The notes: generated from the letters alone by a model not told the origin. Positions 1 through 64,000 are shown, counted from the stretch's first letter. The stretch is DNA of 64,000 nt from Candidatus Competibacteraceae bacterium (GCA_003989085.1 RXIV01000009.1:62001-126000); one strand, 5' to 3'. Made by a program: numbers and translations.

Positions 1-57
1 CTTATGGCAGGGGCCGCTGCATGCGCCAAAATCGCCGCTAGCGGCTTCCTGCACTAA
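1..57 (+). CDS. Possible 3' end of an upstream gene (partial)
   Basis: The first 57 bases are open in frame 1 and end in TAA, giving 18 residues rich in Ala and Gly. The codons resemble coding sequence, but the piece is too short to identify. It may be the tail of a gene that starts outside the window. The following 260 bases up to the first pilin gene hold no convincing gene. An antisense frame across 97-453 overlaps the pilin gene and looks accidental. Confidence 0.25.
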   Translation, partial: LMAGAAACAKIAASGFLH

Positions 58-318
58 GAGATTTCAGTTCCACCCGCATCGAATTCAGCCAGGGCGTCAA
101 TGCCTCGCCTTGGCTCTCCCTCCTTTCCTTCCTGCATCCACTGTAACCGTTCGTCGGATTTCTACTGCCGTTAGTCTATCTCGACAGCCCATTGATGAAG
201 TGGGGGCGTTTTCAATTATCATCGTAATTCCTTCGGTCGATGCTATCGGAAATTTATCATGGTGGTGGTAATTCGATCTCGAATTGATCATCGCCTGCTC
301 TTGAAGGATCAGAAGGCC

Positions 319-855
319 ATGAAAAGGTATGCGGGTTTCACCCTGATTGAACTCATCATTACCGTAGCAATAGCAGCGATTGTGCTGGCTATTGGAATAC
401 CGTCGTTCAAGGAGACAATCCTTCAGAACCGACTGACGACTTATACTAATCAACTCATTGGTGCGCTCAATTTGGCGCGATCCGAAGCTATTAAGCGGGG
501 CGTAAGGGTAACGCTGTGTCCAAGTAATGGTGCGGACTGTGAAGCAATTGGTTATGAGAAGGGCTGGATTGTATTTAGCGATCTGAACAACAACGCTAAA
601 CTGGATACGGCAAATGGTGAAATAATCATTCGCATCTTCGAAAAAATGCCGGATGGTATGACTCTAACCGGAAACGGCAATGTGGATACGTATATTTCCT
701 ATACCGGGGATGGCGTTAGTCGATTGAATGGTGGCGCGTTTCAAATTGGTACACTAACTCTCTGCAAAGATGGTAAGGCTCGCCAAATCATACTTAGCAG
801 TCCAGGGCGCTTACGGGTCGAAACCAACCCAACCAGTTTCAGTTGCCCATCGTAA
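319..855 (+). CDS. fimT: Type IV minor pilin, GspH/FimT family
   Basis: This is a prepilin-like protein of 178 aa, and would be part of the priming complex of a type IV pilus in the inner membrane and periplasm. The ATG at 319 is chosen over an upstream in-frame start (259) because it gives the classic short leader MKRYAG before the cleavage motif GFTLIEL, with Glu5 of the mature protein, and because AAGGA lies about 10 bases upstream. A hydrophobic helix of about 20 residues follows the cleavage site, and the C-terminal half has two Cys typical of GspH-like pseudopilins. It heads the conserved order fimT-pilV-pilW-pilX-pilY1-pilE, as in the fimU operon of Pseudomonas. Confidence 0.85.
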   Translation: MKRYAGFTLIELIITVAIAAIVLAIGIPSFKETILQNRLTTYTNQLIGALNLARSEAIKRGVRVTLCPSNGADCEAIGYEKGWIVFSDLNNNAKLDTANGEIIIRIFEKMPDGMTLTGNGNVDTYISYTGDGVSRLNGGAFQIGTLTLCKDGKARQIILSSPGRLRVETNPTSFSCPS

Positions 856-920
856 TCCTGCCATAGTCTTTATCCTCCGCATTATCCATTCCATGACTTC
901 CCAGGATTAACGAGGTTTAT

Positions 921-1490
921 ATGTTAAAAGCGAAGTTATTCATTAGGGCAACTCGTTGCCGCCAGTCAGGCTTTACTCTACTAGAGGTTTTGATCACGCT
1001 GATCGTCTTATCCGTTGGTTTACTGGGTTTGGCCGGTTTACAAACGATGAGTCTACGGAACAATCATGATGCATATCTACGGAGTCAAGTCATCTCGCAA
1101 ATTTATGACATTGTGGATCGGATGCGGGCTAATTCAGGTCGGGTTGATGATAGCTACAAAATGACTAATGCTACCTATACCTTGAATGCAATAGGTCAAA
1201 AAACGGAGAATTGTGATAAAAAAGTCGGTTGCACAACGTCAGAGATGGCAGCGCATGATTTGTTTAACTGGGATCAGTCCATTAGAAACTCTCTACCACA
1301 AGGCATAGGAATTGTCTGTCGCGATGGTTCGATGGAAGATGGCGACTATGCTTGGAACGAGAATAAGGTCACTCCAGCGTGTTCTAACTTATCGACTGAC
1401 CCCTTGGTAATTAAAATTTGGTGGGTAGATGATCGCGCTGATCCACCAGTGGCGAGGCGCTTCTCGACTGTGATAGGAGACAAGCTGTGA
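921..1490 (+). CDS. pilV: Type IV pilus minor pilin PilV
   Basis: A 189-aa prepilin with a 17-residue leader, the cleavage site SGFTLLEV and a long hydrophobic stretch with GLLGLAGLQ, the hallmark of PilV. The start has GAGG five bases upstream. PilV, PilW, PilX and FimT form a complex that primes pilus assembly and holds PilY1 at the tip. The stop overlaps the GTG start of pilW in a 4-base GTGA, which indicates translational coupling. Confidence 0.9.
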   Translation: MLKAKLFIRATRCRQSGFTLLEVLITLIVLSVGLLGLAGLQTMSLRNNHDAYLRSQVISQIYDIVDRMRANSGRVDDSYKMTNATYTLNAIGQKTENCDKKVGCTTSEMAAHDLFNWDQSIRNSLPQGIGIVCRDGSMEDGDYAWNENKVTPACSNLSTDPLVIKIWWVDDRADPPVARRFSTVIGDKL

Positions 1491-2371
1491 GCGTGAATTG
1501 CAAGCAACTGGTAGTGAGCGCTCTAGGGCGGCGGCAACAACAGGGTTTAACGCTCATTGAAATTATGGTGGCGTTGCTAATCGGCGCATTTTTGCTGGCT
1601 GGAGTTATACAAATATTCATTGTTAATAAACAAACTTATCGAGTACAAGAGAATCTATCAAGAATGCAGGAGAATGGTCGGTTTGCGATTGATTACTTGA
1701 ATCGCTACATCCGCTTGGCTGGATATATCACAACTAAATCTCTCAACGATATTCGCTATAAAGATTTGTCGCGGAATAGTACGACGGGTCAAAATGATGG
1801 TAGCAGTATTACCTCAGCCTTATTTGGTAATTCTGGCAACAAGGCAATTGCCGGCACTAATGGTGACGGGCTTAATTCAAGTGATAGCATTACTGTTCGC
1901 TATCAGGCTGATCCCCCTGCTGATGGTCAGATGGCCGATTGTCTAGGTAATACGGTTAGCTCACCTAATGGTGATGTAATTGTAGCCAATCAATTCTTTT
2001 TAAAAGCTGATGCTAGTAATAACAACCAACCGACTCTCTATTGCGATCCGCTACACGCAACTGATCCGACTGAACAACCCGTTATCAGCGGCGTTGAGAA
2101 TATGCAGATTCGTTATTGTGTGCCAGCAGATTCAACCGATACAAATATTGGTTGTGTATTAGCAGGCAATGATGTATCTGATTGGAATCAGATACAAAGT
2201 GTTAGGGTGAGCTTACTGCTACGGAGTGCGGATGATAATTTGGTGACTCAACCACAACCTTATCAATTTGATATTAATGGTGACGGGGTCAATGAAACAA
2301 TCACCCCCAGCGACAAACGTCTACGGCGGGTGTTCACTACAACGATTGCCGTGCGAAATCTGGTGAAATAG
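1487..2371 (+). CDS. pilW: Type IV pilus minor pilin PilW
   Basis: A 294-aa protein whose GTG start overlaps the pilV stop; AGGAGA at 1475-1480 is a good ribosome site. The leader ends at QQGLTLIEIMVALLIG (G/L cleavage, mature Glu5), followed by the PilW pattern in which an N-terminal helix leads to NGRFAIDYLNRYIRLAGY. The large C-terminal part is the usual variable beta-rich domain. It sits in the minor pilin operon between pilV and pilX and probably acts in the priming complex. Confidence 0.9.
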   Translation: MSVNCKQLVVSALGRRQQQGLTLIEIMVALLIGAFLLAGVIQIFIVNKQTYRVQENLSRMQENGRFAIDYLNRYIRLAGYITTKSLNDIRYKDLSRNSTTGQNDGSSITSALFGNSGNKAIAGTNGDGLNSSDSITVRYQADPPADGQMADCLGNTVSSPNGDVIVANQFFLKADASNNNQPTLYCDPLHATDPTEQPVISGVENMQIRYCVPADSTDTNIGCVLAGNDVSDWNQIQSVRVSLLLRSADDNLVTQPQPYQFDINGDGVNETITPSDKRLRRVFTTTIAVRNLVK

Positions 2372-2394
2372 GGATTTCAAAAGGATACTATTCA

Positions 2395-3042
2395 ATGAAG
2401 CCAATGACAGACTTTACGCAATTGAAAATAATAACCAAATCAAGGGGTGCTGCTAAAGAAGTGGGGTTTTTAGTCAAACAACAGGGCGCTGCCTTGGTAG
2501 TTGCCCTGATCATGCTAGTCTTGATGACATTAGTGGGCATCACTGCGATGCAAGTTACGACGGTTCAGGAAAAGATGGTTGCCAATAGCCGCGACTTGAA
2601 TGTGGCTTTCCAAGCAGCAGAAGTTGCATTACTGCGCGGTGAGCATTACGTAAAAAATATGCAGGATGCTATTTTCACTACTACTTGCAAGGGCAGTGGA
2701 AGCACTATTGGCTTATGTAAGCCCGGCCAATCAACTCCTATCTGGACAACAATTAGCTGGAGCGATACTGATCCTGTTACCTTGGAATATGGTAATGAGC
2801 AAGAAAATAAACAGATTCCAGCTAGCGAAACATCAGTTGACAACATTCAACCATTGCCTGCTAAAACTGTCGCTAAACAGCCGCGCTATATCATTGAGGA
2901 TATTACCTCAGTCAGTGGTGGAGGCCAAGCTAACCTGAGCAAAGGTTTGTATCGAATTACTGCTCAGGGCTATGGACAGGCTGTTAATGATAATGGTCAG
3001 CCTTTAGCACGGGTTATGCTGCAAAGCGTTTTCAAAAAATAG
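2395..3042 (+). CDS. pilX: Type IV pilus assembly protein PilX
   Basis: A 215-aa protein with a longer N-terminus than the other pilins and the PilX signature QQGAALVVALIMLVLMTLVG, followed by the conserved stretch TTVQEKMVANSRD and FQAAEVALLRGE. PilX-type minor pilins lack the usual Glu5-containing FTLIE motif. AAGGA stands nine bases before the ATG. It lies directly upstream of pilY1, the usual partner in the tip complex. Confidence 0.88.
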   Translation: MKPMTDFTQLKIITKSRGAAKEVGFLVKQQGAALVVALIMLVLMTLVGITAMQVTTVQEKMVANSRDLNVAFQAAEVALLRGEHYVKNMQDAIFTTTCKGSGSTIGLCKPGQSTPIWTTISWSDTDPVTLEYGNEQENKQIPASETSVDNIQPLPAKTVAKQPRYIIEDITSVSGGGQANLSKGLYRITAQGYGQAVNDNGQPLARVMLQSVFKK

Positions 3043-3122
3043 CCCTGAAAGCATATCGAATTGGTTTTAGCTGTACACCGATTTCTTAAATGGAGGCCTG
3101 ACTAAACCGTCAGGAGAACACA

Positions 3123-6100
3123 ATGAGAAAAAATCTAGTTTCTTTTAGTCATCACGTCTTATGTAGCTTGCTATTACTCAGCCTAGGCGGCTGGTGGATT
3201 CCCACTGTGCAAGCAGGAGTGGACATTGCCCAAGTCCCACTGTTCTTGGGTGGGAATAGCACCCCATTGGTCATGCTAGTCATGGGACGGGACCATAAAC
3301 TGTACTACGAGGCTTACAATGATGCCTCTGATCTTAACGGTGATGGCGTATTGGATGTTGGTTATAAGCCGAATACGATAACTTATTTCGGTTATTTCGA
3401 TTCCAATAAGTGCTATACCTATTCTAATGACCTGTTTACTCCCAGTGGCCCGGCGACAAATAAGAAATGTTCCGGCCAATGGAGTGGAGATTTTCTCAAC
3501 TATCTGACCACCAGCCGTATGGACGCCATGCGCAAAGTACTCTATGGCGGTTATCGCAGTACCGATAGCACCACACAAACTGTTCTGGAACGCTCTTATA
3601 TTCCACAGGATGCACACAGCTGGGGTAAGGAATATAAAGATTTGGCAACGGATGGATACAATATCAGTGATTACACACCACTAGCCTTGCCAACTTCTGG
3701 GACACGGCATCTTTTTGCCAACACAACATTATTAAATGGTGACGGAAAGCCATTATTGCGGGTGCTGACTAACAGCAACTATCGAATCTGGGAATGGGTT
3801 TCGATTGAGCGTCCAGTAGCAGGAGACCAGTGCGCAACGGGTAATAACGTAAGGGCTAATTGTGTAACCTCAGCTACAACTGATAGCACTCACCCCAGCA
3901 ATGCTGCCGAATTTGCTGCGCTGCTTGCAAGGTTTGCAAACGCAGGCCATCTCATGGGCACTAGCTCTTCTACTACCCCAACGCCCGATTTTGTTTTCAA
4001 TGGCAGGATTGAGTGTGGCTCCGCCTGTAACCCTTACGGTAGTGATGATAATTACATCACTGTCTTTACAGGTCATCTTAATGTTATTATTGCTGGTGAT
4101 TATCAATTTTCTTTAGGTGGCGATGATGCAACTGAGGTACTTATTGATGGAAATGTAATATTGGGTCGATATACTTGGGATGCTTGTACACCCAAGGTAG
4201 ATAGTAGTTGTATAGTCACGAAGAACCTGACAGCCGGTCTGCATACTATTGAATATCACCACGAAGAGGTAAGCGGTGGTGATAGTTATTATTTATATTG
4301 GAAAGGGCCTGATACTGTTAAATCTGATAAGTGGGAGGTTATACCTGCTAACCACTTTCCCGATCTGGTAATTTCGACCTACGATAGAAAAATTTCAGGC
4401 TCCGTCAGAACCGATTATACAGTTCGAGTTCAGGTTTGTGCGACGGGCACCGATGACAGTTGTAAGGGCTATCCCTCTGCTAATCCAACCATCTACAAAC
4501 CGACTGGCTTATTGCAGGAGTACGGTGAAGATACGCCAGAGCGTATGGCATTCGGACTGCTATCGGGTTCGTATAAAAAGAACACCAGTGGCGGTGTATT
4601 GCGTAAAAACATTGGGCCATTCAGTAAGGATGCCTACACCGATAGTGAAGTCAACCTGACAACAGGACAGTTTAACAGCAGTGTAGTAGGTATCACAGGG
4701 ACATTGGACAAGTTCAAGATTGTTGATTTTGGTGGTAACTATCAGTACGGCTGTGGCTGGATTACCACCCGCCCTATCAAGGAAGGCGAGTGTTATATGT
4801 GGGGTAATCCAGTGGGTGAAATGATGTATGAAACCCTGCGCTATTTTGCGGCTTCTCCTAGCTCTACTCCGGCTCCTACTCCTGATTTTTCTAATTTTTC
4901 AAGTGGACCGGATTATGATCTTAAATTACCAGCGCCGACCTGGAAAACTCCTTTCTATGACAAGACTAAAAATCCTGGAGGTTATTCTGGTTCCAAGTGC
5001 TTTATGCTGACTATTAGTGATTTGCCGTCTTACGACAGCGATCAGATACCTGGCAGCTATTTCAACAGCTTCAGCAGCGATATCAGCATGAATGCTAAAA
5101 CTCTTGCTGACGCCATCTGGGCGGGTGAACCGGCTGATAATGCTAACCCAATGAAATTTATCGGGCAGTCGGGTAATGTTAGCGATAATGCGCCGACCGC
5201 CAAGAACGTCGCCGGATTTGGTAGCATTCGCGGCTTAGCTCCTGAAGAACCAACCAAGCAAGGTAGCTTCTATTCGGCAGCCGTAGCCTACTTTGGCAAT
5301 ACACAGGGCATTGGCGCTACCGCTGGCAAGCAGCGGATAGAAACTATGTCTGTGGTTCTCAGTTCTCCATTGCCACGCATCCAAATCCCCGTTGGCAGTC
5401 GTACCATCACCTTGGTGCCCTTTGCCAAATCGGTAGGCGGTTCTAGTATCAGCGCCGCTTCAACTGATTTTCAGCCAACTAACCAGATTGTGGATTTCTA
5501 TGTAGAAAAAATTGATTACACAGACCCCGACAATGGTGGTCGTCCACACGGCATCTTTCGCATCAACTACGAAGATGTGGAGCAAGGCGCTGATCATGAT
5601 ATGGATGCCGTCGTTAAATACGACTACAAGGTGAATGCGGATAATACGATTACGGTTACGCTGAGTTCTGATTACGCAGCGGGCGGCATTATTCAATACA
5701 TGGGGTATGTGATCGCAGGCACTGACGGTCAGGATGGAGTCTATCTGGAAGTACGCGATTCGGATACCTGCAATACTTGTGGTCCGATCTACTTTGCAGG
5801 TACGCCAGTTCCCTACACGACTGACGCCAGCGGTATGACGCTACCCCGCGCTAGTTGGCCGACTGACTACTGGAATCATGTCGATGCAAACGGCGCTCAG
5901 TTGCCATTGTTGGCGACCCGTAAGTTCAAGCCAGCAACAGGCTCTTCAAGTACCGCTGGGGAACTCATCAAACATGACCCATTCTGGTATGCCGCTAAAT
6001 GGGGTGGATTCAATGACCTGAATCATAATGGTCTACCCGATGCAGGCGAGTGGGATACTGAACAAAGTGGTGTGCCTGATAACTATTTCTTGGTAACTAA

Positions 6101-8486
6101 TGCTGGTAAATTGAAAGAACAATTAGGTAAGGCATTTGCCAAGATTCAGAGCAAGACTGGAACAGCGTCGGTAGTGGCGGTAGCTACCGGTAAGACCTAT
6201 GGTGATGGCGACCTTTATCAAGCTCAGTTTGATAGTAAAGACTGGAGCGGTAAAGTAGTGTCATTGCGACCCAAGACTACAGCGACCGGGACACTGGATG
6301 CCTCTCAAAACTGGGATGCGGGTGAAAAAATCAATACGCTGAATTCCGACAGCCGACAGATTCTGACCTACAAACCTTCTGCGGATAAAGGCATCCCCTT
6401 CCGCTGGCCCGCTAGTCCAACATCACCCTCCGCTAATGAACTCGATACAGTTCAAGCGCAGGCTTTATCCGATTTAAAAACGGATGGAACCTATGATTAC
6501 ACCAAGGGAGCGGATCGATTGGCCTTCCTGCGAGGTGTCAATAGCAAGGAGGGCACGACTGCGGATACATTCCGCAAACGCAGCTCGGATTTGGGCGACA
6601 TTGTCAATTCTAATCCGGTCTATGTTGCTCGGCCTAATCTGCGTTATGACCTGACGTGCGGTTCTACAACCTATTCCAGTTTCATCACAGCCAACGCTGA
6701 CCGCCAGCACATACTTTATGTCGGTTCCAATGATGGAATGCTGCATGGCTTCGATGCAGGTTTAAAAGATGCTACTACCGGGCTTTTCAGTTCCGGTACT
6801 GGCCTCGAAACTATTGCTTATGTGCCTAGCGTGGTCTTCAAAAACCTGAAGCTGTTGACCAGACAGGATTATAATCCTACATCCGCAAGCACAGGCGCTT
6901 CAGCGAATGCTTTGAATAACTCTATGCATCATTACTATGTTGACAGCCGATCAATCATCAGTGATGCATGTTTCGATGCTGCGTGGCACTCAGTATTGAT
7001 TGGGCGATTAGGGGCTGGTGGCCGAGAAGTATTTGCCCTGGAGGTGACTAAACCTGCCGACTTTGCTGAGTCCAAGGCCGATAGTCTGGTGCGCTGGGAG
7101 CTGACTGCCGATGATGATGCCGATCTAGGCTACACCTTTGGCGGTTCCTGGATTGTCCAGATGAATAATGGTGAATGGGCTGCGGTTTTTGGCAATGGTT
7201 ATAACAGCGATGAAGCCACTGGCCTATGTAGTGACGGCTTACCGGTTGGCAATGGCTGCGATAAACACACACCTTCGGCCACTCTTGTCAAAGGAAGCGG
7301 TAATGCCGTTCTGTTCATTGTGAATGTCAAGACCGGAGCAGTGATCAAGAAAATTGCCGTTCCCACGCCTACCGTCTGTAGTGACGACCTTCCTATCGGT
7401 TCTGGCTGTGATACACATACTCCTCCCGCCAGTTTGATGAGCAATGTGGGTCTATCTTCGCCCTACATCTACGATGTTGACGGCGATGGTAAAACTGACT
7501 GGATTTATGCAGGCGACATGGCTGGTAATCTGTGGAAATTCGACGTAAGGAGTAACACCCCTTCGGCATGGACAGTCAATCTGTTGTTTACCGCCAAGAA
7601 TAGCGCTGGAGTCCGGCAGCCGATTACCAGCCCTCCCATTGTGATGGGACATCCGCAAGGCGGTACGCTGGTGCTGTTTGGCACCGGACGTTATCTAGGC
7701 AGTACCGATCTAAGTAATCACGACGTGCAGAGCTACTACGGAATCTGGGATCGGGAGTATTGGGGAGCGGACCAGAAATGGGGCACCAGTGATGATGTGG
7801 CGTTCGCTAAAGTGGACTCCCGTAGCGATCTACGAGCACAAACTTTTGCAGCGGCGAACGTAACGATCGATGGTTCTTCGTACCGCACCAGTTCTGCCAA
7901 CGAAATTTGCTGGAAGGATAAAGGGACCTGCACGTTCGTCTGTAGGGAGGATAAGTGCACAACGGATACTGGCGCCGTCGATAAAGACGCAACCTACACC
8001 TTGTCGCCGAAATACCTGGGCTGGTACATCGATCTACCTTATACGACGGCGGAGGGTGGTAACGAACGAGTCTATGATGATTCAGAATTGGTTGGGGGGC
8101 GGATTCTCTTCGTCAGTAAAGCGCCTACCCCGCAAGATCCAACAGCTTCTGTTCAACCCTGTGATTCCATTTTACCGGGGGGCAAGAGCTGGGTGAACAT
8201 GATCGATGCCCTCAGTGGTAAGCGATTAGCAACCTCTTTCATCAAGGTGGATGAGAAGGGAAAGCAAACTGCGCTGAAAGATTCCGCCACTGGAAACGCC
8301 CCAAGCAGTTTGGTCATCGAGGGGATCGCTACTGGTTCCAGCACCGGATCGGGTAAGAGCGATGTTGATTACGCGATGATTGGCACAACCAACCCAGTCA
8401 CAGGCAAAGTCGAGATCCAGGTTATCGGAATCCCAACCAGCAGTGAGCGGCAATCCTGGAAGCAACTGGAGTTCCAAGGCAATTAG
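3123..8486 (+). CDS. pilY1: PilY1-like pilus tip adhesin with inserted PA14 domain
   Basis: This large secreted protein (1787 aa) would sit at the pilus tip and control adhesion and retraction. The first 32 residues form a signal peptide. The N-terminal part has a calcium-loop-like motif DLNGDGVLD (residues 70-78). The C-terminal half is the PilY1 beta-propeller with the loop DVDGDGKTD (1451-1459), which matches the calcium site known to control retraction in Pseudomonas. Residues of about 285-410 read as a PA14 domain ([15 protein letters not shown], then [14 protein letters not shown] and YYLYWKGP), an unusual insertion. No MIDAS-type vWA motif is visible near the N-terminus, unlike Pseudomonas PilY1. 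A 16-residue Cys/His segment is duplicated at 1369 and 1419. The start has AGGAG seven bases upstream. Confidence 0.9.
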
Positions 8487-8554
8487 GATTTTCCATAAAC
8501 GGGCAAGGAAGCCCACACAACTCCAGTCCAGTTTGCTTAATGAGGTATAAGTTC

Positions 8555-9022
8555 ATGCGAATCCAATACTCCAAGGGTTTTACCTTGATCGAATTGATGA
8601 TTGCCGTCGCGGTTGTTGGTATTCTGGCCGCCATTGCCTATCCGTCCTACCAAGACAGCGTCCGCAAATCACGGCGGGCAGATGCCAAATCAGCATTGCT
8701 CGACGCTGCGCAACGAGAAGAACGGTTTTTCACTGAAAACAACCAATACACCGCAACCCTTGGAACCGGGGGTCTAAATCTGTCGGCAACCACAACCGAT
8801 GGTTATTACACCTTAGCGATTACCAATGCCGCAGCCAATGCCGCTGGCAGAATCTCTACCTACACGATTACTGCCACGCCGGTAGCCGGCACAACGCAGG
8901 CGAAAGACACAACCTGTAGCGCATTCAGTGTGAATCAGATTGGCGTAAAATGTGTCAAAGGTGGGTCTTATTGCAGTAACGGCGACACTGCCGCCAAGAC
9001 CGCTGTTGCCGCTTGCTGGTAA
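8555..9022 (+). CDS. pilE: Type IV pilin PilE-like
   Basis: A 155-aa prepilin. The ATG at 8555 is preferred over 8540 because GAGGT stands eight bases upstream and it gives the short leader MRIQYSKG before [20 protein letters not shown]. The segment [28 protein letters not shown] is typical of PilE minor pilins next to pilY1. Four Cys lie in the C-terminal third, the last two residues from the end, consistent with a D-region disulfide. It is the last gene of the operon and a terminator follows directly. Confidence 0.88.
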
Positions 9023-9034
9023 TCAGCATTCCAC

Positions 9035-9062
9035 AAAAAAGCCGACCATCGTCGGCTTTTTT
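9035..9062. terminator. Rho-independent terminator, probably bidirectional
   Basis: A-run, stem GCCGAC / GTCGGC with loop CATC, then six T. It closes the pilin operon. The A-run on the other side lets it also serve the epimerase gene that ends at 9116 on the minus strand. Confidence 0.85.
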
Positions 9063-9115
9063 ATTTGGAAAAGGCGCTATTTACAATAGGCTAGGAAAGC
9101 GCTTGCTTAGCACGC

Positions 9116-9589
9116 TTAAGCCACCTTGGCGAATGCCTCAATCACTTCCTGCGGCGCCTGAATCAGCTCAATCAACACCCCTTCACCAGATAGCGGCGTG
9201 GCGTCATTACCCTTGGGATGGAGAAAGCAAACCTCGTATCCCGCTGCGCCCTTGCGAATCCCACCGGGCGTGAAGCGCATCCCTTTCGCAGTCAGCCATT
9301 CCACTGCCGCCGCCAGGTTATCAATCCACAGCCCGATATGATTGAGTTGCGGCTCATGCACCTTGGGAGCCTTGCCCGGATCAATCGGCTGCATCAAATC
9401 TACTTCTACCTTGAACGGCCCGGAGCCGATAGCGGCGATATCCTCGTCCACATTCTCCCGCTCGCTGCGAAAATTGCCGGTCAGGGTCAGGCCCAAGGTA
9501 TCGATCCACAACCGGCTGAGCTTGGACTTATCCAGCCCGCCGATGGCGATCTGCTGGATGCCCAGCACTTTGAAGGGTCGGTCAGCCAC
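9116..9589 (-). CDS. mce: Methylmalonyl-CoA epimerase-like VOC protein
   Basis: This 157-aa protein with two VOC (glyoxalase-fold) halves probably interconverts the (S) and (R) forms of methylmalonyl-CoA, feeding the mutase encoded divergently next door. The end of the protein carries the epimerase-type pattern FLHPKG followed by [10 protein letters not shown] with the metal-ligand Glu; LNHIGLWID supplies the central His. The first metal ligand, His in a DHIGIA-type strand, is replaced: the sequence reads QQIAIG (residues 12-17), so metal binding may differ. The GTG start has AGGAGG six bases upstream. The neighbourhood argues strongly for the function; the changed ligand is the reason for some doubt. 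Confidence 0.78.
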
Positions 9590-9618
9590 GAAAAACCTCC
9601 TGAATGGTTACAATTGAA

Positions 9619-9636
9619 GAAGGCGACAGCGCCTTC
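9619..9636. promoter_or_regulatory. Perfect hairpin between divergent mce and mutA
   Basis: Seven-base inverted repeat GAAGGCG / CGCCTTC with loop ACAG in the 180-bp divergent intergenic region. It has no T-run, so it is unlikely to terminate. It could be an operator or a leader structure; no function is shown. A TATACT box lies at about 9713 on the mutA side without a clear -35. Confidence 0.3.
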
Positions 9637-9769
9637 ATTGAGTATGTCATTCAAGTTTGTGATTGCAACTGTGCCCGCCCCTGCGGAGCGCCGGGCATCA
9701 AAGCAATCTTCAGTTATACTTCGCCGGTACTGACAACCCCTTGTGTTTCGGCTCCTTTGGAGGATGTGC

Positions 9770-11911
9770 ATGGCCAATCAATCCCAGACGGACGTGGCGA
9801 TCCCGACGTTCGACGAATTTCCCCCGGTTTCTTACGCTGACTGGCGCAAGGCCGCTGAAAAGGCTCTCAAGGGTGCTCCGTTTGAGAAGCGACTGATCAC
9901 TAAAACCTACGAAAACATCGACCTGCAACCGATCTACCGGCAGGAAAATCTGGAGGGTCTGCCGCATCTGGGGGGGTTGCCCGGCTTTGCGCCCTATGTG
10001 CGGAGCACCACCCCACTCGCTTTTGTCGCCCAAAGCTGGGATGTCGCCCAGGAAATCGCCTGCGGGACTCCGGCAGCATTCAACGCGGCGGTACAGGCCG
10101 ATCTGGCGCGGGGTCAAACTGCAATCAATCTGGTGCTGGATCACCCCACCCTGCACGCGGTCGATGCCGATCAGGCTAATGCGGATGAAGTCGGCAAAGG
10201 GGGGCTGTCGATCTCCAGCGTCGCCGATCTCGCCGTGGCGCTGGCTGGCGTCGACCTGGAAGCCACCCCGATCTACGTCCAGGCCGATACCAGCGCCCTG
10301 AGCTTCACCGCACTACTGGCGGCGCTGGTGCAGCAGCAGGGCAAGTCACTCGCCAAATTACGCGGCGCGATTGGCATGGACCCACTCGGTCATCTGGCTG
10401 GTCACGGTCATCTGCCCCGCGATCTGGCCGGCGTTTATGACGCAATGGCGCAACTGACCGGCTGGGCGGCAACCCAAGCCCCGCAGATCCAAACCATCAC
10501 CGTGCAGGGCCACCCCTACCATAACGGCGGCGCGTCCACCACGCAGGAATTAGCCTTCGCCCTGGCGACTGCGGTGGATTATCTACGAGCGATGCAGGCG
10601 CATGGTCTGAGCATTGACGATACCGCGCCCCGCATTCGTTTCTCGCTGTCGATTGGTTCCAATTTCTTTATGGAAATCGCCCGGTTGCGGGCAGCGCGGC
10701 TGCTGTGGGCCAAGATCGTCGCGGCATTCGGCGGCAATGCCAAATCGCAAAAAATGCGTGTTCATGCCCGGACTTCGGCCTGGAACCAGACGGTATGCGA
10801 CCCCCACGTCAACTTGTTACGCGGCACCACTGAAGCCTTCTCGGCGGTGGTCGGCGGCTGCGACAGCTTGCACATTTCGCCCTTTGACGAACTGGTGCGC
10901 GTCCCGGATGAGTTCTCCCGCCGCATCGCCCGCAACACCCATGTTGTGTTGCGTGAGGAAAGCAATCTGGCTCGCACCGTCGATCCAGCCGGCGGCTCCT
11001 GGTATGTCGAAACGCTGACCGACGCCGTCGCTCGCCAGACTTGGGCCATCTTCCAGGAAGTTGAGAAGCAGGGAGGCATGGGCGAGGCGCTGGCCGCCGG
11101 CTGGCCGCAGGCTCAGGTGGCCGCTACTGCGGCACAACGCGCTGCCAATCTCGCCAAGCGCAAGGATATTTTTGTCGGGACCAACATGTACCCGAACCCG
11201 AAGGAAACCCGGCTGGAAGTGCCGCCAGTAGACGCGTTGGCGATCAAGGCAGAACGGACAGAGGCTTTGATAGCCTGCCGAGCGGCAGCCGATACCAGCA
11301 AAAAGCAGGCGGCTCTGGCGCAACTGGCCCAGAGTGGCCGTCCGATGGATACCGCAATTCAGGCGGCGCTGGCGGGGGCTACCCTCGGCGAGATTGCTCA
11401 GGCTGCACGAACCGGCGCCCAACCCGGCCCGACGATTAACGCCATTTGCGCCCAACGCGGCGCAGCACCATTTGAGCAGCTGCGCGCCGCAGCCGACGCC
11501 TTTGCTACCCGCGTCGGCCAACGTCCACAAGTGTTCCTGGCGACGATGGGGCCGTTGACCCAGCACAAGGGCCGCGCTGACTTCGCTACCGCCTTTCTGG
11601 GCGTGGGCGGTTTTGAAACGATTTATCCCGCCGGTTTCAACAGCGCAGATGAAGCAGCAACCGCCGCGTTGGCCTCCGGGGCCAAGGCGGTGGTGATCTG
11701 CTCCACTGATGCGACTTATCCCGAACTGGTCCCGCCGCTCGTGCAGAAACTCAAGCAGGCTAATCCTGGCCTGATGGTTTTGCTGGCGGGTTATCCAACC
11801 GATCAGATTGACGCCTTCAAAGCCGCCGGCGTTGATGATTTCATTCACCTGAACGCCAACTGCCAAGCATTGCTGTCCACTCTGCAACAGAACATGGGAG
11901 TCGCCCAATGA
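9770..11911 (+). CDS. mutA: Methylmalonyl-CoA mutase small subunit
   Basis: A 713-aa non-catalytic partner of the B12-dependent mutase that interconverts methylmalonyl-CoA and succinyl-CoA. The ATG at 9770 is chosen because GGAGGA lies five bases upstream; an in-frame ATG at 9743 has no such site. The N-terminal barrel keeps mutase features ([30 protein letters not shown]). The C-terminal flavodoxin-like domain ([18 protein letters not shown]) lacks the DxHxxG cobalamin motif, as expected of the small subunit. The stop overlaps the next ATG in ATGA, so the two subunits are coupled. Confidence 0.93.
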
Positions 11912-14088
11912 GCAAGTCACCGGATTTCACCACGATGGCCTATGACGTGGACTTCCCAAAACCCAGCTTTGCGGAATGGCAAGCGGCAGTGGAAGCATCC
12001 ACCGGCAAGTCTCTGGATCAACTGGTTTCGGCCACAATGGAGCTGATTGATGTCAAACCGCTTTATACCCAGGAAGACATCAAGGAGTTAAAGCATCTCG
12101 GTTATACCGCCGGGGTGCCGCCCTTCCTGCGCGGCCCGTATCCGACCATGTATGTCGCCCAGCCGTGGACCGTGCGCCAATATGCCGGTTTCTCCACTGC
12201 CGAGGAAAGCAACGCCTTTTACCGGCGCAACCTGGCTGCGGGTCAGAAAGGCTTGTCCATTGCTTTCGATTTAGCGACCCACCGCGGCTATGATTCTGAT
12301 CATCCTCGTGTAGTCGGCGATGTCGGCAAGGCCGGGGTGGCGATTGACTCGATTCTCGACATGGAAATCCTGTTCAACCGCATTCCGCTGGATCAAATGT
12401 CGGTGTCCATGACCATGAATGGCGCGGTCCTGCCGGTCATGGCTTTTTATATCGTCGCAGCGGAAGAACAGGGTGTGCCCCACGATAAACTCACTGGCAC
12501 TATTCAGAATGATATTCTGAAAGAGTACATGGTGCGGAACACCTATATTTACCCGCCGGATCCCTCCATTCGGATCATCGGCGACATCTTCTCTTACACC
12601 TCCAAGGAAATGCCCAAGTTCAACAGCATTTCGATCTCCGGCTATCACATGCAAGAAGCCGGCGCGACGGCTGATCTGGAACTCGGCTATACCCTGGCCG
12701 ACGGGCTGGAATATGTCCGCACCGGCATCAAGGCCGGGATGGATATTGATACCTTTGCTCCGCGCTTGTCCTTCTTCTGGGCGATTGGAATGAATTACTT
12801 CATGGAAGTCGCCAAAATGCGGGCTGGGCGACTGCTGTGGGCGAAAATCATCAAGCAGTTCAACCCGAAGAATGAAAAGTCGATGGCGTTGCGGACCCAC
12901 AGCCAGACTTCAGGCTGGAGTCTGACTGAGCAAGATCCCTTCAATAACGTCGCCCGCACCTGTGTTGAAGCGATGGCGGCGGCGCTGGGTCACACCCAGT
13001 CATTGCACACCAACGCCCTCGATGAAGCGATTGCCCTGCCGACTGACTTTTCAGCCCGGATCGCCCGTAATACCCAGCTCTATTTGCAGGATGAGACCAA
13101 CATCTGCAAAGTCATTGATCCGTGGGGCGGTTCCTACTTTGTCGAAGCATTGACTAATGAACTGGTCAAGCGGGCTTGGGGCCACATTCAGGAAGTGGAA
13201 AGCCTCGGCGGCATGGCGAAAGCGATTGAGACCGGCCTGCCCAAGATGCGGATTGAAGAAGCGTCGGCCCGCCGTCAGGCTCACATTGACTCCGGCAAGG
13301 AAACCATCGTCGGCGTCAACAAGTACCGGATGGCCAAGGAAGACAAGCTGGACATTCTCAGCATTGATAACACCGCCGTGCGTGAATCGCAGGTGCAACG
13401 CTTGCAGAAGCTGCGCGCCGACCGCGAGGAAAGCAAGGTCAAAGCAGCATTGAGCGCCATTACCGAAGCCGCGCGCGCCGGTACCGGCAATTTGCTGGAA
13501 AAAGCGGTGGAAGCAGCGCGCGCCCGCGCCTCGCTGGGTGAAATCTCCGACGCGATGGAGAAGGTGTTTGGCCGGCACAAGGCAGTCATCCGCGCCATCT
13601 CCGGCGTGTACAGCAGCGAGTTCGGCGAGGGCGACGAAATCGTCAAGGTGCGGGAAATGGCTGACGAGTTCGAGCAGCGTGAAGGTCGCCGCCCGCGTAT
13701 TCTGGTCGCCAAGCTCGGTCAGGACGGCCACGACCGGGGCGCAAAAGTCATCGCGACGGCTTTCGCCGACCTCGGTTTCGACGTGGACATCGGCGCGCTG
13801 TTCCAGACCCCGGAAGAAGTGGCCCGGCAAGCGGTGGAGAACGATGTGCATGTGGTCGGGATGAGTTCGCTGGCCGCAGGACATAAAACTCTGTTGCCGC
13901 AATTGATCGCGGAACTGAAAAAGTTGGATCGCGAGGACATCATGGTGGTCATTGGCGGCGTTATTCCCGCCCAGGACTACGAGTACCTCAAGGCCAATGG
14001 CGCAGCGGCGATCTTTGGCCCCGGCACGGTGATTCCGGTCGCCGCGCAGAAGGTGATCGCGGAGTTGAACGAACGGCTGGCAGCGTAA
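11908..14088 (+). CDS. mutB: Methylmalonyl-CoA mutase large (catalytic) subunit
   Basis: A 726-aa catalytic subunit. The N-terminal TIM barrel contains the substrate-binding segments [23 protein letters not shown] and [20 protein letters not shown]-type sequence; the C-terminal B12 domain has [15 protein letters not shown] with the cobalt-ligand His608 in DxHxxG (606-611). It is expressed with the small subunit through a 4-base overlap. MeaB, the chaperone that protects and reloads this enzyme, is encoded 3.3 kb downstream behind an inserted accessory island. In PHA-storing bacteria this enzyme makes propionyl-CoA precursors from succinate or burns propionate. Confidence 0.96.
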
Positions 14089-14133
14089 TGCGGTAAGGAA
14101 TGGCAGGGTGGGCTTTGCCTGCCCTGCTGATAT
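14028..14133 (+). repeat. Duplicated 3' end of mutB plus trailing hairpin, copy 1
   Basis: The last 60 bases of mutB and the hairpin that follows (GCAGGGTGGGC / GCCTGCCCTGC, 14104-14126, then a T-rich stretch; a plausible terminator) recur at 14748-14857, 720 bases downstream. The first 34 bases are identical and about seven of the last 60 coding bases differ. See copy 2. Confidence 0.85.
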
Positions 14134-14162
14134 TTTTCAATTGGACTGAGAGTGCTTGACCC

Positions 14163-14476
14163 GTGCAACTCGATGATGTTATCGAAGCCATTCTCAATAA
14201 TCGAGTCCGCATTACTGATCATGTGGACGAGGAAGCGCAAGCTGACTCCCTTGGATTCTCAGAGATTTACTTTAGCGTATTACATGGCGAAATTATTGAA
14301 GACTATCCAGACAACAAGCCTTTCCCAAGTTGTTTGATATATGGCGAAACATTTTCCGGCGAATCCGTCCATAGCGTTTGGGCCTATAATCCGGCTAATC
14401 GCTAGGCCGTATTGATATTTACCGTCCTGATCCGCAGCGTTGGACTAATGGACGCCAAAGGAAACCAAAATCATGA
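14163..14476 (+). pseudogene. DUF4258-type toxin-like gene, broken by a stop and a frameshift
   Basis: The first frame (14163-14405, GTG start, 80 aa) has the DUF4258 pattern: VRITDHV, GEIIEDYPDNKPFPSCLIYGE and HSVWAYNP. It stops at TAG (14403-14405) exactly where the family usually has Trp. Another frame then continues with YRPDPQRW (from 14420 to TGA at 14476), the usual family C-terminus. So there is one nonsense change plus one small indel. Genes of this type commonly pair with a YgiT-type zinc-finger gene, which follows here. The family resembles RelE/MqsR-like small toxins, but its function is mostly inferred. Confidence 0.7.
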
Positions 14477-14744
14477 TGCCTCTTTTACTCAGTGTCCGGT
14501 TTGCGGTGGCGAACTGGTCGAGAAGCAGGTCGAAAAATTATTACGAGGTGGTTGTCACACAGCCGTAGTCTGTATTCCAGCCGAAGTTTGTTTGCATTGT
14601 GGGGAGCGTCTGTATTCCCAGGATGTCGTCAGGCGTTTTGAGTAAATCCGCATCAAACTGCAACGGCAAGAAGTCTCAGAGTTTCAGCTTTTAGGTCAAT
14701 CATTCCGAGTAATTGAGAGTGGACTGACACACGATCATGCTTGA
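14448..14744 (+). pseudogene. YgiT-type zinc-finger (antitoxin-like) gene with internal stop
   Basis: From ATG at 14448 the frame reads 65 aa with two CxxC pairs (CPVCGG and CLHCGE), the YgiT/MqsA-type zinc finger, to TAA at 14643-14645. The same frame continues after that stop with IRIKLQRQEVSEFQLLGQSF up to TGA at 14744. This continuation resembles the normal C-terminal tail of the family, so the TAA is probably a nonsense mutation of a Glu codon. The zinc-finger half could still be made. It overlaps the end of the broken DUF4258 frame, the usual toxin-antitoxin order for this pair. Confidence 0.65.
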
Positions 14745-14747
14745 AAT

Positions 14748-14857
14748 GGTGATTCCGGTCGCCGCGCAGAAGGTGATCGCGGCGTTGAGCGAGCGACTGG
14801 TGGCGTGAGGTTGGTGTGAAAATAGGCAGGGTGGGCGTTGTCTCGCCCTGCTGATAC
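14748..14857 (+). repeat. Duplicated 3' end of mutB plus hairpin, copy 2
   Basis: Encodes [19 protein letters not shown] and a stop, a near copy of the mutB C-terminus, followed by a version of the same GCAGGG...CCCTGC hairpin. The DUF4258/zinc-finger module is thus bracketed by two versions of the mutB end. This resembles an insertion that brought or copied the target gene's 3' end. The copies have diverged, so the event is old or the second copy came from a related strain. Confidence 0.85.
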
Positions 14858-14907
14858 TATCGGAGTTATACGAAAATAATATAAACATTATGTTAGGATA
14901 ATCTCTT

Positions 14908-15495
14908 ATGGAATCACAAGCGCAAGAAAAGAAACAAATTGCATTAGGGCTATTCCTAGTTTGCTTATTAGCATTCACTGTCTATTTGTTGTTTTCTAAA
15001 ATATGGAGTGTCTTCTCTTCAATAAACCCAATACTGGGGGCTGGTTTTGTTGCCGCATCGGCGACCATTATTGTATCTTTAATGTCAGTTTTAGTTTCAA
15101 AACACCTTGAAAGAAGGGCAACTATATCGGCGCATTTAAGAGAGAAAAAAATCCCAACATATGAAAAAATAATCAGCTTTATATTTATAATTACATTTGC
15201 CGATAAGCTTGGCAAAGATCGTCTAACTGAAAAAGAAGTAATGCAGTTTATGGCAAAAATAACTCAGGAGCTTGTTATATGGGGATCGGATGATATGCTT
15301 GAGGCATTTTATAACTTTAGAAAGAAAAGCATAGAAAATTCAAATGAAAATAAAGAAGACTCTTACAAAATATTATTTATCGTAGAGGACTTGTTATTAG
15401 CAATCAGAAAAGATTTAGGGCATGCAAATAAAAAAATATCAAGGGGTAAAATTTTAGGGCTTTTTATAAATGATTTACCAAACATACTCAAGTAA
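14908..15495 (+). CDS. Small AT-rich membrane protein, function unknown
   Basis: A 195-aa protein with two membrane segments (residues of about 12-32 and 42-62, the second ending in SVLVSKHLERRA), then a Lys-rich cytoplasmic helical part of about 130 residues. The start has AGGA ten bases upstream. Base composition is far more AT-rich than the mutase genes on its left or meaB on its right, and many codons are AAA, ATA and TTA, so recent transfer is likely. I do not recognise the family. Its place among decayed toxin-antitoxin genes suggests island cargo. Confidence 0.6.
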   Translation: MESQAQEKKQIALGLFLVCLLAFTVYLLFSKIWSVFSSINPILGAGFVAASATIIVSLMSVLVSKHLERRATISAHLREKKIPTYEKIISFIFIITFADKLGKDRLTEKEVMQFMAKITQELVIWGSDDMLEAFYNFRKKSIENSNENKEDSYKILFIVEDLLLAIRKDLGHANKKISRGKILGLFINDLPNILK

Positions 15496-15529
15496 ACCTA
15501 ACAGGTTCTTGGCTGCGCGTAGCGCGTAG

Positions 15530-15612
15530 ATGAGATTAGCGCAGTGTAACCCGCTGAAATTGAATGACTCCGCAATCAGCAGGTTACGGATTCGCGCCCT
15601 AGCCCGCTCTAC
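15530..15612. repeat. Degenerate REP-like palindrome pair
   Basis: Arms read as worn versions of the GGGTTAGCGCAGCGTAACCC type: TTAGCGCAGTGTAACCCGCTG on the left and, inverted, AGCAGGTTACGGATTCGCGCC on the right. It lies just where the start of the following hicA gene should be, so its arrival may have removed that start. Confidence 0.5.
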
Positions 15613-15644
15613 TCTAAATTTGCAATGCAATTCAAGCTTACAAG

Positions 15645-15848
15645 ATACCAAGAAAAATCAGAGAGCTTATACAAAATTTAAAGAATGCTGGCTTCTACGA
15701 AATTTCGGGTAGCAGCAAAGAGTCACACCGCAAATTCACCCATAAAAACTACGCCGGTGCAGTCACTCTCAGCGGAAAAGCCAGCGAAGATGCAAAGGCT
15801 TATCAAGAAAAACAAGTGAAACTAGCTTTAGAACAGGTGAATTCATGA
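15645..15848 (+). pseudogene. hicA: HicA-like toxin gene lacking a start codon
   Basis: An open frame of 67 codons reads IPRKIRELIQNLKNAGF, then SSKESHRKF with the catalytic-type His, VTLSGKASEDAKAYQ and KQVKLALEQ. That is a full HicA mRNA-interferase fold in miniature. No ATG, GTG or TTG precedes the conserved sequence: the codon that should be the start is TAC/AAG, and a stop TAA occurs a few codons upstream. The end overlaps the ATG of the HicB-like gene by ATGA, the normal hicAB arrangement. The toxin is probably not made, unless a rare start is used. Confidence 0.7.
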
Positions 15849-16066
15849 AAAAAAGCGACCTATATCATAAGTGGGCAGAATGGAACGAGCAAGACCAAAT
15901 ATACATTGGAAAATGTCCTGATTTAATCACTGGAATTCACGGTAATGATCCAGTGCAACTATATGGCGAATTATGCGAAGTTATTGAAGATGTCATTCAA
16001 CACTTTGAAATTGAAGGGCGTCTACTACCTAGCCCTCGTGTTCGCGCCATGCAAGAAGTAGCCTGA
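15845..16066 (+). CDS. hicB: HicB-like antitoxin
   Basis: A 73-aa HicB-type protein: a partial RNase H-like fold with WNEQDQIYIGKCPDL, then a HGNDPVQLYGELCEVIEDVI helix and the C-terminal tail LLPSPRVRAMQEVA. The start overlaps the hicA stop in ATGA. It is short for HicB and shows no separate C-terminal DNA-binding domain. With the toxin silent it may be a relic, or it could neutralise HicA in trans. Its last 60 bases recur 820 bases downstream. Confidence 0.75.
   Translation: MKKSDLYHKWAEWNEQDQIYIGKCPDLITGIHGNDPVQLYGELCEVIEDVIQHFEIEGRLLPSPRVRAMQEVA
16004..16066 (+). repeat. 3' end of hicB, copy 1 of a duplicated tail
   Basis: Sequence from the codons for FEIEGRLLPSPRVRAMQEVA to the stop, matched at 16824-16886. 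Confidence 0.85.
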
Positions 16067-16082
16067 GAAACGATATAGCTCG

Positions 16083-16118
16083 CGTAGGGCGGATCAACGC
16101 AGCGTAATCCGCCATAAC
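16083..16118. repeat. REP-like palindrome
   Basis: Inverted repeat GGCGGAT (16088-16094) / ATCCGCC (16107-16113) around AACGCAGCG, preceded by GTA. This GTAGGGCGGAT...ATCCGCC form is a common dispersed palindrome in gammaproteobacteria. It lies between the hicB stop and the nucleotidyltransferase gene. Confidence 0.75.
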
Positions 16119-16170
16119 CTAGCTGTCCAGTCCTTAATAGCATGTTATTGAAGACAAGGTTAATAGTGGT

Positions 16171-16635
16171 ATGGATTTGCTGGTTGAATTGGCTAACCTC
16201 ATCAAGGTATTTGATGAAGATGAAATAGATTATGCACTATGTGGTGGTTTAGCACTGGCTGTATACGCGAAACCAAGAGCTACCCTTGATATTGATATTA
16301 TGGTACAGCCTGATTATCTTGACGAAATTAAGCAGAAGGCGGAAAAACTTGGATTTACTGTTCATGCTACGCCGATGAAATTCAAAGGAGGCGCTGTTCA
16401 GATTCATCGAATGACAAAATTTGATGATGAACTCGGAGAGTATCTATCACTCGATCTATTGATCGTAACTCCTGAAACCCGATCATCATGGGATAGTCGA
16501 ATTACAGTTGAATGGGAAGGAGGAAGATTAAAAGTTATCTCCCCAAAAGGTTTGATTGAGTTGAAATTATTAAGGAGAAGTGGTCAGGATGAAGATGACA
16601 TTAAGTATTTATCAGGCTTAATTGATGAAAATTGA
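16171..16635 (+). CDS. Nucleotidyltransferase (MNT / AbiEii-like)
   Basis: A 154-aa protein with the minimal nucleotidyltransferase pattern: CGGLALAVYAKPRATLDIDI (residues 24-43; Gly pair followed by DxD metal site), a further acidic residue in LSLDLLIV, and a helical C-terminus SPKGLIELKLLRRSGQDEDDI. Such proteins include AbiEii-like and other antitoxin or toxin nucleotidyltransferases. The protein is probably cytoplasmic. A 53-aa frame starts inside its last codons. It is more AT-rich than the flanking metabolic genes and lies between the two hicB tail copies, so it probably arrived as a module. Confidence 0.75.
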   Translation: MDLLVELANLIKVFDEDEIDYALCGGLALAVYAKPRATLDIDIMVQPDYLDEIKQKAEKLGFTVHATPMKFKGGAVQIHRMTKFDDELGEYLSLDLLIVTPETRSSWDSRITVEWEGGRLKVISPKGLIELKLLRRSGQDEDDIKYLSGLIDEN

Positions 16636-16786
16636 TATGAGTAAGAAAGCGATTACCAATCGCTTGAAAACAGTTAATCAATTAAGGAAAGTTTGTCTTT
16701 CGCTCGCCACTTCGAGTGCGGGAGAAGAAATCAGAAAACAAACAACTGATATGCAGCAAAAGAATCAAACACAATTCAGCCCATAG
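16625..16786 (+). CDS. Small protein overlapping the nucleotidyltransferase gene
   Basis: A 53-aa frame begins MKIDMSKKAITNRLKTVNQL and ends QFSP. It is basic and probably helical. It overlaps the end of the nucleotidyltransferase gene by 11 bases, which fits a coupled partner. Short Lys/Arg-rich genes with an LRKVCLSL-type stretch often follow nucleotidyltransferases of this kind; that is recollection, not a search. The second Met (16637) is an alternative start. Confidence 0.5.
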   Translation: MKIDMSKKAITNRLKTVNQLRKVCLSLATSSAGEEIRKQTTDMQQKNQTQFSP

Positions 16787-16823
16787 TTTAGGTACCGAAC
16801 GTCCTCTGAGAGAAAATCCCGGC

Positions 16824-16886
16824 TTTGAAAACGAAGGGTATCTACTACCTAGCCATCGTGTTCGCGCCATGCAGGAAGTGGCCTAA
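16824..16886 (+). repeat. 3' end of hicB, copy 2 (orphan tail)
   Basis: In frame it encodes FENEGYLLPSHRVRAMQEVA and a stop, a near copy of the HicB C-terminus at 16004-16066, with no HicB body upstream. The segment between the copies (16067-16823) holds the REP palindrome and the nucleotidyltransferase pair. Confidence 0.85.
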
Positions 16887-16901
16887 GTAATTCGAATATT
16901 T

Positions 16902-17342
16902 ATGAAAAATATCTCTATTGATTACGAAAATGATTTCCACGCCTGGACGCTTGAGAACGCGGCATTGCTGCGGCAACAGCGTTTTACGGAGATTGACGTG
17001 GATCATATTGCTGAGGAATTGGAGAACATGGGGCGCAGCGAACGGCATGAATTAACCAATCGCTTCGCCGTATTGCTCGCCCACTTGCTTAAATGGCGTT
17101 TTCAACCCGAACGACGCGGCAATAGCTGGCGATATACGATTGAAGAACAAAGGCGACGTATAAAGCGCCTGCTGGATGAAAACCCCAGTTTAGGCTCCCG
17201 CTTGGAAAAAGCTTTTGAAAACGCCTACGGTGATGCAGTTTTAATCGCGGCGAGAGAGATGGATTGTGATAAAAATACCTTCCCAACTGCTTGCTCTTTT
17301 ACACAAAAACAGGCGATGGACAGTGATTATTGGCCTGATTAA
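16902..17342 (+). CDS. DUF29 family protein
   Basis: A 146-aa all-helical protein of the DUF29 family: YENDFHAWTLENAALLRQQRF, IDVDHIAEELENMGRSERHEL, LLAHLLKWRFQPERRGNSWR, then a basic region. These genes are common in cyanobacteria and proteobacteria, often in several copies and near mobile DNA. The function is unknown. It is the last gene of the accessory island before meaB. Confidence 0.85.
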   Translation: MKNISIDYENDFHAWTLENAALLRQQRFTEIDVDHIAEELENMGRSERHELTNRFAVLLAHLLKWRFQPERRGNSWRYTIEEQRRRIKRLLDENPSLGSRLEKAFENAYGDAVLIAAREMDCDKNTFPTACSFTQKQAMDSDYWPD

Positions 17343-17372
17343 ATCACTTCCAAAAAGCAAAGACAAAGACCA

Positions 17373-18545
17373 ATGAACGATAAACACCACAAACCCGATT
17401 GGGTGCCTGAAAATGCCGGTGCTGAATTCACCACATCCGTGATGACCGGGGTCGAAGGTGGTCACGATGGCATTCCCGGCCAAGCCAGCGTGGCCGTATC
17501 ACGCCGGCCTGTCCCACGTCGTCGCCGTCTGAGCGTCGATGAGTATGTGGCGGGAGTTTTGGCCGGCGACCGCAATATCGTGGCGCAGGCGATCACTCTG
17601 GTGGAAAGCAACGCTCCAGCCCATTTTGAAATGGGCCAGGAAGTATTGCGGCAACTGATTCCCAGCACCGGAAATTCGATTCGAGTCGGGATTACCGGGG
17701 TGCCCGGAGCCGGCAAAAGCACCTTCATCGAAGCGCTCGGCCTGCAACTCTGCGAACAGGACAACAAAGTCGCCGTGTTGGCGGTGGACCCCAGCAGCAC
17801 AGTGACACGCGGTAGCATCCTCGGCGACAAAACCCGGATGGAACTGCTTTCCCGCGACCTTCGCGCCTTCATTCGCCCCTCGCCCTCCAGCGGCACTCTG
17901 GGTGGCGTGACCCGCAAGAGTCGCGAAACCATCCTGATCTGCGAAGCTGCCGGCTTCAACGTGATCCTAGTGGAAACCGTGGGTGTCGGTCAGAGCGAAA
18001 CCACGGTGCGGTCAATGGTTGATTTTTTCCTACTGCTGATGCTTTCCGGCGCGGGCGACGAGTTGCAAGGCATCAAGAAAGGCATCATGGAGCTGGCCGA
18101 CGCCCTGCTGGTCAACAAGGCCGATGGCGACAATAAAATTCGCGCTAATGCCGCCAAGGCCGATTACAACCGCGCCCTGCACTATCTTGCTCCTGCGACC
18201 AAGGGCTGGCACACCCGCGCCTACACCTGCTCGGCGGCGAATGGCGAGGGCATTGACGCGATTTGGAAAGTGATCGGCGATTTTCGCCAGCAAACCACCG
18301 CCAGCGGCGTGTTCGATAAGCGCCGGCAGCGGCAGACTCTGGATTGGGTATACTCCATGGTCGAGGAGCATTTGCGCGCCAGTTTCTTTAGCCACGCCGG
18401 GGTTGAGAGCATTCGCGCTGAAATCGATCAGGCAGTGCTTGAAGGGCATATTCCCCCAACCGTGGCCGCACAGATGTTAATCAGGAAATACGAAGGCATT
18501 GAAAAAGTGAGCCTGGAACCGGCGCTATTTCGTATCAACCAATAA
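17373..18545 (+). CDS. meaB: MeaB/ArgK G-protein chaperone of methylmalonyl-CoA mutase
   Basis: A 390-aa P-loop GTPase that protects the B12 mutase from inactivation and gates cofactor loading. Walker A is GVPGAGKST (109-117); further motifs are VLAVDPSSTVTRGSILGDKTRM, VETVGVGQSET and NKADGDN. The first 55 residues form a low-complexity extension (WVPENAGAEFTTSVMTGVEG). The position after the mutase genes, with a lyase gene 39 bases downstream, shows it belongs to the same metabolic block, now split by the island at 14089-16901. No strong ribosome site is seen before the ATG. Confidence 0.93.
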   Translation: MNDKHHKPDWVPENAGAEFTTSVMTGVEGGHDGIPGQASVAVSRRPVPRRRRLSVDEYVAGVLAGDRNIVAQAITLVESNAPAHFEMGQEVLRQLIPSTGNSIRVGITGVPGAGKSTFIEALGLQLCEQDNKVAVLAVDPSSTVTRGSILGDKTRMELLSRDLRAFIRPSPSSGTLGGVTRKSRETILICEAAGFNVILVETVGVGQSETTVRSMVDFFLLLMLSGAGDELQGIKKGIMELADALLVNKADGDNKIRANAAKADYNRALHYLAPATKGWHTRAYTCSAANGEGIDAIWKVIGDFRQQTTASGVFDKRRQRQTLDWVYSMVEEHLRASFFSHAGVESIRAEIDQAVLEGHIPPTVAAQMLIRKYEGIEKVSLEPALFRINQ

Positions 18546-18584
18546 GCTCGGCAGTTGCAAATCAACCAATAGGAGAAATAACTA

Positions 18585-19637
18585 ATGCTGCGCAGTCCCC
18601 GTGATTTCTTCAAACCCAAAGTCGTTGGCGCCCCAGAACCACTCCGCGAAATTCCGGTATTGCCTTCACGGATGATTCATTTCTTTGATCCCAGTAATCC
18701 AAAAATGGCGGTTAAAGTTCCGGACATCGCTAAAACAGTTGACATCATGCTTGGCAATCTTGAAGACGCTGTGCCAATTGATCGCAAGGAAGCGGCCCGC
18801 GAAGGTTTGGTGCAAATCGGCAAGAACGTGGATTTTGGCGATACCCAGTTCTGGACCCGGATCAACAGTCTTGATAGCCCGTGGTTTCTGGATGATTTAA
18901 CCCGACTGGTTGGTGAAATCGGCAACAAACTGGATGTGATCATGCTGCCTAAAATTCAAGGCGAGTGGGATATTCACTTTGTCGATCAACTGCTGGCGCA
19001 ATTGGAAGCTAAGTATGGGGTGAAAAAGCCGTTGATGATTCATGCCATTCTGGAAACTGCATTGGGCGTTGCTAATGTCGATGAAATTGCCAACGCCAGT
19101 CCGCGAATGCAGGGCATGAGTCTCGGCCCGGCGGATTTAGCCGCTTCGCGGAGAATGAAAACCACTCGTGTCGGCGGTGGTCATCCCGATTATGTCGTGC
19201 GGACTGATCCCGATCCAGCCAATCCTAATGCGCCCCGGCCTACTGCCCAGCAGGATTTATGGCATTACACTATGGCAAAAATGGTGGATGCCTGCGCCAG
19301 TGTCGGCGCTCTGCCGTTTTACGGCCCATTTGGAGACATTGCTGATTTAACCGCCTGTGAAGATCAGTTCCGCAATGCCTATTTAATGGGTTGTGTTGGC
19401 GCCTGGTCATTGCATCCGAACCAGATCGCCATTGCCAAACAGGTATTCAGCCCGAAGCCGGAAGAAGTCATGTGGGCCAAACGGGTCATCGAGGCTATGC
19501 CCGATGGCAGTGGCGCGGTGATGATTGACGGCAAGATGCAGGATGACGCGACCTGGAAACAATGCAAGGTGGTGTTCAACCTCGCCAAGTTGATCGCCAG
19601 TCGCGATACCGAGTACAAGGCGCTGTACGGGTTCTAA
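18585..19637 (+). CDS. mcl1: Malyl-CoA / beta-methylmalyl-CoA lyase (CitE-like)
   Basis: A 350-aa HpcH/HpaI-CitE family lyase. The signature ILETALGV (Glu157) and [20 protein letters not shown] (Asp184) matches the L-malyl-CoA/beta-methylmalyl-CoA lyases that cleave or join glyoxylate with acetyl- or propionyl-CoA. Metal-binding Glu and Asp are present. GGAG lies about ten bases before the ATG. Together with the epimerase, mutase and MeaB it points to a route linking glyoxylate, propionyl-CoA and succinyl-CoA. The exact substrate (malyl-, methylmalyl- or citramalyl-CoA) cannot be settled from sequence. Confidence 0.88.
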
Positions 19638-19659
19638 AATCAGGAGAATGTCGTGTGCT

Positions 19660-20673
19660 TCAAGGGGCGGCGGGAGCGGGACGATCCGGCAACAACGCAA
19701 ACTCCACCAGCAGGGTTGCTTGCCAGAATTTGCAATTGTCATCGCTGACCATGAAAAACCGCTGCCCCCGATAGCGAGTGAGTCCTTCGAAATTATCCAG
19801 CAGCCAGCCCTGGCTGCTGTTGAAAACCGCCACATCCGCTACTGACAGCGGTTCGGCCCTATCCACCGCCGGCAGCATGACGCGGCGCAGGCTGATGATC
19901 AACGGACGCAGTGGGGCGACAAAAGCCCGTTCCAAGGTCAACAGGCTACCGTCCGGCAGGGCTTCCATCGCCACCAGCGCACTGTTTGGTGCCGAACTGA
20001 GCGGGTAACGCCAGAACCGGCCATTCATCTGGAACAAGCGAATCTGTCCATCCGGGTCATGACGCAACGGCGTTTCAGTCCCCGTCAGCACACCCCAACG
20101 CGGATCGACCGTCACCGCTTCCAGAGCTTCATTCGGATGCCGGTAGTTGCGGAGATCGCGCAGCGGAGCCGGTAGTCGCTTCTCGCCTTTCCACAAACCC
20201 GCAGGGCTGTAGCGCACTACTCGCGGTTTACCCTCGAACGAGATCAGTAGTTCCGTATCGTCCGGCTTGCCGTTATCGCCATTGAGGATCGCCAACCCTT
20301 CCGCATCCGTCCACGGCGAACGCAATGGCTGATCGCGCACATCACGCAGCGGGTAGGCAGCGACCAGTCGCGCTCCGCTTAAAGCGTCATTGGCGTCAAA
20401 TTCCGGGCGTAAATGAAATAAATTACCTTGATCGGAGATGGCGTACAGCAGTCCGGCATCTTCATCCCAAGCCAGTCCCGACAGCCCGCACAGCCGCAAG
20501 CCATTGCGCTCGACATCGTTTAGCCGCAACGCGCCGAGCAACCGAATGCCCTGATAAACCTCGCCGACACTGACCTGATCAGTGAGCGTGATCGGGGTCG
20601 CCTGGAATTCCGGGGTGGCGCAAGCGCCTTGGAAACCAAGAACCAGCATGAAAATCAGCAGCAGGCGGGGCAT
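19660..20673 (-). CDS. Secreted esterase-like phytase family protein
   Basis: A 337-aa protein starting at ATG 20673, which gives a clean signal peptide (MPRLLLIFMLVLGFQGACA) with GGAG ten bases upstream; longer in-frame starts run into the divergent promoter. The body matches the phytase-like or esterase-like beta-propeller family: LCGLSGLAWDEDAGLLYAISD, WTDAEGLAIL, SNEAL-type NEALEAVTVD and a C-terminal NFEGLTRYRGQRFFMVSDDN. The protein is probably periplasmic. It is transcribed towards the lyase gene, and the substrate is unknown. Confidence 0.75.
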   Translation of the reverse strand: MPRLLLIFMLVLGFQGACATPEFQATPITLTDQVSVGEVYQGIRLLGALRLNDVERNGLRLCGLSGLAWDEDAGLLYAISDQGNLFHLRPEFDANDALSGARLVAAYPLRDVRDQPLRSPWTDAEGLAILNGDNGKPDDTELLISFEGKPRVVRYSPAGLWKGEKRLPAPLRDLRNYRHPNEALEAVTVDPRWGVLTGTETPLRHDPDGQIRLFQMNGRFWRYPLSSAPNSALVAMEALPDGSLLTLERAFVAPLRPLIISLRRVMLPAVDRAEPLSVADVAVFNSSQGWLLDNFEGLTRYRGQRFFMVSDDNCKFWQATLLVEFALLPDRPAPAAP

Positions 20674-20788
20674 GAATCGGAGGCTCCAAGGGGTTGACTG
20701 CGGTGGCGGCAAAGGCGGCATGGTACCATTTCCACCTGATCCCCAAATTGAACCCCGTGTCCGCATCACAAGAACGAAGGTAAAACTG

Positions 20789-22099
20789 ATGAACGCACCG
20801 GTCTGGAACCCGGCGGTGGAATTCATGGAGCGGGAAGCGCTGGAGCGGTTGCAACTCGCTCATCTGCGCCAGACTGTGGCGCAGGCGCTTAAGACGCCCT
20901 TTTACCGGCGTCGGCTTGCGGAAGTCGGCCTGACTGGCCCTGAAGATCTCGGCAGCCTACGTGATTTGGATCATCTACCCTACACCACCAAGGATGACCT
21001 GCGCGAAGCCTATCCTTACGGTCTGCTGGCGGTAGACCGGGAACAGGCCGTGCGGCTGCACACCTCCAGCGGCACCACCGGGATGCCGACGGTGATTTAC
21101 CACACCCGGCGCGATCTCGAGGGCTGGACCGAACTGGTCGCCCGCTGTATCGCCGCCACCGGCGCAACCGCTCGCGACGTGTTCCAGAACATGACCAATT
21201 ACGGGCTGTTCACCGGCGGGCTGGGCTTGCACTACGGGGCCGAACGGGTGGGAATGCTGGTGATTCCGGCCAGTTCCGGCAACACCAGCCGCCAGATTCA
21301 GTTGATGAAGAATTTTGGCGTCACCGTAGTTCACGCTACCCCCAGTTATCTGCTGCATCTACACGCGGCGCTGGCAACAGAGGGCGTCAGCCTGGATCAG
21401 TTGCGCCTGCAAAAAGCGTTTATCGGGGCTGAACCGCACTCGGAGCAGACCCGCCGCAAGATCGAAGAACTGTTCAAGATCAAGGCTTACAACTCCTACG
21501 GCCTGAGCGAGATGAATGGTCCCGGCGTCGCCTTCGAGTGCCTTTACCAGAGCGGCCTGCACCTTTGGGAAGACGCCTACCTGCTGGAGATCATCGATCC
21601 GCACCGCTTGCAACCTTGCGCTGAAGAGGAAACCGGCGAGATCGTACTGACCACCTTGCAACGGCAGGCCACCCCGCTATTGCGCTACCGCACCCGCGAC
21701 CTGTCCCACCTGGTTGGCGGTCATTGTCCTTGTGGGCGCAGCCACCGCCGGCTGGCGCGGATCAAGGGCCGCAGCGACGACATGCTGATCATTAATGGCG
21801 TGAATCTCTTCCCATCGCAGATCGAAGAGGTGTTGATGAAAATGCCGGAAGTCAGCAACAACTATCTGATTCAGGTCGAAAAGCGCGGAGCAATGGATCG
21901 GCTGGCGGTCAAGACTGAAATTGATGCCCAGCTGTTCACCGGCAACTCGCGCACCCTAGACGATCTGCGCGAACGGATCAGCGAGTTGTTGCGTTCGGCT
22001 ATTTTGGTCAAGCCAGTCGTCGAATTGCACGAGCCGGGCAGTTTGCCGGTGTCCGAAGGCAAGGCTAAACGGGTGGTCGATTTGCGGCCCGCATTCTGA
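20789..22099 (+). CDS. paaK: Phenylacetate-CoA ligase family enzyme
   Basis: A 436-aa acyl-adenylate ligase that activates an aryl acid with ATP and CoA. The start is the ATG at 20789, with GAAGG eight bases upstream, giving the family's usual length; the frame is open further upstream but runs through a divergent gene start. The AMP-binding loop is HTSSGTTGMPTVIYHT, followed by the PaaK patterns NSYGLSEMNGPGVAFEC, RYRTRDLS and the C-terminal RIKGRSDDMLIINGVNLFP. No other phenylacetate genes are near. It is co-transcribed with an ACT-domain gene, an arrangement common for ligases of phenylacetate, indoleacetate or related acids in anaerobes. Confidence 0.9.
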   Translation: MNAPVWNPAVEFMEREALERLQLAHLRQTVAQALKTPFYRRRLAEVGLTGPEDLGSLRDLDHLPYTTKDDLREAYPYGLLAVDREQAVRLHTSSGTTGMPTVIYHTRRDLEGWTELVARCIAATGATARDVFQNMTNYGLFTGGLGLHYGAERVGMLVIPASSGNTSRQIQLMKNFGVTVVHATPSYLLHLHAALATEGVSLDQLRLQKAFIGAEPHSEQTRRKIEELFKIKAYNSYGLSEMNGPGVAFECLYQSGLHLWEDAYLLEIIDPHRLQPCAEEETGEIVLTTLQRQATPLLRYRTRDLSHLVGGHCPCGRSHRRLARIKGRSDDMLIINGVNLFPSQIEEVLMKMPEVSNNYLIQVEKRGAMDRLAVKTEIDAQLFTGNSRTLDDLRERISELLRSAILVKPVVELHEPGSLPVSEGKAKRVVDLRPAF

Positions 22100-22119
22100 A
22101 CGGGCAGGAGGCGTTGGCG

Positions 22120-22548
22120 ATGGCGGAACAACTGAGCGTGTTTATTGATAACCGGCCGGGGCGGCTGAACGCCGTCACCGGTATTCTGCGCGATCAACAA
22201 ATTACGATCCGGGCGATGACTATTGCCGATCACCGTGATTACGGGGTGGCGAAACTGCTGGTCAGTGACCCACAACAGGCGCATCAAGCGCTGACGGAAC
22301 ACGGTTTTGCTTGCGCGCTGCAACCGGTGCTGGCGGTCGCGATTGCCGATCAGCCGGGCGGGCTGCATGAATTGCTGGAAATTCTGGCAGCGCATCAGAT
22401 CAACGTGCTGGATGCTTACGGATTCGTGGTCGTGCCAGGCCAGCAGGCAATCTGGTGTATGGCGGTCGCCGATCCAGTGGAAGCCGCCCGGCTAGTCGCT
22501 GAGCAGGGATGGCCAGTGCTGGAGGAAAGCAAACTATACCGGTTATAG
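22120..22548 (+). CDS. Tandem ACT-domain protein associated with PaaK
   Basis: A 142-aa protein of two ACT domains (LSVFIDNRPGRLNAVTGILR and AVAIADQPGGLHELLEILAA), the typical small amino-acid-binding regulator encoded next to phenylacetate-CoA ligases. The ATG at 22120 with AGGAGG eight bases upstream is the likely start. It may sense an aromatic amino acid and modulate the ligase. A small hairpin (ACGCC...GGCGT, about 22600-22615) with little T-run follows. Confidence 0.85.
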   Translation: MAEQLSVFIDNRPGRLNAVTGILRDQQITIRAMTIADHRDYGVAKLLVSDPQQAHQALTEHGFACALQPVLAVAIADQPGGLHELLEILAAHQINVLDAYGFVVVPGQQAIWCMAVADPVEAARLVAEQGWPVLEESKLYRL

Positions 22549-22671
22549 CGTCCGATAAAACATCCCGCTTTATCGAGAAATCGCGATTGGATTGGTACAA
22601 AAACGCCTTTTAGGCGTAGTTGGTTCGCCGACTAGCGGCAGTCGAGGTTGTCGCAATCGGCACCCCTTGCT

Positions 22672-22825
22672 TCATCCAGCACGGCGTTGCAGCGCTGCAA
22701 CCAGCTTTGGGATGTTCTGATCGGTGTTGAGATAGCGCAGGTCATAGCCGGTCGGGGCGATATTACGGGCCAGAGTGCGCCTTTGCCCGAGTAGTGTGAC
22801 TGAACGATCCAGCGTTTGCAGGACT
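22672..22825 (-). pseudogene. C-terminal remnant of a gene cut by the IS element
   Basis: On the minus strand the frame is open from the edge of the IS element (22825) to TGA at 22672. It encodes 50 residues that end with TGYDLRYLNTDQNIPKLVAA and LQRRAG, with coding-like codon use. There is no start; the 5' part appears to have been removed or separated by the insertion. I do not recognise the family. The remaining bases between 22549 and 22672 show only the weak hairpin. Confidence 0.5.
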
Positions 22826-23676
22826 AGATACTATAGTCACGAGATTTTATATATATGAAAATAATAATGTTATAGAAGGATGGCTTCATGAAAAAGGCCG
22901 TTCCCGCCTATCGCCGTCACAATATGTCCGACGAAACATAGTAGGTTACTGGAGCCGGCACTTGCCCGGGCACAAAGGCGTCTGGGGCAGCATCGATAAA
23001 GACAACAGATTGTTTATCAACGCAGTTTTCTGGATTTTGCGGACGGGTGCGCCATGACGGGATCTGCCGCCCGATGACGGCGGTTGGCGCAACACACACC
23101 GGCGATTTATCCGGCGGCGGAACGCGGGGGTGTGGGAGAAGCTGCTGGAAATTCTGATAGATGAGCCCCCAATTACGAATGGCTGACGATCGACGCCAGC
23201 CATTGTAAGACGCACCCGCATGCGTCCGGCGCGAAGGACGGGAATCAGGACATGAGCCGCACAAAAGGGGGCTCAACACTAAAGATCCATCTGGCGGTGG
23301 ATGCGTTTGGTCTGCCGGTCCGAGTCCTTGTCACTCAAGGTACAGACGCGGATTGCACGCAGGCTGGCCGCCTGATTGAGGGGTTGAGCGCGGACTCTCT
23401 GCTGGCGGACAAAGGCTATGACACCGTTGCGATTCTGGCGCAAGCCGCCGCCCTGGGCAGGGTCGCCGTCATTCCGCCGAAGAAAAACCGTGTCGTTCAG
23501 AGAGCTTACGACGAAGCGCTTTACAAGCTCGGCCATCGGGTCGAAAACGCGTTCCTTCACCTCAAACGCTGGCGCGGCATTGCTACACCATACGCTAAAA
23601 ACAGCAAGTCCTTCCTCGCCGCCGTTCAGAACAGGCGCCTCGCGCTCTGGCTCAAAATATCGTGACTACGGCATCT
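22826..23676. mobile_element. Defective IS5-family element with terminal inverted repeats
   Basis: The left end AGATACTATAGTCACGAGAT (22826-22845) matches the inverse of the right end at 23652-23676, with TAGTCACGA shared exactly and about 18 of 25 positions matching. TA stands at both outer edges, consistent with a TA target duplication as in the IS427-like group. The element is 851 bp, a normal length for that group. It contains a multiply broken transposase gene. Confidence 0.8.
22888..23665 (+). pseudogene. IS5-family transposase, several frameshifts and stops
   Basis: The gene starts at ATG 22888 (MKKAVPAYRRHNMSDET), then hits two stops. A shifted frame continues LPGHKGVWGSIDKDNRLFI and LRTGAP, where a TGA stands for the Trp of WRDLPP. 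The frame then runs to EILIDEP, shifts again near 23165 and resumes with EWLTIDASHCKTHPHASGAK. From 23252 the frame is intact for 137 aa (MSRTKGGSTLKIHLAVDAFG, LLADKGYDT, then RVENAFLHLKRWRGIATPYA) with the DDE-type residues of the C-terminal half. At least three lesions mean it is dead, not a programmed-frameshift gene. Confidence 0.88.
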
Positions 23677-24015
23677 AATGCCATTCGTGCAATCACCGCG
23701 TCATTCAAAGCCCAGGCGCAGCAAAAAACCGACAAAGCTGCGCAATGGAAAGCTCGCCTGATCGATCTCAAACAGCGCAATCCCTGCAATCCGGTGAAGG
23801 AAGCCAAGCCCCAAGATCGCTACCAGATACTGAGCAAAGAAGCCCGTGAATTAACCGCCAAGACGCAAGAGTTCGAAGACGCGGTTTATGACCTGAAAGC
23901 CGTCAACTCGAACGCCAAAGCGAACCAAGACACCCGAACCCCGCTTGAATTGCTGGATTTGATCGTAACCAAAGGCTGCGAGGTGATGGCTACCTTGGAT
24001 CGATTGTGGATGTAA
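23662..24015 (+). CDS. Hypothetical protein whose 5' end lies in the IS right end
   Basis: A 117-aa frame. The first codon (GTG 23662) and next five are inside the IS terminal repeat, so the original N-terminus was probably lost or replaced when the IS inserted. The protein is Lys/Gln-rich and helical, probably coiled (FKAQAQQKTDKAAQWKARL; LTAKTQEFEDAVYDLKAVN). I do not recognise the family. It may be a truncated remnant and no longer translated. Confidence is low that it is a working gene. Confidence 0.4.
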   Translation: MTTASNAIRAITASFKAQAQQKTDKAAQWKARLIDLKQRNPCNPVKEAKPQDRYQILSKEARELTAKTQEFEDAVYDLKAVNSNAKANQDTRTPLELLDLIVTKGCEVMATLDRLWM

Positions 24016-24100
24016 TACAGGTGGGTAGTATGCCCGTGCCACTATGGCGGCGCTTTCACCTACAATCCGCGCTTTCCTCGCCACTTGCCAAGGATCGTTC

Positions 24101-24952
24101 ATGCCTGCCCTCCGCTACATTCTGACCATCGCCTGCCCGGATCGGGTTGGCATTGTCGCCGCCGTCTCTGGTCTGCTGGCCGCCCATCGTGGCAACATCG
24201 TCGAATCCGACCAGTTCAGCGATACCGAATCCGGCCAGTTCTTCATGCGGTTGATGTTCGATCTGGATGAAGTGGGCGAGCCGGCACTGTTGCGGGATTT
24301 CAGCCCTTTGGCCCAGGAATTTGCGATGGACTGGCGACTGTATGATCCGCGCCGCCGGCCCCGGGTGATGATTCTGGTCTCCAAGGCCGAGCATTGCCTG
24401 AATGACTTGTTGTATCGGCATCGCACCGGGGCGTTGGCGATGGACATCACCGCGATTGTCTCCAATCATTTGGATCTGGCGTATCTGGCTGAATGGCATT
24501 CGATCCCCTACCACCATTTGCCAGTCACGGCGGAGACCAAGCCAGCGCAGGAACGGCAAATTCTGGCGCTGGTTGAACAGACCCGCACCGAGCTGGTCAT
24601 TCTCGCCCGCTATATGCAAATCCTGTCGCCGGAATTGTGTCAGGCGCTGGCCGGACGAGCGATCAACATCCACCATTCTTTCCTGCCCGGTTTCAAAGGC
24701 GCTAAGCCCTACCATCAGGCTTATACGCGAGGCGTCAAGCTGATTGGGGCGACCGCGCATTTCGTAACCGCCAATCTGGACGAGGGGCCGATCATCGAGC
24801 AGGAAGTGGAACGGGTCGATCATGCCCATACCCCGGAACATCTGGCGGCAGTGGGACGCGACATCGAGAACATTGTGCTGGCGCGGGCGATGCATTATCA
24901 CCTGGAGCGGCGGGTCTTCCTGAATGGTAAAAAGACCGTGGTGCTGCGGTAG
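24101..24952 (+). CDS. purU: Formyltetrahydrofolate deformylase
   Basis: A 283-aa enzyme that hydrolyses 10-formyl-THF to formate and THF, balancing the one-carbon pool and supplying formate for PurT. An N-terminal ACT domain (YILTIACPDRVGIVAAVSGL) is followed by the formyl-transferase fold with the catalytic triad Asn189, His191 (INIHHSFLPGFKGAKPY) and Asp227 (LDEGPII). The spacing His to Asp of 36 residues matches related formyl transferases. ATG 24101 has AAGGA upstream; the longer in-frame start at 24044 lacks support. Confidence 0.93.
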   Translation: MPALRYILTIACPDRVGIVAAVSGLLAAHRGNIVESDQFSDTESGQFFMRLMFDLDEVGEPALLRDFSPLAQEFAMDWRLYDPRRRPRVMILVSKAEHCLNDLLYRHRTGALAMDITAIVSNHLDLAYLAEWHSIPYHHLPVTAETKPAQERQILALVEQTRTELVILARYMQILSPELCQALAGRAINIHHSFLPGFKGAKPYHQAYTRGVKLIGATAHFVTANLDEGPIIEQEVERVDHAHTPEHLAAVGRDIENIVLARAMHYHLERRVFLNGKKTVVLR

Positions 24953-25035
24953 GCGCTTTTGCGTTTTTGAGTGGTGGACTTTGTAGGCCGGACCCCTGCG
25001 CCACATCAATCCAGAACAACAGGACAGAATAAATC

Positions 25036-25617
25036 ATGCTGCTGATGATCGATAATTACGACTCTTTTACCTACAACCTGGTGCAGTACTTGGGTGAATT
25101 GGGCGAGGAGGTGCAGGTCTACCGCAATGACCAGATCAGTCCGGATCAGATCGCCCAACTGCATCCCGAACGAATCGTCCTCTCACCCGGCCCCTGTACG
25201 CCCACCGAAGCCGGCGTGTCATTGGCGACCATTGCCGCCTTTGCCGGCCAGATTCCAATCTTCGGCGTCTGCCTTGGTCATCAGAGTATTGGACAGGCCT
25301 TCGGCGGCCATATCGTCCGCGCCGCTCGGGTCATGCACGGCAAGACCTCCGAGGTCTATCACCACGGCCGGGGCGTCTTCGCTGGCCTGCCCAACCCGTT
25401 TACCGTCGTCCGCTATCATTCATTGGTCATCGATAAAGCCACCGTGCCGGACTGTCTGGAGATCACCGCCTGGACCCAAACCCCGGATGGCGCTATCGAC
25501 GAGATCATGGGGGTGCGGCATAACACCCTGCCGGTCGAGGGGGTGCAATTTCACCCGGAATCGATCCTGACCGAACACGGCCACGCCCTGCTCCGCAATT
25601 TTCTGACCCGGCATTGA
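25036..25617 (+). CDS. trpG: Anthranilate synthase glutaminase subunit
   Basis: A 193-aa class I glutamine amidotransferase that delivers ammonia to TrpE (or PabB). Motifs are [20 protein letters not shown] at the start, nucleophile Cys79 in GVCLGHQ, and His173/Glu175 in VQFHPESI. The next gene trpD starts 21 bases after the stop. No trpE is in this window, so the large subunit must be encoded elsewhere. The same subunit may serve folate synthesis, as in many gammaproteobacteria. Confidence 0.93.
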
Positions 25618-25637
25618 CCCGCCCCGGAGACCCTCTC

Positions 25638-26672
25638 ATGTCCATCACTCCGCAGCATGCCCTGCAACGCGCCATCGAACACCGCGAGATTTTCTACGAC
25701 GAGATGCTGTCCTTAATGCGGCAAATCATGGCCGGTGAGATTTCCCCGGTGATGACGGCCGCCATTCTGACCGGCCTGCGGGTCAAGAAAGAAACCATCG
25801 GCGAAATTGCCGCTGCCGCTACCGTGATGCGTGATCTTTCCACCAAGGTTCAGGTTCCGCCGCCGCACGATCATTTCGTAGACATCGTCGGCACTGGTGG
25901 CGATGGCGCGCACACCTTCAACATCTCTACCGCCACGATGTTCGTCGCCGCCGCCGCCGGGGCCAAAGTCGCCAAACACGGCAACCGCAGCGTGTCCTCC
26001 AAGTCCGGGAGCGCCGATGTACTGGAAGCGCTGGGCGTCCGTATTGATCTGAACGCAGAACAGGTCGCCGCCTGCATCGCTGCTACCGGTATTGGCTTCA
26101 TGTTCGCCCCGAACCATCATTCGGCGATGAAAAATGTCGCGCCGGTGCGCCGGGAAATGGGCATACGGACGATTTTCAACATCCTCGGCCCGCTGACCAA
26201 TCCAGCCAATGCACCCCATCAGCTTATGGGCGTATTCCATCCTGATCTGGTCGGGATTCAGGTGCGAGTGATGCAGCGACTGGGGGCGCAACACGTTCTG
26301 GTGGTGTGGGGTAAGGACGGCATGGACGAAATTTCTCTGGGCGCAGCGACGCTGGTGGGTGAACTGAAGGATGGCCAGATTGTGGAATATGAGATTCACC
26401 CGGAAGATTTCGGTTTGGCGATGCGGTCGAATCGCAGCCTCAAGGTTGAAACTCCCGACCAGTCCAAGGCGATGCTGCTAGGCGCATTGAATAACGAGCC
26501 GGGGGCAGCCCGCGACATCGTCGCGCTGAACTCCGGCGCGGCGTTGTATGCCGCCAATGTGACCGGCTCCATCGCTGACGGCATCCGGCTGGCGCAGGAG
26601 GCATTGGCCAATGGCGCAGCACGGGCCAAGCTGGATGAGTTTGCCCGATGCACTCAGAAGCTCGCCGCATGA
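25638..26672 (+). CDS. trpD: Anthranilate phosphoribosyltransferase
   Basis: A 344-aa enzyme that joins anthranilate with PRPP in tryptophan synthesis. The glycine-rich PRPP loop [14 protein letters not shown] and [20 protein letters not shown] are diagnostic; [10 protein letters not shown] follows. ATG 25638 is chosen (GGAG ten bases upstream); a start at 25614 would overlap trpG. The stop overlaps the trpC start in ATGA. Confidence 0.95.
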
Positions 26673-27484
26673 GCAACCCGCCCGACATCCTGCAAAAAAT
26701 CCTCGCCCGCAAGGCCGAGGAAGTCGCCGAGCGCAGTGAGCGGCTGAATCTGCGCGAATTGGCCCGGCAAGTGGAAAAGCTGCCGCCGCCACGGCCATTC
26801 CGGGCGCGGCTGGAACAGGACATCACCCAGGGTCAGCCTGCGGTGATCGCCGAAATCAAGCGGGCCTCGCCGAGCAAGGGCTTGTTGCGCGATCCGTTTC
26901 TACCGGCGGAGATTGCCCGTAGTTACGCCGCCGCCGGTGCCTGCGGGTTGTCGGTGCTGACCGACCGCGACTTCTTCCAGGGCCATGAGGATTACTTAAA
27001 GGAAGCACGGGCGGCCTGTGAGCTGCCGGTATTGCGTAAGGACTTCCTAATCGATCCCTATCAGCTTTATGAAGCCCGGCTGATTGGCGCAGATTGCATC
27101 CTGCTGATTGTCGCCGCGCTGGACGATGCCCGATTGCGCGAACTGGCGAGGTTGGCGGCAGAGTTGCGGATGGATGTTCTGGTGGAAGTCCACGACGCCG
27201 AGGAACTGGAGCGGGTGCTGATCCTGGATCTTCCGCTGATCGGCATTAACAACCGCAATCTGCGAACGTTTGCCACCCGGCTGGAAACGACGCTGGAGCT
27301 GCTGGCGCGAATTCCTGTCGGTCACACCGTGGTCACTGAAAGCGGGATTCATACTCCGGCCGATGTGGCCTTGATGCGCGAGCATGGTGTTCATGCCTTC
27401 CTGGTCGGCGAGGCATTGATGCGAGCGGATGATCCCGGCGCAAAGCTGGTGGAACTGTTTGGAACGGGCTTTGGAGAATCCTGA
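26669..27484 (+). CDS. trpC: Indole-3-glycerol phosphate synthase
   Basis: A 271-aa TIM-barrel enzyme of the fourth tryptophan step. It begins [20 protein letters not shown]; the substrate-binding [27 protein letters not shown] and [10 protein letters not shown] segments are present. The start overlaps the trpD stop by ATGA, and its own stop shares one base with the ATG of the next gene, so trpG-trpD-trpC and the OsmC gene form one transcript. It is monofunctional: no TrpF domain is fused. Confidence 0.95.
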
Positions 27485-27900
27485 TGAAAACCCGCATCAC
27501 CTGGCTGGAAGACATGACTTACGTTGCCCAATCGCCCAGTGGTCACGCGCTGGTCATTGATGGTCCGCCGGAACTGGGCGGCCACAATATCGGTCCGCGC
27601 CCGATGGAACTACTGTTGATGGGCATGGGCGGCTGCACCGCGATTGATGTGGTGAACATCCTGCGCAAGGCTCGCCAGGAGTTGCGCGGCTGTGAGCTAC
27701 AGATTGACGCTGAACGGGCGGACAGCGATCCCAAGGTATTCACCACGATCCAGATTCATTTCATCCTGACCGGCAAGAACCTGAGTGCCAAGCACGTTGA
27801 GCGGGCCATTCACCTGTCGGCGGAAAAATACTGTTCAGCCTCGATCATGCTCGGCAAGACTGCTCAAATTACCCATACTTTTGAACTCCGCGAAGGCTGA
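27484..27900 (+). CDS. OsmC/YhfA-family protein
   Basis: A 138-aa OsmC-like protein with the two redox Cys of the family, Cys51 (GMGGCTAIDVV) and Cys117 (AEKYCSAS). Related proteins reduce organic peroxides or act as thiol-dependent carriers. It follows trpC with a one-base overlap, a pairing seen in several gammaproteobacteria. The link to tryptophan synthesis is unknown. Confidence 0.85.
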   Translation: MKTRITWLEDMTYVAQSPSGHALVIDGPPELGGHNIGPRPMELLLMGMGGCTAIDVVNILRKARQELRGCELQIDAERADSDPKVFTTIQIHFILTGKNLSAKHVERAIHLSAEKYCSASIMLGKTAQITHTFELREG

Positions 27901-27917
27901 ACAGTTCGGTGACACCC

Positions 27918-27947
27918 TTTATAATACGGCTTTTTATAATACGGCTT
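27918..27947 (+). repeat. Tandem 15-bp repeat containing TATAAT boxes
   Basis: TTTATAATACGGCTT occurs twice head to tail (27918-27932, 27933-27947). Each copy contains a perfect TATAAT. It lies 100 bp upstream of the tpsB gene and could provide two -10 boxes, but no good -35 is seen at 16-18 bp spacing. Confidence 0.6.
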
Positions 27948-28046
27948 TCTTCCGGGCTTTCCGTGGAAACCATCATTTGGCATTTCGCAGAGCGCCCCGG
28001 ATAACCCACGACGCAATGTCAGACCGCTGAACGGGAATCCATCGCC

Positions 28047-29804
28047 ATGTCCCATCCCGCTGCTTCAAGCCAGGCTCATGCTGCTCATGGTCAGGATGAC
28101 CGATGGTCATGGGTTCAGACCACAACGCTGAGTTTGCTGGCGTTGCTGTCATTTGCAGCGGGGGCGCAGGAGAGCGATTTCTGGGCGCAGCGTCCCGGCG
28201 GGCGGTCCTTGGCGATTCCGGATTATGTGGAGCCAGCGCCAAGGGCGCTGGACCTTCCCAAACCCTTGCCACACCACGATCCCCCGCTGTCCGCTCGTGA
28301 GCGGATCAGAGTGGATCGCTTTGCTCTGACCGGAAATACAGTCTTTAGCGCCAGCGAATTGGCGGCGGTCACCGCGCCTTATCTCCATCGTATGCTGACT
28401 GCTGAGGAATTGCAGGATGTACGGCGACAGTTAACGCTTTATTACGTTGAGCGTGGTTATCTTAATTCCGGCGCGGTGATTCCCGATCAGCCCGTTGAGA
28501 ATGGCGTAGTGCAAATCCGGATCATTGAAGGCCGATTGACCGCACTGGAAGTGACCGGTGCTACGCATCTGGCTGATGATTATTTTCAGCAACGCTTGCG
28601 TCCTGAAGCCGATGCGCCATTGAATGTTTCGTACTTGCAGGATCGGCTGCAATTGCTGCAACAAAGTCCATTGATCGAACAGCTTCAGGCTGAACTGACG
28701 CCAGGGGTTCAGCCGGGCGAAGGCGTATTGCAGTTGGCAGTCCGGGAAGCCCGTCCTTATGAAATAGGTTTGGCGGTGGCGAATAATAATCCGCCCAGTA
28801 TTGGGCAAACTCGGGCCTATCTGTATGGGCTGGATCGCAATCTGAGCGGGGTCGGCGACAGTCTTGGACTGAGTTACGGCCACAGTCTGGAAAGCAGCAC
28901 GGCGGACTGGCGGGTCTTTTACGCCAGGCCTCTAAATGCCCAGGACACGACCTTGCAGGTATGGGCTGAACAGAATGAAACTTCAGTTATTGAAGACCGC
29001 TTTGATAGCCTGGATATCACTAGCACCTTGCAAACTTATGGGGTTTCACTGACTCATCCTGTTTACCGGACGCCCCAGCAGAGTTTATCGATGGGTTTCA
29101 ATGTGGAGCGGCGGCACAGTGAGTCTTATCTAGGCGATATCCCTTTCTCTTTTGCGCCCGGCGAAAATGAAAACGGTCAGGCGACGATTGCCGTGGCGCG
29201 ATGGATTCAGGAGTGGCTGGATCGACAACTGGATCAGGTCATTGCCGCCCGCTCAACGTTCAGTTTCGGTTTCGATGCATTCGGCGCGACAGTCAACACG
29301 CTGGAACCGGATGGTCGCTTTATCGCTTGGCTGGGGCAACTTCAATGGGCGCAGCGTTTTGGTGAACAGGATTACCAGCTTATCTTCAAGAGTAATTTAC
29401 AACTGGCTAATCAGCCGCTGTTGCCGATGGAAAAATGCGCACTGGGTGGGATGAATACAGTGCGGGGCTATCCAGAAAATACTTTAGTACGTGATCAGTG
29501 TTTCAACGCTTCGCTGGAATTTCGGGTGCCGGTTTATCAATTGCCACTAGCCGGAGTCAGTCGTGGATATCATGAAGGGCAAGTGCAATTAGCGGCGTTT
29601 GCTGATTACGGTCATGCCGATAACAAGGGACAGTTTAATCTGGAGCCGCATTCGATTTACAGCGCCGGTTTGGGTATCCGCTGGGATCCAGGCTCAAAAA
29701 TCAACGCGGCGCTGTATTGGGGATATCCATTCCAAGATGTAGCTGAAGGAGAAACCGGCTGGCTGAGTCCGCGAATCAGTTTTGCGGTGCAGGCAGCTTA
29801 TTGA
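28047..29804 (+). CDS. Two-partner secretion outer-membrane transporter (TpsB, FhaC/ShlB family)
   Basis: A 585-aa outer-membrane protein that would export the TpsA exoprotein encoded at 35276-37837. After a signal region (hydrophobic residues of about 22-42) come two POTRA domains (about 88-160 with FALTGNTVFSASEL, and about 161-235 with LTALEVTGATHLADDYFQQR), then a beta-barrel. The L6 loop motif VRGY is at residues 472-475 (GGMNTVRGYPENT), essential for secretion in this family. It is encoded 5.4 kb away from TpsA on the opposite strand, with the rest of the locus in between. Confidence 0.92.
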   Translation: MSHPAASSQAHAAHGQDDRWSWVQTTTLSLLALLSFAAGAQESDFWAQRPGGRSLAIPDYVEPAPRALDLPKPLPHHDPPLSARERIRVDRFALTGNTVFSASELAAVTAPYLHRMLTAEELQDVRRQLTLYYVERGYLNSGAVIPDQPVENGVVQIRIIEGRLTALEVTGATHLADDYFQQRLRPEADAPLNVSYLQDRLQLLQQSPLIEQLQAELTPGVQPGEGVLQLAVREARPYEIGLAVANNNPPSIGQTRAYLYGLDRNLSGVGDSLGLSYGHSLESSTADWRVFYARPLNAQDTTLQVWAEQNETSVIEDRFDSLDITSTLQTYGVSLTHPVYRTPQQSLSMGFNVERRHSESYLGDIPFSFAPGENENGQATIAVARWIQEWLDRQLDQVIAARSTFSFGFDAFGATVNTLEPDGRFIAWLGQLQWAQRFGEQDYQLIFKSNLQLANQPLLPMEKCALGGMNTVRGYPENTLVRDQCFNASLEFRVPVYQLPLAGVSRGYHEGQVQLAAFADYGHADNKGQFNLEPHSIYSAGLGIRWDPGSKINAALYWGYPFQDVAEGETGWLSPRISFAVQAAY

Positions 29805-29894
29805 GCAGTGGTTAGCAATGTGGAATGTACTGCCAAATCCAAATGGGATTTGACGTGACTGGAGATTGCTTTATCACTCCAAGGCCCGACTCGA

Positions 29895-30881
29895 TTATGG
29901 ATTGCCCGCATTCGCCGCTTGGGCCGTCGCGATCAAGGCCGGGTCAATCTGTTTGGCGAATAAGGCCCACACCGGCATCATCGCCTGACGCCAATTAGCC
30001 CGCTCCTGATCAGTCAGTACGATAATGCGAGTCTTGCCCGCAGCAAGGATTGCCTGTCGGTCCCGGTCAGCCTGTTCAGCAGCTTGCGTTTTGACCTCTT
30101 CGGTGACCTGCGCCAGAATCGTGTCCAGTTCACTGCGGAGATCTGCCGGCAGTCCGTTCCAAAAGGTTTTGCTGGTGATCAGCATATAGCCTTGGAAACT
30201 GTGGTTAGTCTCGGTAATGTCCGTCTGCAAGGTTTGGAATCCTTGGGAATAGATGTTGCTCCAGGCGTTTTCCTGCCCCTCGACCAGTTCGCGGCGCAGG
30301 GCGTCCCGGGTATCGGCCAATGGAAGCTTGACCGGAATGGCCCCGAGACGCTGGTATTGCGCTTCGATGACTTTGGAAGGTTCGATGCGCAGGGTCAGGT
30401 GCCGAAGATCCTCTGGGCTGCGGAGTGGTTTGTTGGCCGAAATGACCCGCATCCCGTTGGGCCAGTAACCGAGGCCTTTTAGTCCCTTGTCGTCCAGCGC
30501 GTTCAGCAGACGCCGACCGGTCTCGCTGTTCTGAAACCATTCTACCGCAGCCAGATCATTGAATAGAAAGGGCAAATCGTAAACCTCTAGGGCTTTGGTG
30601 AGAATGCTGAATTTGGACAGGGAGGGTGCTGCAAGCTGGACATCATTGTTCAGCAGGGCGATAAAGACCTCATCATCGTTATACAGTTTGGCGTCCGGAA
30701 ACACCTCGACCTTCACCCGCCCCGCCAGTTTTTCCTCGACCAGTTGTTTGAAGCGGTTAGCGCCACTGCCCTTGGGCGTCTGTTCAGCGACGACGTGGGA
30801 AAAACGAATGACCACCGGCTCCGCTCCAGCACCGCTTAGGGTGAATGAAAACAGTAGAATGAAACTCAGGACGGCTCGCAT
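29895..30881 (-). CDS. TRAP transporter solute-binding protein (DctP family), orphan
   Basis: A 328-aa periplasmic protein. The start at 30881 gives the signal peptide MRAVLSFILLFSFTLSGAGA; the frame is open upstream but adds an improbable leader. The family pattern is VIRFSHVVAEQTPKGSGANRFKQLVEEKLAG and the carboxylate-binding Arg region LTLRIEPSKVIEAQYQRLGA. DctP proteins bind C4-dicarboxylates or similar acids. No dctQ or dctM gene is in the window, so it must work with distant permeases or as a sensor. It converges on tpsB. Confidence 0.88.
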   Translation of the reverse strand: MRAVLSFILLFSFTLSGAGAEPVVIRFSHVVAEQTPKGSGANRFKQLVEEKLAGRVKVEVFPDAKLYNDDEVFIALLNNDVQLAAPSLSKFSILTKALEVYDLPFLFNDLAAVEWFQNSETGRRLLNALDDKGLKGLGYWPNGMRVISANKPLRSPEDLRHLTLRIEPSKVIEAQYQRLGAIPVKLPLADTRDALRRELVEGQENAWSNIYSQGFQTLQTDITETNHSFQGYMLITSKTFWNGLPADLRSELDTILAQVTEEVKTQAAEQADRDRQAILAAGKTRIIVLTDQERANWRQAMMPVWALFAKQIDPALIATAQAANAGNP

Positions 30882-30961
30882 TTTCAAGATATGGCACCTC
30901 GCATGAACTGGTTGAGATATTAACAAGTGGACTACAAATGGCGTGGCGAATCAGGAGTGCA

Positions 30962-31588
30962 TTATGGATTCGCTCTCGTCGGCTGGCCGGCTTTCTTCGC
31001 CAGAATAATCAACGATTCCCATTGCAGGGATGTCCCCCGGACGCCAATGAACTCGACAACAGTAAAGCCTTGGGATTCCAGCTGTGTGGTTAGGGATTTC
31101 CGTGACCAGCGTTGCAGATAGTTATTATCCCATGCTGCGAAAAAGGGTAGTTGCCACCCTTCGTACAGAGTGATCAGCAGATTCTTCAGATAACCGCCGT
31201 AGGGTATCGACAGAATAAAAACGCCATCAGGCGCCAAATGCTTGGCAGCCATAGCAACCAGCGCCGCTGGGGTATTTGGCGAGGCATCGGATTCGATACT
31301 GATCGCCATATCGAAAACCACGCCTGCAACTGAGCCAATCTCCGGGAATGGTGGACAGAAACGGCCCGCCTCGCCATTTTCACTCAGTTCTATCACTGCC
31401 ACCTGATAGCCGGAGTGCCGCAAATCATGGCACAGTGGCTGCGCGCCGCGACCAATGCCCAGAATTCGCACCACTCCATAACGGGCGCGGAGGTGCAATA
31501 TCACTGACCGGATGCGCGGATTCAGGCTGACTTCTTCTGCATCATGCTGATAGGCAGAATCCGTTGTAATTACCTGATGAGCGACCAT
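30962..31588 (-). CDS. Class I SAM-dependent methyltransferase
   Basis: A 208-aa protein with a UbiG/methyltransferase-11-like fold: motif I ILGIGRGAQPLC (a GxGRG variant of the usual GxGxG), VAVIELSE as motif II, then FDMAISIESDAS and HLAPDGVFILSIPYGG. Its start overlaps the preceding small gene by 19 bases, so the two are probably translated together. The substrate is unknown; no ubiquinone or lipid genes are adjacent. Confidence 0.7.
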   Translation of the reverse strand: MVAHQVITTDSAYQHDAEEVSLNPRIRSVILHLRARYGVVRILGIGRGAQPLCHDLRHSGYQVAVIELSENGEAGRFCPPFPEIGSVAGVVFDMAISIESDASPNTPAALVAMAAKHLAPDGVFILSIPYGGYLKNLLITLYEGWQLPFFAAWDNNYLQRWSRKSLTTQLESQGFTVVEFIGVRGTSLQWESLIILAKKAGQPTRANP

Positions 31589-31812
31589 TGGTTTTCACTC
31601 CAGAGTCGGATCGGTGCTTCGTTTTCCAAGGTATATTCCTGGAAATCATCCCAAATGTTGGGAATAATCATCATAGTGGTTTTACCGTCAAAGAGGGCGC
31701 TACCGTCTGCAAAAATAAAGAGCGCGCTTTGGGAATCAAAGAGGATATGCACTACATCCTTATCTCCTTCTATAATCCCAAAACTAAATCCTAATTCAGC
31801 CATGCTTTGCAT
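31570..31812 (-). CDS. Small protein of unknown function
   Basis: An 80-aa frame with a strong GGAG six bases before the ATG at 31812. The sequence is rich in Phe, Ile and Asp (LFDSQSALFIFADGSALFDG) and probably forms a small beta fold. I do not recognise it. The end overlaps the methyltransferase start. Base composition is lower in GC than the neighbours. Confidence 0.5.
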   Translation of the reverse strand: MQSMAELGFSFGIIEGDKDVVHILFDSQSALFIFADGSALFDGKTTMMIIPNIWDDFQEYTLENEAPIRLWSENQWSLIR

Positions 31813-31855
31813 TGGTGACTCCTGTTATCAGTCAGATTATGGAAAGATAATTTTC

Positions 31856-32668
31856 TCAATCGCAAAGGCTACGCAACCGCCAATCACGTTGATGTGTAGA
31901 CTCAGCAAGAAGGTAGATCATGATCGCCGAAACTATCCAAGCCATTTGGATTCCGGCGCGCAACAAAAGAATATGGAAGGTAGCGCCTAACCCAGCAATC
32001 CAGCCATAGATAGTAAAGAGCGCCATTGGTTTCCGCACGCTCAGGATGTCTCGAAGCACTCCACCACCAGCGCCAGTTAAAAAGCCGAATAAGGCGGCTG
32101 TAGCCACCAGGATGCTCGTTGGCTGTACTCCCAACAATAACGCTTTTTCTGCGCCCAGCGGGGCAAAAATCGCCAGCGCTGCCCGGTCTGCCGCATTCCA
32201 GTTCTCTTCACAATGAACACACATTCTGGGTTCCCAAAGCATGGCCAGCAAAAAACCGATAATCATGGCAATCAAGTAGTCAGCGTTATTAACCCAGAAT
32301 AGATCGTTAAAATCGAGTCCTAATAGCAAGGTGCGTACAGTTCCCCCGCCAACCGCAGTAATCAGGCCACTAATACCTCCTGCTACAAATGCCATTCCAA
32401 TACGCATGTGTTTAAATTGACGGAAACCGATCAAGCTGCCAGTAAATGTAAAAATTGTGGTGCCCGCTAGATCAGCAGCAGCGCGAAAATTTTCAATCCC
32501 AGACCATATGAAGCAAAGACAAAAAGCCAAAAACAGGCACGCGCCAGTAATAAGAGAAGGGCAATTCCGCCATAGGGTCGTCAGGGTAGAAAAGAGAAAA
32601 ATCTCTTGATCGAAGGTTGAGTCCCTTTCTCCATCTCTGGTTTGGACGGTGTTTTGGTGCAGGCACAT
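31856..32668 (-). CDS. TRIC/UPF0126-type cation channel-like membrane protein
   Basis: A 270-aa membrane protein. The ATG at 32668 is preferred because GGAGG stands seven bases upstream; the frame opens earlier at 32746. Two three-helix repeats are visible, each with a glycine motif: AVGGGTVRTLLLG and GAGGGVLRDILS, the signature of the prokaryotic TRIC (UPF0126) family of potassium-permeable trimeric channels. A Cys pair (MCVHCEEN) lies between them, which is unusual. It follows the Crp-type regulator in the same direction after a 200-base gap. Confidence 0.85.
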   Translation of the reverse strand: MCLHQNTVQTRDGERDSTFDQEIFLFSTLTTLWRNCPSLITGACLFLAFCLCFIWSGIENFRAAADLAGTTIFTFTGSLIGFRQFKHMRIGMAFVAGGISGLITAVGGGTVRTLLLGLDFNDLFWVNNADYLIAMIIGFLLAMLWEPRMCVHCEENWNAADRAALAIFAPLGAEKALLLGVQPTSILVATAALFGFLTGAGGGVLRDILSVRKPMALFTIYGWIAGLGATFHILLLRAGIQMAWIVSAIMIYLLAESTHQRDWRLRSLCD

Positions 32669-32865
32669 GTTCAAGCCTCCAGAATGGATTACCCAACACC
32701 TGGTTTTGTCTATTGGTATTGGTTCATGCCTTGCCAGGTCTGTCATAGCGGACCGCGCTGGTGTTATTCAGCAGGGCGCTATTGCTTTCCAAGCATCATT
32801 TAGGAGGCTATTCACGCACTTTCCCTAGTCCCTGGTTGTGAACTACTTCACACTGGCGCGTTTTT

Positions 32866-33618
32866 TTATGGGGCGGGCTGTGAGATCGCGGGAAATCCGG
32901 CTGGATCACGGGTAGAGCTGACGCTGACCGAAGCGGCCAACCGGTGTAACGCCGCAGGCTGCAAAAGGATGAAGCAGCCGTGTTCGACGGTCAGCAGATC
33001 TTCCTTGCGCCAGATTTGCAGTTGCTTGTTGACACTCTCGCGGCTGGCGGCGATCAGGCTGCCGATTTCCTGTTGTGAGATCCGGTGGGCAATGCGGATG
33101 CCAGTCGGCGTGGAGACGCCGTGGATCTCGGCCAGATTGAGCAGTAGGCGGGCTAGCCGGGCGGGCAGGTTCTGGAAGACCAGCCGCTCAATAAACATGC
33201 TGGCGGTTCGCAGTCGCTCGCACAGCACCGCGAGCAGACCTAGCGTGGCCTGGGGATGGCAGAGTAAAAACGGGATGAAGTTGGCGCGAGCCAGGGTGAA
33301 CAATACACACTGGCCCACTGCGGTGGCGGCGGCGCTGCGAGGCTGGCCATCAAGCAGGGCAATTTCGCCGAAACATTCTCCCGGCTGGATCAGGTTAAAA
33401 ACCAGTTCCTTGCCTTCTTCCGACAGAATGCTGATCCGAACCTGGCCGCGCAGCACCAGCATCATGCTGACCCCTGGGTCGCCTCGTTGAAAAATAAGCT
33501 GACCATCGTTAAACCGACGATCCATGCCCAAGGCCAGAAGCTGATCGCGATCCGCCGCGTCCATTCGGCTGAATAGTGGGTGTTCGGCTAACGCAGCGCG
33601 GTGATCAATGAGAGGCAT
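32866..33618 (-). CDS. Crp/Fnr-family transcription regulator
   Basis: A 250-aa protein. The cyclic-nucleotide domain has the phosphate-binding cassette GECFGEIALLDGQPRSAAAT with Glu85, Arg94 and Ser95, the residues that bind ribose and phosphate in cAMP-responsive members; no N-terminal iron-sulfur Cys set is present. The C-terminal winged helix contains ISQQEIGSLIAASRESVNKQ. The start (33618) overlaps the DUF928 gene by 14 bases, so it is co-translated with the secretion locus. A class III adenylate cyclase lies at 40509, making it a plausible local cAMP reader. Confidence 0.88.
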   Translation of the reverse strand: MPLIDHRAALAEHPLFSRMDAADRDQLLALGMDRRFNDGQLIFQRGDPGVSMMLVLRGQVRISILSEEGKELVFNLIQPGECFGEIALLDGQPRSAAATAVGQCVLFTLARANFIPFLLCHPQATLGLLAVLCERLRTASMFIERLVFQNLPARLARLLLNLAEIHGVSTPTGIRIAHRISQQEIGSLIAASRESVNKQLQIWRKEDLLTVEHGCFILLQPAALHRLAASVSVSSTRDPAGFPAISQPAP

Positions 33619-34363
33619 AAGCCGGTTTTGTCCCGGACGCAAAAAACTTTTGATCCTGCCAAGCGACGGTGTTCAGTCCGACCTGCTCCAGCAGGGCCAC
33701 CCGCTGTTCCCGCCAATGATGATCTGCCGGGTTAGCGTCAATCTGTTCGGACAGGACAGCGAGAGCGTCGTACCAGAAGCCCTGTTCGGCGTACAACAGC
33801 ACTTGTTCACCCGGGCTGGCGTTGTCAAGCTGGGCGGCGAGGGCGGGGGTTGGCTCAACCCGCTGGATCGTGCCGCCGGCGATCAGATCACCGGCTCGCT
33901 GATTAGGATCGGCCACAGCGGCGATAGCCCATTGATATTCCACGCCAGTTTTGAGGGGGTAGGTGAGATGCAGCGCATGAATCCCTGGCTGGGCGGCGTT
34001 CAGCTTCATTTCCACCAGCGGTTTGATCGAGTGATCGTCATTCAGGCTGAATTCCAGCGGCGTGGTCAGGCTCTTGGATGAGCACCAGTACAGCGTCGGC
34101 TGGGCGCGGCGGGTCAGTCCGGTGCTTTCTGGAGCGAGAACGCTGAGCGTCAGGCCATCATTATCGGGGCTACCTCGGCTAGCGCCGCCGACCCGGGTGG
34201 CGGGAGCGCCCAGCATCGGCGGCCTGTAAATCGGGAGCCGAGTCGTAGTGGATGGAGGAGTTGCCGCCAACGCGGACGATTGCGCCGGAGCAATGCCGGG
34301 CGTTGCGAGCATGGGCAGGGCCAGGGTTAAGCCGATCAGCAGTCGGAAATGGAGAGCATGCAT
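33605..34363 (-). CDS. DUF928 secreted protein
   Basis: A 252-aa protein starting at 34363 (AGGAG nine bases upstream) with the signal peptide MHALHFRLLIGLTLALPMLA. The body has the DUF928 hallmarks: RVGGASRGSPDNDGLTLSVLAPESTGLT, then TPLEFSL, GVEYQWAIAAVAD and FWYDALAVLSEQI. DUF928 genes occur mostly in cyanobacteria and filamentous sulfur bacteria, beside CHAT, TPS and CHASE2 genes, as here. The function is unknown; the predicted location is the periplasm or cell surface. Confidence 0.85.
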   Translation of the reverse strand: MHALHFRLLIGLTLALPMLATPGIAPAQSSALAATPPSTTTRLPIYRPPMLGAPATRVGGASRGSPDNDGLTLSVLAPESTGLTRRAQPTLYWCSSKSLTTPLEFSLNDDHSIKPLVEMKLNAAQPGIHALHLTYPLKTGVEYQWAIAAVADPNQRAGDLIAGGTIQRVEPTPALAAQLDNASPGEQVLLYAEQGFWYDALAVLSEQIDANPADHHWREQRVALLEQVGLNTVAWQDQKFFASGTKPAYASH

Positions 34364-34552
34364 GGCGGGAATCTCCTGAAATAGTGGTTTTTTAAATCTC
34401 ATGAGTCATCGAAGCTAGCGGTGGCGATTGCGAAACGGGTTGCGTGGACGGTGATTTTATCCACCGTCCACGGTAAGAGCGTGGTATGCACCATTGCTGC
34501 AATGCTGCGCCAATGCAGGCATAGCTTATTGACTTGACGGAGACACATTAAC

Positions 34553-35191
34553 TTAACGACCGCGCACCACGCCTTTAATCGTTAGCAGGCTGCCGGGGTT
34601 AGCGCTATCCCGCAATGGCAATTCCGTCGAGAATGCGCCTGGACTGCTGGCGTCGATCTTGAAAACAAAATCGGCCGCATAGACCTGCTCTTTTTTCTCA
34701 ATGGGCTTCAGCACCAGTTTCATTTCCACTGGATTAGCGGTTTGCTTGATTACGCCAAAGTCCAGAATGTATCGGTTCGTTTTGGTGTCGCGCCGGAATT
34801 TCGCCTTAGTTGCGCTATTTTCAAGCGGAAATTGAGAACCCTTGGATAGGCTCTTGAGCGAGATTTGGGGTGAGGAGTTTCTTGGCGCCAGCATGGCACT
34901 CGTGTTGGCAAGGTCGCCTATCAATAAATTGGAAAGTACCCAAGGAGCAGAGTATCCGTGGTACGGCGGCGGCGGCGGCGGCGGTGGTTTTATTGGCACT
35001 CCCCATCCATTTGTGGCTCCCCAACTGACGCTTCCTGCTTGAAGCGGAACACATCCCGATGATGATGGGTTGCAATTGAACAGACTGGCTTTGCTTTGGA
35101 TTTCGAGGAGGCCCGGCGCTGCGAACGCAGAAGCGGCAGAACCCAGGAGACCTCCAACCAGCAACATCCATCGGACAGTTTTCGTATTCAT
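34553..35191 (-). CDS. Secreted protein with poly-proline linker, unknown function
   Basis: A 212-aa protein with the signal peptide MNTKTVRWMLLVGGLLGSAASAFAA. Residues 68-75 are eight prolines encoded by a GGC-type triplet run (34967-34989 on the plus strand), a site prone to slippage. The rest is beta-rich with a C-terminal FKIDASSPGAFSTELPLRD. No known domain was recognised. It lies between TpsA and DUF928, transcribed with them, and is probably an accessory surface protein. Confidence 0.6.
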   Translation of the reverse strand: MNTKTVRWMLLVGGLLGSAASAFAAPGLLEIQSKASLFNCNPSSSGCVPLQAGSVSWGATNGWGVPIKPPPPPPPPYHGYSAPWVLSNLLIGDLANTSAMLAPRNSSPQISLKSLSKGSQFPLENSATKAKFRRDTKTNRYILDFGVIKQTANPVEMKLVLKPIEKKEQVYAADFVFKIDASSPGAFSTELPLRDSANPGSLLTIKGVVRGR

Positions 35192-35275
35192 GGCAACACT
35201 CCCTGATGATTTGGATGATTGAGAAAGGTCATAGGCACATCAGTATAGATTTGAAGTATTGAACCTCCGTAGAAG

Positions 35276-37837
35276 CTAAGGGGTATTATCGGAAGACCCT
35301 GTTATCAGCCTTGGGTCTGGCGGCAGTGAGCATCGTCTGACTGGAGCCGACAGCATTTCATCCGGCGCAGGCGGCAGTCCCTCACGGCTCTGCACTGTGA
35401 AACGGCTGCGTTCATCTGCGCTGTTCCCTCCGCAGCGGCGGCTCAATTGTCCGGCGGCGTCGAGATAAGCGACCGGCAATGCCGTGAAGTTGGCGCTGAT
35501 GTCGGTCACAGGCGCGTTGTTCTGCACCGCGCCGTCATTGCCGGCTATCCCGGAGGACGCATCCAGCACGTCCTGCGCCGTCGCAGCGTTGAAGAGGAAA
35601 ATGTCGGTATTAACGGTGATTCGCCCACCCAAACCCTGAGTGGCGGTAGCGGTAACTTTGCCTCCGTTGAGGGCAATCAGTTGCGCCCCATTGATTTCAA
35701 CATTGCCACCTTGGGTTTTTTGATCGCCGAACACTGAAGCGCTGATCTGGCCGCCGTCCAGCAGTAGGCGATCCGCGTTGATCAACAGGTTGCCGCCGGC
35801 AGTTCGTTTTGACGTGGCGAAAATACCGCCACCGTTGCTAATCGAGAGTTGGGGAGTGGTGAAGCTAATGTCGCCCGCTTGGCCGGTTCCCTCGGCGCTG
35901 CTCAGCAGGCGGGAGGGGCGACCTGTAGCGTCGGCGCCCGCAATCGTGGCTGCACCGCCGACGCTGATGTTAATGCGGCCACCGGCACCTGAACTGAAAG
36001 CGCCAGCGACAATGCCGCCCCCGTTCGCAAGTGACAGCGTATCTGCGACAGTGAGCCTGATTTCACCCCCCGCGCCGGTGGAACCGGGGTACGCGCCGCT
36101 GGTGATGCCGGTGAGAGCGGTGGATCCCTGCCCGTCCACTAACAGGTTGCCGGCATTCACGGTGATAGTCCCGGCATCGCCATCGGCGAAGGTGCCGGCG
36201 CTGATAGAGCCGCCGTTCGCCAGCGACAATGTATTGGCGACACCGATATTCACTGCTCCCCCTGCGCCGGTGGAACCAGAGTACACGCCGCTGGTGATGC
36301 CAGTGAGGGCGGCGGATCCCTGCCCGTCCACTAACAGGTTGCCAGCATTCACGGTGATGGTCCCGGCATTGCCATCGGCGAAGGTGCCGGCGCTGATGGA
36401 GCCGCCGTTTACCAGCGACAATGTATTGACCATGATATTCACTGCTCCCCCCGCGCCGGTGGAACCGGGGTACGCGCCGCTGGTGATGCCGGTGAGAGCG
36501 GTGGATCCCTGCCCGTCCACTAACAGGTTGCCGGCATTCACGGTGATAGTCCCGGCATCGCCATCGGCGAAGGTGCCGGCAGTGATGTTGCCGCTACTAA
36601 CAAGGGAGAGGGTGTCAATGACGCTAATCGTTATATCGCCACTCGCGCCAGTGGAACCAGGAGAGGCAATACTGCTGATGCCGGTCGGAATGGTGGATCC
36701 CTGCCCATCGATGAACAGGTTACGAGTGCGCACACGGATCGCGCCGGCGTCTCCTGCGTCGTAGGCACTGGAATAGATGAAGCTACCTCCACTCAGATCG
36801 AGGCGACCCACATCCACCACCACCGATCCGGCGTGACCGGAACCATAGGACTCCGTTATCAGCGAGGCGTTATTTTCAAACTGCATTTCGTCCTGAAGAG
36901 CGACGTTGATGTCGTACCCGTCCCGACCCCCGAAGGAGTCAGAGACCACGACACCGCTTTGGCTGTACCACTTTCCACCGCGAATGAAAATTGCCCCGCC
37001 GCCAGCGCCGCTGGTATCTATATCGGCTAACGGCACGTCGCCAAAGGGATCGCCGCGATTGACGACAACCCGATCCGCTGCACCACGCTCCAGCGTCAAT
37101 GTCCCCAACCGCCCAAAGCCCACCATCGCCAAATCGCTATCGGTTGGCGCCACTTCTCCTGCCGAGCCGACCGAAGCCAGATTGATCCGGCCTGCCGAAG
37201 CGTACAGCGTGGCGTTGTGCAAACTGATGTCGCCGCCGATCAGCGAGAGCGTCTGCCCTTCAGGGACGCGCAGGAAACTGCCATTGACGGCGATCGGCGC
37301 TGGCGATGCGCTCAGAAAGCCGAACGCCGCGACCGGCGCAACCGTCAACACGCTGTGGGCGGGATTACGGGCGTCAAACCGTCCACCGTCGCTCAGGCGC
37401 AAGGCGTCGGCGGTGCTGATATGCACCGAACCGTTCACATCCAGCCTCGCGTTCTCTCCAAACAGCATTCCCGCCGGATTGAGCAGATACAGGTTCGCCC
37501 CCGGAATGGTGGAGCGGAGCGTCCCGTCAATCAGCGACGCCTGGCCGCCGGTGACCCGCCCGATAATGTTGCTGACCGAATTTGGGCCGCTGAAGGTGGC
37601 GGATTCGCCCGTGTTGACTGAAAACTGGCCGAAGCTGTGGAACAGGTTACCGCCGACTTGCCGGCCCAAATCGGATGTGATCTGGTAAGTTGGCCCCGAC
37701 AACGCCCCAGCCCGGCCTAGCGATCCGTCGGTGGTCACGCCGCCGTAAGCGGGAACCGTGAGCGTCAGGGTAAAGGCAACCGCGCCAGCTGCGCCGACAA
37801 ACCACCGTCGGGCGTCAGTAAAATGGAAGGCATTCAT
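35276..37837 (-). CDS. Two-partner secretion exoprotein (TpsA, haemagglutinin-type)
   Basis: An 853-aa secreted beta-helix protein. The ATG at 37837 has GAGGT eight bases upstream and gives a signal peptide; the previous gene stops 13 bases before it. The TPS secretion domain lies at about 30-150, with NPAGMLFG (N120-P121) and GQASLIDG. Later come filamentous repeats, among them at least four units of about 63-64 aa (DGQGSTALTGITSGAYPGST, then FADGDAGTITVNAGNLLVDG) at 36100-36750. The C-terminus (RRCGGNSADERSRFTVQSRE then GLPPAPDE) matches the cyanobacterial type. Its transporter is the TpsB at 28047. Confidence 0.9.
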   Translation of the reverse strand: MNAFHFTDARRWFVGAAGAVAFTLTLTVPAYGGVTTDGSLGRAGALSGPTYQITSDLGRQVGGNLFHSFGQFSVNTGESATFSGPNSVSNIIGRVTGGQASLIDGTLRSTIPGANLYLLNPAGMLFGENARLDVNGSVHISTADALRLSDGGRFDARNPAHSVLTVAPVAAFGFLSASPAPIAVNGSFLRVPEGQTLSLIGGDISLHNATLYASAGRINLASVGSAGEVAPTDSDLAMVGFGRLGTLTLERGAADRVVVNRGDPFGDVPLADIDTSGAGGGAIFIRGGKWYSQSGVVVSDSFGGRDGYDINVALQDEMQFENNASLITESYGSGHAGSVVVDVGRLDLSGGSFIYSSAYDAGDAGAIRVRTRNLFIDGQGSTIPTGISSIASPGSTGASGDITISVIDTLSLVSSGNITAGTFADGDAGTITVNAGNLLVDGQGSTALTGITSGAYPGSTGAGGAVNIMVNTLSLVNGGSISAGTFADGNAGTITVNAGNLLVDGQGSAALTGITSGVYSGSTGAGGAVNIGVANTLSLANGGSISAGTFADGDAGTITVNAGNLLVDGQGSTALTGITSGAYPGSTGAGGEIRLTVADTLSLANGGGIVAGAFSSGAGGRINISVGGAATIAGADATGRPSRLLSSAEGTGQAGDISFTTPQLSISNGGGIFATSKRTAGGNLLINADRLLLDGGQISASVFGDQKTQGGNVEINGAQLIALNGGKVTATATQGLGGRITVNTDIFLFNAATAQDVLDASSGIAGNDGAVQNNAPVTDISANFTALPVAYLDAAGQLSRRCGGNSADERSRFTVQSREGLPPAPDEMLSAPVRRCSLPPDPRLITGSSDNTP
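36066..36750 (-). repeat. Tandem repeats of about 190 bp inside tpsA
   Basis: Units start near 36101, 36293, 36482 and, more worn, 36671 (192-, 189- and 189-base steps). A 134-base stretch is identical between 36066-36199 and 36447-36580, 381 bases apart, while the middle unit has diverged. Confidence 0.85.
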
Positions 37838-37850
37838 CAGGGATGACCTC

Positions 37851-40082
37851 TTACAGCCAGTTGCCAATCAGCAGGAACGGCGACCAGTAGCCGGGATGCT
37901 GATAGCGGCGGTCGGCCAATAGCCGGACTTGGGCCTGTTGCAGCGCTCTGACCTTGGACTGATCCGGCCGCTGCAATTGTTGGTAAAACTCGGTCGCCAG
38001 CAATCCTGAAGCCTGATCGTTGACGAGCCACAGCGTGGCCAGCACACTGCGGGCGCCGGCCTTGACCGCCACCCCGGCCAGACCCAGGGCGGCGCGATCA
38101 TCGCCGGCAGCAGTCTGGCAGGCGCTCAACGTCAGCAATTCCACCGGCTGATCGCGGTACTGACCGATGGCGATCAGCCGCTCCAGCCGATCCAGAGTCA
38201 GCTTGTCATCAAAGGTCAGCAGGAAAGTGTTACGCACGTCGCCAACAAACTGGCCGTGCGTAGCGATGTGAACAATGGAATAAGGTGTTGCTTTCAGTGC
38301 CTGCTGGAGGTTGGCCAGTCGGAAGGTCTCGTTCTCCAGCACCTTGCCGCCATAAGCGGTATGAATGGCCGCCAGTTCCTCCTGAACGTAATCGAGCGCC
38401 GGGAACCCCTGCACTGCCTGGGTCAGGCCGGCAAGCAACGGCTGAATCTGATGGCGCGGGATAGGGCGCAGATCGGTCAGGGTCAGCCCCGGCGTCGTGG
38501 CGATGGCGTAGCGGCGGATCAGAAAGTCCTGGCCGTCATGCAGCGCCGCCAGCGGAATGGTGCGTAACGGCCCGTCCGGGACGATGACCAGTGTTTCGAT
38601 CCGCCCGGCATCAAGTGTGGTTTGCAATGGCCGAATCAGCCAGCCATAGAGCTGTTGCGCCGGTGGCAGATATTCGCGGCTGGTGCGCTTTTCCAGCGTG
38701 CGCCGGAACTCGCGCACCACGCTGGTGAAGGTGTTGCGGTCAACCCGCACCGTGATTTGCTCAAGGTTGTCCGGAGTGCTGAGCAGCAGTTCTAGCCGGT
38801 TAGGCAGCAGAATCGGGTAAAGGACGGCGGTGTGCGGCGGTGGTCGATCCAGCGTGACGGTGCGCGATTGCAGCGCGGTTATGCAATCATCGCGGAAATA
38901 ATCCCGCACCTCGGCAGTTTTCAATGCCTCCATTGTGTCGCGGGCCGCCCGCAGGTCGGCATCGCGCGCGGCGGGCGCAGCCTGGCCGGCAGCGCGTTGC
39001 AATAGCAGATCGGCCAGTTCAGTGAACGCATCGCCGCTATTGGCTTGGAGGGAAGCAGCATGGTTTTTGGCGCGATCCGGCGCGAAATCCTGGCGGATCG
39101 TCTGCAAATTTACGACCGCCTGCCGGTAAGCCAGAATCGCGCCGTCGTGGTCACCCTGCGCTTTCAGCAGTCGGCCAATCGGCCACTGCCAGCGATAGAG
39201 CAGTTCTGGCGCGTTGGCTTGCTGAGCGGCGAACACGGCCTGCCGATACAGCGCCAGCGCCTCGGTGGATCGGCCCGCGTCCCGTTGCCATTGCGCTTGG
39301 TAACCCAGCGCATAGGACAGACTGCGCTGATCCTCCAGTTGCCGGGCAATGGCGGCGGCAGCCGTGAAATGCTGCCAGGCTTGCGTCTGCTGCGATACCG
39401 AAGCGCCAGGCAAGGTGCGGCGCAGTTGGCCGATAGCCAACAGGTAGTAAGCTTGGTCATGGCTGGCTGGCAGGGTTTGGGTCTGGCGAGCGGCTTCAGC
39501 GAGCAGAGTTTCCGCCGTTCCCGAATCGCGTTCCTGCGCCGCCAGGCGGGCTTGATTGATCAGCACGGCGGTAATCAGCGCCGGGTCTTGGACTTGTCGG
39601 GCCAAGCTTAGGCTCTCTTGCCAGGCGACGCGGGCGGATTGGGCGTCGCCCTGATCGGCAGCCAGATTACCCAGATGATTAAGGCCGGCGGCGGCGATGG
39701 GCAGCGCATTGGCTTGCCGGGCCAGCGCCACACTGCGCTCCAGTGCGTGGCGGGCTTCAGCAGTGGCGCCCGTCCGCCACAGGGTCTCGCCCAACTCGCC
39801 CAGCACGGTGGCATGGCGGGCCGGATCGGCAAGTGGTTCGGCCAGGGATTGCGCGGTGCGCAGGGCGGCAAGGGCGTTCCGGTATTGGCCCAAGGCCTGA
39901 TCGGCTTCGGCCCGTTGCAACAGGGCGTCAACTTGCCGAGTTTGATTGTTGGGGGGTGCTGTGGCGCTTTGAGGCAATGCCTCAGCCGATAGGCCGGTGG
40001 GGACTGCGCCCAACGACCACAACAAGAGGCCGATCATACCGGCCAGTGAGGAACGCCAAGACAGGTAGGGATTGAAAGGCAT
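37851..40082 (-). CDS. Secreted TPR-CHAT protein (caspase-like)
   Basis: A 743-aa protein with an N-terminal signal peptide or anchor (residues of about 8-33), TPR-type helical repeats (about 50-370: AEADQALGQYRNALAALRTA; AGLNHLGNLAADQGDAQSA; LALYRQAVFAAQQA) and a C-terminal CHAT protease domain (about 440-743). The catalytic His609 (VHIATHG) and Cys655 (TLSACQTAAGDD) are both present, followed by GVAVKAGARSVLATLWLVND. CHAT is the peptidase fold of separase and Craspase. It is first in the operon and lies 13 bases ahead of tpsA. The signal peptide predicts export, unlike cytoplasmic defence CHAT proteins. Confidence 0.9.
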   Translation of the reverse strand: MPFNPYLSWRSSLAGMIGLLLWSLGAVPTGLSAEALPQSATAPPNNQTRQVDALLQRAEADQALGQYRNALAALRTAQSLAEPLADPARHATVLGELGETLWRTGATAEARHALERSVALARQANALPIAAAGLNHLGNLAADQGDAQSARVAWQESLSLARQVQDPALITAVLINQARLAAQERDSGTAETLLAEAARQTQTLPASHDQAYYLLAIGQLRRTLPGASVSQQTQAWQHFTAAAAIARQLEDQRSLSYALGYQAQWQRDAGRSTEALALYRQAVFAAQQANAPELLYRWQWPIGRLLKAQGDHDGAILAYRQAVVNLQTIRQDFAPDRAKNHAASLQANSGDAFTELADLLLQRAAGQAAPAARDADLRAARDTMEALKTAEVRDYFRDDCITALQSRTVTLDRPPPHTAVLYPILLPNRLELLLSTPDNLEQITVRVDRNTFTSVVREFRRTLEKRTSREYLPPAQQLYGWLIRPLQTTLDAGRIETLVIVPDGPLRTIPLAALHDGQDFLIRRYAIATTPGLTLTDLRPIPRHQIQPLLAGLTQAVQGFPALDYVQEELAAIHTAYGGKVLENETFRLANLQQALKATPYSIVHIATHGQFVGDVRNTFLLTFDDKLTLDRLERLIAIGQYRDQPVELLTLSACQTAAGDDRAALGLAGVAVKAGARSVLATLWLVNDQASGLLATEFYQQLQRPDQSKVRALQQAQVRLLADRRYQHPGYWSPFLLIGNWL

Positions 40083-40508
40083 CTTCGGCGCCTATAACCA
40101 AGCGGTGTGGCGAATGTTCAGAGGCGCCGGGCGGTGTATCGCGGTGACGATCCAAATGGATCGACACCACGCGGCCAGTCGCTACTTTTTGCGCTTTCCA
40201 AGTAAGTCAAAAAAATGGATTTATTGCAAGTATGTATTTTAAAAACAAATACTTGATTATGTATTTGAATGGATGCAAAACCAGGTTTTGGCCGAAGGAG
40301 GGCTGTGTCCTACTTACTCCCTGCTTTGAGGAACCCGTTTCACCTTCTTGTCAATGTCAAGAGACGATTTGGGTTCTCGGAGGTCGATCCAGGCCAGCCG
40401 TTATCCTGTCAAAAATACAGTCATTCTCCTCTACAATGTGATAATTCATTCGTCGATCAACACGCTGCCGCAAATTCATAGATATGGCATGGCGGTCAAG
40501 TAAATCTC
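40083..40508. promoter_or_regulatory. Divergent promoter region between chat-tpsA operon and CHASE2-cyclase
   Basis: 426 bases without a gene, AT-rich in the middle. An imperfect inverted repeat CAAGTAT...ATACTTG (40228-40256) stands near the centre. A lone TGTGA half-site is at 40437. No reading frame here looks coding. It probably holds the promoters for both directions. Confidence 0.55.
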
Positions 40509-42470
40509 ATGGGCTGGATAAGTAATGCGAGGTTAAACCGGTGGTTGCCGGAATGGCCCGCGCCGGCGGTCTGCCTGCTGCTCGGCTATTTGACGTTCAT
40601 CGGTTTGCTGGCGTTGTGGTATGGCGGTGCGCTGCAAACGCTGGAGCTGCTGGCCTACGATCACGGCTTGCGCGGACAGGCGCTGCCGGCGCCGGATGAG
40701 CGAATTGTAGTGATCGGTGAAACGGAAACTGACCTGCATCGCTGGGGCTATCCACTGTCGGATGGCATCCTGGCGCAGGCGTTGGAACGGCTGGCGGAAG
40801 GGCGGCCCCGGGTCATCGGGGTGGACAAATATCGCGATCTGCCAACACCGCCGGGCAGCGAGTCGTTGGATCAACTGCTCCGCCGTCACCCGGAGATCAT
40901 CTGGGTCACCAAATTCGGCAACTTCGCCGCCCACGATCCCGCTATTGCTCCGCCCGCCGCCTTGGCGGATACCGATCAGGCCGGTTTTAGCGATGTACCC
41001 CTCGATGACGATGGTCAGGTTCGGCGCGGGCTGCTGTTTCTCGACAATGGGCGGCAAACTGCGACCGCCTTCGCCCTGGCCGTGACCTTGCGCTATCTCA
41101 AGGCGGAGCGGATCGTTCCCCAAGCGGACCCCGATCATCCCGATCAGATGCGGCTCGGCACGACGACGATTCCACCGCTGGCGGCCAACACCGGGAGCTA
41201 TATCCACGCCGACGCTGCTGGCTATCAATACCTGCTGGATTATCGAGGCCGAATCCGCTCTGCGCAGATCTATACCCTGACCGATCTGCTACAGGGTCGG
41301 CTGCCGACGGCGCAACTGGCTGACAAGATCGTGCTGCTGGGCGGGATGGCCGAAAGTTTGCGCGATGACTTCCATATCCCCGTTCCTCATATTCTGGTGG
41401 ATTCACCGGCAGACGATGCGCCCGGACAGATCGCCGGCGTTCTGCTTCATGCCTTGCAAATCAACCAGCTACTCCGGTTCGCCTTGGCGGGCGATGCGCC
41501 AGTTCGCGGCCTGCCTGATGTAGCCGAAGCGGGCTGGTTGTGGCTATGGTGCCTGATCGGGGTTGGGTCGGTGCTGGGCCGGCTGCGCTTTCGTGGCGTG
41601 CTGCTATTGATGGCGCTGGCGCTGGCGACGCTGGCAGGCATTTGGCAACTGGCGTTTCGCCACCAACTTTGGCTACCGCTGGTTGCGCCGGCGTTGGGCC
41701 TGAGCATCACCGCCGCCCTGTCCGGGGTTTATCTTTCGGTCCGTGACCATGCCGAAAAACGGGCGTTGATGAAGCTGTTTGCCCGCCATGTCGCCCCGGA
41801 GGTCGCCGACGCCTTGTGGCGCGAGCGCAAGCAGTTGATGGCCGGCGGGCGGTTATTGCCGCAACGGCTAATCGTCACCGTACTGTTCGCTGACCTGCGC
41901 GGATTCGCCGCGATTGCCGAGGCGCTGGAGCCGGTGGTGCTGATGGACTGGCTGAACAGCTACATGGCAGCGATGACCGAGCTGATCATGACGCATGGTG
42001 GAGTGGTGAAACAGTACGTCGGCGATGAGGTGATGGCCCTGTTTGGCGCACCAACCCCGCGCTGGAGTGGGGCGGAAATCAAGGACGATGCAGTGCGGGC
42101 GGTGCGGTGCGCACTGGCGATGGGCGAGCGGCTACAACAGCTTAATGCCGGATGGACGACCCAGCGTCTGCCGACGGTCGCGGTGCGGATCGGGATTCAC
42201 ACTGGGCCACTGGTGGCGGGCAGTCTGGGCAGCCACCGCCGGCTGGAATACACAGTAGTGGGCGATACCGTCAACATTGCCTCGCGGCTGGAGAGCTTCA
42301 ACAAGGACGCCTCGGAGGCAGCGCAGCGTCCCTGCCGGATTCTGATCAGCGCAGCGACCTTCCATATGCTGAATGGTCGGTTTCGAGTGACCGAAGTAGG
42401 CCAAGTCCAGTTCAAAGGCAAGCAGCAGGAAATAACGGTTTACCAGGTTGATGGGATCAGCGATTACTGA
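40509..42470 (+). CDS. CHASE2-domain class III adenylate cyclase
   Basis: A 653-aa membrane protein: one N-terminal helix (about 18-40), an extracytoplasmic CHASE2 sensor (about 45-330), three helices (about 343-415) and a cytoplasmic class III cyclase domain (about 455-650). Metal-binding Asp462 (LFADLRGF) and Asp506 (VGDEVMALFG), the adenine-selecting Lys501 and Asp586 (VVGDTVNIASRLE), and transition-state Asn589/Arg593 are all present, which predicts an active adenylate cyclase. It is divergent from the chat-tpsA operon, whose fifth gene is a Crp-type regulator. Confidence 0.93.
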   Translation: MGWISNARLNRWLPEWPAPAVCLLLGYLTFIGLLALWYGGALQTLELLAYDHGLRGQALPAPDERIVVIGETETDLHRWGYPLSDGILAQALERLAEGRPRVIGVDKYRDLPTPPGSESLDQLLRRHPEIIWVTKFGNFAAHDPAIAPPAALADTDQAGFSDVPLDDDGQVRRGLLFLDNGRQTATAFALAVTLRYLKAERIVPQADPDHPDQMRLGTTTIPPLAANTGSYIHADAAGYQYLLDYRGRIRSAQIYTLTDLLQGRLPTAQLADKIVLLGGMAESLRDDFHIPVPHILVDSPADDAPGQIAGVLLHALQINQLLRFALAGDAPVRGLPDVAEAGWLWLWCLIGVGSVLGRLRFRGVLLLMALALATLAGIWQLAFRHQLWLPLVAPALGLSITAALSGVYLSVRDHAEKRALMKLFARHVAPEVADALWRERKQLMAGGRLLPQRLIVTVLFADLRGFAAIAEALEPVVLMDWLNSYMAAMTELIMTHGGVVKQYVGDEVMALFGAPTPRWSGAEIKDDAVRAVRCALAMGERLQQLNAGWTTQRLPTVAVRIGIHTGPLVAGSLGSHRRLEYTVVGDTVNIASRLESFNKDASEAAQRPCRILISAATFHMLNGRFRVTEVGQVQFKGKQQEITVYQVDGISDY

Positions 42471-42562
42471 TGAAGTTGTCGTCCCAGGCTGAGGCCGTTT
42501 CGTCTACCAACTTCATCCTGACAAATCAGCGATTTCCCGGAAACTCTGATTTTGATGTTTTT

Positions 42563-45277
42563 TCAGTCAACCAGCCGCAGACCCGGTGGCAGCGTTTCGC
42601 CGAACACTCGTCCAGCGTCCGCCTCATCCAGCTCCATCACGGTTTCGACCATCCGCAACCATGTGGCAGGCGCTTTGGCGATGCGCAGTCGTTGCATTAC
42701 CCGTGTCCGCTGGTTGTCATCGATATCCCGCTCACGGTCGCCACTCAATCGCGCCAGCAAGGTTGCGGAAAATGCCGCCGGCGCAACCGCCTTCCAGTCC
42801 AGGTCCAGCACCCGATCCAGCCAGATCGCCGCTGTTGCGGTGGGAACGACATCATGGGCGCTGCCGTAAGCCGGAACCCGCGTCCCCAGTCGCCCGACCG
42901 CCCACCACAGTTGCGGCGATGCGCCTTTGCGCGCCAGCCGCGCCAGCAACATCGCGCCAAGCTCAGCCTTCTGCGCCGCCGGCAACCGTTCCAGCACCGC
43001 CGCCAGCCGCGCCATGTCTTCAATGCCCGGCGGGTCTTTGGCCGCTTTACCGGTCAGCGGCCGTAATGCTTTAAGCAAATCTACGCCGATTCGGGCTTGC
43101 GCCGCCGTATCCAGTCCGCCAGCGACTCGCCGCCACAAGGTCCACCATTCCGCCCAGTTCTGGCTTTCCTGTGGATAGTGCAGACCTTGTTCGTAAAGCG
43201 TCCACAGTTGCCCGGCCCGCCACTCGTCGAGCGGATAGCCGAAACCAGGCCGCAAACAGATACCGGTCAGGCTGAACCAGAGTCGTTCATGATCCGCCGA
43301 GCGCCGCCGCCGCCGGGCGCCGTTCCACAATATCCCAAACAATGCACGCAACAACGGCGGCTCCCAGTGCTCGCGCTGACCAAGCAGCCGTTCCAGATCG
43401 TTCCGCAATGCTTTGATCGCTTTTGGATCGACTGTCGGGGCGCGAGGGCCGTAAAATTGCTCCAGCCGCGCCGCCGCATCCGGAAAGCGTGGATGCAGCC
43501 GGGCCAGCGTTGCCGGATCGCCGCCTCGCAGTTGAAAAGCCAGCCGCCAGCGCTGGGCGGAATCGTCCACCGCCACGCAATCCACGTCCAGCGTCCCTAC
43601 CTCGGTCAGTTGCGCGACCAATTGCACCGGCACTTCACCTATCCCTGCTTCACTCTCCAGCACTGTCGCGATCGGCGGCAACGGGATGAACTTTTCCGCT
43701 ATCCGTTCCACTACTGCACCGGGTAGATCAACCGGGTCGCCCGTTGAAGCCAGCAGATGAAATTGCACTGGTTCGCCGAGCCGCAGCGAAAAAGTGCGCT
43801 GGAGACGGATTTCCCGGCCTTCCTCTATGCCACGCGGCAACAGGCAGATAGCGGTTTTTTGCCCCCGGTCGCCGGCCACCTGCAACACATAGCTTCGCGC
43901 CGAGCCGCCGCCAATTTTCAAACCCTGACCACGCCGGGCCAATCCATAAGCCACTGCGCCCCGCGCCACCGCCAGATCCGGATCGGGATTGTCTAGGCGT
44001 TGCAGCGGAGCGCCCCGCCAGCCCGCCAGAATCGCCAGCAATCGTTCAACCAGGACTGCGCCGTGAAACACTCCACCATTGAGCAAGACGGCATCGGGCA
44101 GGGCAGGTTGATCGGTTGCGACTGATTCGCCCAGCGCCTGCCGGGAGGCGGTGGCGTGCTGAGCCAGAAACGCCGCCAGATGACGGCTGATCGCCGGATC
44201 AGCAGCATAGGGCAGCCCAAATTCGACCATCGCCGCCCGGCGACTCTGCGGATGTTCATTCGCCGCCACCACCGGCAGAAAGCCATCCACCAGCAAGCGC
44301 TGTACTTCGTCGCGACTGAGTTCCGCCGACCGCGAACCACCGATCAGCCGCGAACCGCCGCCCAACACCGTAACCGTAGTCCGCTCTGGCGCATTCTCCG
44401 CCAGCAACCGCTCCTTGGCGCTCCGGCATTGCTGCCAGAGCTGTGAAAGCTCGCCGGTACTCAACCGCCCGCCGCCTAATCGCGCCTCAACCATCCGGGC
44501 CAAGGTCAAATCCATGTTGTCGCCGCCCAGCATCAAATGATCGCCGACCCCGATTCGGGTCAAGCGCGGGCCGGATGGACCGGTTTCAATCTGAATCAGG
44601 GTCAAATCAGTGGTGCCGCCGCCCACGTCGCAAACCAGCAGCAACCGCGCCTTGCCCAACGCGGTCGCCAGATCGTCACGATGTCGTTGGAGCCAGTCGT
44701 AGCAAGCGGCTTGTGGTTCCTCCAGCAAGCGCACTTGCGGCAACCCGGCCAACCGTGCAGCTTCCAGAGTCAAGACCCGCGCTACTTCGTCAAACGAGGC
44801 CGGCACGGTCAGCACCAGTTCCTGCCGCTCCAGCGGTTGCCGGGGAAAGTGCGCATTCCAGGCGGCGCGCAGGTGAGCGAGGAGGCTGGCGCTGGCGGCG
44901 ACCGGCGAAACTTTGGCGACCTCATCCACCGCGCCCCACGGCAGGATCGGTGCAGTGCGATCCACGCCGGAATGCGACAGCCAGCTTTTAGCGCTGGCGA
45001 CCAGCCGTCCTGGCACTCGCGATCCCCGCTCCCGCGCCAGTTCACCGATGATGACGGTGGCGACTCCGCCGGGATCGTGGAACGGCCAAGGTAGCGGGAT
45101 ATCGGCTGTCGCCAGTTCACCAACCGCCGGGTGGTAGCGTACCGAGGGCAATAAGGGTCGGGCAGCCACCGCGCCGGGCGCGATCAACTGGTCAATGAGG
45201 AACAGGTGAATTTCAGCGACGGCGCGGAGATCGGCGTAGGCCACTACCGTATGGGTGGTGCCCAGATCGATGCCCAC
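42563..45277 (-). CDS. Diverged Hsp70-family ATPase, long form
   Basis: A 904-aa Hsp70-like protein: actin-type ATPase with phosphate-1 GIDLGTTHTVVAYAD at the very start, phosphate-2 CDVGGGTTDLTLI, and LVLTVPASFD; then a long C-terminal region (DUF3731-type: ALRNDLERLLGQREHWEPPL, FGYPLDEWRAGQLW) in place of the normal peptide-binding domain. The only standard start is GTG 45277, which has no ribosome site. The reading frame is open 36 bases further to an upstream stop and GGAGG stands just before that point, so the true start may be a non-standard codon. It is last in the operon. Confidence 0.85.
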   Translation of the reverse strand: MGIDLGTTHTVVAYADLRAVAEIHLFLIDQLIAPGAVAARPLLPSVRYHPAVGELATADIPLPWPFHDPGGVATVIIGELARERGSRVPGRLVASAKSWLSHSGVDRTAPILPWGAVDEVAKVSPVAASASLLAHLRAAWNAHFPRQPLERQELVLTVPASFDEVARVLTLEAARLAGLPQVRLLEEPQAACYDWLQRHRDDLATALGKARLLLVCDVGGGTTDLTLIQIETGPSGPRLTRIGVGDHLMLGGDNMDLTLARMVEARLGGGRLSTGELSQLWQQCRSAKERLLAENAPERTTVTVLGGGSRLIGGSRSAELSRDEVQRLLVDGFLPVVAANEHPQSRRAAMVEFGLPYAADPAISRHLAAFLAQHATASRQALGESVATDQPALPDAVLLNGGVFHGAVLVERLLAILAGWRGAPLQRLDNPDPDLAVARGAVAYGLARRGQGLKIGGGSARSYVLQVAGDRGQKTAICLLPRGIEEGREIRLQRTFSLRLGEPVQFHLLASTGDPVDLPGAVVERIAEKFIPLPPIATVLESEAGIGEVPVQLVAQLTEVGTLDVDCVAVDDSAQRWRLAFQLRGGDPATLARLHPRFPDAAARLEQFYGPRAPTVDPKAIKALRNDLERLLGQREHWEPPLLRALFGILWNGARRRRRSADHERLWFSLTGICLRPGFGYPLDEWRAGQLWTLYEQGLHYPQESQNWAEWWTLWRRVAGGLDTAAQARIGVDLLKALRPLTGKAAKDPPGIEDMARLAAVLERLPAAQKAELGAMLLARLARKGASPQLWWAVGRLGTRVPAYGSAHDVVPTATAAIWLDRVLDLDWKAVAPAAFSATLLARLSGDRERDIDDNQRTRVMQRLRIAKAPATWLRMVETVMELDEADAGRVFGETLPPGLRLVD

Positions 45278-45489
45278 CAGATAGCGGGATGTAGCAGAAC
45301 GGGCGATGACTCAATCCTCCGCTTGGCAATGACCGAGGCCGGGCAGATCGCGGCCAAAGCACTGCTGTGGCCGCTTGACTCGGGAAAAGTCCAAATCTGC
45401 TTTGGCGGATTTACCGATGCAAAATCGCTATCAGCCCTTCAGATAGCCTTGAACGATCTGATCGACGCTAATCTCCTGTCTGCGCGGCT
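45278..45489. other. 212-base spacer between the two Hsp70 genes
   Basis: No gene is assigned. The minus strand holds an open stretch ending HCQAED just before the frame of the downstream Hsp70, and a 20-codon frame ending QIVQGYLKG preceded by AGGAG. Neither is convincing alone. It may be a leader, or the remains of a longer coding region. Confidence 0.3.
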
Positions 45490-47327
<1,838 letters not shown>

Positions 47328-47331
<4 letters not shown>

Positions 47332-47873
47332 AGCTCCACCTCCGCCGGCGCCAGCACCCGGACATCGTGGCTTTCGGCAATTTTCGGCAGGGTTATCCCG
47401 GTGGCCCGCCAGCCCCGATGCATCAATGTTCCGGTGAATGGCGGCTGACCGACTACATTGCCGGTGAGCCGCACGGCGGCAGCGTCAAACCCGGCGGGCA
47501 AGGTCAACTGCGCTCCTTCGACCTCGGTCCGCACCGGCTCCAGATGCAGATAATCATGGATAACCTTGCGGCATCCTTCATGAACGACCCGCGCCGCACC
47601 GCCGATCTCGGCGTCGGAATAAGCGGCGACATTTTCTTCCAGAAAATCCACGAAGCGCCCCTCCTGCTGCAACAGGGCCAATAATTGCAAGGCAGAGTCC
47701 GGCGAGGTCTCGCGCAGCGGTGGTTTGGGCGGTTCCTCGACCACTGGTGGTCTGGATTCGCCACGATCCAGCCGCAATACGTCACTGGCAAAGTCGCTCT
47801 GGGTCAGAATTCGCCCGAAGGCGCGTAACGCCAAGGTCAGGCGGGTAAAAAAATCAGGTTGTGAATCGTACAT
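47328..47873 (-). CDS. DUF2760 family protein
   Basis: A 181-aa protein. The ATG at 47873 has GGGAG eight bases upstream; an in-frame ATG at 47888 is less likely. It has a helical N-terminus (FFTRLTLALRAFGRIL), a proline-rich linker (PPVVEEPPKPPLRE) and the DUF2760 core (LLALLQQEGRFVDFLEENVA, then YSDAEIGGAARVVHEGCRKV, GTLMHRGWRATGITLPK). It probably works with the two Hsp70 proteins encoded downstream. No signal peptide was seen. Confidence 0.82.
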
Positions 47874-48110
47874 GCAACAAACTCCCATGAATCAGGCTAA
47901 ACTTTCCAGTATCCTATCATGTGCCGGCGAGTCGCTGACGCAGATAACACCGTCCCGCTTTAGTCGAATTAGCTTATGATGAAGTCATGGCGGACGTTGG
48001 TTTGGTCAGCTGGATTCTCGGGGGTATAGCGACACGGATTGTCCGGCGCTACCCCATCGGAAAAAACCGCTGCATGACAAGACACGCAAGATGATTCCAG
48101 GAGTGGCAGC

Positions 48111-48479
48111 ATGGCCCGCATATTGATCGTCGACGACTCGCCTACTCAGACCCTGAGTCTTTCCAAGGTATTAAAGCGGCATGGACACGAGATTTTAACC
48201 GCCAAGGATGGGGAGGAGGGTGTTGAAGTCGCCAAGGCTGAATTGCCAGACTTGGTGTTGATGGATGTGGTCATGCCCAAGATCAATGGTTTTCAGGCTA
48301 CCCGGCAGATCACCAAGAACCCCTCCACCAGCCATATCCCGGTTATTATCGTGACTACCAAAGATCAGGAAACTGACCGGATTTGGGGAGCGCGGCAAGG
48401 CGCCAAGAGTTATGTCACTAAACCGGTTGAAGAAGAGTTGCTGATGCAGGCGATTAATCAGTATCTGCCCAAGAAATAA
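48111..48479 (+). CDS. Single-domain response regulator (PilH/CheY-like)
   Basis: A 122-aa receiver: DD at residues 8-9, phospho-acceptor Asp52 (LVLMDVVMP), Thr in IIVTTKDQ and Lys in YVTKPV. The sequence MARILIVDDSPTQTLSLSKV and GARQGAKSYVTKPVEEELL is most like PilH, the twitching-motility receiver. No pilG, pilI or pilJ genes are adjacent. GGAG lies ten bases before the ATG. A terminator follows. Confidence 0.85.
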   Translation: MARILIVDDSPTQTLSLSKVLKRHGHEILTAKDGEEGVEVAKAELPDLVLMDVVMPKINGFQATRQITKNPSTSHIPVIIVTTKDQETDRIWGARQGAKSYVTKPVEEELLMQAINQYLPKK

Positions 48480-48483
48480 CGAC

Positions 48484-48512
48484 AAAAAAGCCCCTCTCTA
48501 AAGGGGCTTTTT
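48484..48512 (+). terminator. Rho-independent terminator
   Basis: Stem AAGCCCCT / AGGGGCTT after an A-run, followed by TTTTT. It ends the receiver gene. Confidence 0.88.
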
Positions 48513-48603
48513 AATGGGCGGGCTGCTGGTGATTTCCAGCCTCTGGCGTCGGTAAGCCGCGCGATCTTCCCTGCGGGCAGTTTTCAACTTCATCAAGGAC
48601 CTT

Positions 48604-50382
48604 TCACCGGATCATCTGCCCCTGTGCTTCGCCTTTACCGGGAGCCAGCGCCTTTGCCAGACCAACCAGGGTCAGAAATTCACCCCGGTAGCCGTAAGGG
48701 TCATCACCCCGCGCCGCCCGGGCCAGCGTCTGCACCTCGTCATAGCCGAAAGCGCCGGTATACTTGCCGCCCCGCAGTAGTTGCCCGAAGCCGGCCACTG
48801 CCGCCGCAAAGCGGAATCGGTCGCTGGTCTCCTGCCAGTGAGTGAGCACCTGATCGCGGCGGATCGGCCATTCCAGCAATTGGCTTGCGTCGCTATCAGG
48901 CTGTTTATAGCGCAGCCGCAGAAAGGCTATCTCATCGTTGCCCTGCGGGGCGGCGTCTTTGGCGGGTTTGCCATAGCGCAACGGTTCAGTCAATGCGCCG
49001 CCGCTGCCTTTCAAGGCAATCTCGTACAAGGCCGTCACCGTGTGGCCGGCGCCGATATCGCCGGCATCCACCGCGTCATTACTGAAGTCCTCGCGTTTCA
49101 ATACCCGATTTTCGTAGCCGATCAGCCGATACTCCTCAACCAGCGCCGGATTGAATTCAATCTGGATTTTCACGTCCTTGGCAATCGTCAGCAGGGTGGC
49201 GCTCATCTGTTCAACCAGCACCTTGTTGGCCTCCTGCAAGGTATCAATGTAGGCGTAGTTGCCGTTACCGGCGTCAGCCAGTTGTTCCATCAACCGATCG
49301 TTGTAGTTGCCGGTTCCGAAGCCGAGCGTGGTCAGGGCGACGCCGCTCTTGCGCTGGGTTTCCACCAGATTCTTCAATGCCTCGAAATTGACCGTGCCGA
49401 CATTGAAATCGCCGTCAGTAGCCAGGATCACCCGGTTGACGCCGTCCTTCACGAAACTCTCGCGAGCCAGGTTGTAGGCCAGTTGAATGCCAGCCCCACC
49501 GTTGGTGGAGCCGCCGGCGCTGAGTCGATCCAGTGCCGCTTCGATTTTAGCCTTCTGACTGCCGGGGGTAGGTTCCAGCACGACGCCCGCTGCCCCGGCG
49601 TACACCGCTATCGCTACCTTGTCCTCGGGCCGCAGTTGCTGGGTCAGCAGTTTCAGTGCGGGTTTGAGCAGGCCGAGCTTGTCTGGTGACTCCATCGAGC
49701 CGGAAACGTCCACCAGAAACACCAGATTGGCCGGTGGAAGCCCGGTTTTGGGGATGTCGTAACCCTTGATGCCAATCGCCAACAGCAGGGTTTTCGGGTT
49801 CCACGGGGTCGGCGCCAGTTCGGTGCTGACCCGGAACGGCGGCTGGCGACTGGCGGGCAACGGATAGTCGTAATCGAAGTAGTTGATCAACTCTTCGATT
49901 CGCACTGCGTCATGCGGCGGCAACTGGCCCTGATTAAGGAAGCGGCGGACATTGGCATAAGCCCCTGTATCCACGTCAATGCTGAAGGTCGAAACCGGCT
50001 GTTCAGCGGCGCGCTTGACCGGATTGTCTTCCTGATGCGCATACTGCTCGCGATCGGTGGGTTCACTGGCGGCGCGGATAGATTCCAGCGAGGCCGCAGG
50101 CGTGGCGGCCAGTGTAACCGCTCGCTTACCCTCGGCTACCCTGTTTGCCTTGGCCCCGCCCGAAGCCAGCGCAGGAGAAGGCGGTGGCGGGGTGGCGACC
50201 GGCAATGCCTCTACTGGTTGAGCCGGTTGCATCCGGGCGGCTTCTTCGCGCTGTGGGGCAATAGTGGGTGCGTTCACCACGTCGGATTTGCTCGATGGTT
50301 GCGTCGGTGGGTCGGCACTCGGCGAGCAGGCCAGCAGCAGGGTGGTGGTGACAAGGACGCAGAAGGACAGGTTTCGGCTCAT
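48604..50382 (-). CDS. vWA-domain lipoprotein (YfbK-like)
   Basis: A 592-aa protein starting at ATG 50382 (GGAG six bases upstream). A lipobox LLLAC with Cys19 predicts attachment to a membrane. A Pro/Ala-rich linker is followed by the YfbK N-terminal part (STFSIDVDTGAYANVRRFLN, RIEELINYFDYDYP), a vWA domain with MIDAS DVSGS (225-229; ATDGDFNVG further on) and the DUF3520-type C-terminus (EIAFLRLRYK, FAAAVAGFGQLLRG). The role is unknown; such proteins are cell-envelope metal-dependent adhesion or assembly factors by analogy. Confidence 0.88.
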   Translation of the reverse strand: MSRNLSFCVLVTTTLLLACSPSADPPTQPSSKSDVVNAPTIAPQREEAARMQPAQPVEALPVATPPPPSPALASGGAKANRVAEGKRAVTLAATPAASLESIRAASEPTDREQYAHQEDNPVKRAAEQPVSTFSIDVDTGAYANVRRFLNQGQLPPHDAVRIEELINYFDYDYPLPASRQPPFRVSTELAPTPWNPKTLLLAIGIKGYDIPKTGLPPANLVFLVDVSGSMESPDKLGLLKPALKLLTQQLRPEDKVAIAVYAGAAGVVLEPTPGSQKAKIEAALDRLSAGGSTNGGAGIQLAYNLARESFVKDGVNRVILATDGDFNVGTVNFEALKNLVETQRKSGVALTTLGFGTGNYNDRLMEQLADAGNGNYAYIDTLQEANKVLVEQMSATLLTIAKDVKIQIEFNPALVEEYRLIGYENRVLKREDFSNDAVDAGDIGAGHTVTALYEIALKGSGGALTEPLRYGKPAKDAAPQGNDEIAFLRLRYKQPDSDASQLLEWPIRRDQVLTHWQETSDRFRFAAAVAGFGQLLRGGKYTGAFGYDEVQTLARAARGDDPYGYRGEFLTLVGLAKALAPGKGEAQGQMIR

Positions 50383-50573
50383 GGTGTTCTCCACGGGGTT
50401 GGGGACAGTGACTCAACGGCTAGCCAGTTCTTCATCGGTCAACAGGGAACCCGTTCAAATTCCCGCAGGCTATTAGCGACCAGCACTGCATCTTCGGCAG
50501 GGCATAAGCGGCTATCAGTCAATCCATCGCACCAATCGGCGTCCCCTGTGTTTTGAGATCACGGTGCAGCCGC

Positions 50574-51410
50574 TCAGGCTGTCATCAGCCGGACCAGCGT
50601 GAACACGGCGACTGCCGTGATCATGACCGAGAACAGCTTTTGCAGCATCGGGCCAGCGATCCGTCTTCCCAGCCCGATGCCGATTGCCATGCCGGCCAGC
50701 CCTCCCAAGACAAAACCGAGGGTTACGCGGAGATTCAATACTTGTCCGGCGACGAGATGCGATGCAAAGCCAATCGCACTGATGAGTACGATCACCCAGA
50801 GTGAAGTCGCGACCGCCCGCCGCATCGGCAAGGAGGCAATCATGACCAGTGCCGGCACGATCAGAAAACCGCCGCCCACTCCGAACAGGCCAGACAGCAA
50901 ACCGGTGAGCGCCCCGGTCAGAATGAGCCGGAGGGCGCAGCGCGAGCTGAGCTGCAACCGACCACTAGCGTCGTAACGGCAAGCTGGAGCAGCCACGTTA
51001 TGATCCAGATCGCAACTGGCGCGGATGAGGCGAGTTTCTTCCGGTTGACGACTGGCCTGCCGCCACATTCGCGTCGCGACTACCAGCATCAACAGCGCAA
51101 AAGCGGCTAGCAACACCGCTTCAGGGAACCGGGGATGCAGCCAGGCTCCCAACGGTGCGCCGATGATGCCGGACAGACCAAACAGGGTCGCGGTATACGG
51201 TTCAGCCTGACCGTCGCGTAATCGCGCCAGCCCGCCGCCCAGCGCCGTTGCGCCCACCGCCGCCAGTGAAATGACCACGGCCTCATGCAGCGGTATTCCC
51301 AGACCGTACACTAACAGCGGCACGGCAAACACCGAACCGCCACCACCGGTCAGGCCCAGCGCGAAACCGGTCAGTAAACCAAAGAACAGGCTTTCAATCA
51401 TGGCGGGCAT
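50574..51410 (-). CDS. TauE/SafE-family sulfite/sulfonate exporter-like permease
   Basis: A 278-aa membrane protein with about eight helices and two repeats, each starting with a glycine motif: [18 protein letters not shown] and [17 protein letters not shown]. Members export sulfite, sulfoacetate or related small anions. The start at 51410 has GGAG five bases upstream and overlaps the hybrid kinase stop by 17 bases, so it is the last gene of the sensor operon. Its substrate may be linked to the ligand of the binding protein at the head of that operon. Confidence 0.85.
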
Positions 51411-54400
51411 CCTTTCTCCGGTATGCCCGCAGGGTAGTCAGGGCCATCTCGTAATCGAAATGAGCGATCTGGCGTAGCAGAACATCGCCGGTCGCGCCAA
51501 ACTCCGCACGCAAGAGTGGTTCTTCAGCTTGCACCAGAGTGCTGGCTGTAATGTCTCCCGTCTCCAACAGCGAGTCCAGACGCGCCAGCACTGCGTCCAG
51601 ACGGATCGGGTCCACGGCAGCAGGAGCAGGGTGGCCGGCGACCAGAGGCAGTGGTTCGACAGCCAGCGCGTTCCGAATACCGTCCAGCAAAGGCAGCAGT
51701 TCAGCATTCAGGGTCTGGACGCAACGGTTAATCTCATCCTGCCCGGCGTCCTGGCGAATCGCGGCCTGCAAAACCTCGGCGGCGGCCTGGACCCGCGTCG
51801 CCCCTAGGTGGCCAGCAGATCCTTTCAAGGCGTGGGCCAAACGTCCGACTTCGGCCCGGTCATCGGCCTGTAGCCGCTCGTGCAGATGTTCCATATCCTG
51901 CCCGTGACGATCAAGGAACAGGACCAACAGGCGGCGATAGAGCGATAGATTGCCGCGCACCACCGCCAGCCCGCGTGAAAGATCGAGGCCGGGAATGGCC
52001 GAGAAGCGCTGCCGCTCGCCAGCGTCATCTTCCACGGCGGGCGCGGCGCTGGACGGTTGGGGAGGAGTGTCGGGCACGGTCGGCAGCCAGTGGAGCAAGG
52101 CAGCGTAGAGCGCAGCGGGATCGACCGGCTTGCCGATGTGGTCGTTCATGCCCGCAGCCAGGCACTGCTGTCGATCCTCGATAAAGGCGTTGGCGGTCAT
52201 CGCCAGGATGGGCGTGTGTTCCCAGCCCGGCAAGGCGCGGATAGTCCGGGTGGCCTCCAATCCGTCCATGACCGGCATCTGTACATCCATCAGGATCAGG
52301 TCGTAGGCAGTGATGCGGGCCTTGGCGACGGCTTCCTGGCCGTTTGCCGCCGTGTCCACACGGAGGTTCACAGCATGGAGCAGTTCCAATGCGACCTCCC
52401 GGTTGATCGGGTTATCTTCCGCCAACAATATCTGGGTGCCGGCAGGGCGCCGGCGGAGTGCGGCCTCGGTGTCTGCCGTGCTGGCGTCCGGTGCGGCGGG
52501 GAGAACGCCATACCCTCGCTTCAGCCGGGCGGTAAACCAGAAGGTGCTGCCTACGCCGGGTTGGCTCTCGACCCCGGCTTTACCATTCATCAACCCGGCC
52601 AGCCGCTGGGTGATGGCTAGCCCCAGCCCGGTGCCGCCGTGTTGGCGGGTAGTCGAGAGATCGGCTTGCTCGAAGGCCTCGAAAATCCGGGTTTTCTGCT
52701 CCGGGGTAAGGCCAATGCCCGTATCCTGGACCTCAAAACGCACCAGGAGATCATCACCATTGGCGTTCAGCAGGATGGCGCGCAGGGTAATGGCGCCCTG
52801 CTCGGTGAATTTGACGGCGTTGCCGGCGTAATTAAGCAGGGCCTGGCGCAGCCGGGTCGGGTCGCCACGGAGCCAGAGTGGAACGGCGTCGCTGTCGGTC
52901 TCAATCGTCAGCCCTTTTGCTTTCGCCGGATCGGCGATCAGGGAACGGATGTGATCGAGGATGGTGGAAAGGTGGAAATCGGTGTGCTCCAACTCCAGTT
53001 TTCCGGCTTCGATCTTGGACAGATCAAGCACATCATTAAGAATCGCAAGGAGGTGCCGGGCGGCGGTAGCAATCTGGTTCAATCGCCCGGCCTGCTCGGG
53101 GGTCGGTCCGGTCCGTTGCAGCAGGTGGGTCAGCCCCAGGATCGCGTTCATTGGGGTGCGAATCTCGTGGCTCATGTTGGACAGAAAGGCGCTCTTGGCC
53201 CGGTTGGCGGTTTCGGCTCGCTCCCGCGCCTCAGCTAGCTGCGCGGTGCGCTCCGTCACCAATTCTTCCAGGTGATGGCGGTGGCGGTCCAGCTCGACGC
53301 CAATCCGCTTCTTTTCGGTGATGTCTTCTTTCACCGCGACATAGTGGGTGACCTGTCCGTCCGCCTGGCGGAGGGGCGTGATGATAGCGAATTCAGTGTA
53401 GTGGCTGCCGTCCTTGCGCTGGTTTTGGAACTCGCCTTTCCAAACCTGACCTCGATGGAGGGTATTCCACAGGGCGGCATAGGTGGCCTTGGGCGTTTTT
53501 CCCGAATTCAGGATTCGTGGATTTTGGCCCAGCACTTCATCGCGGCTGTAGCCGGTGGTGTGGAGGAAGGCTGCATTGACGTATTCGATGCGCGCGGCGA
53601 GGTCGGTGATGACGATGTTCGCCGGACTCTGCTCCACGGCCAGAGAAAGTTTGATTAGCCAACTTTCCGAACGGCGACGCTGAGCGATCCGCCAGATTTC
53701 GTTGGCGACCAGTCGGACGGATTCTACGTCCAGCTCGATGTAGGGCGTGGCCTTGTTACCGACGCCGGCGAGCATGACCACCTTGCCATTCTCGATCACC
53801 GGCACGCTGATCAGCCGCTTGAGTTCCGCATGACCCTCTGGAAGGCCGCGCCGGTTGGGTGCGCTGAGGTAGTCGTTGAACACCACCGGCGCTCTCTGGC
53901 GCAGAGCCTCGGCCCAGAGGCCGGCTTGGCTGACCGGGTAGTGCTGGTCGTAAACCGCCGTGCAGTAGTGCGCCACAGTGCGGCGCGACCAAGTGACCAG
54001 CTCGATAGTTTGCTCGTCGTTATTGACGAAGTGGATGAAAGAAACCTCGCTGCCGGTCAGTTGTTCCACCCGTTCCAGACCGCGCTGCATGAAGGCGGCC
54101 TCGTCCATCTGCTCGGCGGCACGGGGCAGTTCCAGCAGGGCCTGCGCCCGCTGGGCCTGGAGCGCCTGGATAGCCTCATGACGCCTGTACTCAGTGATGT
54201 CGCGGGCGACGCCCAGCACGCCGACGAGCTGCCCTTCGGCGTCGAACATCGGGGTCTTGATGGTTTCCACCAACTCCCGGTGGCCGTCGTTGGCGAAAAT
54301 CAACTCTTCTTCGCTGATGGAGGGCTTGCTGGCGGCGATGGCCGCGCGATCATTCTCGCGGAAAAAATCGGCCAACTCCCGATCCACGAAATCGTAATCG

Positions 54401-55728
54401 GTCTTGCCCCGGATCTCCGCCTCCTTGGCCCCGTAAAGCCGCTCGAAACGGGGGTTACAAGCCAGATAGACGCCCTCCGGGTCTTTCAGCCAGATCAGGT
54501 AGGGTACGGTCTGAATCAGTATTTTGAGGAAACCACGCTCCCGCTCCAACGCTGCTTCCACCCGCTTGCGTTCGGTGATATCGGTATGGATGCCGAGCAT
54601 GCGCAGCGGCCGACCATCGGCGTCGCGCTCAACCAGCTTGCCCCGCGACAAAATCCACTTCCACTCGCCCGACTGGGATCTTTGGCGGAATTCCACCCGA
54701 TATTCGGGAATGCGTCCGGCGATGTAGTCCTGGTAAATCTTGACGGCGTCGGCGCGGTCGTCTGGATGCAAGCGGGCCGTCCAGGCCGAGAGGGTCTCCT
54801 TGAATTGCGCCGGGTCATAACCGAGCATGGCGGCGTATTCGGGGCTGACGATAGCCTCGCCGGTTTGCACGTTCAGGTCGTACATGCCTTGGTTGGCGGC
54901 GGCCAGCGCCAGCGCCAGACGTTCCCTGGATTCCAGCAGCACATGCTCGGCCTGCTTGCGCTCGGTGATGACTTCGAACACGGCTACGAAATGCTCCCGC
55001 TGCGGGCTATACACCGAAATCGAGAACCACATCCGCAAGGCTTTCACGAATATCTCGAAACGTTCGGGTTGGCCGGTCGTGGCGACCCGGCCGTAGATCT
55101 CGAACAGTTCCGGGTCGGCCTCGCGGATGCCCGGAACGATCTCGGAGATCTTCCGGCCGACGACGTCCCTCAAGCCCGTCAGGGTCGTGAAGGCTTTGTT
55201 GACGCTGAGGTAGACGAAGTCTTGGGGGTGGCCGTTTTTGAACAGCATCCGACAATAGGCGAATCCGTTCAGCATGTTGTCAAATAGCGAACGGTAGGTC
55301 GCCTCACTCTCGCGCAGCGCAGCTTCCGCAGCGCGCTGGGCGTGCTGGTCATTCTTCTCCCGCAAGCAACGCTCGATGGCGGGAACCAGACGGGTCAGGT
55401 GGTCCTTGAGGATAAAATCCCAAACCCCGACCTTGAGCAGTTCCACCGCCCGCTCCTCACCTATCAGACCGGATAAGAGGATGACCGGTAGTCCGGGCTG
55501 GTGGCGCTGGATCAGGGCCAGGCTGGACTCGAACTTCATGCTGGGTACGTTGTAGTCGGCCAGGATGGCGTCCCAGGAACGTTGCTCCAACGCGGCTTCC
55601 AGTTCCGGCGTGCTCGCGACGCAGGCGCAGGCGGCTTCCAGCCCCTGCTTGCGCAGATGCCGTTTCAGCAGCAGGAAGTCGGCCGGGTTATCCTCGATGA
55701 TCAGCAGGTTCAGGGCGGCATCGGTCAT
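51394..55728 (-). CDS. Giant hybrid sensor kinase (REC-PAS-PAS-PAS-GAF-PAS-HisKA-HATPase-REC-Hpt)
   Basis: A 1444-aa soluble protein without membrane helices. Its order is: REC (Asp58), three PAS domains (about 145-270, 275-395, 400-520, each ending in a DITERK-type motif), a GAF-2-like domain (about 530-690, [14 protein letters not shown]), PAS (about 695-820), HisKA with His854 ([15 protein letters not shown]), HATPase, REC with Asp1148 (LILMDVQMP), and Hpt with His1299 ([13 protein letters not shown]). All phosphorelay residues are present. It lies ten bases after a receiver gene and overlaps the permease gene, so it acts in the same relay. Confidence 0.93.
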
Positions 55729-55738
55729 TTTTCAACTA

Positions 55739-56176
55739 TCAATCGATGGGGGGATCGTTGGTGGCGAGCCAGTAGAAACCCAGGCGCACCACTGTCTCGG
55801 CGAACTCGGCAAAGGCCACCGGTTTGCGCACGAAGCTGTTGGCGCCGTTCTGATAACTCTTTAGCCGATCCCGTTCCTCATCAGAGGAGGTGAGGATGAC
55901 CACCGGCAAAACCGCAGTGCGTGGCTCCGCACGCAGGCGTTCCAGCACCTCCAGCCCGGACAGACGGGGCAGACCGATATCCAGCGCGACGACCGCCGGC
56001 AGATCCTTCGGGTCGCGGCCAGCGAACTCGCCTTCGCAGAACAGGTAGTCCAGCGCCTGCTGACCATCCCGCACGATCTCGATCCGGTTGGCTACATTGG
56101 CCTTGCGCAGCGCCCGCAGCATCAGCATCTCGTCCTGGGGGTTGTCCTCGACGACAAGAATAGTCTTGTTTTTCAT
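55739..56176 (-). CDS. Single-domain response regulator (Rcp1-like)
   Basis: A 145-aa receiver of the phytochrome-associated type: LVVEDNPQDEMLMLRAL, YLFCEGEFAGRDPKDLP, Asp66 (ALDIGLPRLSG), ILTSSDEERD and SFVRKPVAF. It has no output domain. The start overlaps the upstream kinase stop by ATGA. It probably carries phosphate between the membrane kinase and the hybrid kinase, or acts by protein contact. Confidence 0.9.
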   Translation of the reverse strand: MKNKTILVVEDNPQDEMLMLRALRKANVANRIEIVRDGQQALDYLFCEGEFAGRDPKDLPAVVALDIGLPRLSGLEVLERLRAEPRTAVLPVVILTSSDEERDRLKSYQNGANSFVRKPVAFAEFAETVVRLGFYWLATNDPPID

Positions 56177-58104
56177 TTGGTTTCCTTGCTAGTGGTTTCC
56201 GCAGTGGGTAGGGTGAAGCGGAAGGTCGCACCGTGTCCCGGTGCGCCTTCGGCGCGAATGGCGCCGCCGTGGCGGTGGATGATGCGCTGCACCGTGGCCA
56301 GGCCGATACCGATGCCGGGGAATTCATCCTGCCGGTGCAGGCGCTGAAACGCCTTGAACAGTCGATTGGCATGGTTCATGTCGAAGCCGGCGCCGTTATC
56401 GGCGACACAGTAGCAGCGCTGGCCTTCCTTATTCTCACTGTAGACACGAATCGTGGCGTTAGGTGTCTTAGCGGTGTATTTCCAGGCATTCTCGATCAAG
56501 TTGCGCATCACCACTTCCAGCATGACCGGATCGCCCCGGACGCATAGCCCCGGCTCCACCTGCCAGCTTACCGGGCGTTCCGGCTCGACGGTGGCCTGAT
56601 CCATCAGCAGCCGTTCTGCGAGCGCGGTGAGATCCACCAGATCCCGGCGCAATTCACCACGGGTGCTGCGCGACAGGGTCAACAGACCATCGACCAGCTC
56701 GCTCATGTGGCGGCTGGCAATGATGATCTGGTCGAGATAGATCTTGGCCTCGCCGTCCAGCCGCTCGCCATAGTCTTCCAGCAACGCTTGGCTGAAGCCG
56801 CTCATGGCGCGCAAGGGCGCTCGCAAGTCGTGGGAAACCGCGTAGGCGAAGCTGTCCAGTTCCTGATTAGCCGCGACCAGTTCAGCGGTGCGCTGACCGA
56901 CCCGTTCCTCCAGTTCGGTGTTGAGGCGGTGGACTTCGGCCTCGGCCTGCTGGCGTGCGGTGATGTCATCGACAAAGATCACAATTCCGCCAATGACGCC
57001 ATTATCCTTATACCAAGGCAGCACCACCCGCCGCAGCCATTGAACGGTGCCGTCTATTCGAGTGAGCTGGTCCTCATCGATTTGAATAGTATCTCCTTCC
57101 AGTGCACGGCGATGCACCGCTTTCCAATGGTCTGGAAGTTCAGGGAGGAGATCGTAGTGGGATCGTCCGATGATCTCCTGGTCACCGATGAAAGGGCGGT
57201 TATCATCGATCCAGCGGCGACTGACCGCGATGTAGCGCATTTCACGGTCGAACATAGCTAACGCGACGGGTGTATACTCAAAGAGCAGCCGTAGGCTCTC
57301 TTCACTCGCGCGAAGATCCGCCTCAGCCTGTTGGTGTTCTCTGATCTCGGCTTCCAGCCGAGCACGCGATACGGTGGTCTCCTGAATCTGATCCAGCATG
57401 TGGTCGAAAGCATTGGCCAGTTGACCGAATTCGCCCCGGCGGCGGCTGTGCAGACGGAAGTCCCATTGACCGGCGGCGACGAGAATCGCAGCCTCATGCA
57501 GTTGTTGCAGGGGAACCAGGACGCCTTTTCGCAACAACAGGAACAGGCTGATCCCCAGACCCCCCAGACCCGCCAGCAGCGTCCAGAGCGTCATTTCTTC
57601 ATAAGAATGGGCTTCCAGAAGGTCACTGACCACCAGACGATGGATCTGGCCGATGGTGAGGATCAGGGATTCGCTGCTCAACAGAAGCAAATCTGCAGTG
57701 CGCTGCTCTTGTTCCCGTGGCGCAGGCGTGGCTTCCCGGCTGCTCAGATCGGCAAAGAGGGTCTCGCATTCGGCCAGCAGCCGGGATACCTCATCCCACA
57801 GGACCATTGACTGCGCATCATGCAGGAGATGTGCGACGGTCAATTGCATTTGATCTCCCAGCAAATGATGGAGGTCGCTGAGTTTGGCCTCGGCCTGGAG
57901 GCGGGGCCGGGTTTCCCTATGTAGCAGGTAGTCGGAGAGCGTCCCGCGGAACTGGATCGCATCGGCCATCAGCGTATCCACCCGCACGATCTCGCGTTCG
58001 ACCTGGGTTTTTTGCAGGCGGACGAACAGGAACACGCTGCATAACACCGCAACGATGAGCAAGGTCATCATTGCGACGAGGTGGGTGCGGCTGCGCAGGT
58101 TCAT
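56173..58104 (-). CDS. Membrane sensor histidine kinase (HAMP-PAS-HisKA-HATPase)
   Basis: A 643-aa kinase. Two membrane helices (about 11-30 and 170-192) bracket a helical periplasmic part of about 140 residues; then HAMP, a coiled-coil linker, PAS (about 270-395), HisKA with His425 (YAVSHDLRAPLRAMSGFSQA) and HATPase with NLIENAWKYT. The HisKA/HATPase pair is the phytochrome-like type that pairs with Rcp1-like receivers, as encoded next. Its start overlaps the binding-protein gene by four bases. The periplasmic part may read the binding protein. Confidence 0.92.
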   Translation of the reverse strand: MNLRSRTHLVAMMTLLIVAVLCSVFLFVRLQKTQVEREIVRVDTLMADAIQFRGTLSDYLLHRETRPRLQAEAKLSDLHHLLGDQMQLTVAHLLHDAQSMVLWDEVSRLLAECETLFADLSSREATPAPREQEQRTADLLLLSSESLILTIGQIHRLVVSDLLEAHSYEEMTLWTLLAGLGGLGISLFLLLRKGVLVPLQQLHEAAILVAAGQWDFRLHSRRRGEFGQLANAFDHMLDQIQETTVSRARLEAEIREHQQAEADLRASEESLRLLFEYTPVALAMFDREMRYIAVSRRWIDDNRPFIGDQEIIGRSHYDLLPELPDHWKAVHRRALEGDTIQIDEDQLTRIDGTVQWLRRVVLPWYKDNGVIGGIVIFVDDITARQQAEAEVHRLNTELEERVGQRTAELVAANQELDSFAYAVSHDLRAPLRAMSGFSQALLEDYGERLDGEAKIYLDQIIIASRHMSELVDGLLTLSRSTRGELRRDLVDLTALAERLLMDQATVEPERPVSWQVEPGLCVRGDPVMLEVVMRNLIENAWKYTAKTPNATIRVYSENKEGQRCYCVADNGAGFDMNHANRLFKAFQRLHRQDEFPGIGIGLATVQRIIHRHGGAIRAEGAPGHGATFRFTLPTAETTSKETK

Positions 58105-59114
58105 GGTTTTCCTTGAATGATGGATACCGCCTCGGGCCGCAGCCGGCTCAGGACGGAAGCGTCGATGTAGTCGAGATAATTGGGCATGGCCGCCGCCGGC
58201 GCGAGGCCAATGTTCATAGCCCAGCGGGCCTCAGCCTCCAGCAGGAAGATAAGCGCCTGGTTGAGGGCCAGCGCCGGACGCAGCGCATCCCAGGTTTCTT
58301 CCACCTCCGCGACCTTCATGCCCAGTTCCCGCGCCGAGAAATCGATGGCCTCCTGCCGGTGGTCGCGCATCCAGGTGATCGCCCGGTCGGTAGCCCGCAA
58401 CAGACGCAGCACCGCCTCGGGCCGGCGCTGGGAAAAATCGCGGGAGGCCACCAGACAGCTAAAACCCGTGTAGCGAATCCCGGCGGGGAAAGAAATGGCG
58501 TTGCCCTGGAGCGCCACCCGGCTCTGGGTGGTGTGAGGGGCGAAGGCGGCGATGGCATCGACGCGGCCCGCCGCCAGCGCCGCCGCCTGATCCGGCGCCG
58601 GTATGGGCACCAGTTCAACATCGGCAATCGTCAGGCCCTGGTCACTGAGCATAACGTGCAAGAAGTAGTGGGCGGAGGTGCCGATGCTGACGCCGATCCG
58701 CCGGCCCCGCAAATCGGTCACTTGGCGGATGCCCCGGTCGGCGCGGGCTACGATGCTGTGTTCGGTGCTGGTCATGTAGTGGGCGATGACGCTGAACGGC
58801 GTCTCCTTAAAGCTGGCGAATATGATGGGAGTTTCGGCGGTCATCGCCACATCCGCCTCGCCGCGCAGCATGGCTTCCAGGGCGGGTTTACCGAAGGGAT
58901 GGCGCTGGAGGGTGACGCGCAGACCTTCATCTGCGAAGAAGCCCTGCTGCTCTGCAATGAAGAACGGCATACCGATCAGGTTTACCGTGGCCGCCACCAC
59001 TAGCGGCTCTGGCGGCGGTGGGGCTGGTTTCCGCGTCCAAAAGACGGTGAGCGTAGCCAAAATAATCAGGATGCTTGCTGCGACAGAGACGAGGAAGGAT
59101 CGCGAGTGAATCAT
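58101..59114 (-). CDS. NMT1/SsuA-like ABC-type substrate-binding protein, membrane-anchored
   Basis: A 337-aa protein with an N-terminal hydrophobic helix (residues 8-25) and no lipobox, then PAPPPPEP as a spacer and a type II binding fold: VVAATVNLIGMPFFIAEQQG, KPALEAMLRGEADVAM, LRGRRIGVSIGTSAHYFL. Relatives bind sulfonates, taurine, nitrate or thiamine precursors. No ATPase or permease of an ABC system is adjacent, and the gene is fused by ATGA overlap to a kinase gene, so it probably works as a sensory receptor and not in import. Confidence 0.88.
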   Translation of the reverse strand: MIHSRSFLVSVAASILIILATLTVFWTRKPAPPPPEPLVVAATVNLIGMPFFIAEQQGFFADEGLRVTLQRHPFGKPALEAMLRGEADVAMTAETPIIFASFKETPFSVIAHYMTSTEHSIVARADRGIRQVTDLRGRRIGVSIGTSAHYFLHVMLSDQGLTIADVELVPIPAPDQAAALAAGRVDAIAAFAPHTTQSRVALQGNAISFPAGIRYTGFSCLVASRDFSQRRPEAVLRLLRATDRAITWMRDHRQEAIDFSARELGMKVAEVEETWDALRPALALNQALIFLLEAEARWAMNIGLAPAAAMPNYLDYIDASVLSRLRPEAVSIIQGKP

Positions 59115-59170
59115 GGTGGGTTCTCCTCGGGAGCTACTTAATTTTCCGCGAAATCCCAGGTTGTTAACGG

Positions 59171-60325
59171 CTAATCACCGTGATAGCGCTGGGCGATGGC
59201 CTGAAACTCATCGAAGCCGGTGAGAAAGGCGTCGGTCATATCCGGATCAAAATGAACGCCGCGCCCGGCGGCGATGATGTCGCGCGCCTGGTCGAAGGAC
59301 ATCGCCGGCTTGTAGACCCGGACCGAAATCAGGGCGTCGAAGACATCGGCCAACGCCATGAGCCGGGCGGAAACTGGAATAGCGTCTCCGGCCAGACCGT
59401 CGGGATAGCCGCTGCCGTCCCATTTCTCATGGTGCCAGCGGGCGATTTCCTTGGCGAAGATCAGAAAGGGGACCGTCTCCTTGACATCGATTTCAGCCTG
59501 CTGGATCGCGTCAGCCCCAATCTGGGAATGGGTTTTCATGATCGCCCACTCTTCAGGAGTGAGCGGGCCGGGCTTGAGCAGGATGTGGTCTGGAATGCCC
59601 ACCTTGCCGATGTCGTGCAGGGGCGCGGAACGGGCCAGGAGTTCGATGCTGCGCTCGGTCAGGAACGCCGCGAAGCGCGGGTGATCTTTAAGCCGCATTG
59701 CCAGAGTACTGACATAGCTCTGGGTGCGCAGAATGTGGTTGCCAGTCTCCGGGTCGCGGATTTCCGCGAGGTGCGCCAAAGCCCGGATGCTGACCCGTTG
59801 GATCAAATCATTCTCGGCCACACGTCGGGTCACTTCGGTTTCGAGAAAGGCATTCTGATTACGCAGCCAGTCGCGGGCGCGTTTGGCTTCGAGTTGGGTG
59901 CGCACCCGAGCCAGTACCAGGGTAGGCAGAAAGGGTTTGGCGATGTAGTCGGCGGCGCCCTGCTCAAGACCCCGTTCTTCGTTCTGTATGTCGTTCAGGG
60001 CGGTGAGGAAGATGACCGGGATGAAGCGGGTGGCGGGGTCGGCGCGCAGGCAGGCGAGAACCTGGTAGCCATCCATCTCCGGCATCATGACATCCAGCAG
60101 GATCAGATCGGGCTGAGGGTGCTGGGCGGCGTAGCGCAAGGCAGCGCGGCCGGAATTAGCCGCCTTGACCTGATAGCCCGCGTCACGCAGCAGCTCCCCC
60201 AGTACGGTCAGGTTTCCGGGGACATCATCCACCACTAAAAGGGTGGCTAATGGAGCGTCAGGGAACATAGCGGCTATGGACATCAGCGCAAAGCGGGACT
60301 TTCCGAAATGAGCAGGCCTGTTCAT
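59171..60325 (-). CDS. HD-GYP response regulator (c-di-GMP phosphodiesterase)
   Basis: A 384-aa protein: receiver with Asp78 (LILLDVMMPEMDG), a short coiled coil (about 145-175), then an HD-GYP domain with His197, HDIGKVGIP (237-245), the His pair at 298-299 and WDGSGYPDG (302-310). The set of metal-binding residues predicts c-di-GMP hydrolysis. The first Met (60325) has no ribosome site; Met at 60283 or 60268 is possible. It lies 56 bases upstream of the binding-protein gene on the same strand, so it may be the first gene of the sensor operon and its output. Confidence 0.92.
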   Translation of the reverse strand: MNRPAHFGKSRFALMSIAAMFPDAPLATLLVVDDVPGNLTVLGELLRDAGYQVKAANSGRAALRYAAQHPQPDLILLDVMMPEMDGYQVLACLRADPATRFIPVIFLTALNDIQNEERGLEQGAADYIAKPFLPTLVLARVRTQLEAKRARDWLRNQNAFLETEVTRRVAENDLIQRVSIRALAHLAEIRDPETGNHILRTQSYVSTLAMRLKDHPRFAAFLTERSIELLARSAPLHDIGKVGIPDHILLKPGPLTPEEWAIMKTHSQIGADAIQQAEIDVKETVPFLIFAKEIARWHHEKWDGSGYPDGLAGDAIPVSARLMALADVFDALISVRVYKPAMSFDQARDIIAAGRGVHFDPDMTDAFLTGFDEFQAIAQRYHGD

Positions 60326-60392
60326 GATTGAATCGGTCTATAAGCAATTTATAGTACGATACTCCCAATTTTGGACTGGTAATCTGTTTTGC

Positions 60393-60458
60393 CCAAAAAA
60401 AAACGTTTCCGCCTGGCCCATAGGCCACTGCGGAAACGCCGTTTTTTTACCCTAATCC
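60393..60458. terminator. Large bidirectional terminator
   Basis: A-run, stem CGTTTCCGC / GCGGAAACG with an inner TGGCC / GGCCA stem, then TTTTTTT. It separates the divergent-ended HD-GYP region from icd, which ends at 60469. Confidence 0.85.
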
Positions 60459-60468
60459 GGCGTATAGA

Positions 60469-62235
<1,767 letters not shown>

Positions 62236-62424
62236 GCTCACTCCTGACTTGTTGTACGTTCTGCGGGGGGTTGATCCAGACTGCGGGACTGTGCGGCGGG
62301 TTAGGTAAAATGCCGCGTTGGGCGTGAAAAAAGCGCGTATAAAATTACAGGCAAACGTCGATTCTGTCCATGACGACGGCCTATCGCTCACTCTCAACCT
62401 AGGGTCCTATCCTGCGCTATCACT

Positions 62425-63354
62425 ATGACCTTGAACGAATTACGCTACATCGTCGCGGTTGCCCGCGAACAGCATTTTGGTCGAGCCGCCGAGGCCTGCC
62501 ATATTAGCCAGCCCACCCTGAGCGTTGCAGTTCGCAAGCTGGAAGAGGATTTGGGCGTGGCGCTATTCGAGCGCAATCCCGGCGAGGTGGCGATCACCCC
62601 GGTGGGTCGGCGGATCGTCGAGCAGGCGCAGCGGGTGCTGGAAGAAACAGCGGTGATTCGCCAGCTCGCCAGCCAGGGTCAGGATGAGCTGACCGGAATG
62701 TTGCGGTTGGGCGCGATTTACACCATCGGACCCTATCTGCTGCCACACCTGATCCCGCGCCTGCGTCGCCGCGCGCCGGCCATGCCGTTGCAAATCGAGG
62801 AGAACTACACGGCGGTTTTGAGCGAGCGCCTCAAGGACGGGGAACTGGATGTGTTGATTCTGTCGCTGCCGTTTGCAGAGCCAGGGCTGCTGACTCAACC
62901 ACTTTATGAGGAACCGTTCGTGGTGCTGCTGCCGACCGGTCATCCACTGGAGCAGGCGGCGATCATTGATGCGCCGACCCTGGGGCAACAGAACTTGCTG
63001 TTACTCGGCGCCGGCCACTGTTTCCGTGAGCAGGTGCTGCAATTCTGCCCGGAATGCCGCCAACTCAGCGTGAGTTCCGACAGTATGCAGCACACGTTGG
63101 AAGGCGGTTCGCTGGAGACTATCCGGTTGATGGTGGCGACCGGAATGGGCGTCACCGTGCTGCCCTACACCTCGGTCAGTGGTTATGCCCATATCAGCGA
63201 CTTGCTAACCGTCCGGCCCTTTGCGGAACCCGCGCCAACCCGGATCGTGGCGCTGGCCTGGCGCAAGAGCTTTCCCCGGCCTCGGGTCATCGCCCTGCTG
63301 GCCGAGGCGATTCGCGCCTGTCCGCTGGGCGAAGCGGTGCGGACGCTGGTGTAA
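62425..63354 (+). CDS. oxyR: OxyR-type LysR regulator
   Basis: A 309-aa LysR-family protein with an N-terminal HTH (MTLNELRYIVAVAREQHFGR, ACHISQPTLSVAVRKLEEDL) and the OxyR sensor motif GHCFREQVLQFC. Its Cys199 and Cys208 fall on the same numbers as the peroxide-sensing pair of E. coli OxyR; a third Cys211 follows. It is transcribed away from icd across a 190-base region. No catalase or ahpC gene is in the window. Confidence 0.92.
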   Translation: MTLNELRYIVAVAREQHFGRAAEACHISQPTLSVAVRKLEEDLGVALFERNPGEVAITPVGRRIVEQAQRVLEETAVIRQLASQGQDELTGMLRLGAIYTIGPYLLPHLIPRLRRRAPAMPLQIEENYTAVLSERLKDGELDVLILSLPFAEPGLLTQPLYEEPFVVLLPTGHPLEQAAIIDAPTLGQQNLLLLGAGHCFREQVLQFCPECRQLSVSSDSMQHTLEGGSLETIRLMVATGMGVTVLPYTSVSGYAHISDLLTVRPFAEPAPTRIVALAWRKSFPRPRVIALLAEAIRACPLGEAVRTLV

Positions 63355-63409
63355 AGCGGAGTTATTTTTCCACGGAAAGCACGAAGCCTGTTGAATCCGC
63401 ATGAAGCCG

Positions 63410-63709
63410 TCAGACCTTGGCCGCCGCTTCGACCCCTGGCGGCAGCCGCTTGGGCGCAGCGACCCGGAACCGCTTTTCCCGCCCGGTTTCGCCGCTCAAT
63501 AAGGTCACCCGGCTTTTCGCGACCCCGCACAGCCCGGCCAGCCATTCCCGCAGATGGGCATTGGCCTGTCCGTCTACCGGCGGGGCGGTAATGCGAACGC
63601 CAAACCGCCCATCCTGCAATCCTGACCAGTGGTCACGGCTGGAGCGCGGCTGCACCCGCACCCGCAGGATCAAATCCGCACCGTCCCAGACATAGCCGTG
63701 ACTGTCCAT
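63410..63709 (-). CDS. yggU: DUF167/YggU family protein
   Basis: A 99-aa protein: LILRVRVQPRSSRD, VRITAPPVDGQANAHLREWL, then RVTLLSGETGREKRFRV, the YggU pattern. The function is unknown. It follows yggT by four bases, the widespread proC-yggT-yggU arrangement. Confidence 0.92.
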   Translation of the reverse strand: MDSHGYVWDGADLILRVRVQPRSSRDHWSGLQDGRFGVRITAPPVDGQANAHLREWLAGLCGVAKSRVTLLSGETGREKRFRVAAPKRLPPGVEAAAKV

Positions 63710-63713
63710 CGCC

Positions 63714-64000
63714 TCACCGCAACCCGTCGGCCCACAGTCCCAGCAGGTCCTGCAACAGCAGGCTGAGGAAGATCAGCGCCACTACCACCACCATCGGCGA
63801 CAGGTCAATCCCGGAGATCGGCGGCAGCCACCGGCGAACTGGGCGCAACAGTGGATTGGTCAGTTGCGCCAAGACCCGCGTCGCCGGATGGCGGGGATCA
63901 GGATTAAACCAGCTCAGCACCGCTTGAATCACGATGCCCCACAAGTAGATATTGATCAGTAGCTTGAACAGCTCCGCCACGGTCAGCAGCAAGACGCCAT
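63714..64000 (-). CDS. yggT: YggT-family membrane protein, cut by the window edge
   Basis: The C-terminal 95 codons of a YggT protein are present: a hydrophobic repeat LLINIYLWGIVIQAVLSWFN, PDPRHPATRVLAQLTNPLLR, PVRRWLPPISGIDLSPMVVV, then a last membrane helix. Full YggT has two such repeats (about 180-190 aa); the first lies beyond position 64000, so the apparent TTG start at 63992 is not real. The protein is inner-membrane and has been linked to osmotic tolerance in other bacteria. Confidence 0.88.
   Translation of the reverse strand, partial: GVLLLTVAELFKLLINIYLWGIVIQAVLSWFNPDPRHPATRVLAQLTNPLLRPVRRWLPPISGIDLSPMVVVVALIFLSLLLQDLLGLWADGLR

Follow-up and report, generated by a model that had tools for sequence, protein, structure and literature searches.

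Several bacteria hold the C-terminal part of a two-partner secretion (TPS) exoprotein in the periplasm, and some process it there. The TpsA adhesin CdrA of Pseudomonas aeruginosa has a periplasmic C-terminal tail that is cut by LapG under second-messenger control, leading to release from the surface, and the proteases that mature TpsA proteins are apparently not encoded within TPS operons (PMC5422565). In the FhaB/FhaC system of Bordetella, envelope proteases, among them DegP, CtpA and SphB1, process a C-terminal part that is retained in the periplasm (PMC8263021), and in HMW1/HMW1B of Haemophilus influenzae the exoprotein is anchored in the periplasm by a C-terminal disulphide loop (PMC3297439). 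CHASE2 cyclases also have described partners. In Magnetospirillum, a CHASE2-cyclase gene follows mtxA (PMC4439547). In Sinorhizobium, the CyaD1/CyaD2/CyaK-NsrA-Clr system comprises CHASE2 cyclases, a beta-barrel protein of the outer membrane and a regulator of Crp type that serves as reader, and the paper describing it mentions neither CHAT nor two-partner secretion (PMC13001267).

The window analysed here is a stretch of 64,000 nucleotides from a Candidatus Contendobacter-like genome (Competibacteraceae), an uncultured wastewater bacterium. Its relevant features are as follows.

27901..42551, no strand, accessory block with the entire module (blastn, flanks of congeneric genomes G068 and G199 against the window)
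28047..29804, + strand, TpsB, outer-membrane exporter of ShlB/FhaC type with POTRA_2 (Pfam ShlB E 4e-26, POTRA_2 E 7e-19; homologues at linked loci)
29895..30926, - strand, DctP-type periplasmic solute-binding protein (Pfam DctP E 4e-88)
30962..31588, - strand, small methyltransferase (Pfam Methyltransf_23)
31856..32746, - strand, UPF0126-type membrane transporter (Pfam Gly_transporter)
32837..32852, no strand, candidate CRP palindrome TGTGAACTACTTCACA, the sole site without mismatch in the window
32866..33642, - strand, Crp/Fnr-family regulator (cNMP_binding E 7e-23, HTH_Crp_2; best PDB relative 7pza)
33605..34402, - strand, DUF928 protein with signal sequence (Pfam E 3e-38)
34553..35191, - strand, secreted poly-proline protein (signal peptide)
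35276..37837, - strand, TpsA exoprotein with signal peptide, TPS domain and repeated beta-helix (Pfam TPS E 3e-37)
35348..35518, - strand, TpsA C-terminal motif LP..YLD...L..RC....SRF...REGLPPAPDEML, common to CHAT-linked TpsAs
37851..40082, - strand, TPR-CHAT protein with signal peptide, TPRs and CHAT at residues 473-741 (Pfam CHAT E 2e-62)
40083..40508, no strand, divergent promoter region between CHAT and CHASE2-cyclase, with a conserved AAAAACAAATA element
40509..42470, + strand, CHASE2 receptor with class III cyclase (Pfam CHASE2 E 2e-46, cyclase E 6e-28)

In G068 and G199 the blastn match to the flanks ends at 27898/27900 and 42552/42554. Because the matches stop at both edges, these genes form a delimited accessory block of 14.65 kb and not a chance arrangement. 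The genes named by an earlier sequence-only reading are real: Pfam confirmed the CHAT-TPR, TPS, DUF928, Crp-type and CHASE2-cyclase genes, the poly-proline exoprotein has its signal peptide, the TpsA ATG lies 13 bases past the CHAT stop and the Crp-type gene overlaps DUF928 by 38 bases. The interval drawn around them needs correcting, as that reading missed the pore TpsB, which lies outside it, and included three further genes. The DctP-type protein, outside the recurring neighbour families, is probably a bystander, and the UPF0126-type transporter is probably accessory. The methyltransferase gene also adjoins crp in two further Competibacteraceae loci (clusters with L032 and L033). The poly-proline protein has no Pfam family match and no relatives in the neighbourhood set.

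The CHAT family is familiar from CRISPR immunity and chromosome segregation. Like Csx29, the TPR-CHAT protein of Craspase, and like separase, the window protein combines TPRs, a pseudo-caspase and a CHAT domain predicted to be active in a tandem caspase-like fold with the same His/Cys dyad, as in clan CD peptidases of the CHAT type. The predicted fold comes from a model of fusion L100, built with an alignment that included the window protein; its closest matches are Csx29, with Z 28.5 over 580 residues, and separase, with Z of about 24, both of which are site-specific proteases. The catalytic His609 and Cys655, described as intact in the sequence-only reading, are at those positions and are kept in 85/85 homologues; the non-catalytic Cys400 is present in 84 of the 85, and the sequence is conserved across the whole domain. 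From sequence and model we infer that CHAT would be a cysteine protease of the separase/Csx29 type. Csx29 and separase differ in that their substrates are Csx30 or cohesin and their site of action is the cytoplasm or nucleus, whereas the window CHAT has a signal peptide and adjoins TPS genes. An N-terminal export signal was called, by hydrophobicity and not by a trained predictor, in 77 of 80 complete CHAT frames; together with the fusions to TpsA or POTRA domains described below, this agrees with the predicted export proposed earlier. DdvA (PDB 8rw5/8rot), a membrane-linked protein, also matches the TPR-CHAT model (Z 21), but it is an anti-sigma factor, and we know of no TPS genes associated with it. 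A defence island or CRISPR-linked TPR-CHAT (type III-E, Craspase) was considered and rejected, since Pfam gave no Cas family for any of the ten locus genes (28047 to 42470) and CHAT is predicted to be exported.

TpsA and the nearby TpsB have the features of two-partner secretion (type Vb), namely a TPS domain (residues 45-241 in Pfam) with a visible signal sequence in the former, and POTRA and an ShlB-type barrel in the latter. TpsA is the sole TPS-domain gene in the genome; its coordinates are given from the ATG at 37837, and the open reading frame reaches 37867. The C-terminal motif occurs in 13/17 TPS genomes that have this CHAT and in 2/105 that do not (p 2e-12), and the association persists when the training genomes are omitted (p 4e-9). 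In the TPS tree, CHAT-linked TpsAs form their own clade on a fully supported branch, separate from 21 other gammaproteobacterial TPS domains sampled. Motif-bearing TpsAs thus belong to one clade and the motif correlates with CHAT through a lineage, so the motif was not treated as an independently evolved trait; its link to CHAT may reflect an inherited cassette rather than a substrate relation. This separate clade also sets the locus apart from Bordetella FhaB/FhaC, whose proteases are general or unlinked. As in HMW1, a C-terminal Cys pair is found in 20/36 CHAT-linked TpsAs, and in the window TpsA the second Cys lies 34 residues past the motif Cys. However, the spacing ranges over 34-77 residues, and in 16/36 the motif Cys is not followed by a second one, so a disulphide hook was dropped as a universal trait. 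HMW1/HMW1B also lacks CHAT, CHASE2 and DUF928. A placement of the motif within the active site of CHAT was likewise discarded, as the AlphaFold model of the native TpsA-CHAT fusion segment gave it no confident position (pLDDT about 30). An apparent equivalence of the motif Cys with the catalytic Cys came from misalignment in a mixed TpsA-tail/CHAT alignment.

Loci were gathered with a CHAT-seeded scan of genome contigs; DUF928 has no conserved stretch suited as a seed. TpsA, TpsB, exported TPR-CHAT, CHASE2 and DUF928 recur jointly in Pseudomonadota, Desulfobacteria, Nitrospirota, Verrucomicrobiota and cyanobacteria. Among the 58 loci of 10 kb or more, TPS or TpsB is near CHAT in 43 and all four partner types in 17, and on a Pseudanabaena plasmid the five genes are consecutive. 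Not every CHAT locus has a TPS gene within range, and TpsA is missing from some Nostoc plasmids that encode CHASE2-DUF928-CHAT. Gene fusions point the same way as the neighbourhoods. Desulfonema magnum encodes TpsA-motif-TPR-CHAT, and in TpsA-CHAT fusions the motif sits at the junction; Calothrix 336/3 encodes POTRA-POTRA_2-TPR-CHAT with POTRA domains of TpsB type. These two kinds of fusion place CHAT at the secretion machinery. In Nostoc TCL26-01 CHAT is fused to CHASE2, N-terminal to its first membrane segment; this CHAT is probably cytoplasmic and of a different subfamily. Long frames in L089 and L085 were overlapping-frame artefacts and not fusions. Judged by sequence, TpsB and TpsA of one TPS clade, exported TPR-CHAT, CHASE2 and DUF928 are an accessory module of several phyla. 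The gene set is widely shared and apparently undescribed, and no paper among those searched ties CHAT to two-partner secretion. Co-occurrence of CHAT, TpsA, DUF928 and CHASE2 had been named beforehand as the main check that could refute the earlier interpretation, and it was found across phyla. That interpretation therefore stands for co-occurrence and the exported CHAT, but not for its cAMP loop.

The AlphaFold model of DUF928 (pLDDT 84.5) combines an FN3/Ig-like sandwich with TPR-like helices. Its best structural match is MtxA (4z29; Z 10.6, next match Z 6.4), which likewise has a signal peptide, an Ig-like plus TPR fold and a neighbouring CHASE2-cyclase gene. Despite this fold, a DUF928 sequence profile found no match among PDB sequences, and MtxA is not reported with TPS or CHAT. 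In Desulfobacteraceae, the FecR-like protein (A9) adjoining CHAT shows no sequence kinship to DUF928. The hydropathy of the CHASE2-cyclase suggests a hydrophobic segment at residues 18-36, a sensor domain, more hydrophobic segments and a cytoplasmic cyclase. The sequence-only reading credited the cyclase with every catalytic residue. The CHASE2 and cyclase domains, metal-binding Asp462 and Asp506, Asn589, Arg593 and the Asp/Thr are kept, but the substrate Lys is Gln502 ('VKQYVGD' against 'DKFIGD/NKYIGD'); relatives beyond the Competibacteraceae mostly have Lys. Across loci CHASE2 mostly carries a cyclase, with a histidine kinase in Pseudanabaena, TIR in a Phycisphaeraceae MAG and no output domain in some Nostoc, Calothrix and Desulfonema. 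Comparison of these proteins indicates that the CHASE2 receptor is core to the module and its output domain is not.

The Crp-type regulator has the cyclic-nucleotide signature GE...RSA (GECFGEIALLDGQPRSA) and the recognition helix SRESVNK of the Crp/Fnr family, and 7pza is annotated as a cAMP-binding catabolite gene activator. A crp gene beside DUF928 was found only in Competibacteraceae and one Methylococcaceae locus. The candidate palindrome lies just downstream of crp, between it and the next co-directional operon, and is conserved in L032; L033 has it with a single mismatch. Genome-wide there are two perfect TGTGAN6TCACA sites against one for a reversed control pattern, so the number of sites is no proof and the argument rests on position and conservation. 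The region 40083-40508 has no good CRP site, only matches with three mismatches, and CRP control of the CHAT/CHASE2 promoters, where the regulator had been expected to act, was abandoned. In Competibacteraceae the regulator beside DUF928 is probably the reader of the signal, with the adjacent operon as its target.

We consider it about an even chance, from the sequences and by analogy, that this is a TPS system with a dedicated envelope protease, in which CHAT cleaves the periplasmic C-terminus of TpsA and so sets anchoring or release. By analogy with LapG acting on CdrA, a dedicated periplasmic protease on the TpsA C-terminus is the most likely role of CHAT. There a periplasmic cysteine protease cuts a TpsA C-terminal tail; here the corresponding cleavage is deduced from the fusions and the motif. 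LapG is not a CHAT protein, is outside the TPS operon and responds to c-di-GMP, whereas here the protease gene is beside tpsA and the receptor is CHASE2; by Pfam the locus has no LapG-type protease and no LapD-type c-di-GMP receptor. The system may therefore work like CdrA-CdrB/LapG/LapD but is not a member. In such a mechanism Sec would export TpsA, CHAT and DUF928, and TpsB would thread the beta-helix of TpsA to the outside until, as for HMW1 or CdrA, the C-terminal Cys motif brings it to a halt in the periplasm. Periplasmic CHAT would dock at the TpsA C-terminus and cut there, or, in fusions, cut itself off, and cleavage would decide between anchoring and release of the exoprotein. This step would be gated, or reported inward, by the CHASE2 sensor together with DUF928, a putative periplasmic protein of MtxA-like fold; the output would be set by whichever domain CHASE2 carries, here a nucleotide cyclase. 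Export system, protease and envelope sensor together would probably let the cell trim, hold or release its surface protein on cue. It is a more tentative proposal, which we think could well be wrong, that CHAT reads the TpsA Cys motif, perhaps through a mixed disulphide of the motif Cys with Cys400, and that cleavage both frees the exoprotein and informs CHASE2 through DUF928.

Proteolytic signalling is a rather unlikely alternative in which the target that exported CHAT cuts or unmasks is DUF928 or the sensor domain of CHASE2, so that envelope events such as TpsA contact or blocked secretion activate the receptor and TpsA is an antenna, not a substrate. It would explain why, on Nostoc and Calothrix plasmids that lack an annotated TpsA nearby, CHAT is still accompanied by CHASE2 and DUF928, and it fits the CHAT-CHASE2 fusion and the pairing of MtxA with a CHASE2-cyclase, where no CHAT is reported (PMC4439547). 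However, the TpsA-CHAT and POTRA-CHAT fusions bind CHAT to the secretion arm, and the Nostoc fusion is weakened as support by its probably cytoplasmic CHAT. A local CHASE2-cAMP-Crp loop governing expression of the TpsA/CHAT operon is improbable. Cyclase and Crp genes occur together here and at the Competibacteraceae locus L033, the conserved palindrome adjoins crp, and Sinorhizobium CHASE2 cyclases signal to the Crp-like Clr (PMC13001267). On the other hand, that palindrome precedes the operon downstream of crp and not the CHAT/CHASE2 promoters, Gln502 occupies the substrate-Lys position and most loci lack Crp. The self-contained cAMP loop of the sequence-only reading is rejected as the core, given that CHASE2 carries different outputs at different loci and that Crp is confined to particular lineages.

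CHAT could instead be cargo, a caspase-like enzyme displayed or released by TpsA/TpsB against other cells or phage. CdiA proteins carry variable C-terminal toxins, and the Desulfonema magnum CHAT module sits at that same position in TpsA; CHAT proteases also have known roles in bacterial immunity. But nearly all genomes encode CHAT separately, Sec-exported and without a TPS domain, so that TpsB would not export it; CHAT, unlike the CdiA toxins, is conserved over its entire domain, and the recurring neighbour families include no small immunity gene. We give this reading little credence, and contact-dependent inhibition proper (CdiA/CdiB/CdiI) was rejected because the window TpsA has the Cys motif at its end and an immunity-type family does not recur. 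Large TPR arrays bind extended peptides, and TPR-CHAT might serve mainly to chaperone or hold TpsA in the periplasm so that it stays competent for secretion, the CHAT active site being unused on TpsA. The POTRA and TpsA fusions are also compatible with this, and TpsA proteins need holding in the periplasm, as by DegP for FHA (PMC3297439). It is nevertheless very improbable, as a pure chaperone would not require the invariant His and Cys.

Here the protease gene is a cassette member across several phyla, and two kinds of fusion tie the protease to the secretion machinery. Carriers include wastewater-floc and mat organisms (Competibacter, Nitrospira, Beggiatoa-type bacteria and cyanobacteria), for which surface adhesion matters. 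If CHAT processes TpsA, the module would offer a simple, testable system in which to study how bacteria release surface fibres under control. It would then also give an envelope role to the protease family of CRISPR immunity and chromosome segregation, and a first clue to the function of DUF928 and of CHASE2 receptors. If CHAT also reads the motif, cleaves and signals, the module would be a protease-gated secretion checkpoint and the first extracytoplasmic role of a CHAT protease.

The sequence-only reading had the gene content of the locus essentially right, and all of its domain calls were confirmed with Pfam, but it overlooked the partner TpsB, and one of the canonical cyclase residues that it took to be complete is replaced. 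The genes of the locus are:

28047-29804, + strand, TpsB, on the opposite strand from TpsA
32866-33642, - strand, crp
33605-34402, - strand, DUF928 gene
35276-37837, - strand, TpsA exoprotein
37851-40082, - strand, TPR-CHAT protease candidate
40509-42470, + strand, CHASE2 receptor with class III cyclase domain

The genome around the window (about 3.5 Mb) has one TPS-domain gene and one full-length CHAT gene. In a CHAT-seeded scan of named genomes the nearest relative of this CHAT was that of Candidatus Contendobacter sp. GW-Mt35 (94% identical), and the organism is therefore assigned to Competibacteraceae. In two genomes of the same genus the match to the flanks stops at 27898/27900 on the left and at 42552/42554 on the right, and neither genome has a DUF928 or TPS gene anywhere. 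This marks the module out as an accessory block with defined limits; in both congeners its left and right flanks are on separate contigs. On the right (42563-47888) the block is bordered by a tandem pair of Hsp70-like genes, of which one has DUF3731, and by a DUF2760 gene; the Hsp70-like genes occur in the congeners too.

The association between an exported CHAT and TPS holds up, and it extends far beyond what could be seen from this locus. DUF928 scored above the cut-off in 12 of 369 genomes of the class, spread over families, and CHAT, TPS and CHASE2 were mostly found within about 12 kb of it, given a long enough contig. The CHAT-seeded scan, a second and independent survey, yielded 80 loci. 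Among the 58 loci of at least 10 kb, TPS or TpsB genes were present in 43, CHASE2 or DUF928 in 40 and all four partner types in 17. Loci with a gene from both the TPS side and the CHASE2/DUF928 side came from Pseudomonadota (21), Thermodesulfobacteriota (7), Verrucomicrobiota (4) and Nitrospirota (4), many of them metagenome bins that are possibly mislabelled. Doubtful labels (loci L042, L055 and L056) include a 'Synechococcaceae' contig whose CHAT is 62% identical to that of the window and 'Akkermansia muciniphila' bins with the module. On a plasmid of Pseudanabaena sp. ABRG5-3, ShlB, CHASE2, FHA-N, CHAT and DUF928 are consecutive in the NCBI annotation, and CHASE2-DUF928-CHAT is retained on Nostoc and Calothrix plasmids. 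Carriers available in culture include this Pseudanabaena strain, Azospirillum rugosum and Desulfonema magnum. In Nostoc ATCC 53789 (L113:7088-12067) the CHAT gene comes after genes for a sigma-70 factor and DUF1822; DUF1822 is also upstream of the module in L114, which may point to a further regulatory output. At five Desulfobacteraceae loci (L104:9186-9926, L057, L069, L072 and L074) the gene upstream of CHAT encodes a conserved exported protein of some 240 residues that matches no Pfam family. Its N-terminus looks FecR-like by eye; DUF928 is missing at these loci, and the protein is possibly its functional replacement.

Fused genes are good evidence of cooperation between the parts. In the complete genome of Desulfonema magnum, a 1469-residue protein combines a signal peptide, a TPS domain (E 7e-35), a beta-helix, the C-terminal motif of TpsA, TPRs and CHAT (E 5e-56). 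Another fusion in this genome, in a 1163-residue frame, has TpsA-type repeats, the motif, TPR and CHAT. In both, the motif stands immediately ahead of a TPR-CHAT part that has no signal peptide of its own. The CHAT protein of Calothrix 336/3 begins with POTRA and ShlB-type POTRA_2 domains beside CHASE2 and DUF928; this plasmid gene (L115:10722-14969) also adjoins a TIR-domain gene. A Nostoc CHASE2 protein has a CHAT domain at its N-terminus. The TpsA-CHAT and POTRA-CHAT fusions indicate that CHAT sits on the periplasmic side of the secretion apparatus.

The catalytic dyad His609/Cys655 is invariant in 85 of 85 homologues. The only other cysteine of the window CHAT, Cys400 in a DDC signature, is kept in 84 of the 85, the exception being a divergent CHAT whose genome has no TPS genes. 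Judged by simple hydropathy, 77 of 80 complete CHAT frames have an N-terminal hydrophobic export signal. The predicted structure of a fusion segment, made with the window CHAT in the alignment, best matched Csx29 of Craspase (Z 28.5, 580 residues), with separases next. Csx29 cleaves one single protein substrate using the equivalent dyad (PMC10028731).

Near the C-terminus the CHAT-linked TpsAs have in common a motif of about 58 residues, approximately D(I/L)SG.L..LP..(Y/F)LD.S.L...C........SSF.V.GRGGLP..PDG.L, in which the cysteine is invariant; a second cysteine follows it by 34-77 residues in 20 of 36. In the class sample, the motif was found in 13 of 17 TPS genomes with this CHAT versus 2 of 105 without it (p 2e-12), and in 9 of 13 versus 2 of 105 when the genomes from which the profile was built were excluded (p 4e-9). 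The motif is also present in TpsAs that do not adjoin CHAT but belong to a genome with it (G032). A TPS-domain tree groups the TpsAs with the motif into a single clade, and a branch with full support divides them from 21 other TPS domains. The link between motif and CHAT therefore reflects co-inheritance within one lineage, as opposed to repeated independent events. The beta-helix of the window TpsA (35276-37837) has several near-identical tandem blocks (LLVDGQGSTALTGITSGAYPGSTGAGG...), and their copy number is likely to vary. In Candidatus Competibacter phosphatis (L033:12112-14392) tpsA is split into two overlapping frames by a frameshift or assembly error, and in L032, another Competibacteraceae locus, there is no tpsA between CHAT and DUF928.

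The window CHASE2 protein has an N-terminal hydrophobic segment, a sensor domain, more hydrophobic segments and the cyclase. Both metal Asp residues, Asn and Arg of the cyclase are in place, and the substrate Lys is replaced by Gln. Mycobacterial Rv0386 likewise has Gln at this position and is an active cyclase, so the window enzyme is possibly active. At other loci CHASE2 is coupled to a histidine kinase or a TIR domain, or has no output domain; in a Phycisphaeraceae MAG (L077:12102-13766) the receptor ends in a C-terminal TIR domain, with no cyclase. In the predicted structure of the window DUF928 (pLDDT 84.5), TPR-like helices come after an FN3/Ig-like sandwich. The best structural match of the model is the C-terminal domain of MtxA, with E 4e-5 in Foldseek and Z 10.6 over 156 residues, against 6.4 for the next match. 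A CHASE2-adenylate-cyclase gene follows mtxA (PMC4439547), an arrangement consistent with a role of DUF928 as a periplasmic partner.

In Competibacteraceae (L032, L033), and at one Methylococcaceae locus (L035), DUF928 has a crp gene as its neighbour. The window's genome has only two perfect CRP sites. A perfect palindrome at 32837-32852, between crp and the next operon, is kept in the same place in L032 (intact) and L033 (one mismatch). Cyclic-nucleotide output via Crp is therefore plausible in Competibacteraceae. A sequence scan found no perfect site in the CHAT/CHASE2 divergent promoter region (40083-40508), so the visible target would be the operon adjacent to crp. A further perfect palindrome overlaps the CHAT stop codon in L032 (2165-2180), and at another locus (L034:12596-12611) one precedes crp by about 240 bases. 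Crp is no defining part of the module. A self-contained cAMP loop controlling TpsA and CHAT had been proposed; with no good CRP site in the divergent promoter region and with varied CHASE2 outputs, this loop is a local addition only, and the half of that interpretation that stands is the exported CHAT with TPS.

The conserved module, the fusions, the intact active site, the predicted export signals and the motif are established at the level of sequence. In the full-text literature covered, which takes in few subscription journals, we found no report tying CHAT to two-partner secretion, filamentous hemagglutinin or CHASE2, and the link is possibly new. The CHAT protease would act in the periplasm on the C-terminus of TpsA. 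There are precedents for this: CdrA is released when the periplasmic protease LapG cuts its periplasmic tail (PMC5422565), the FhaB prodomain is kept in the periplasm and processed by DegP and CtpA (PMC8263021), and HMW1 stays attached through a C-terminal disulphide loop (PMC3297439). The CHAT-TPS module is not a member of the CdrA/LapG system, yet it probably works in a similar way.
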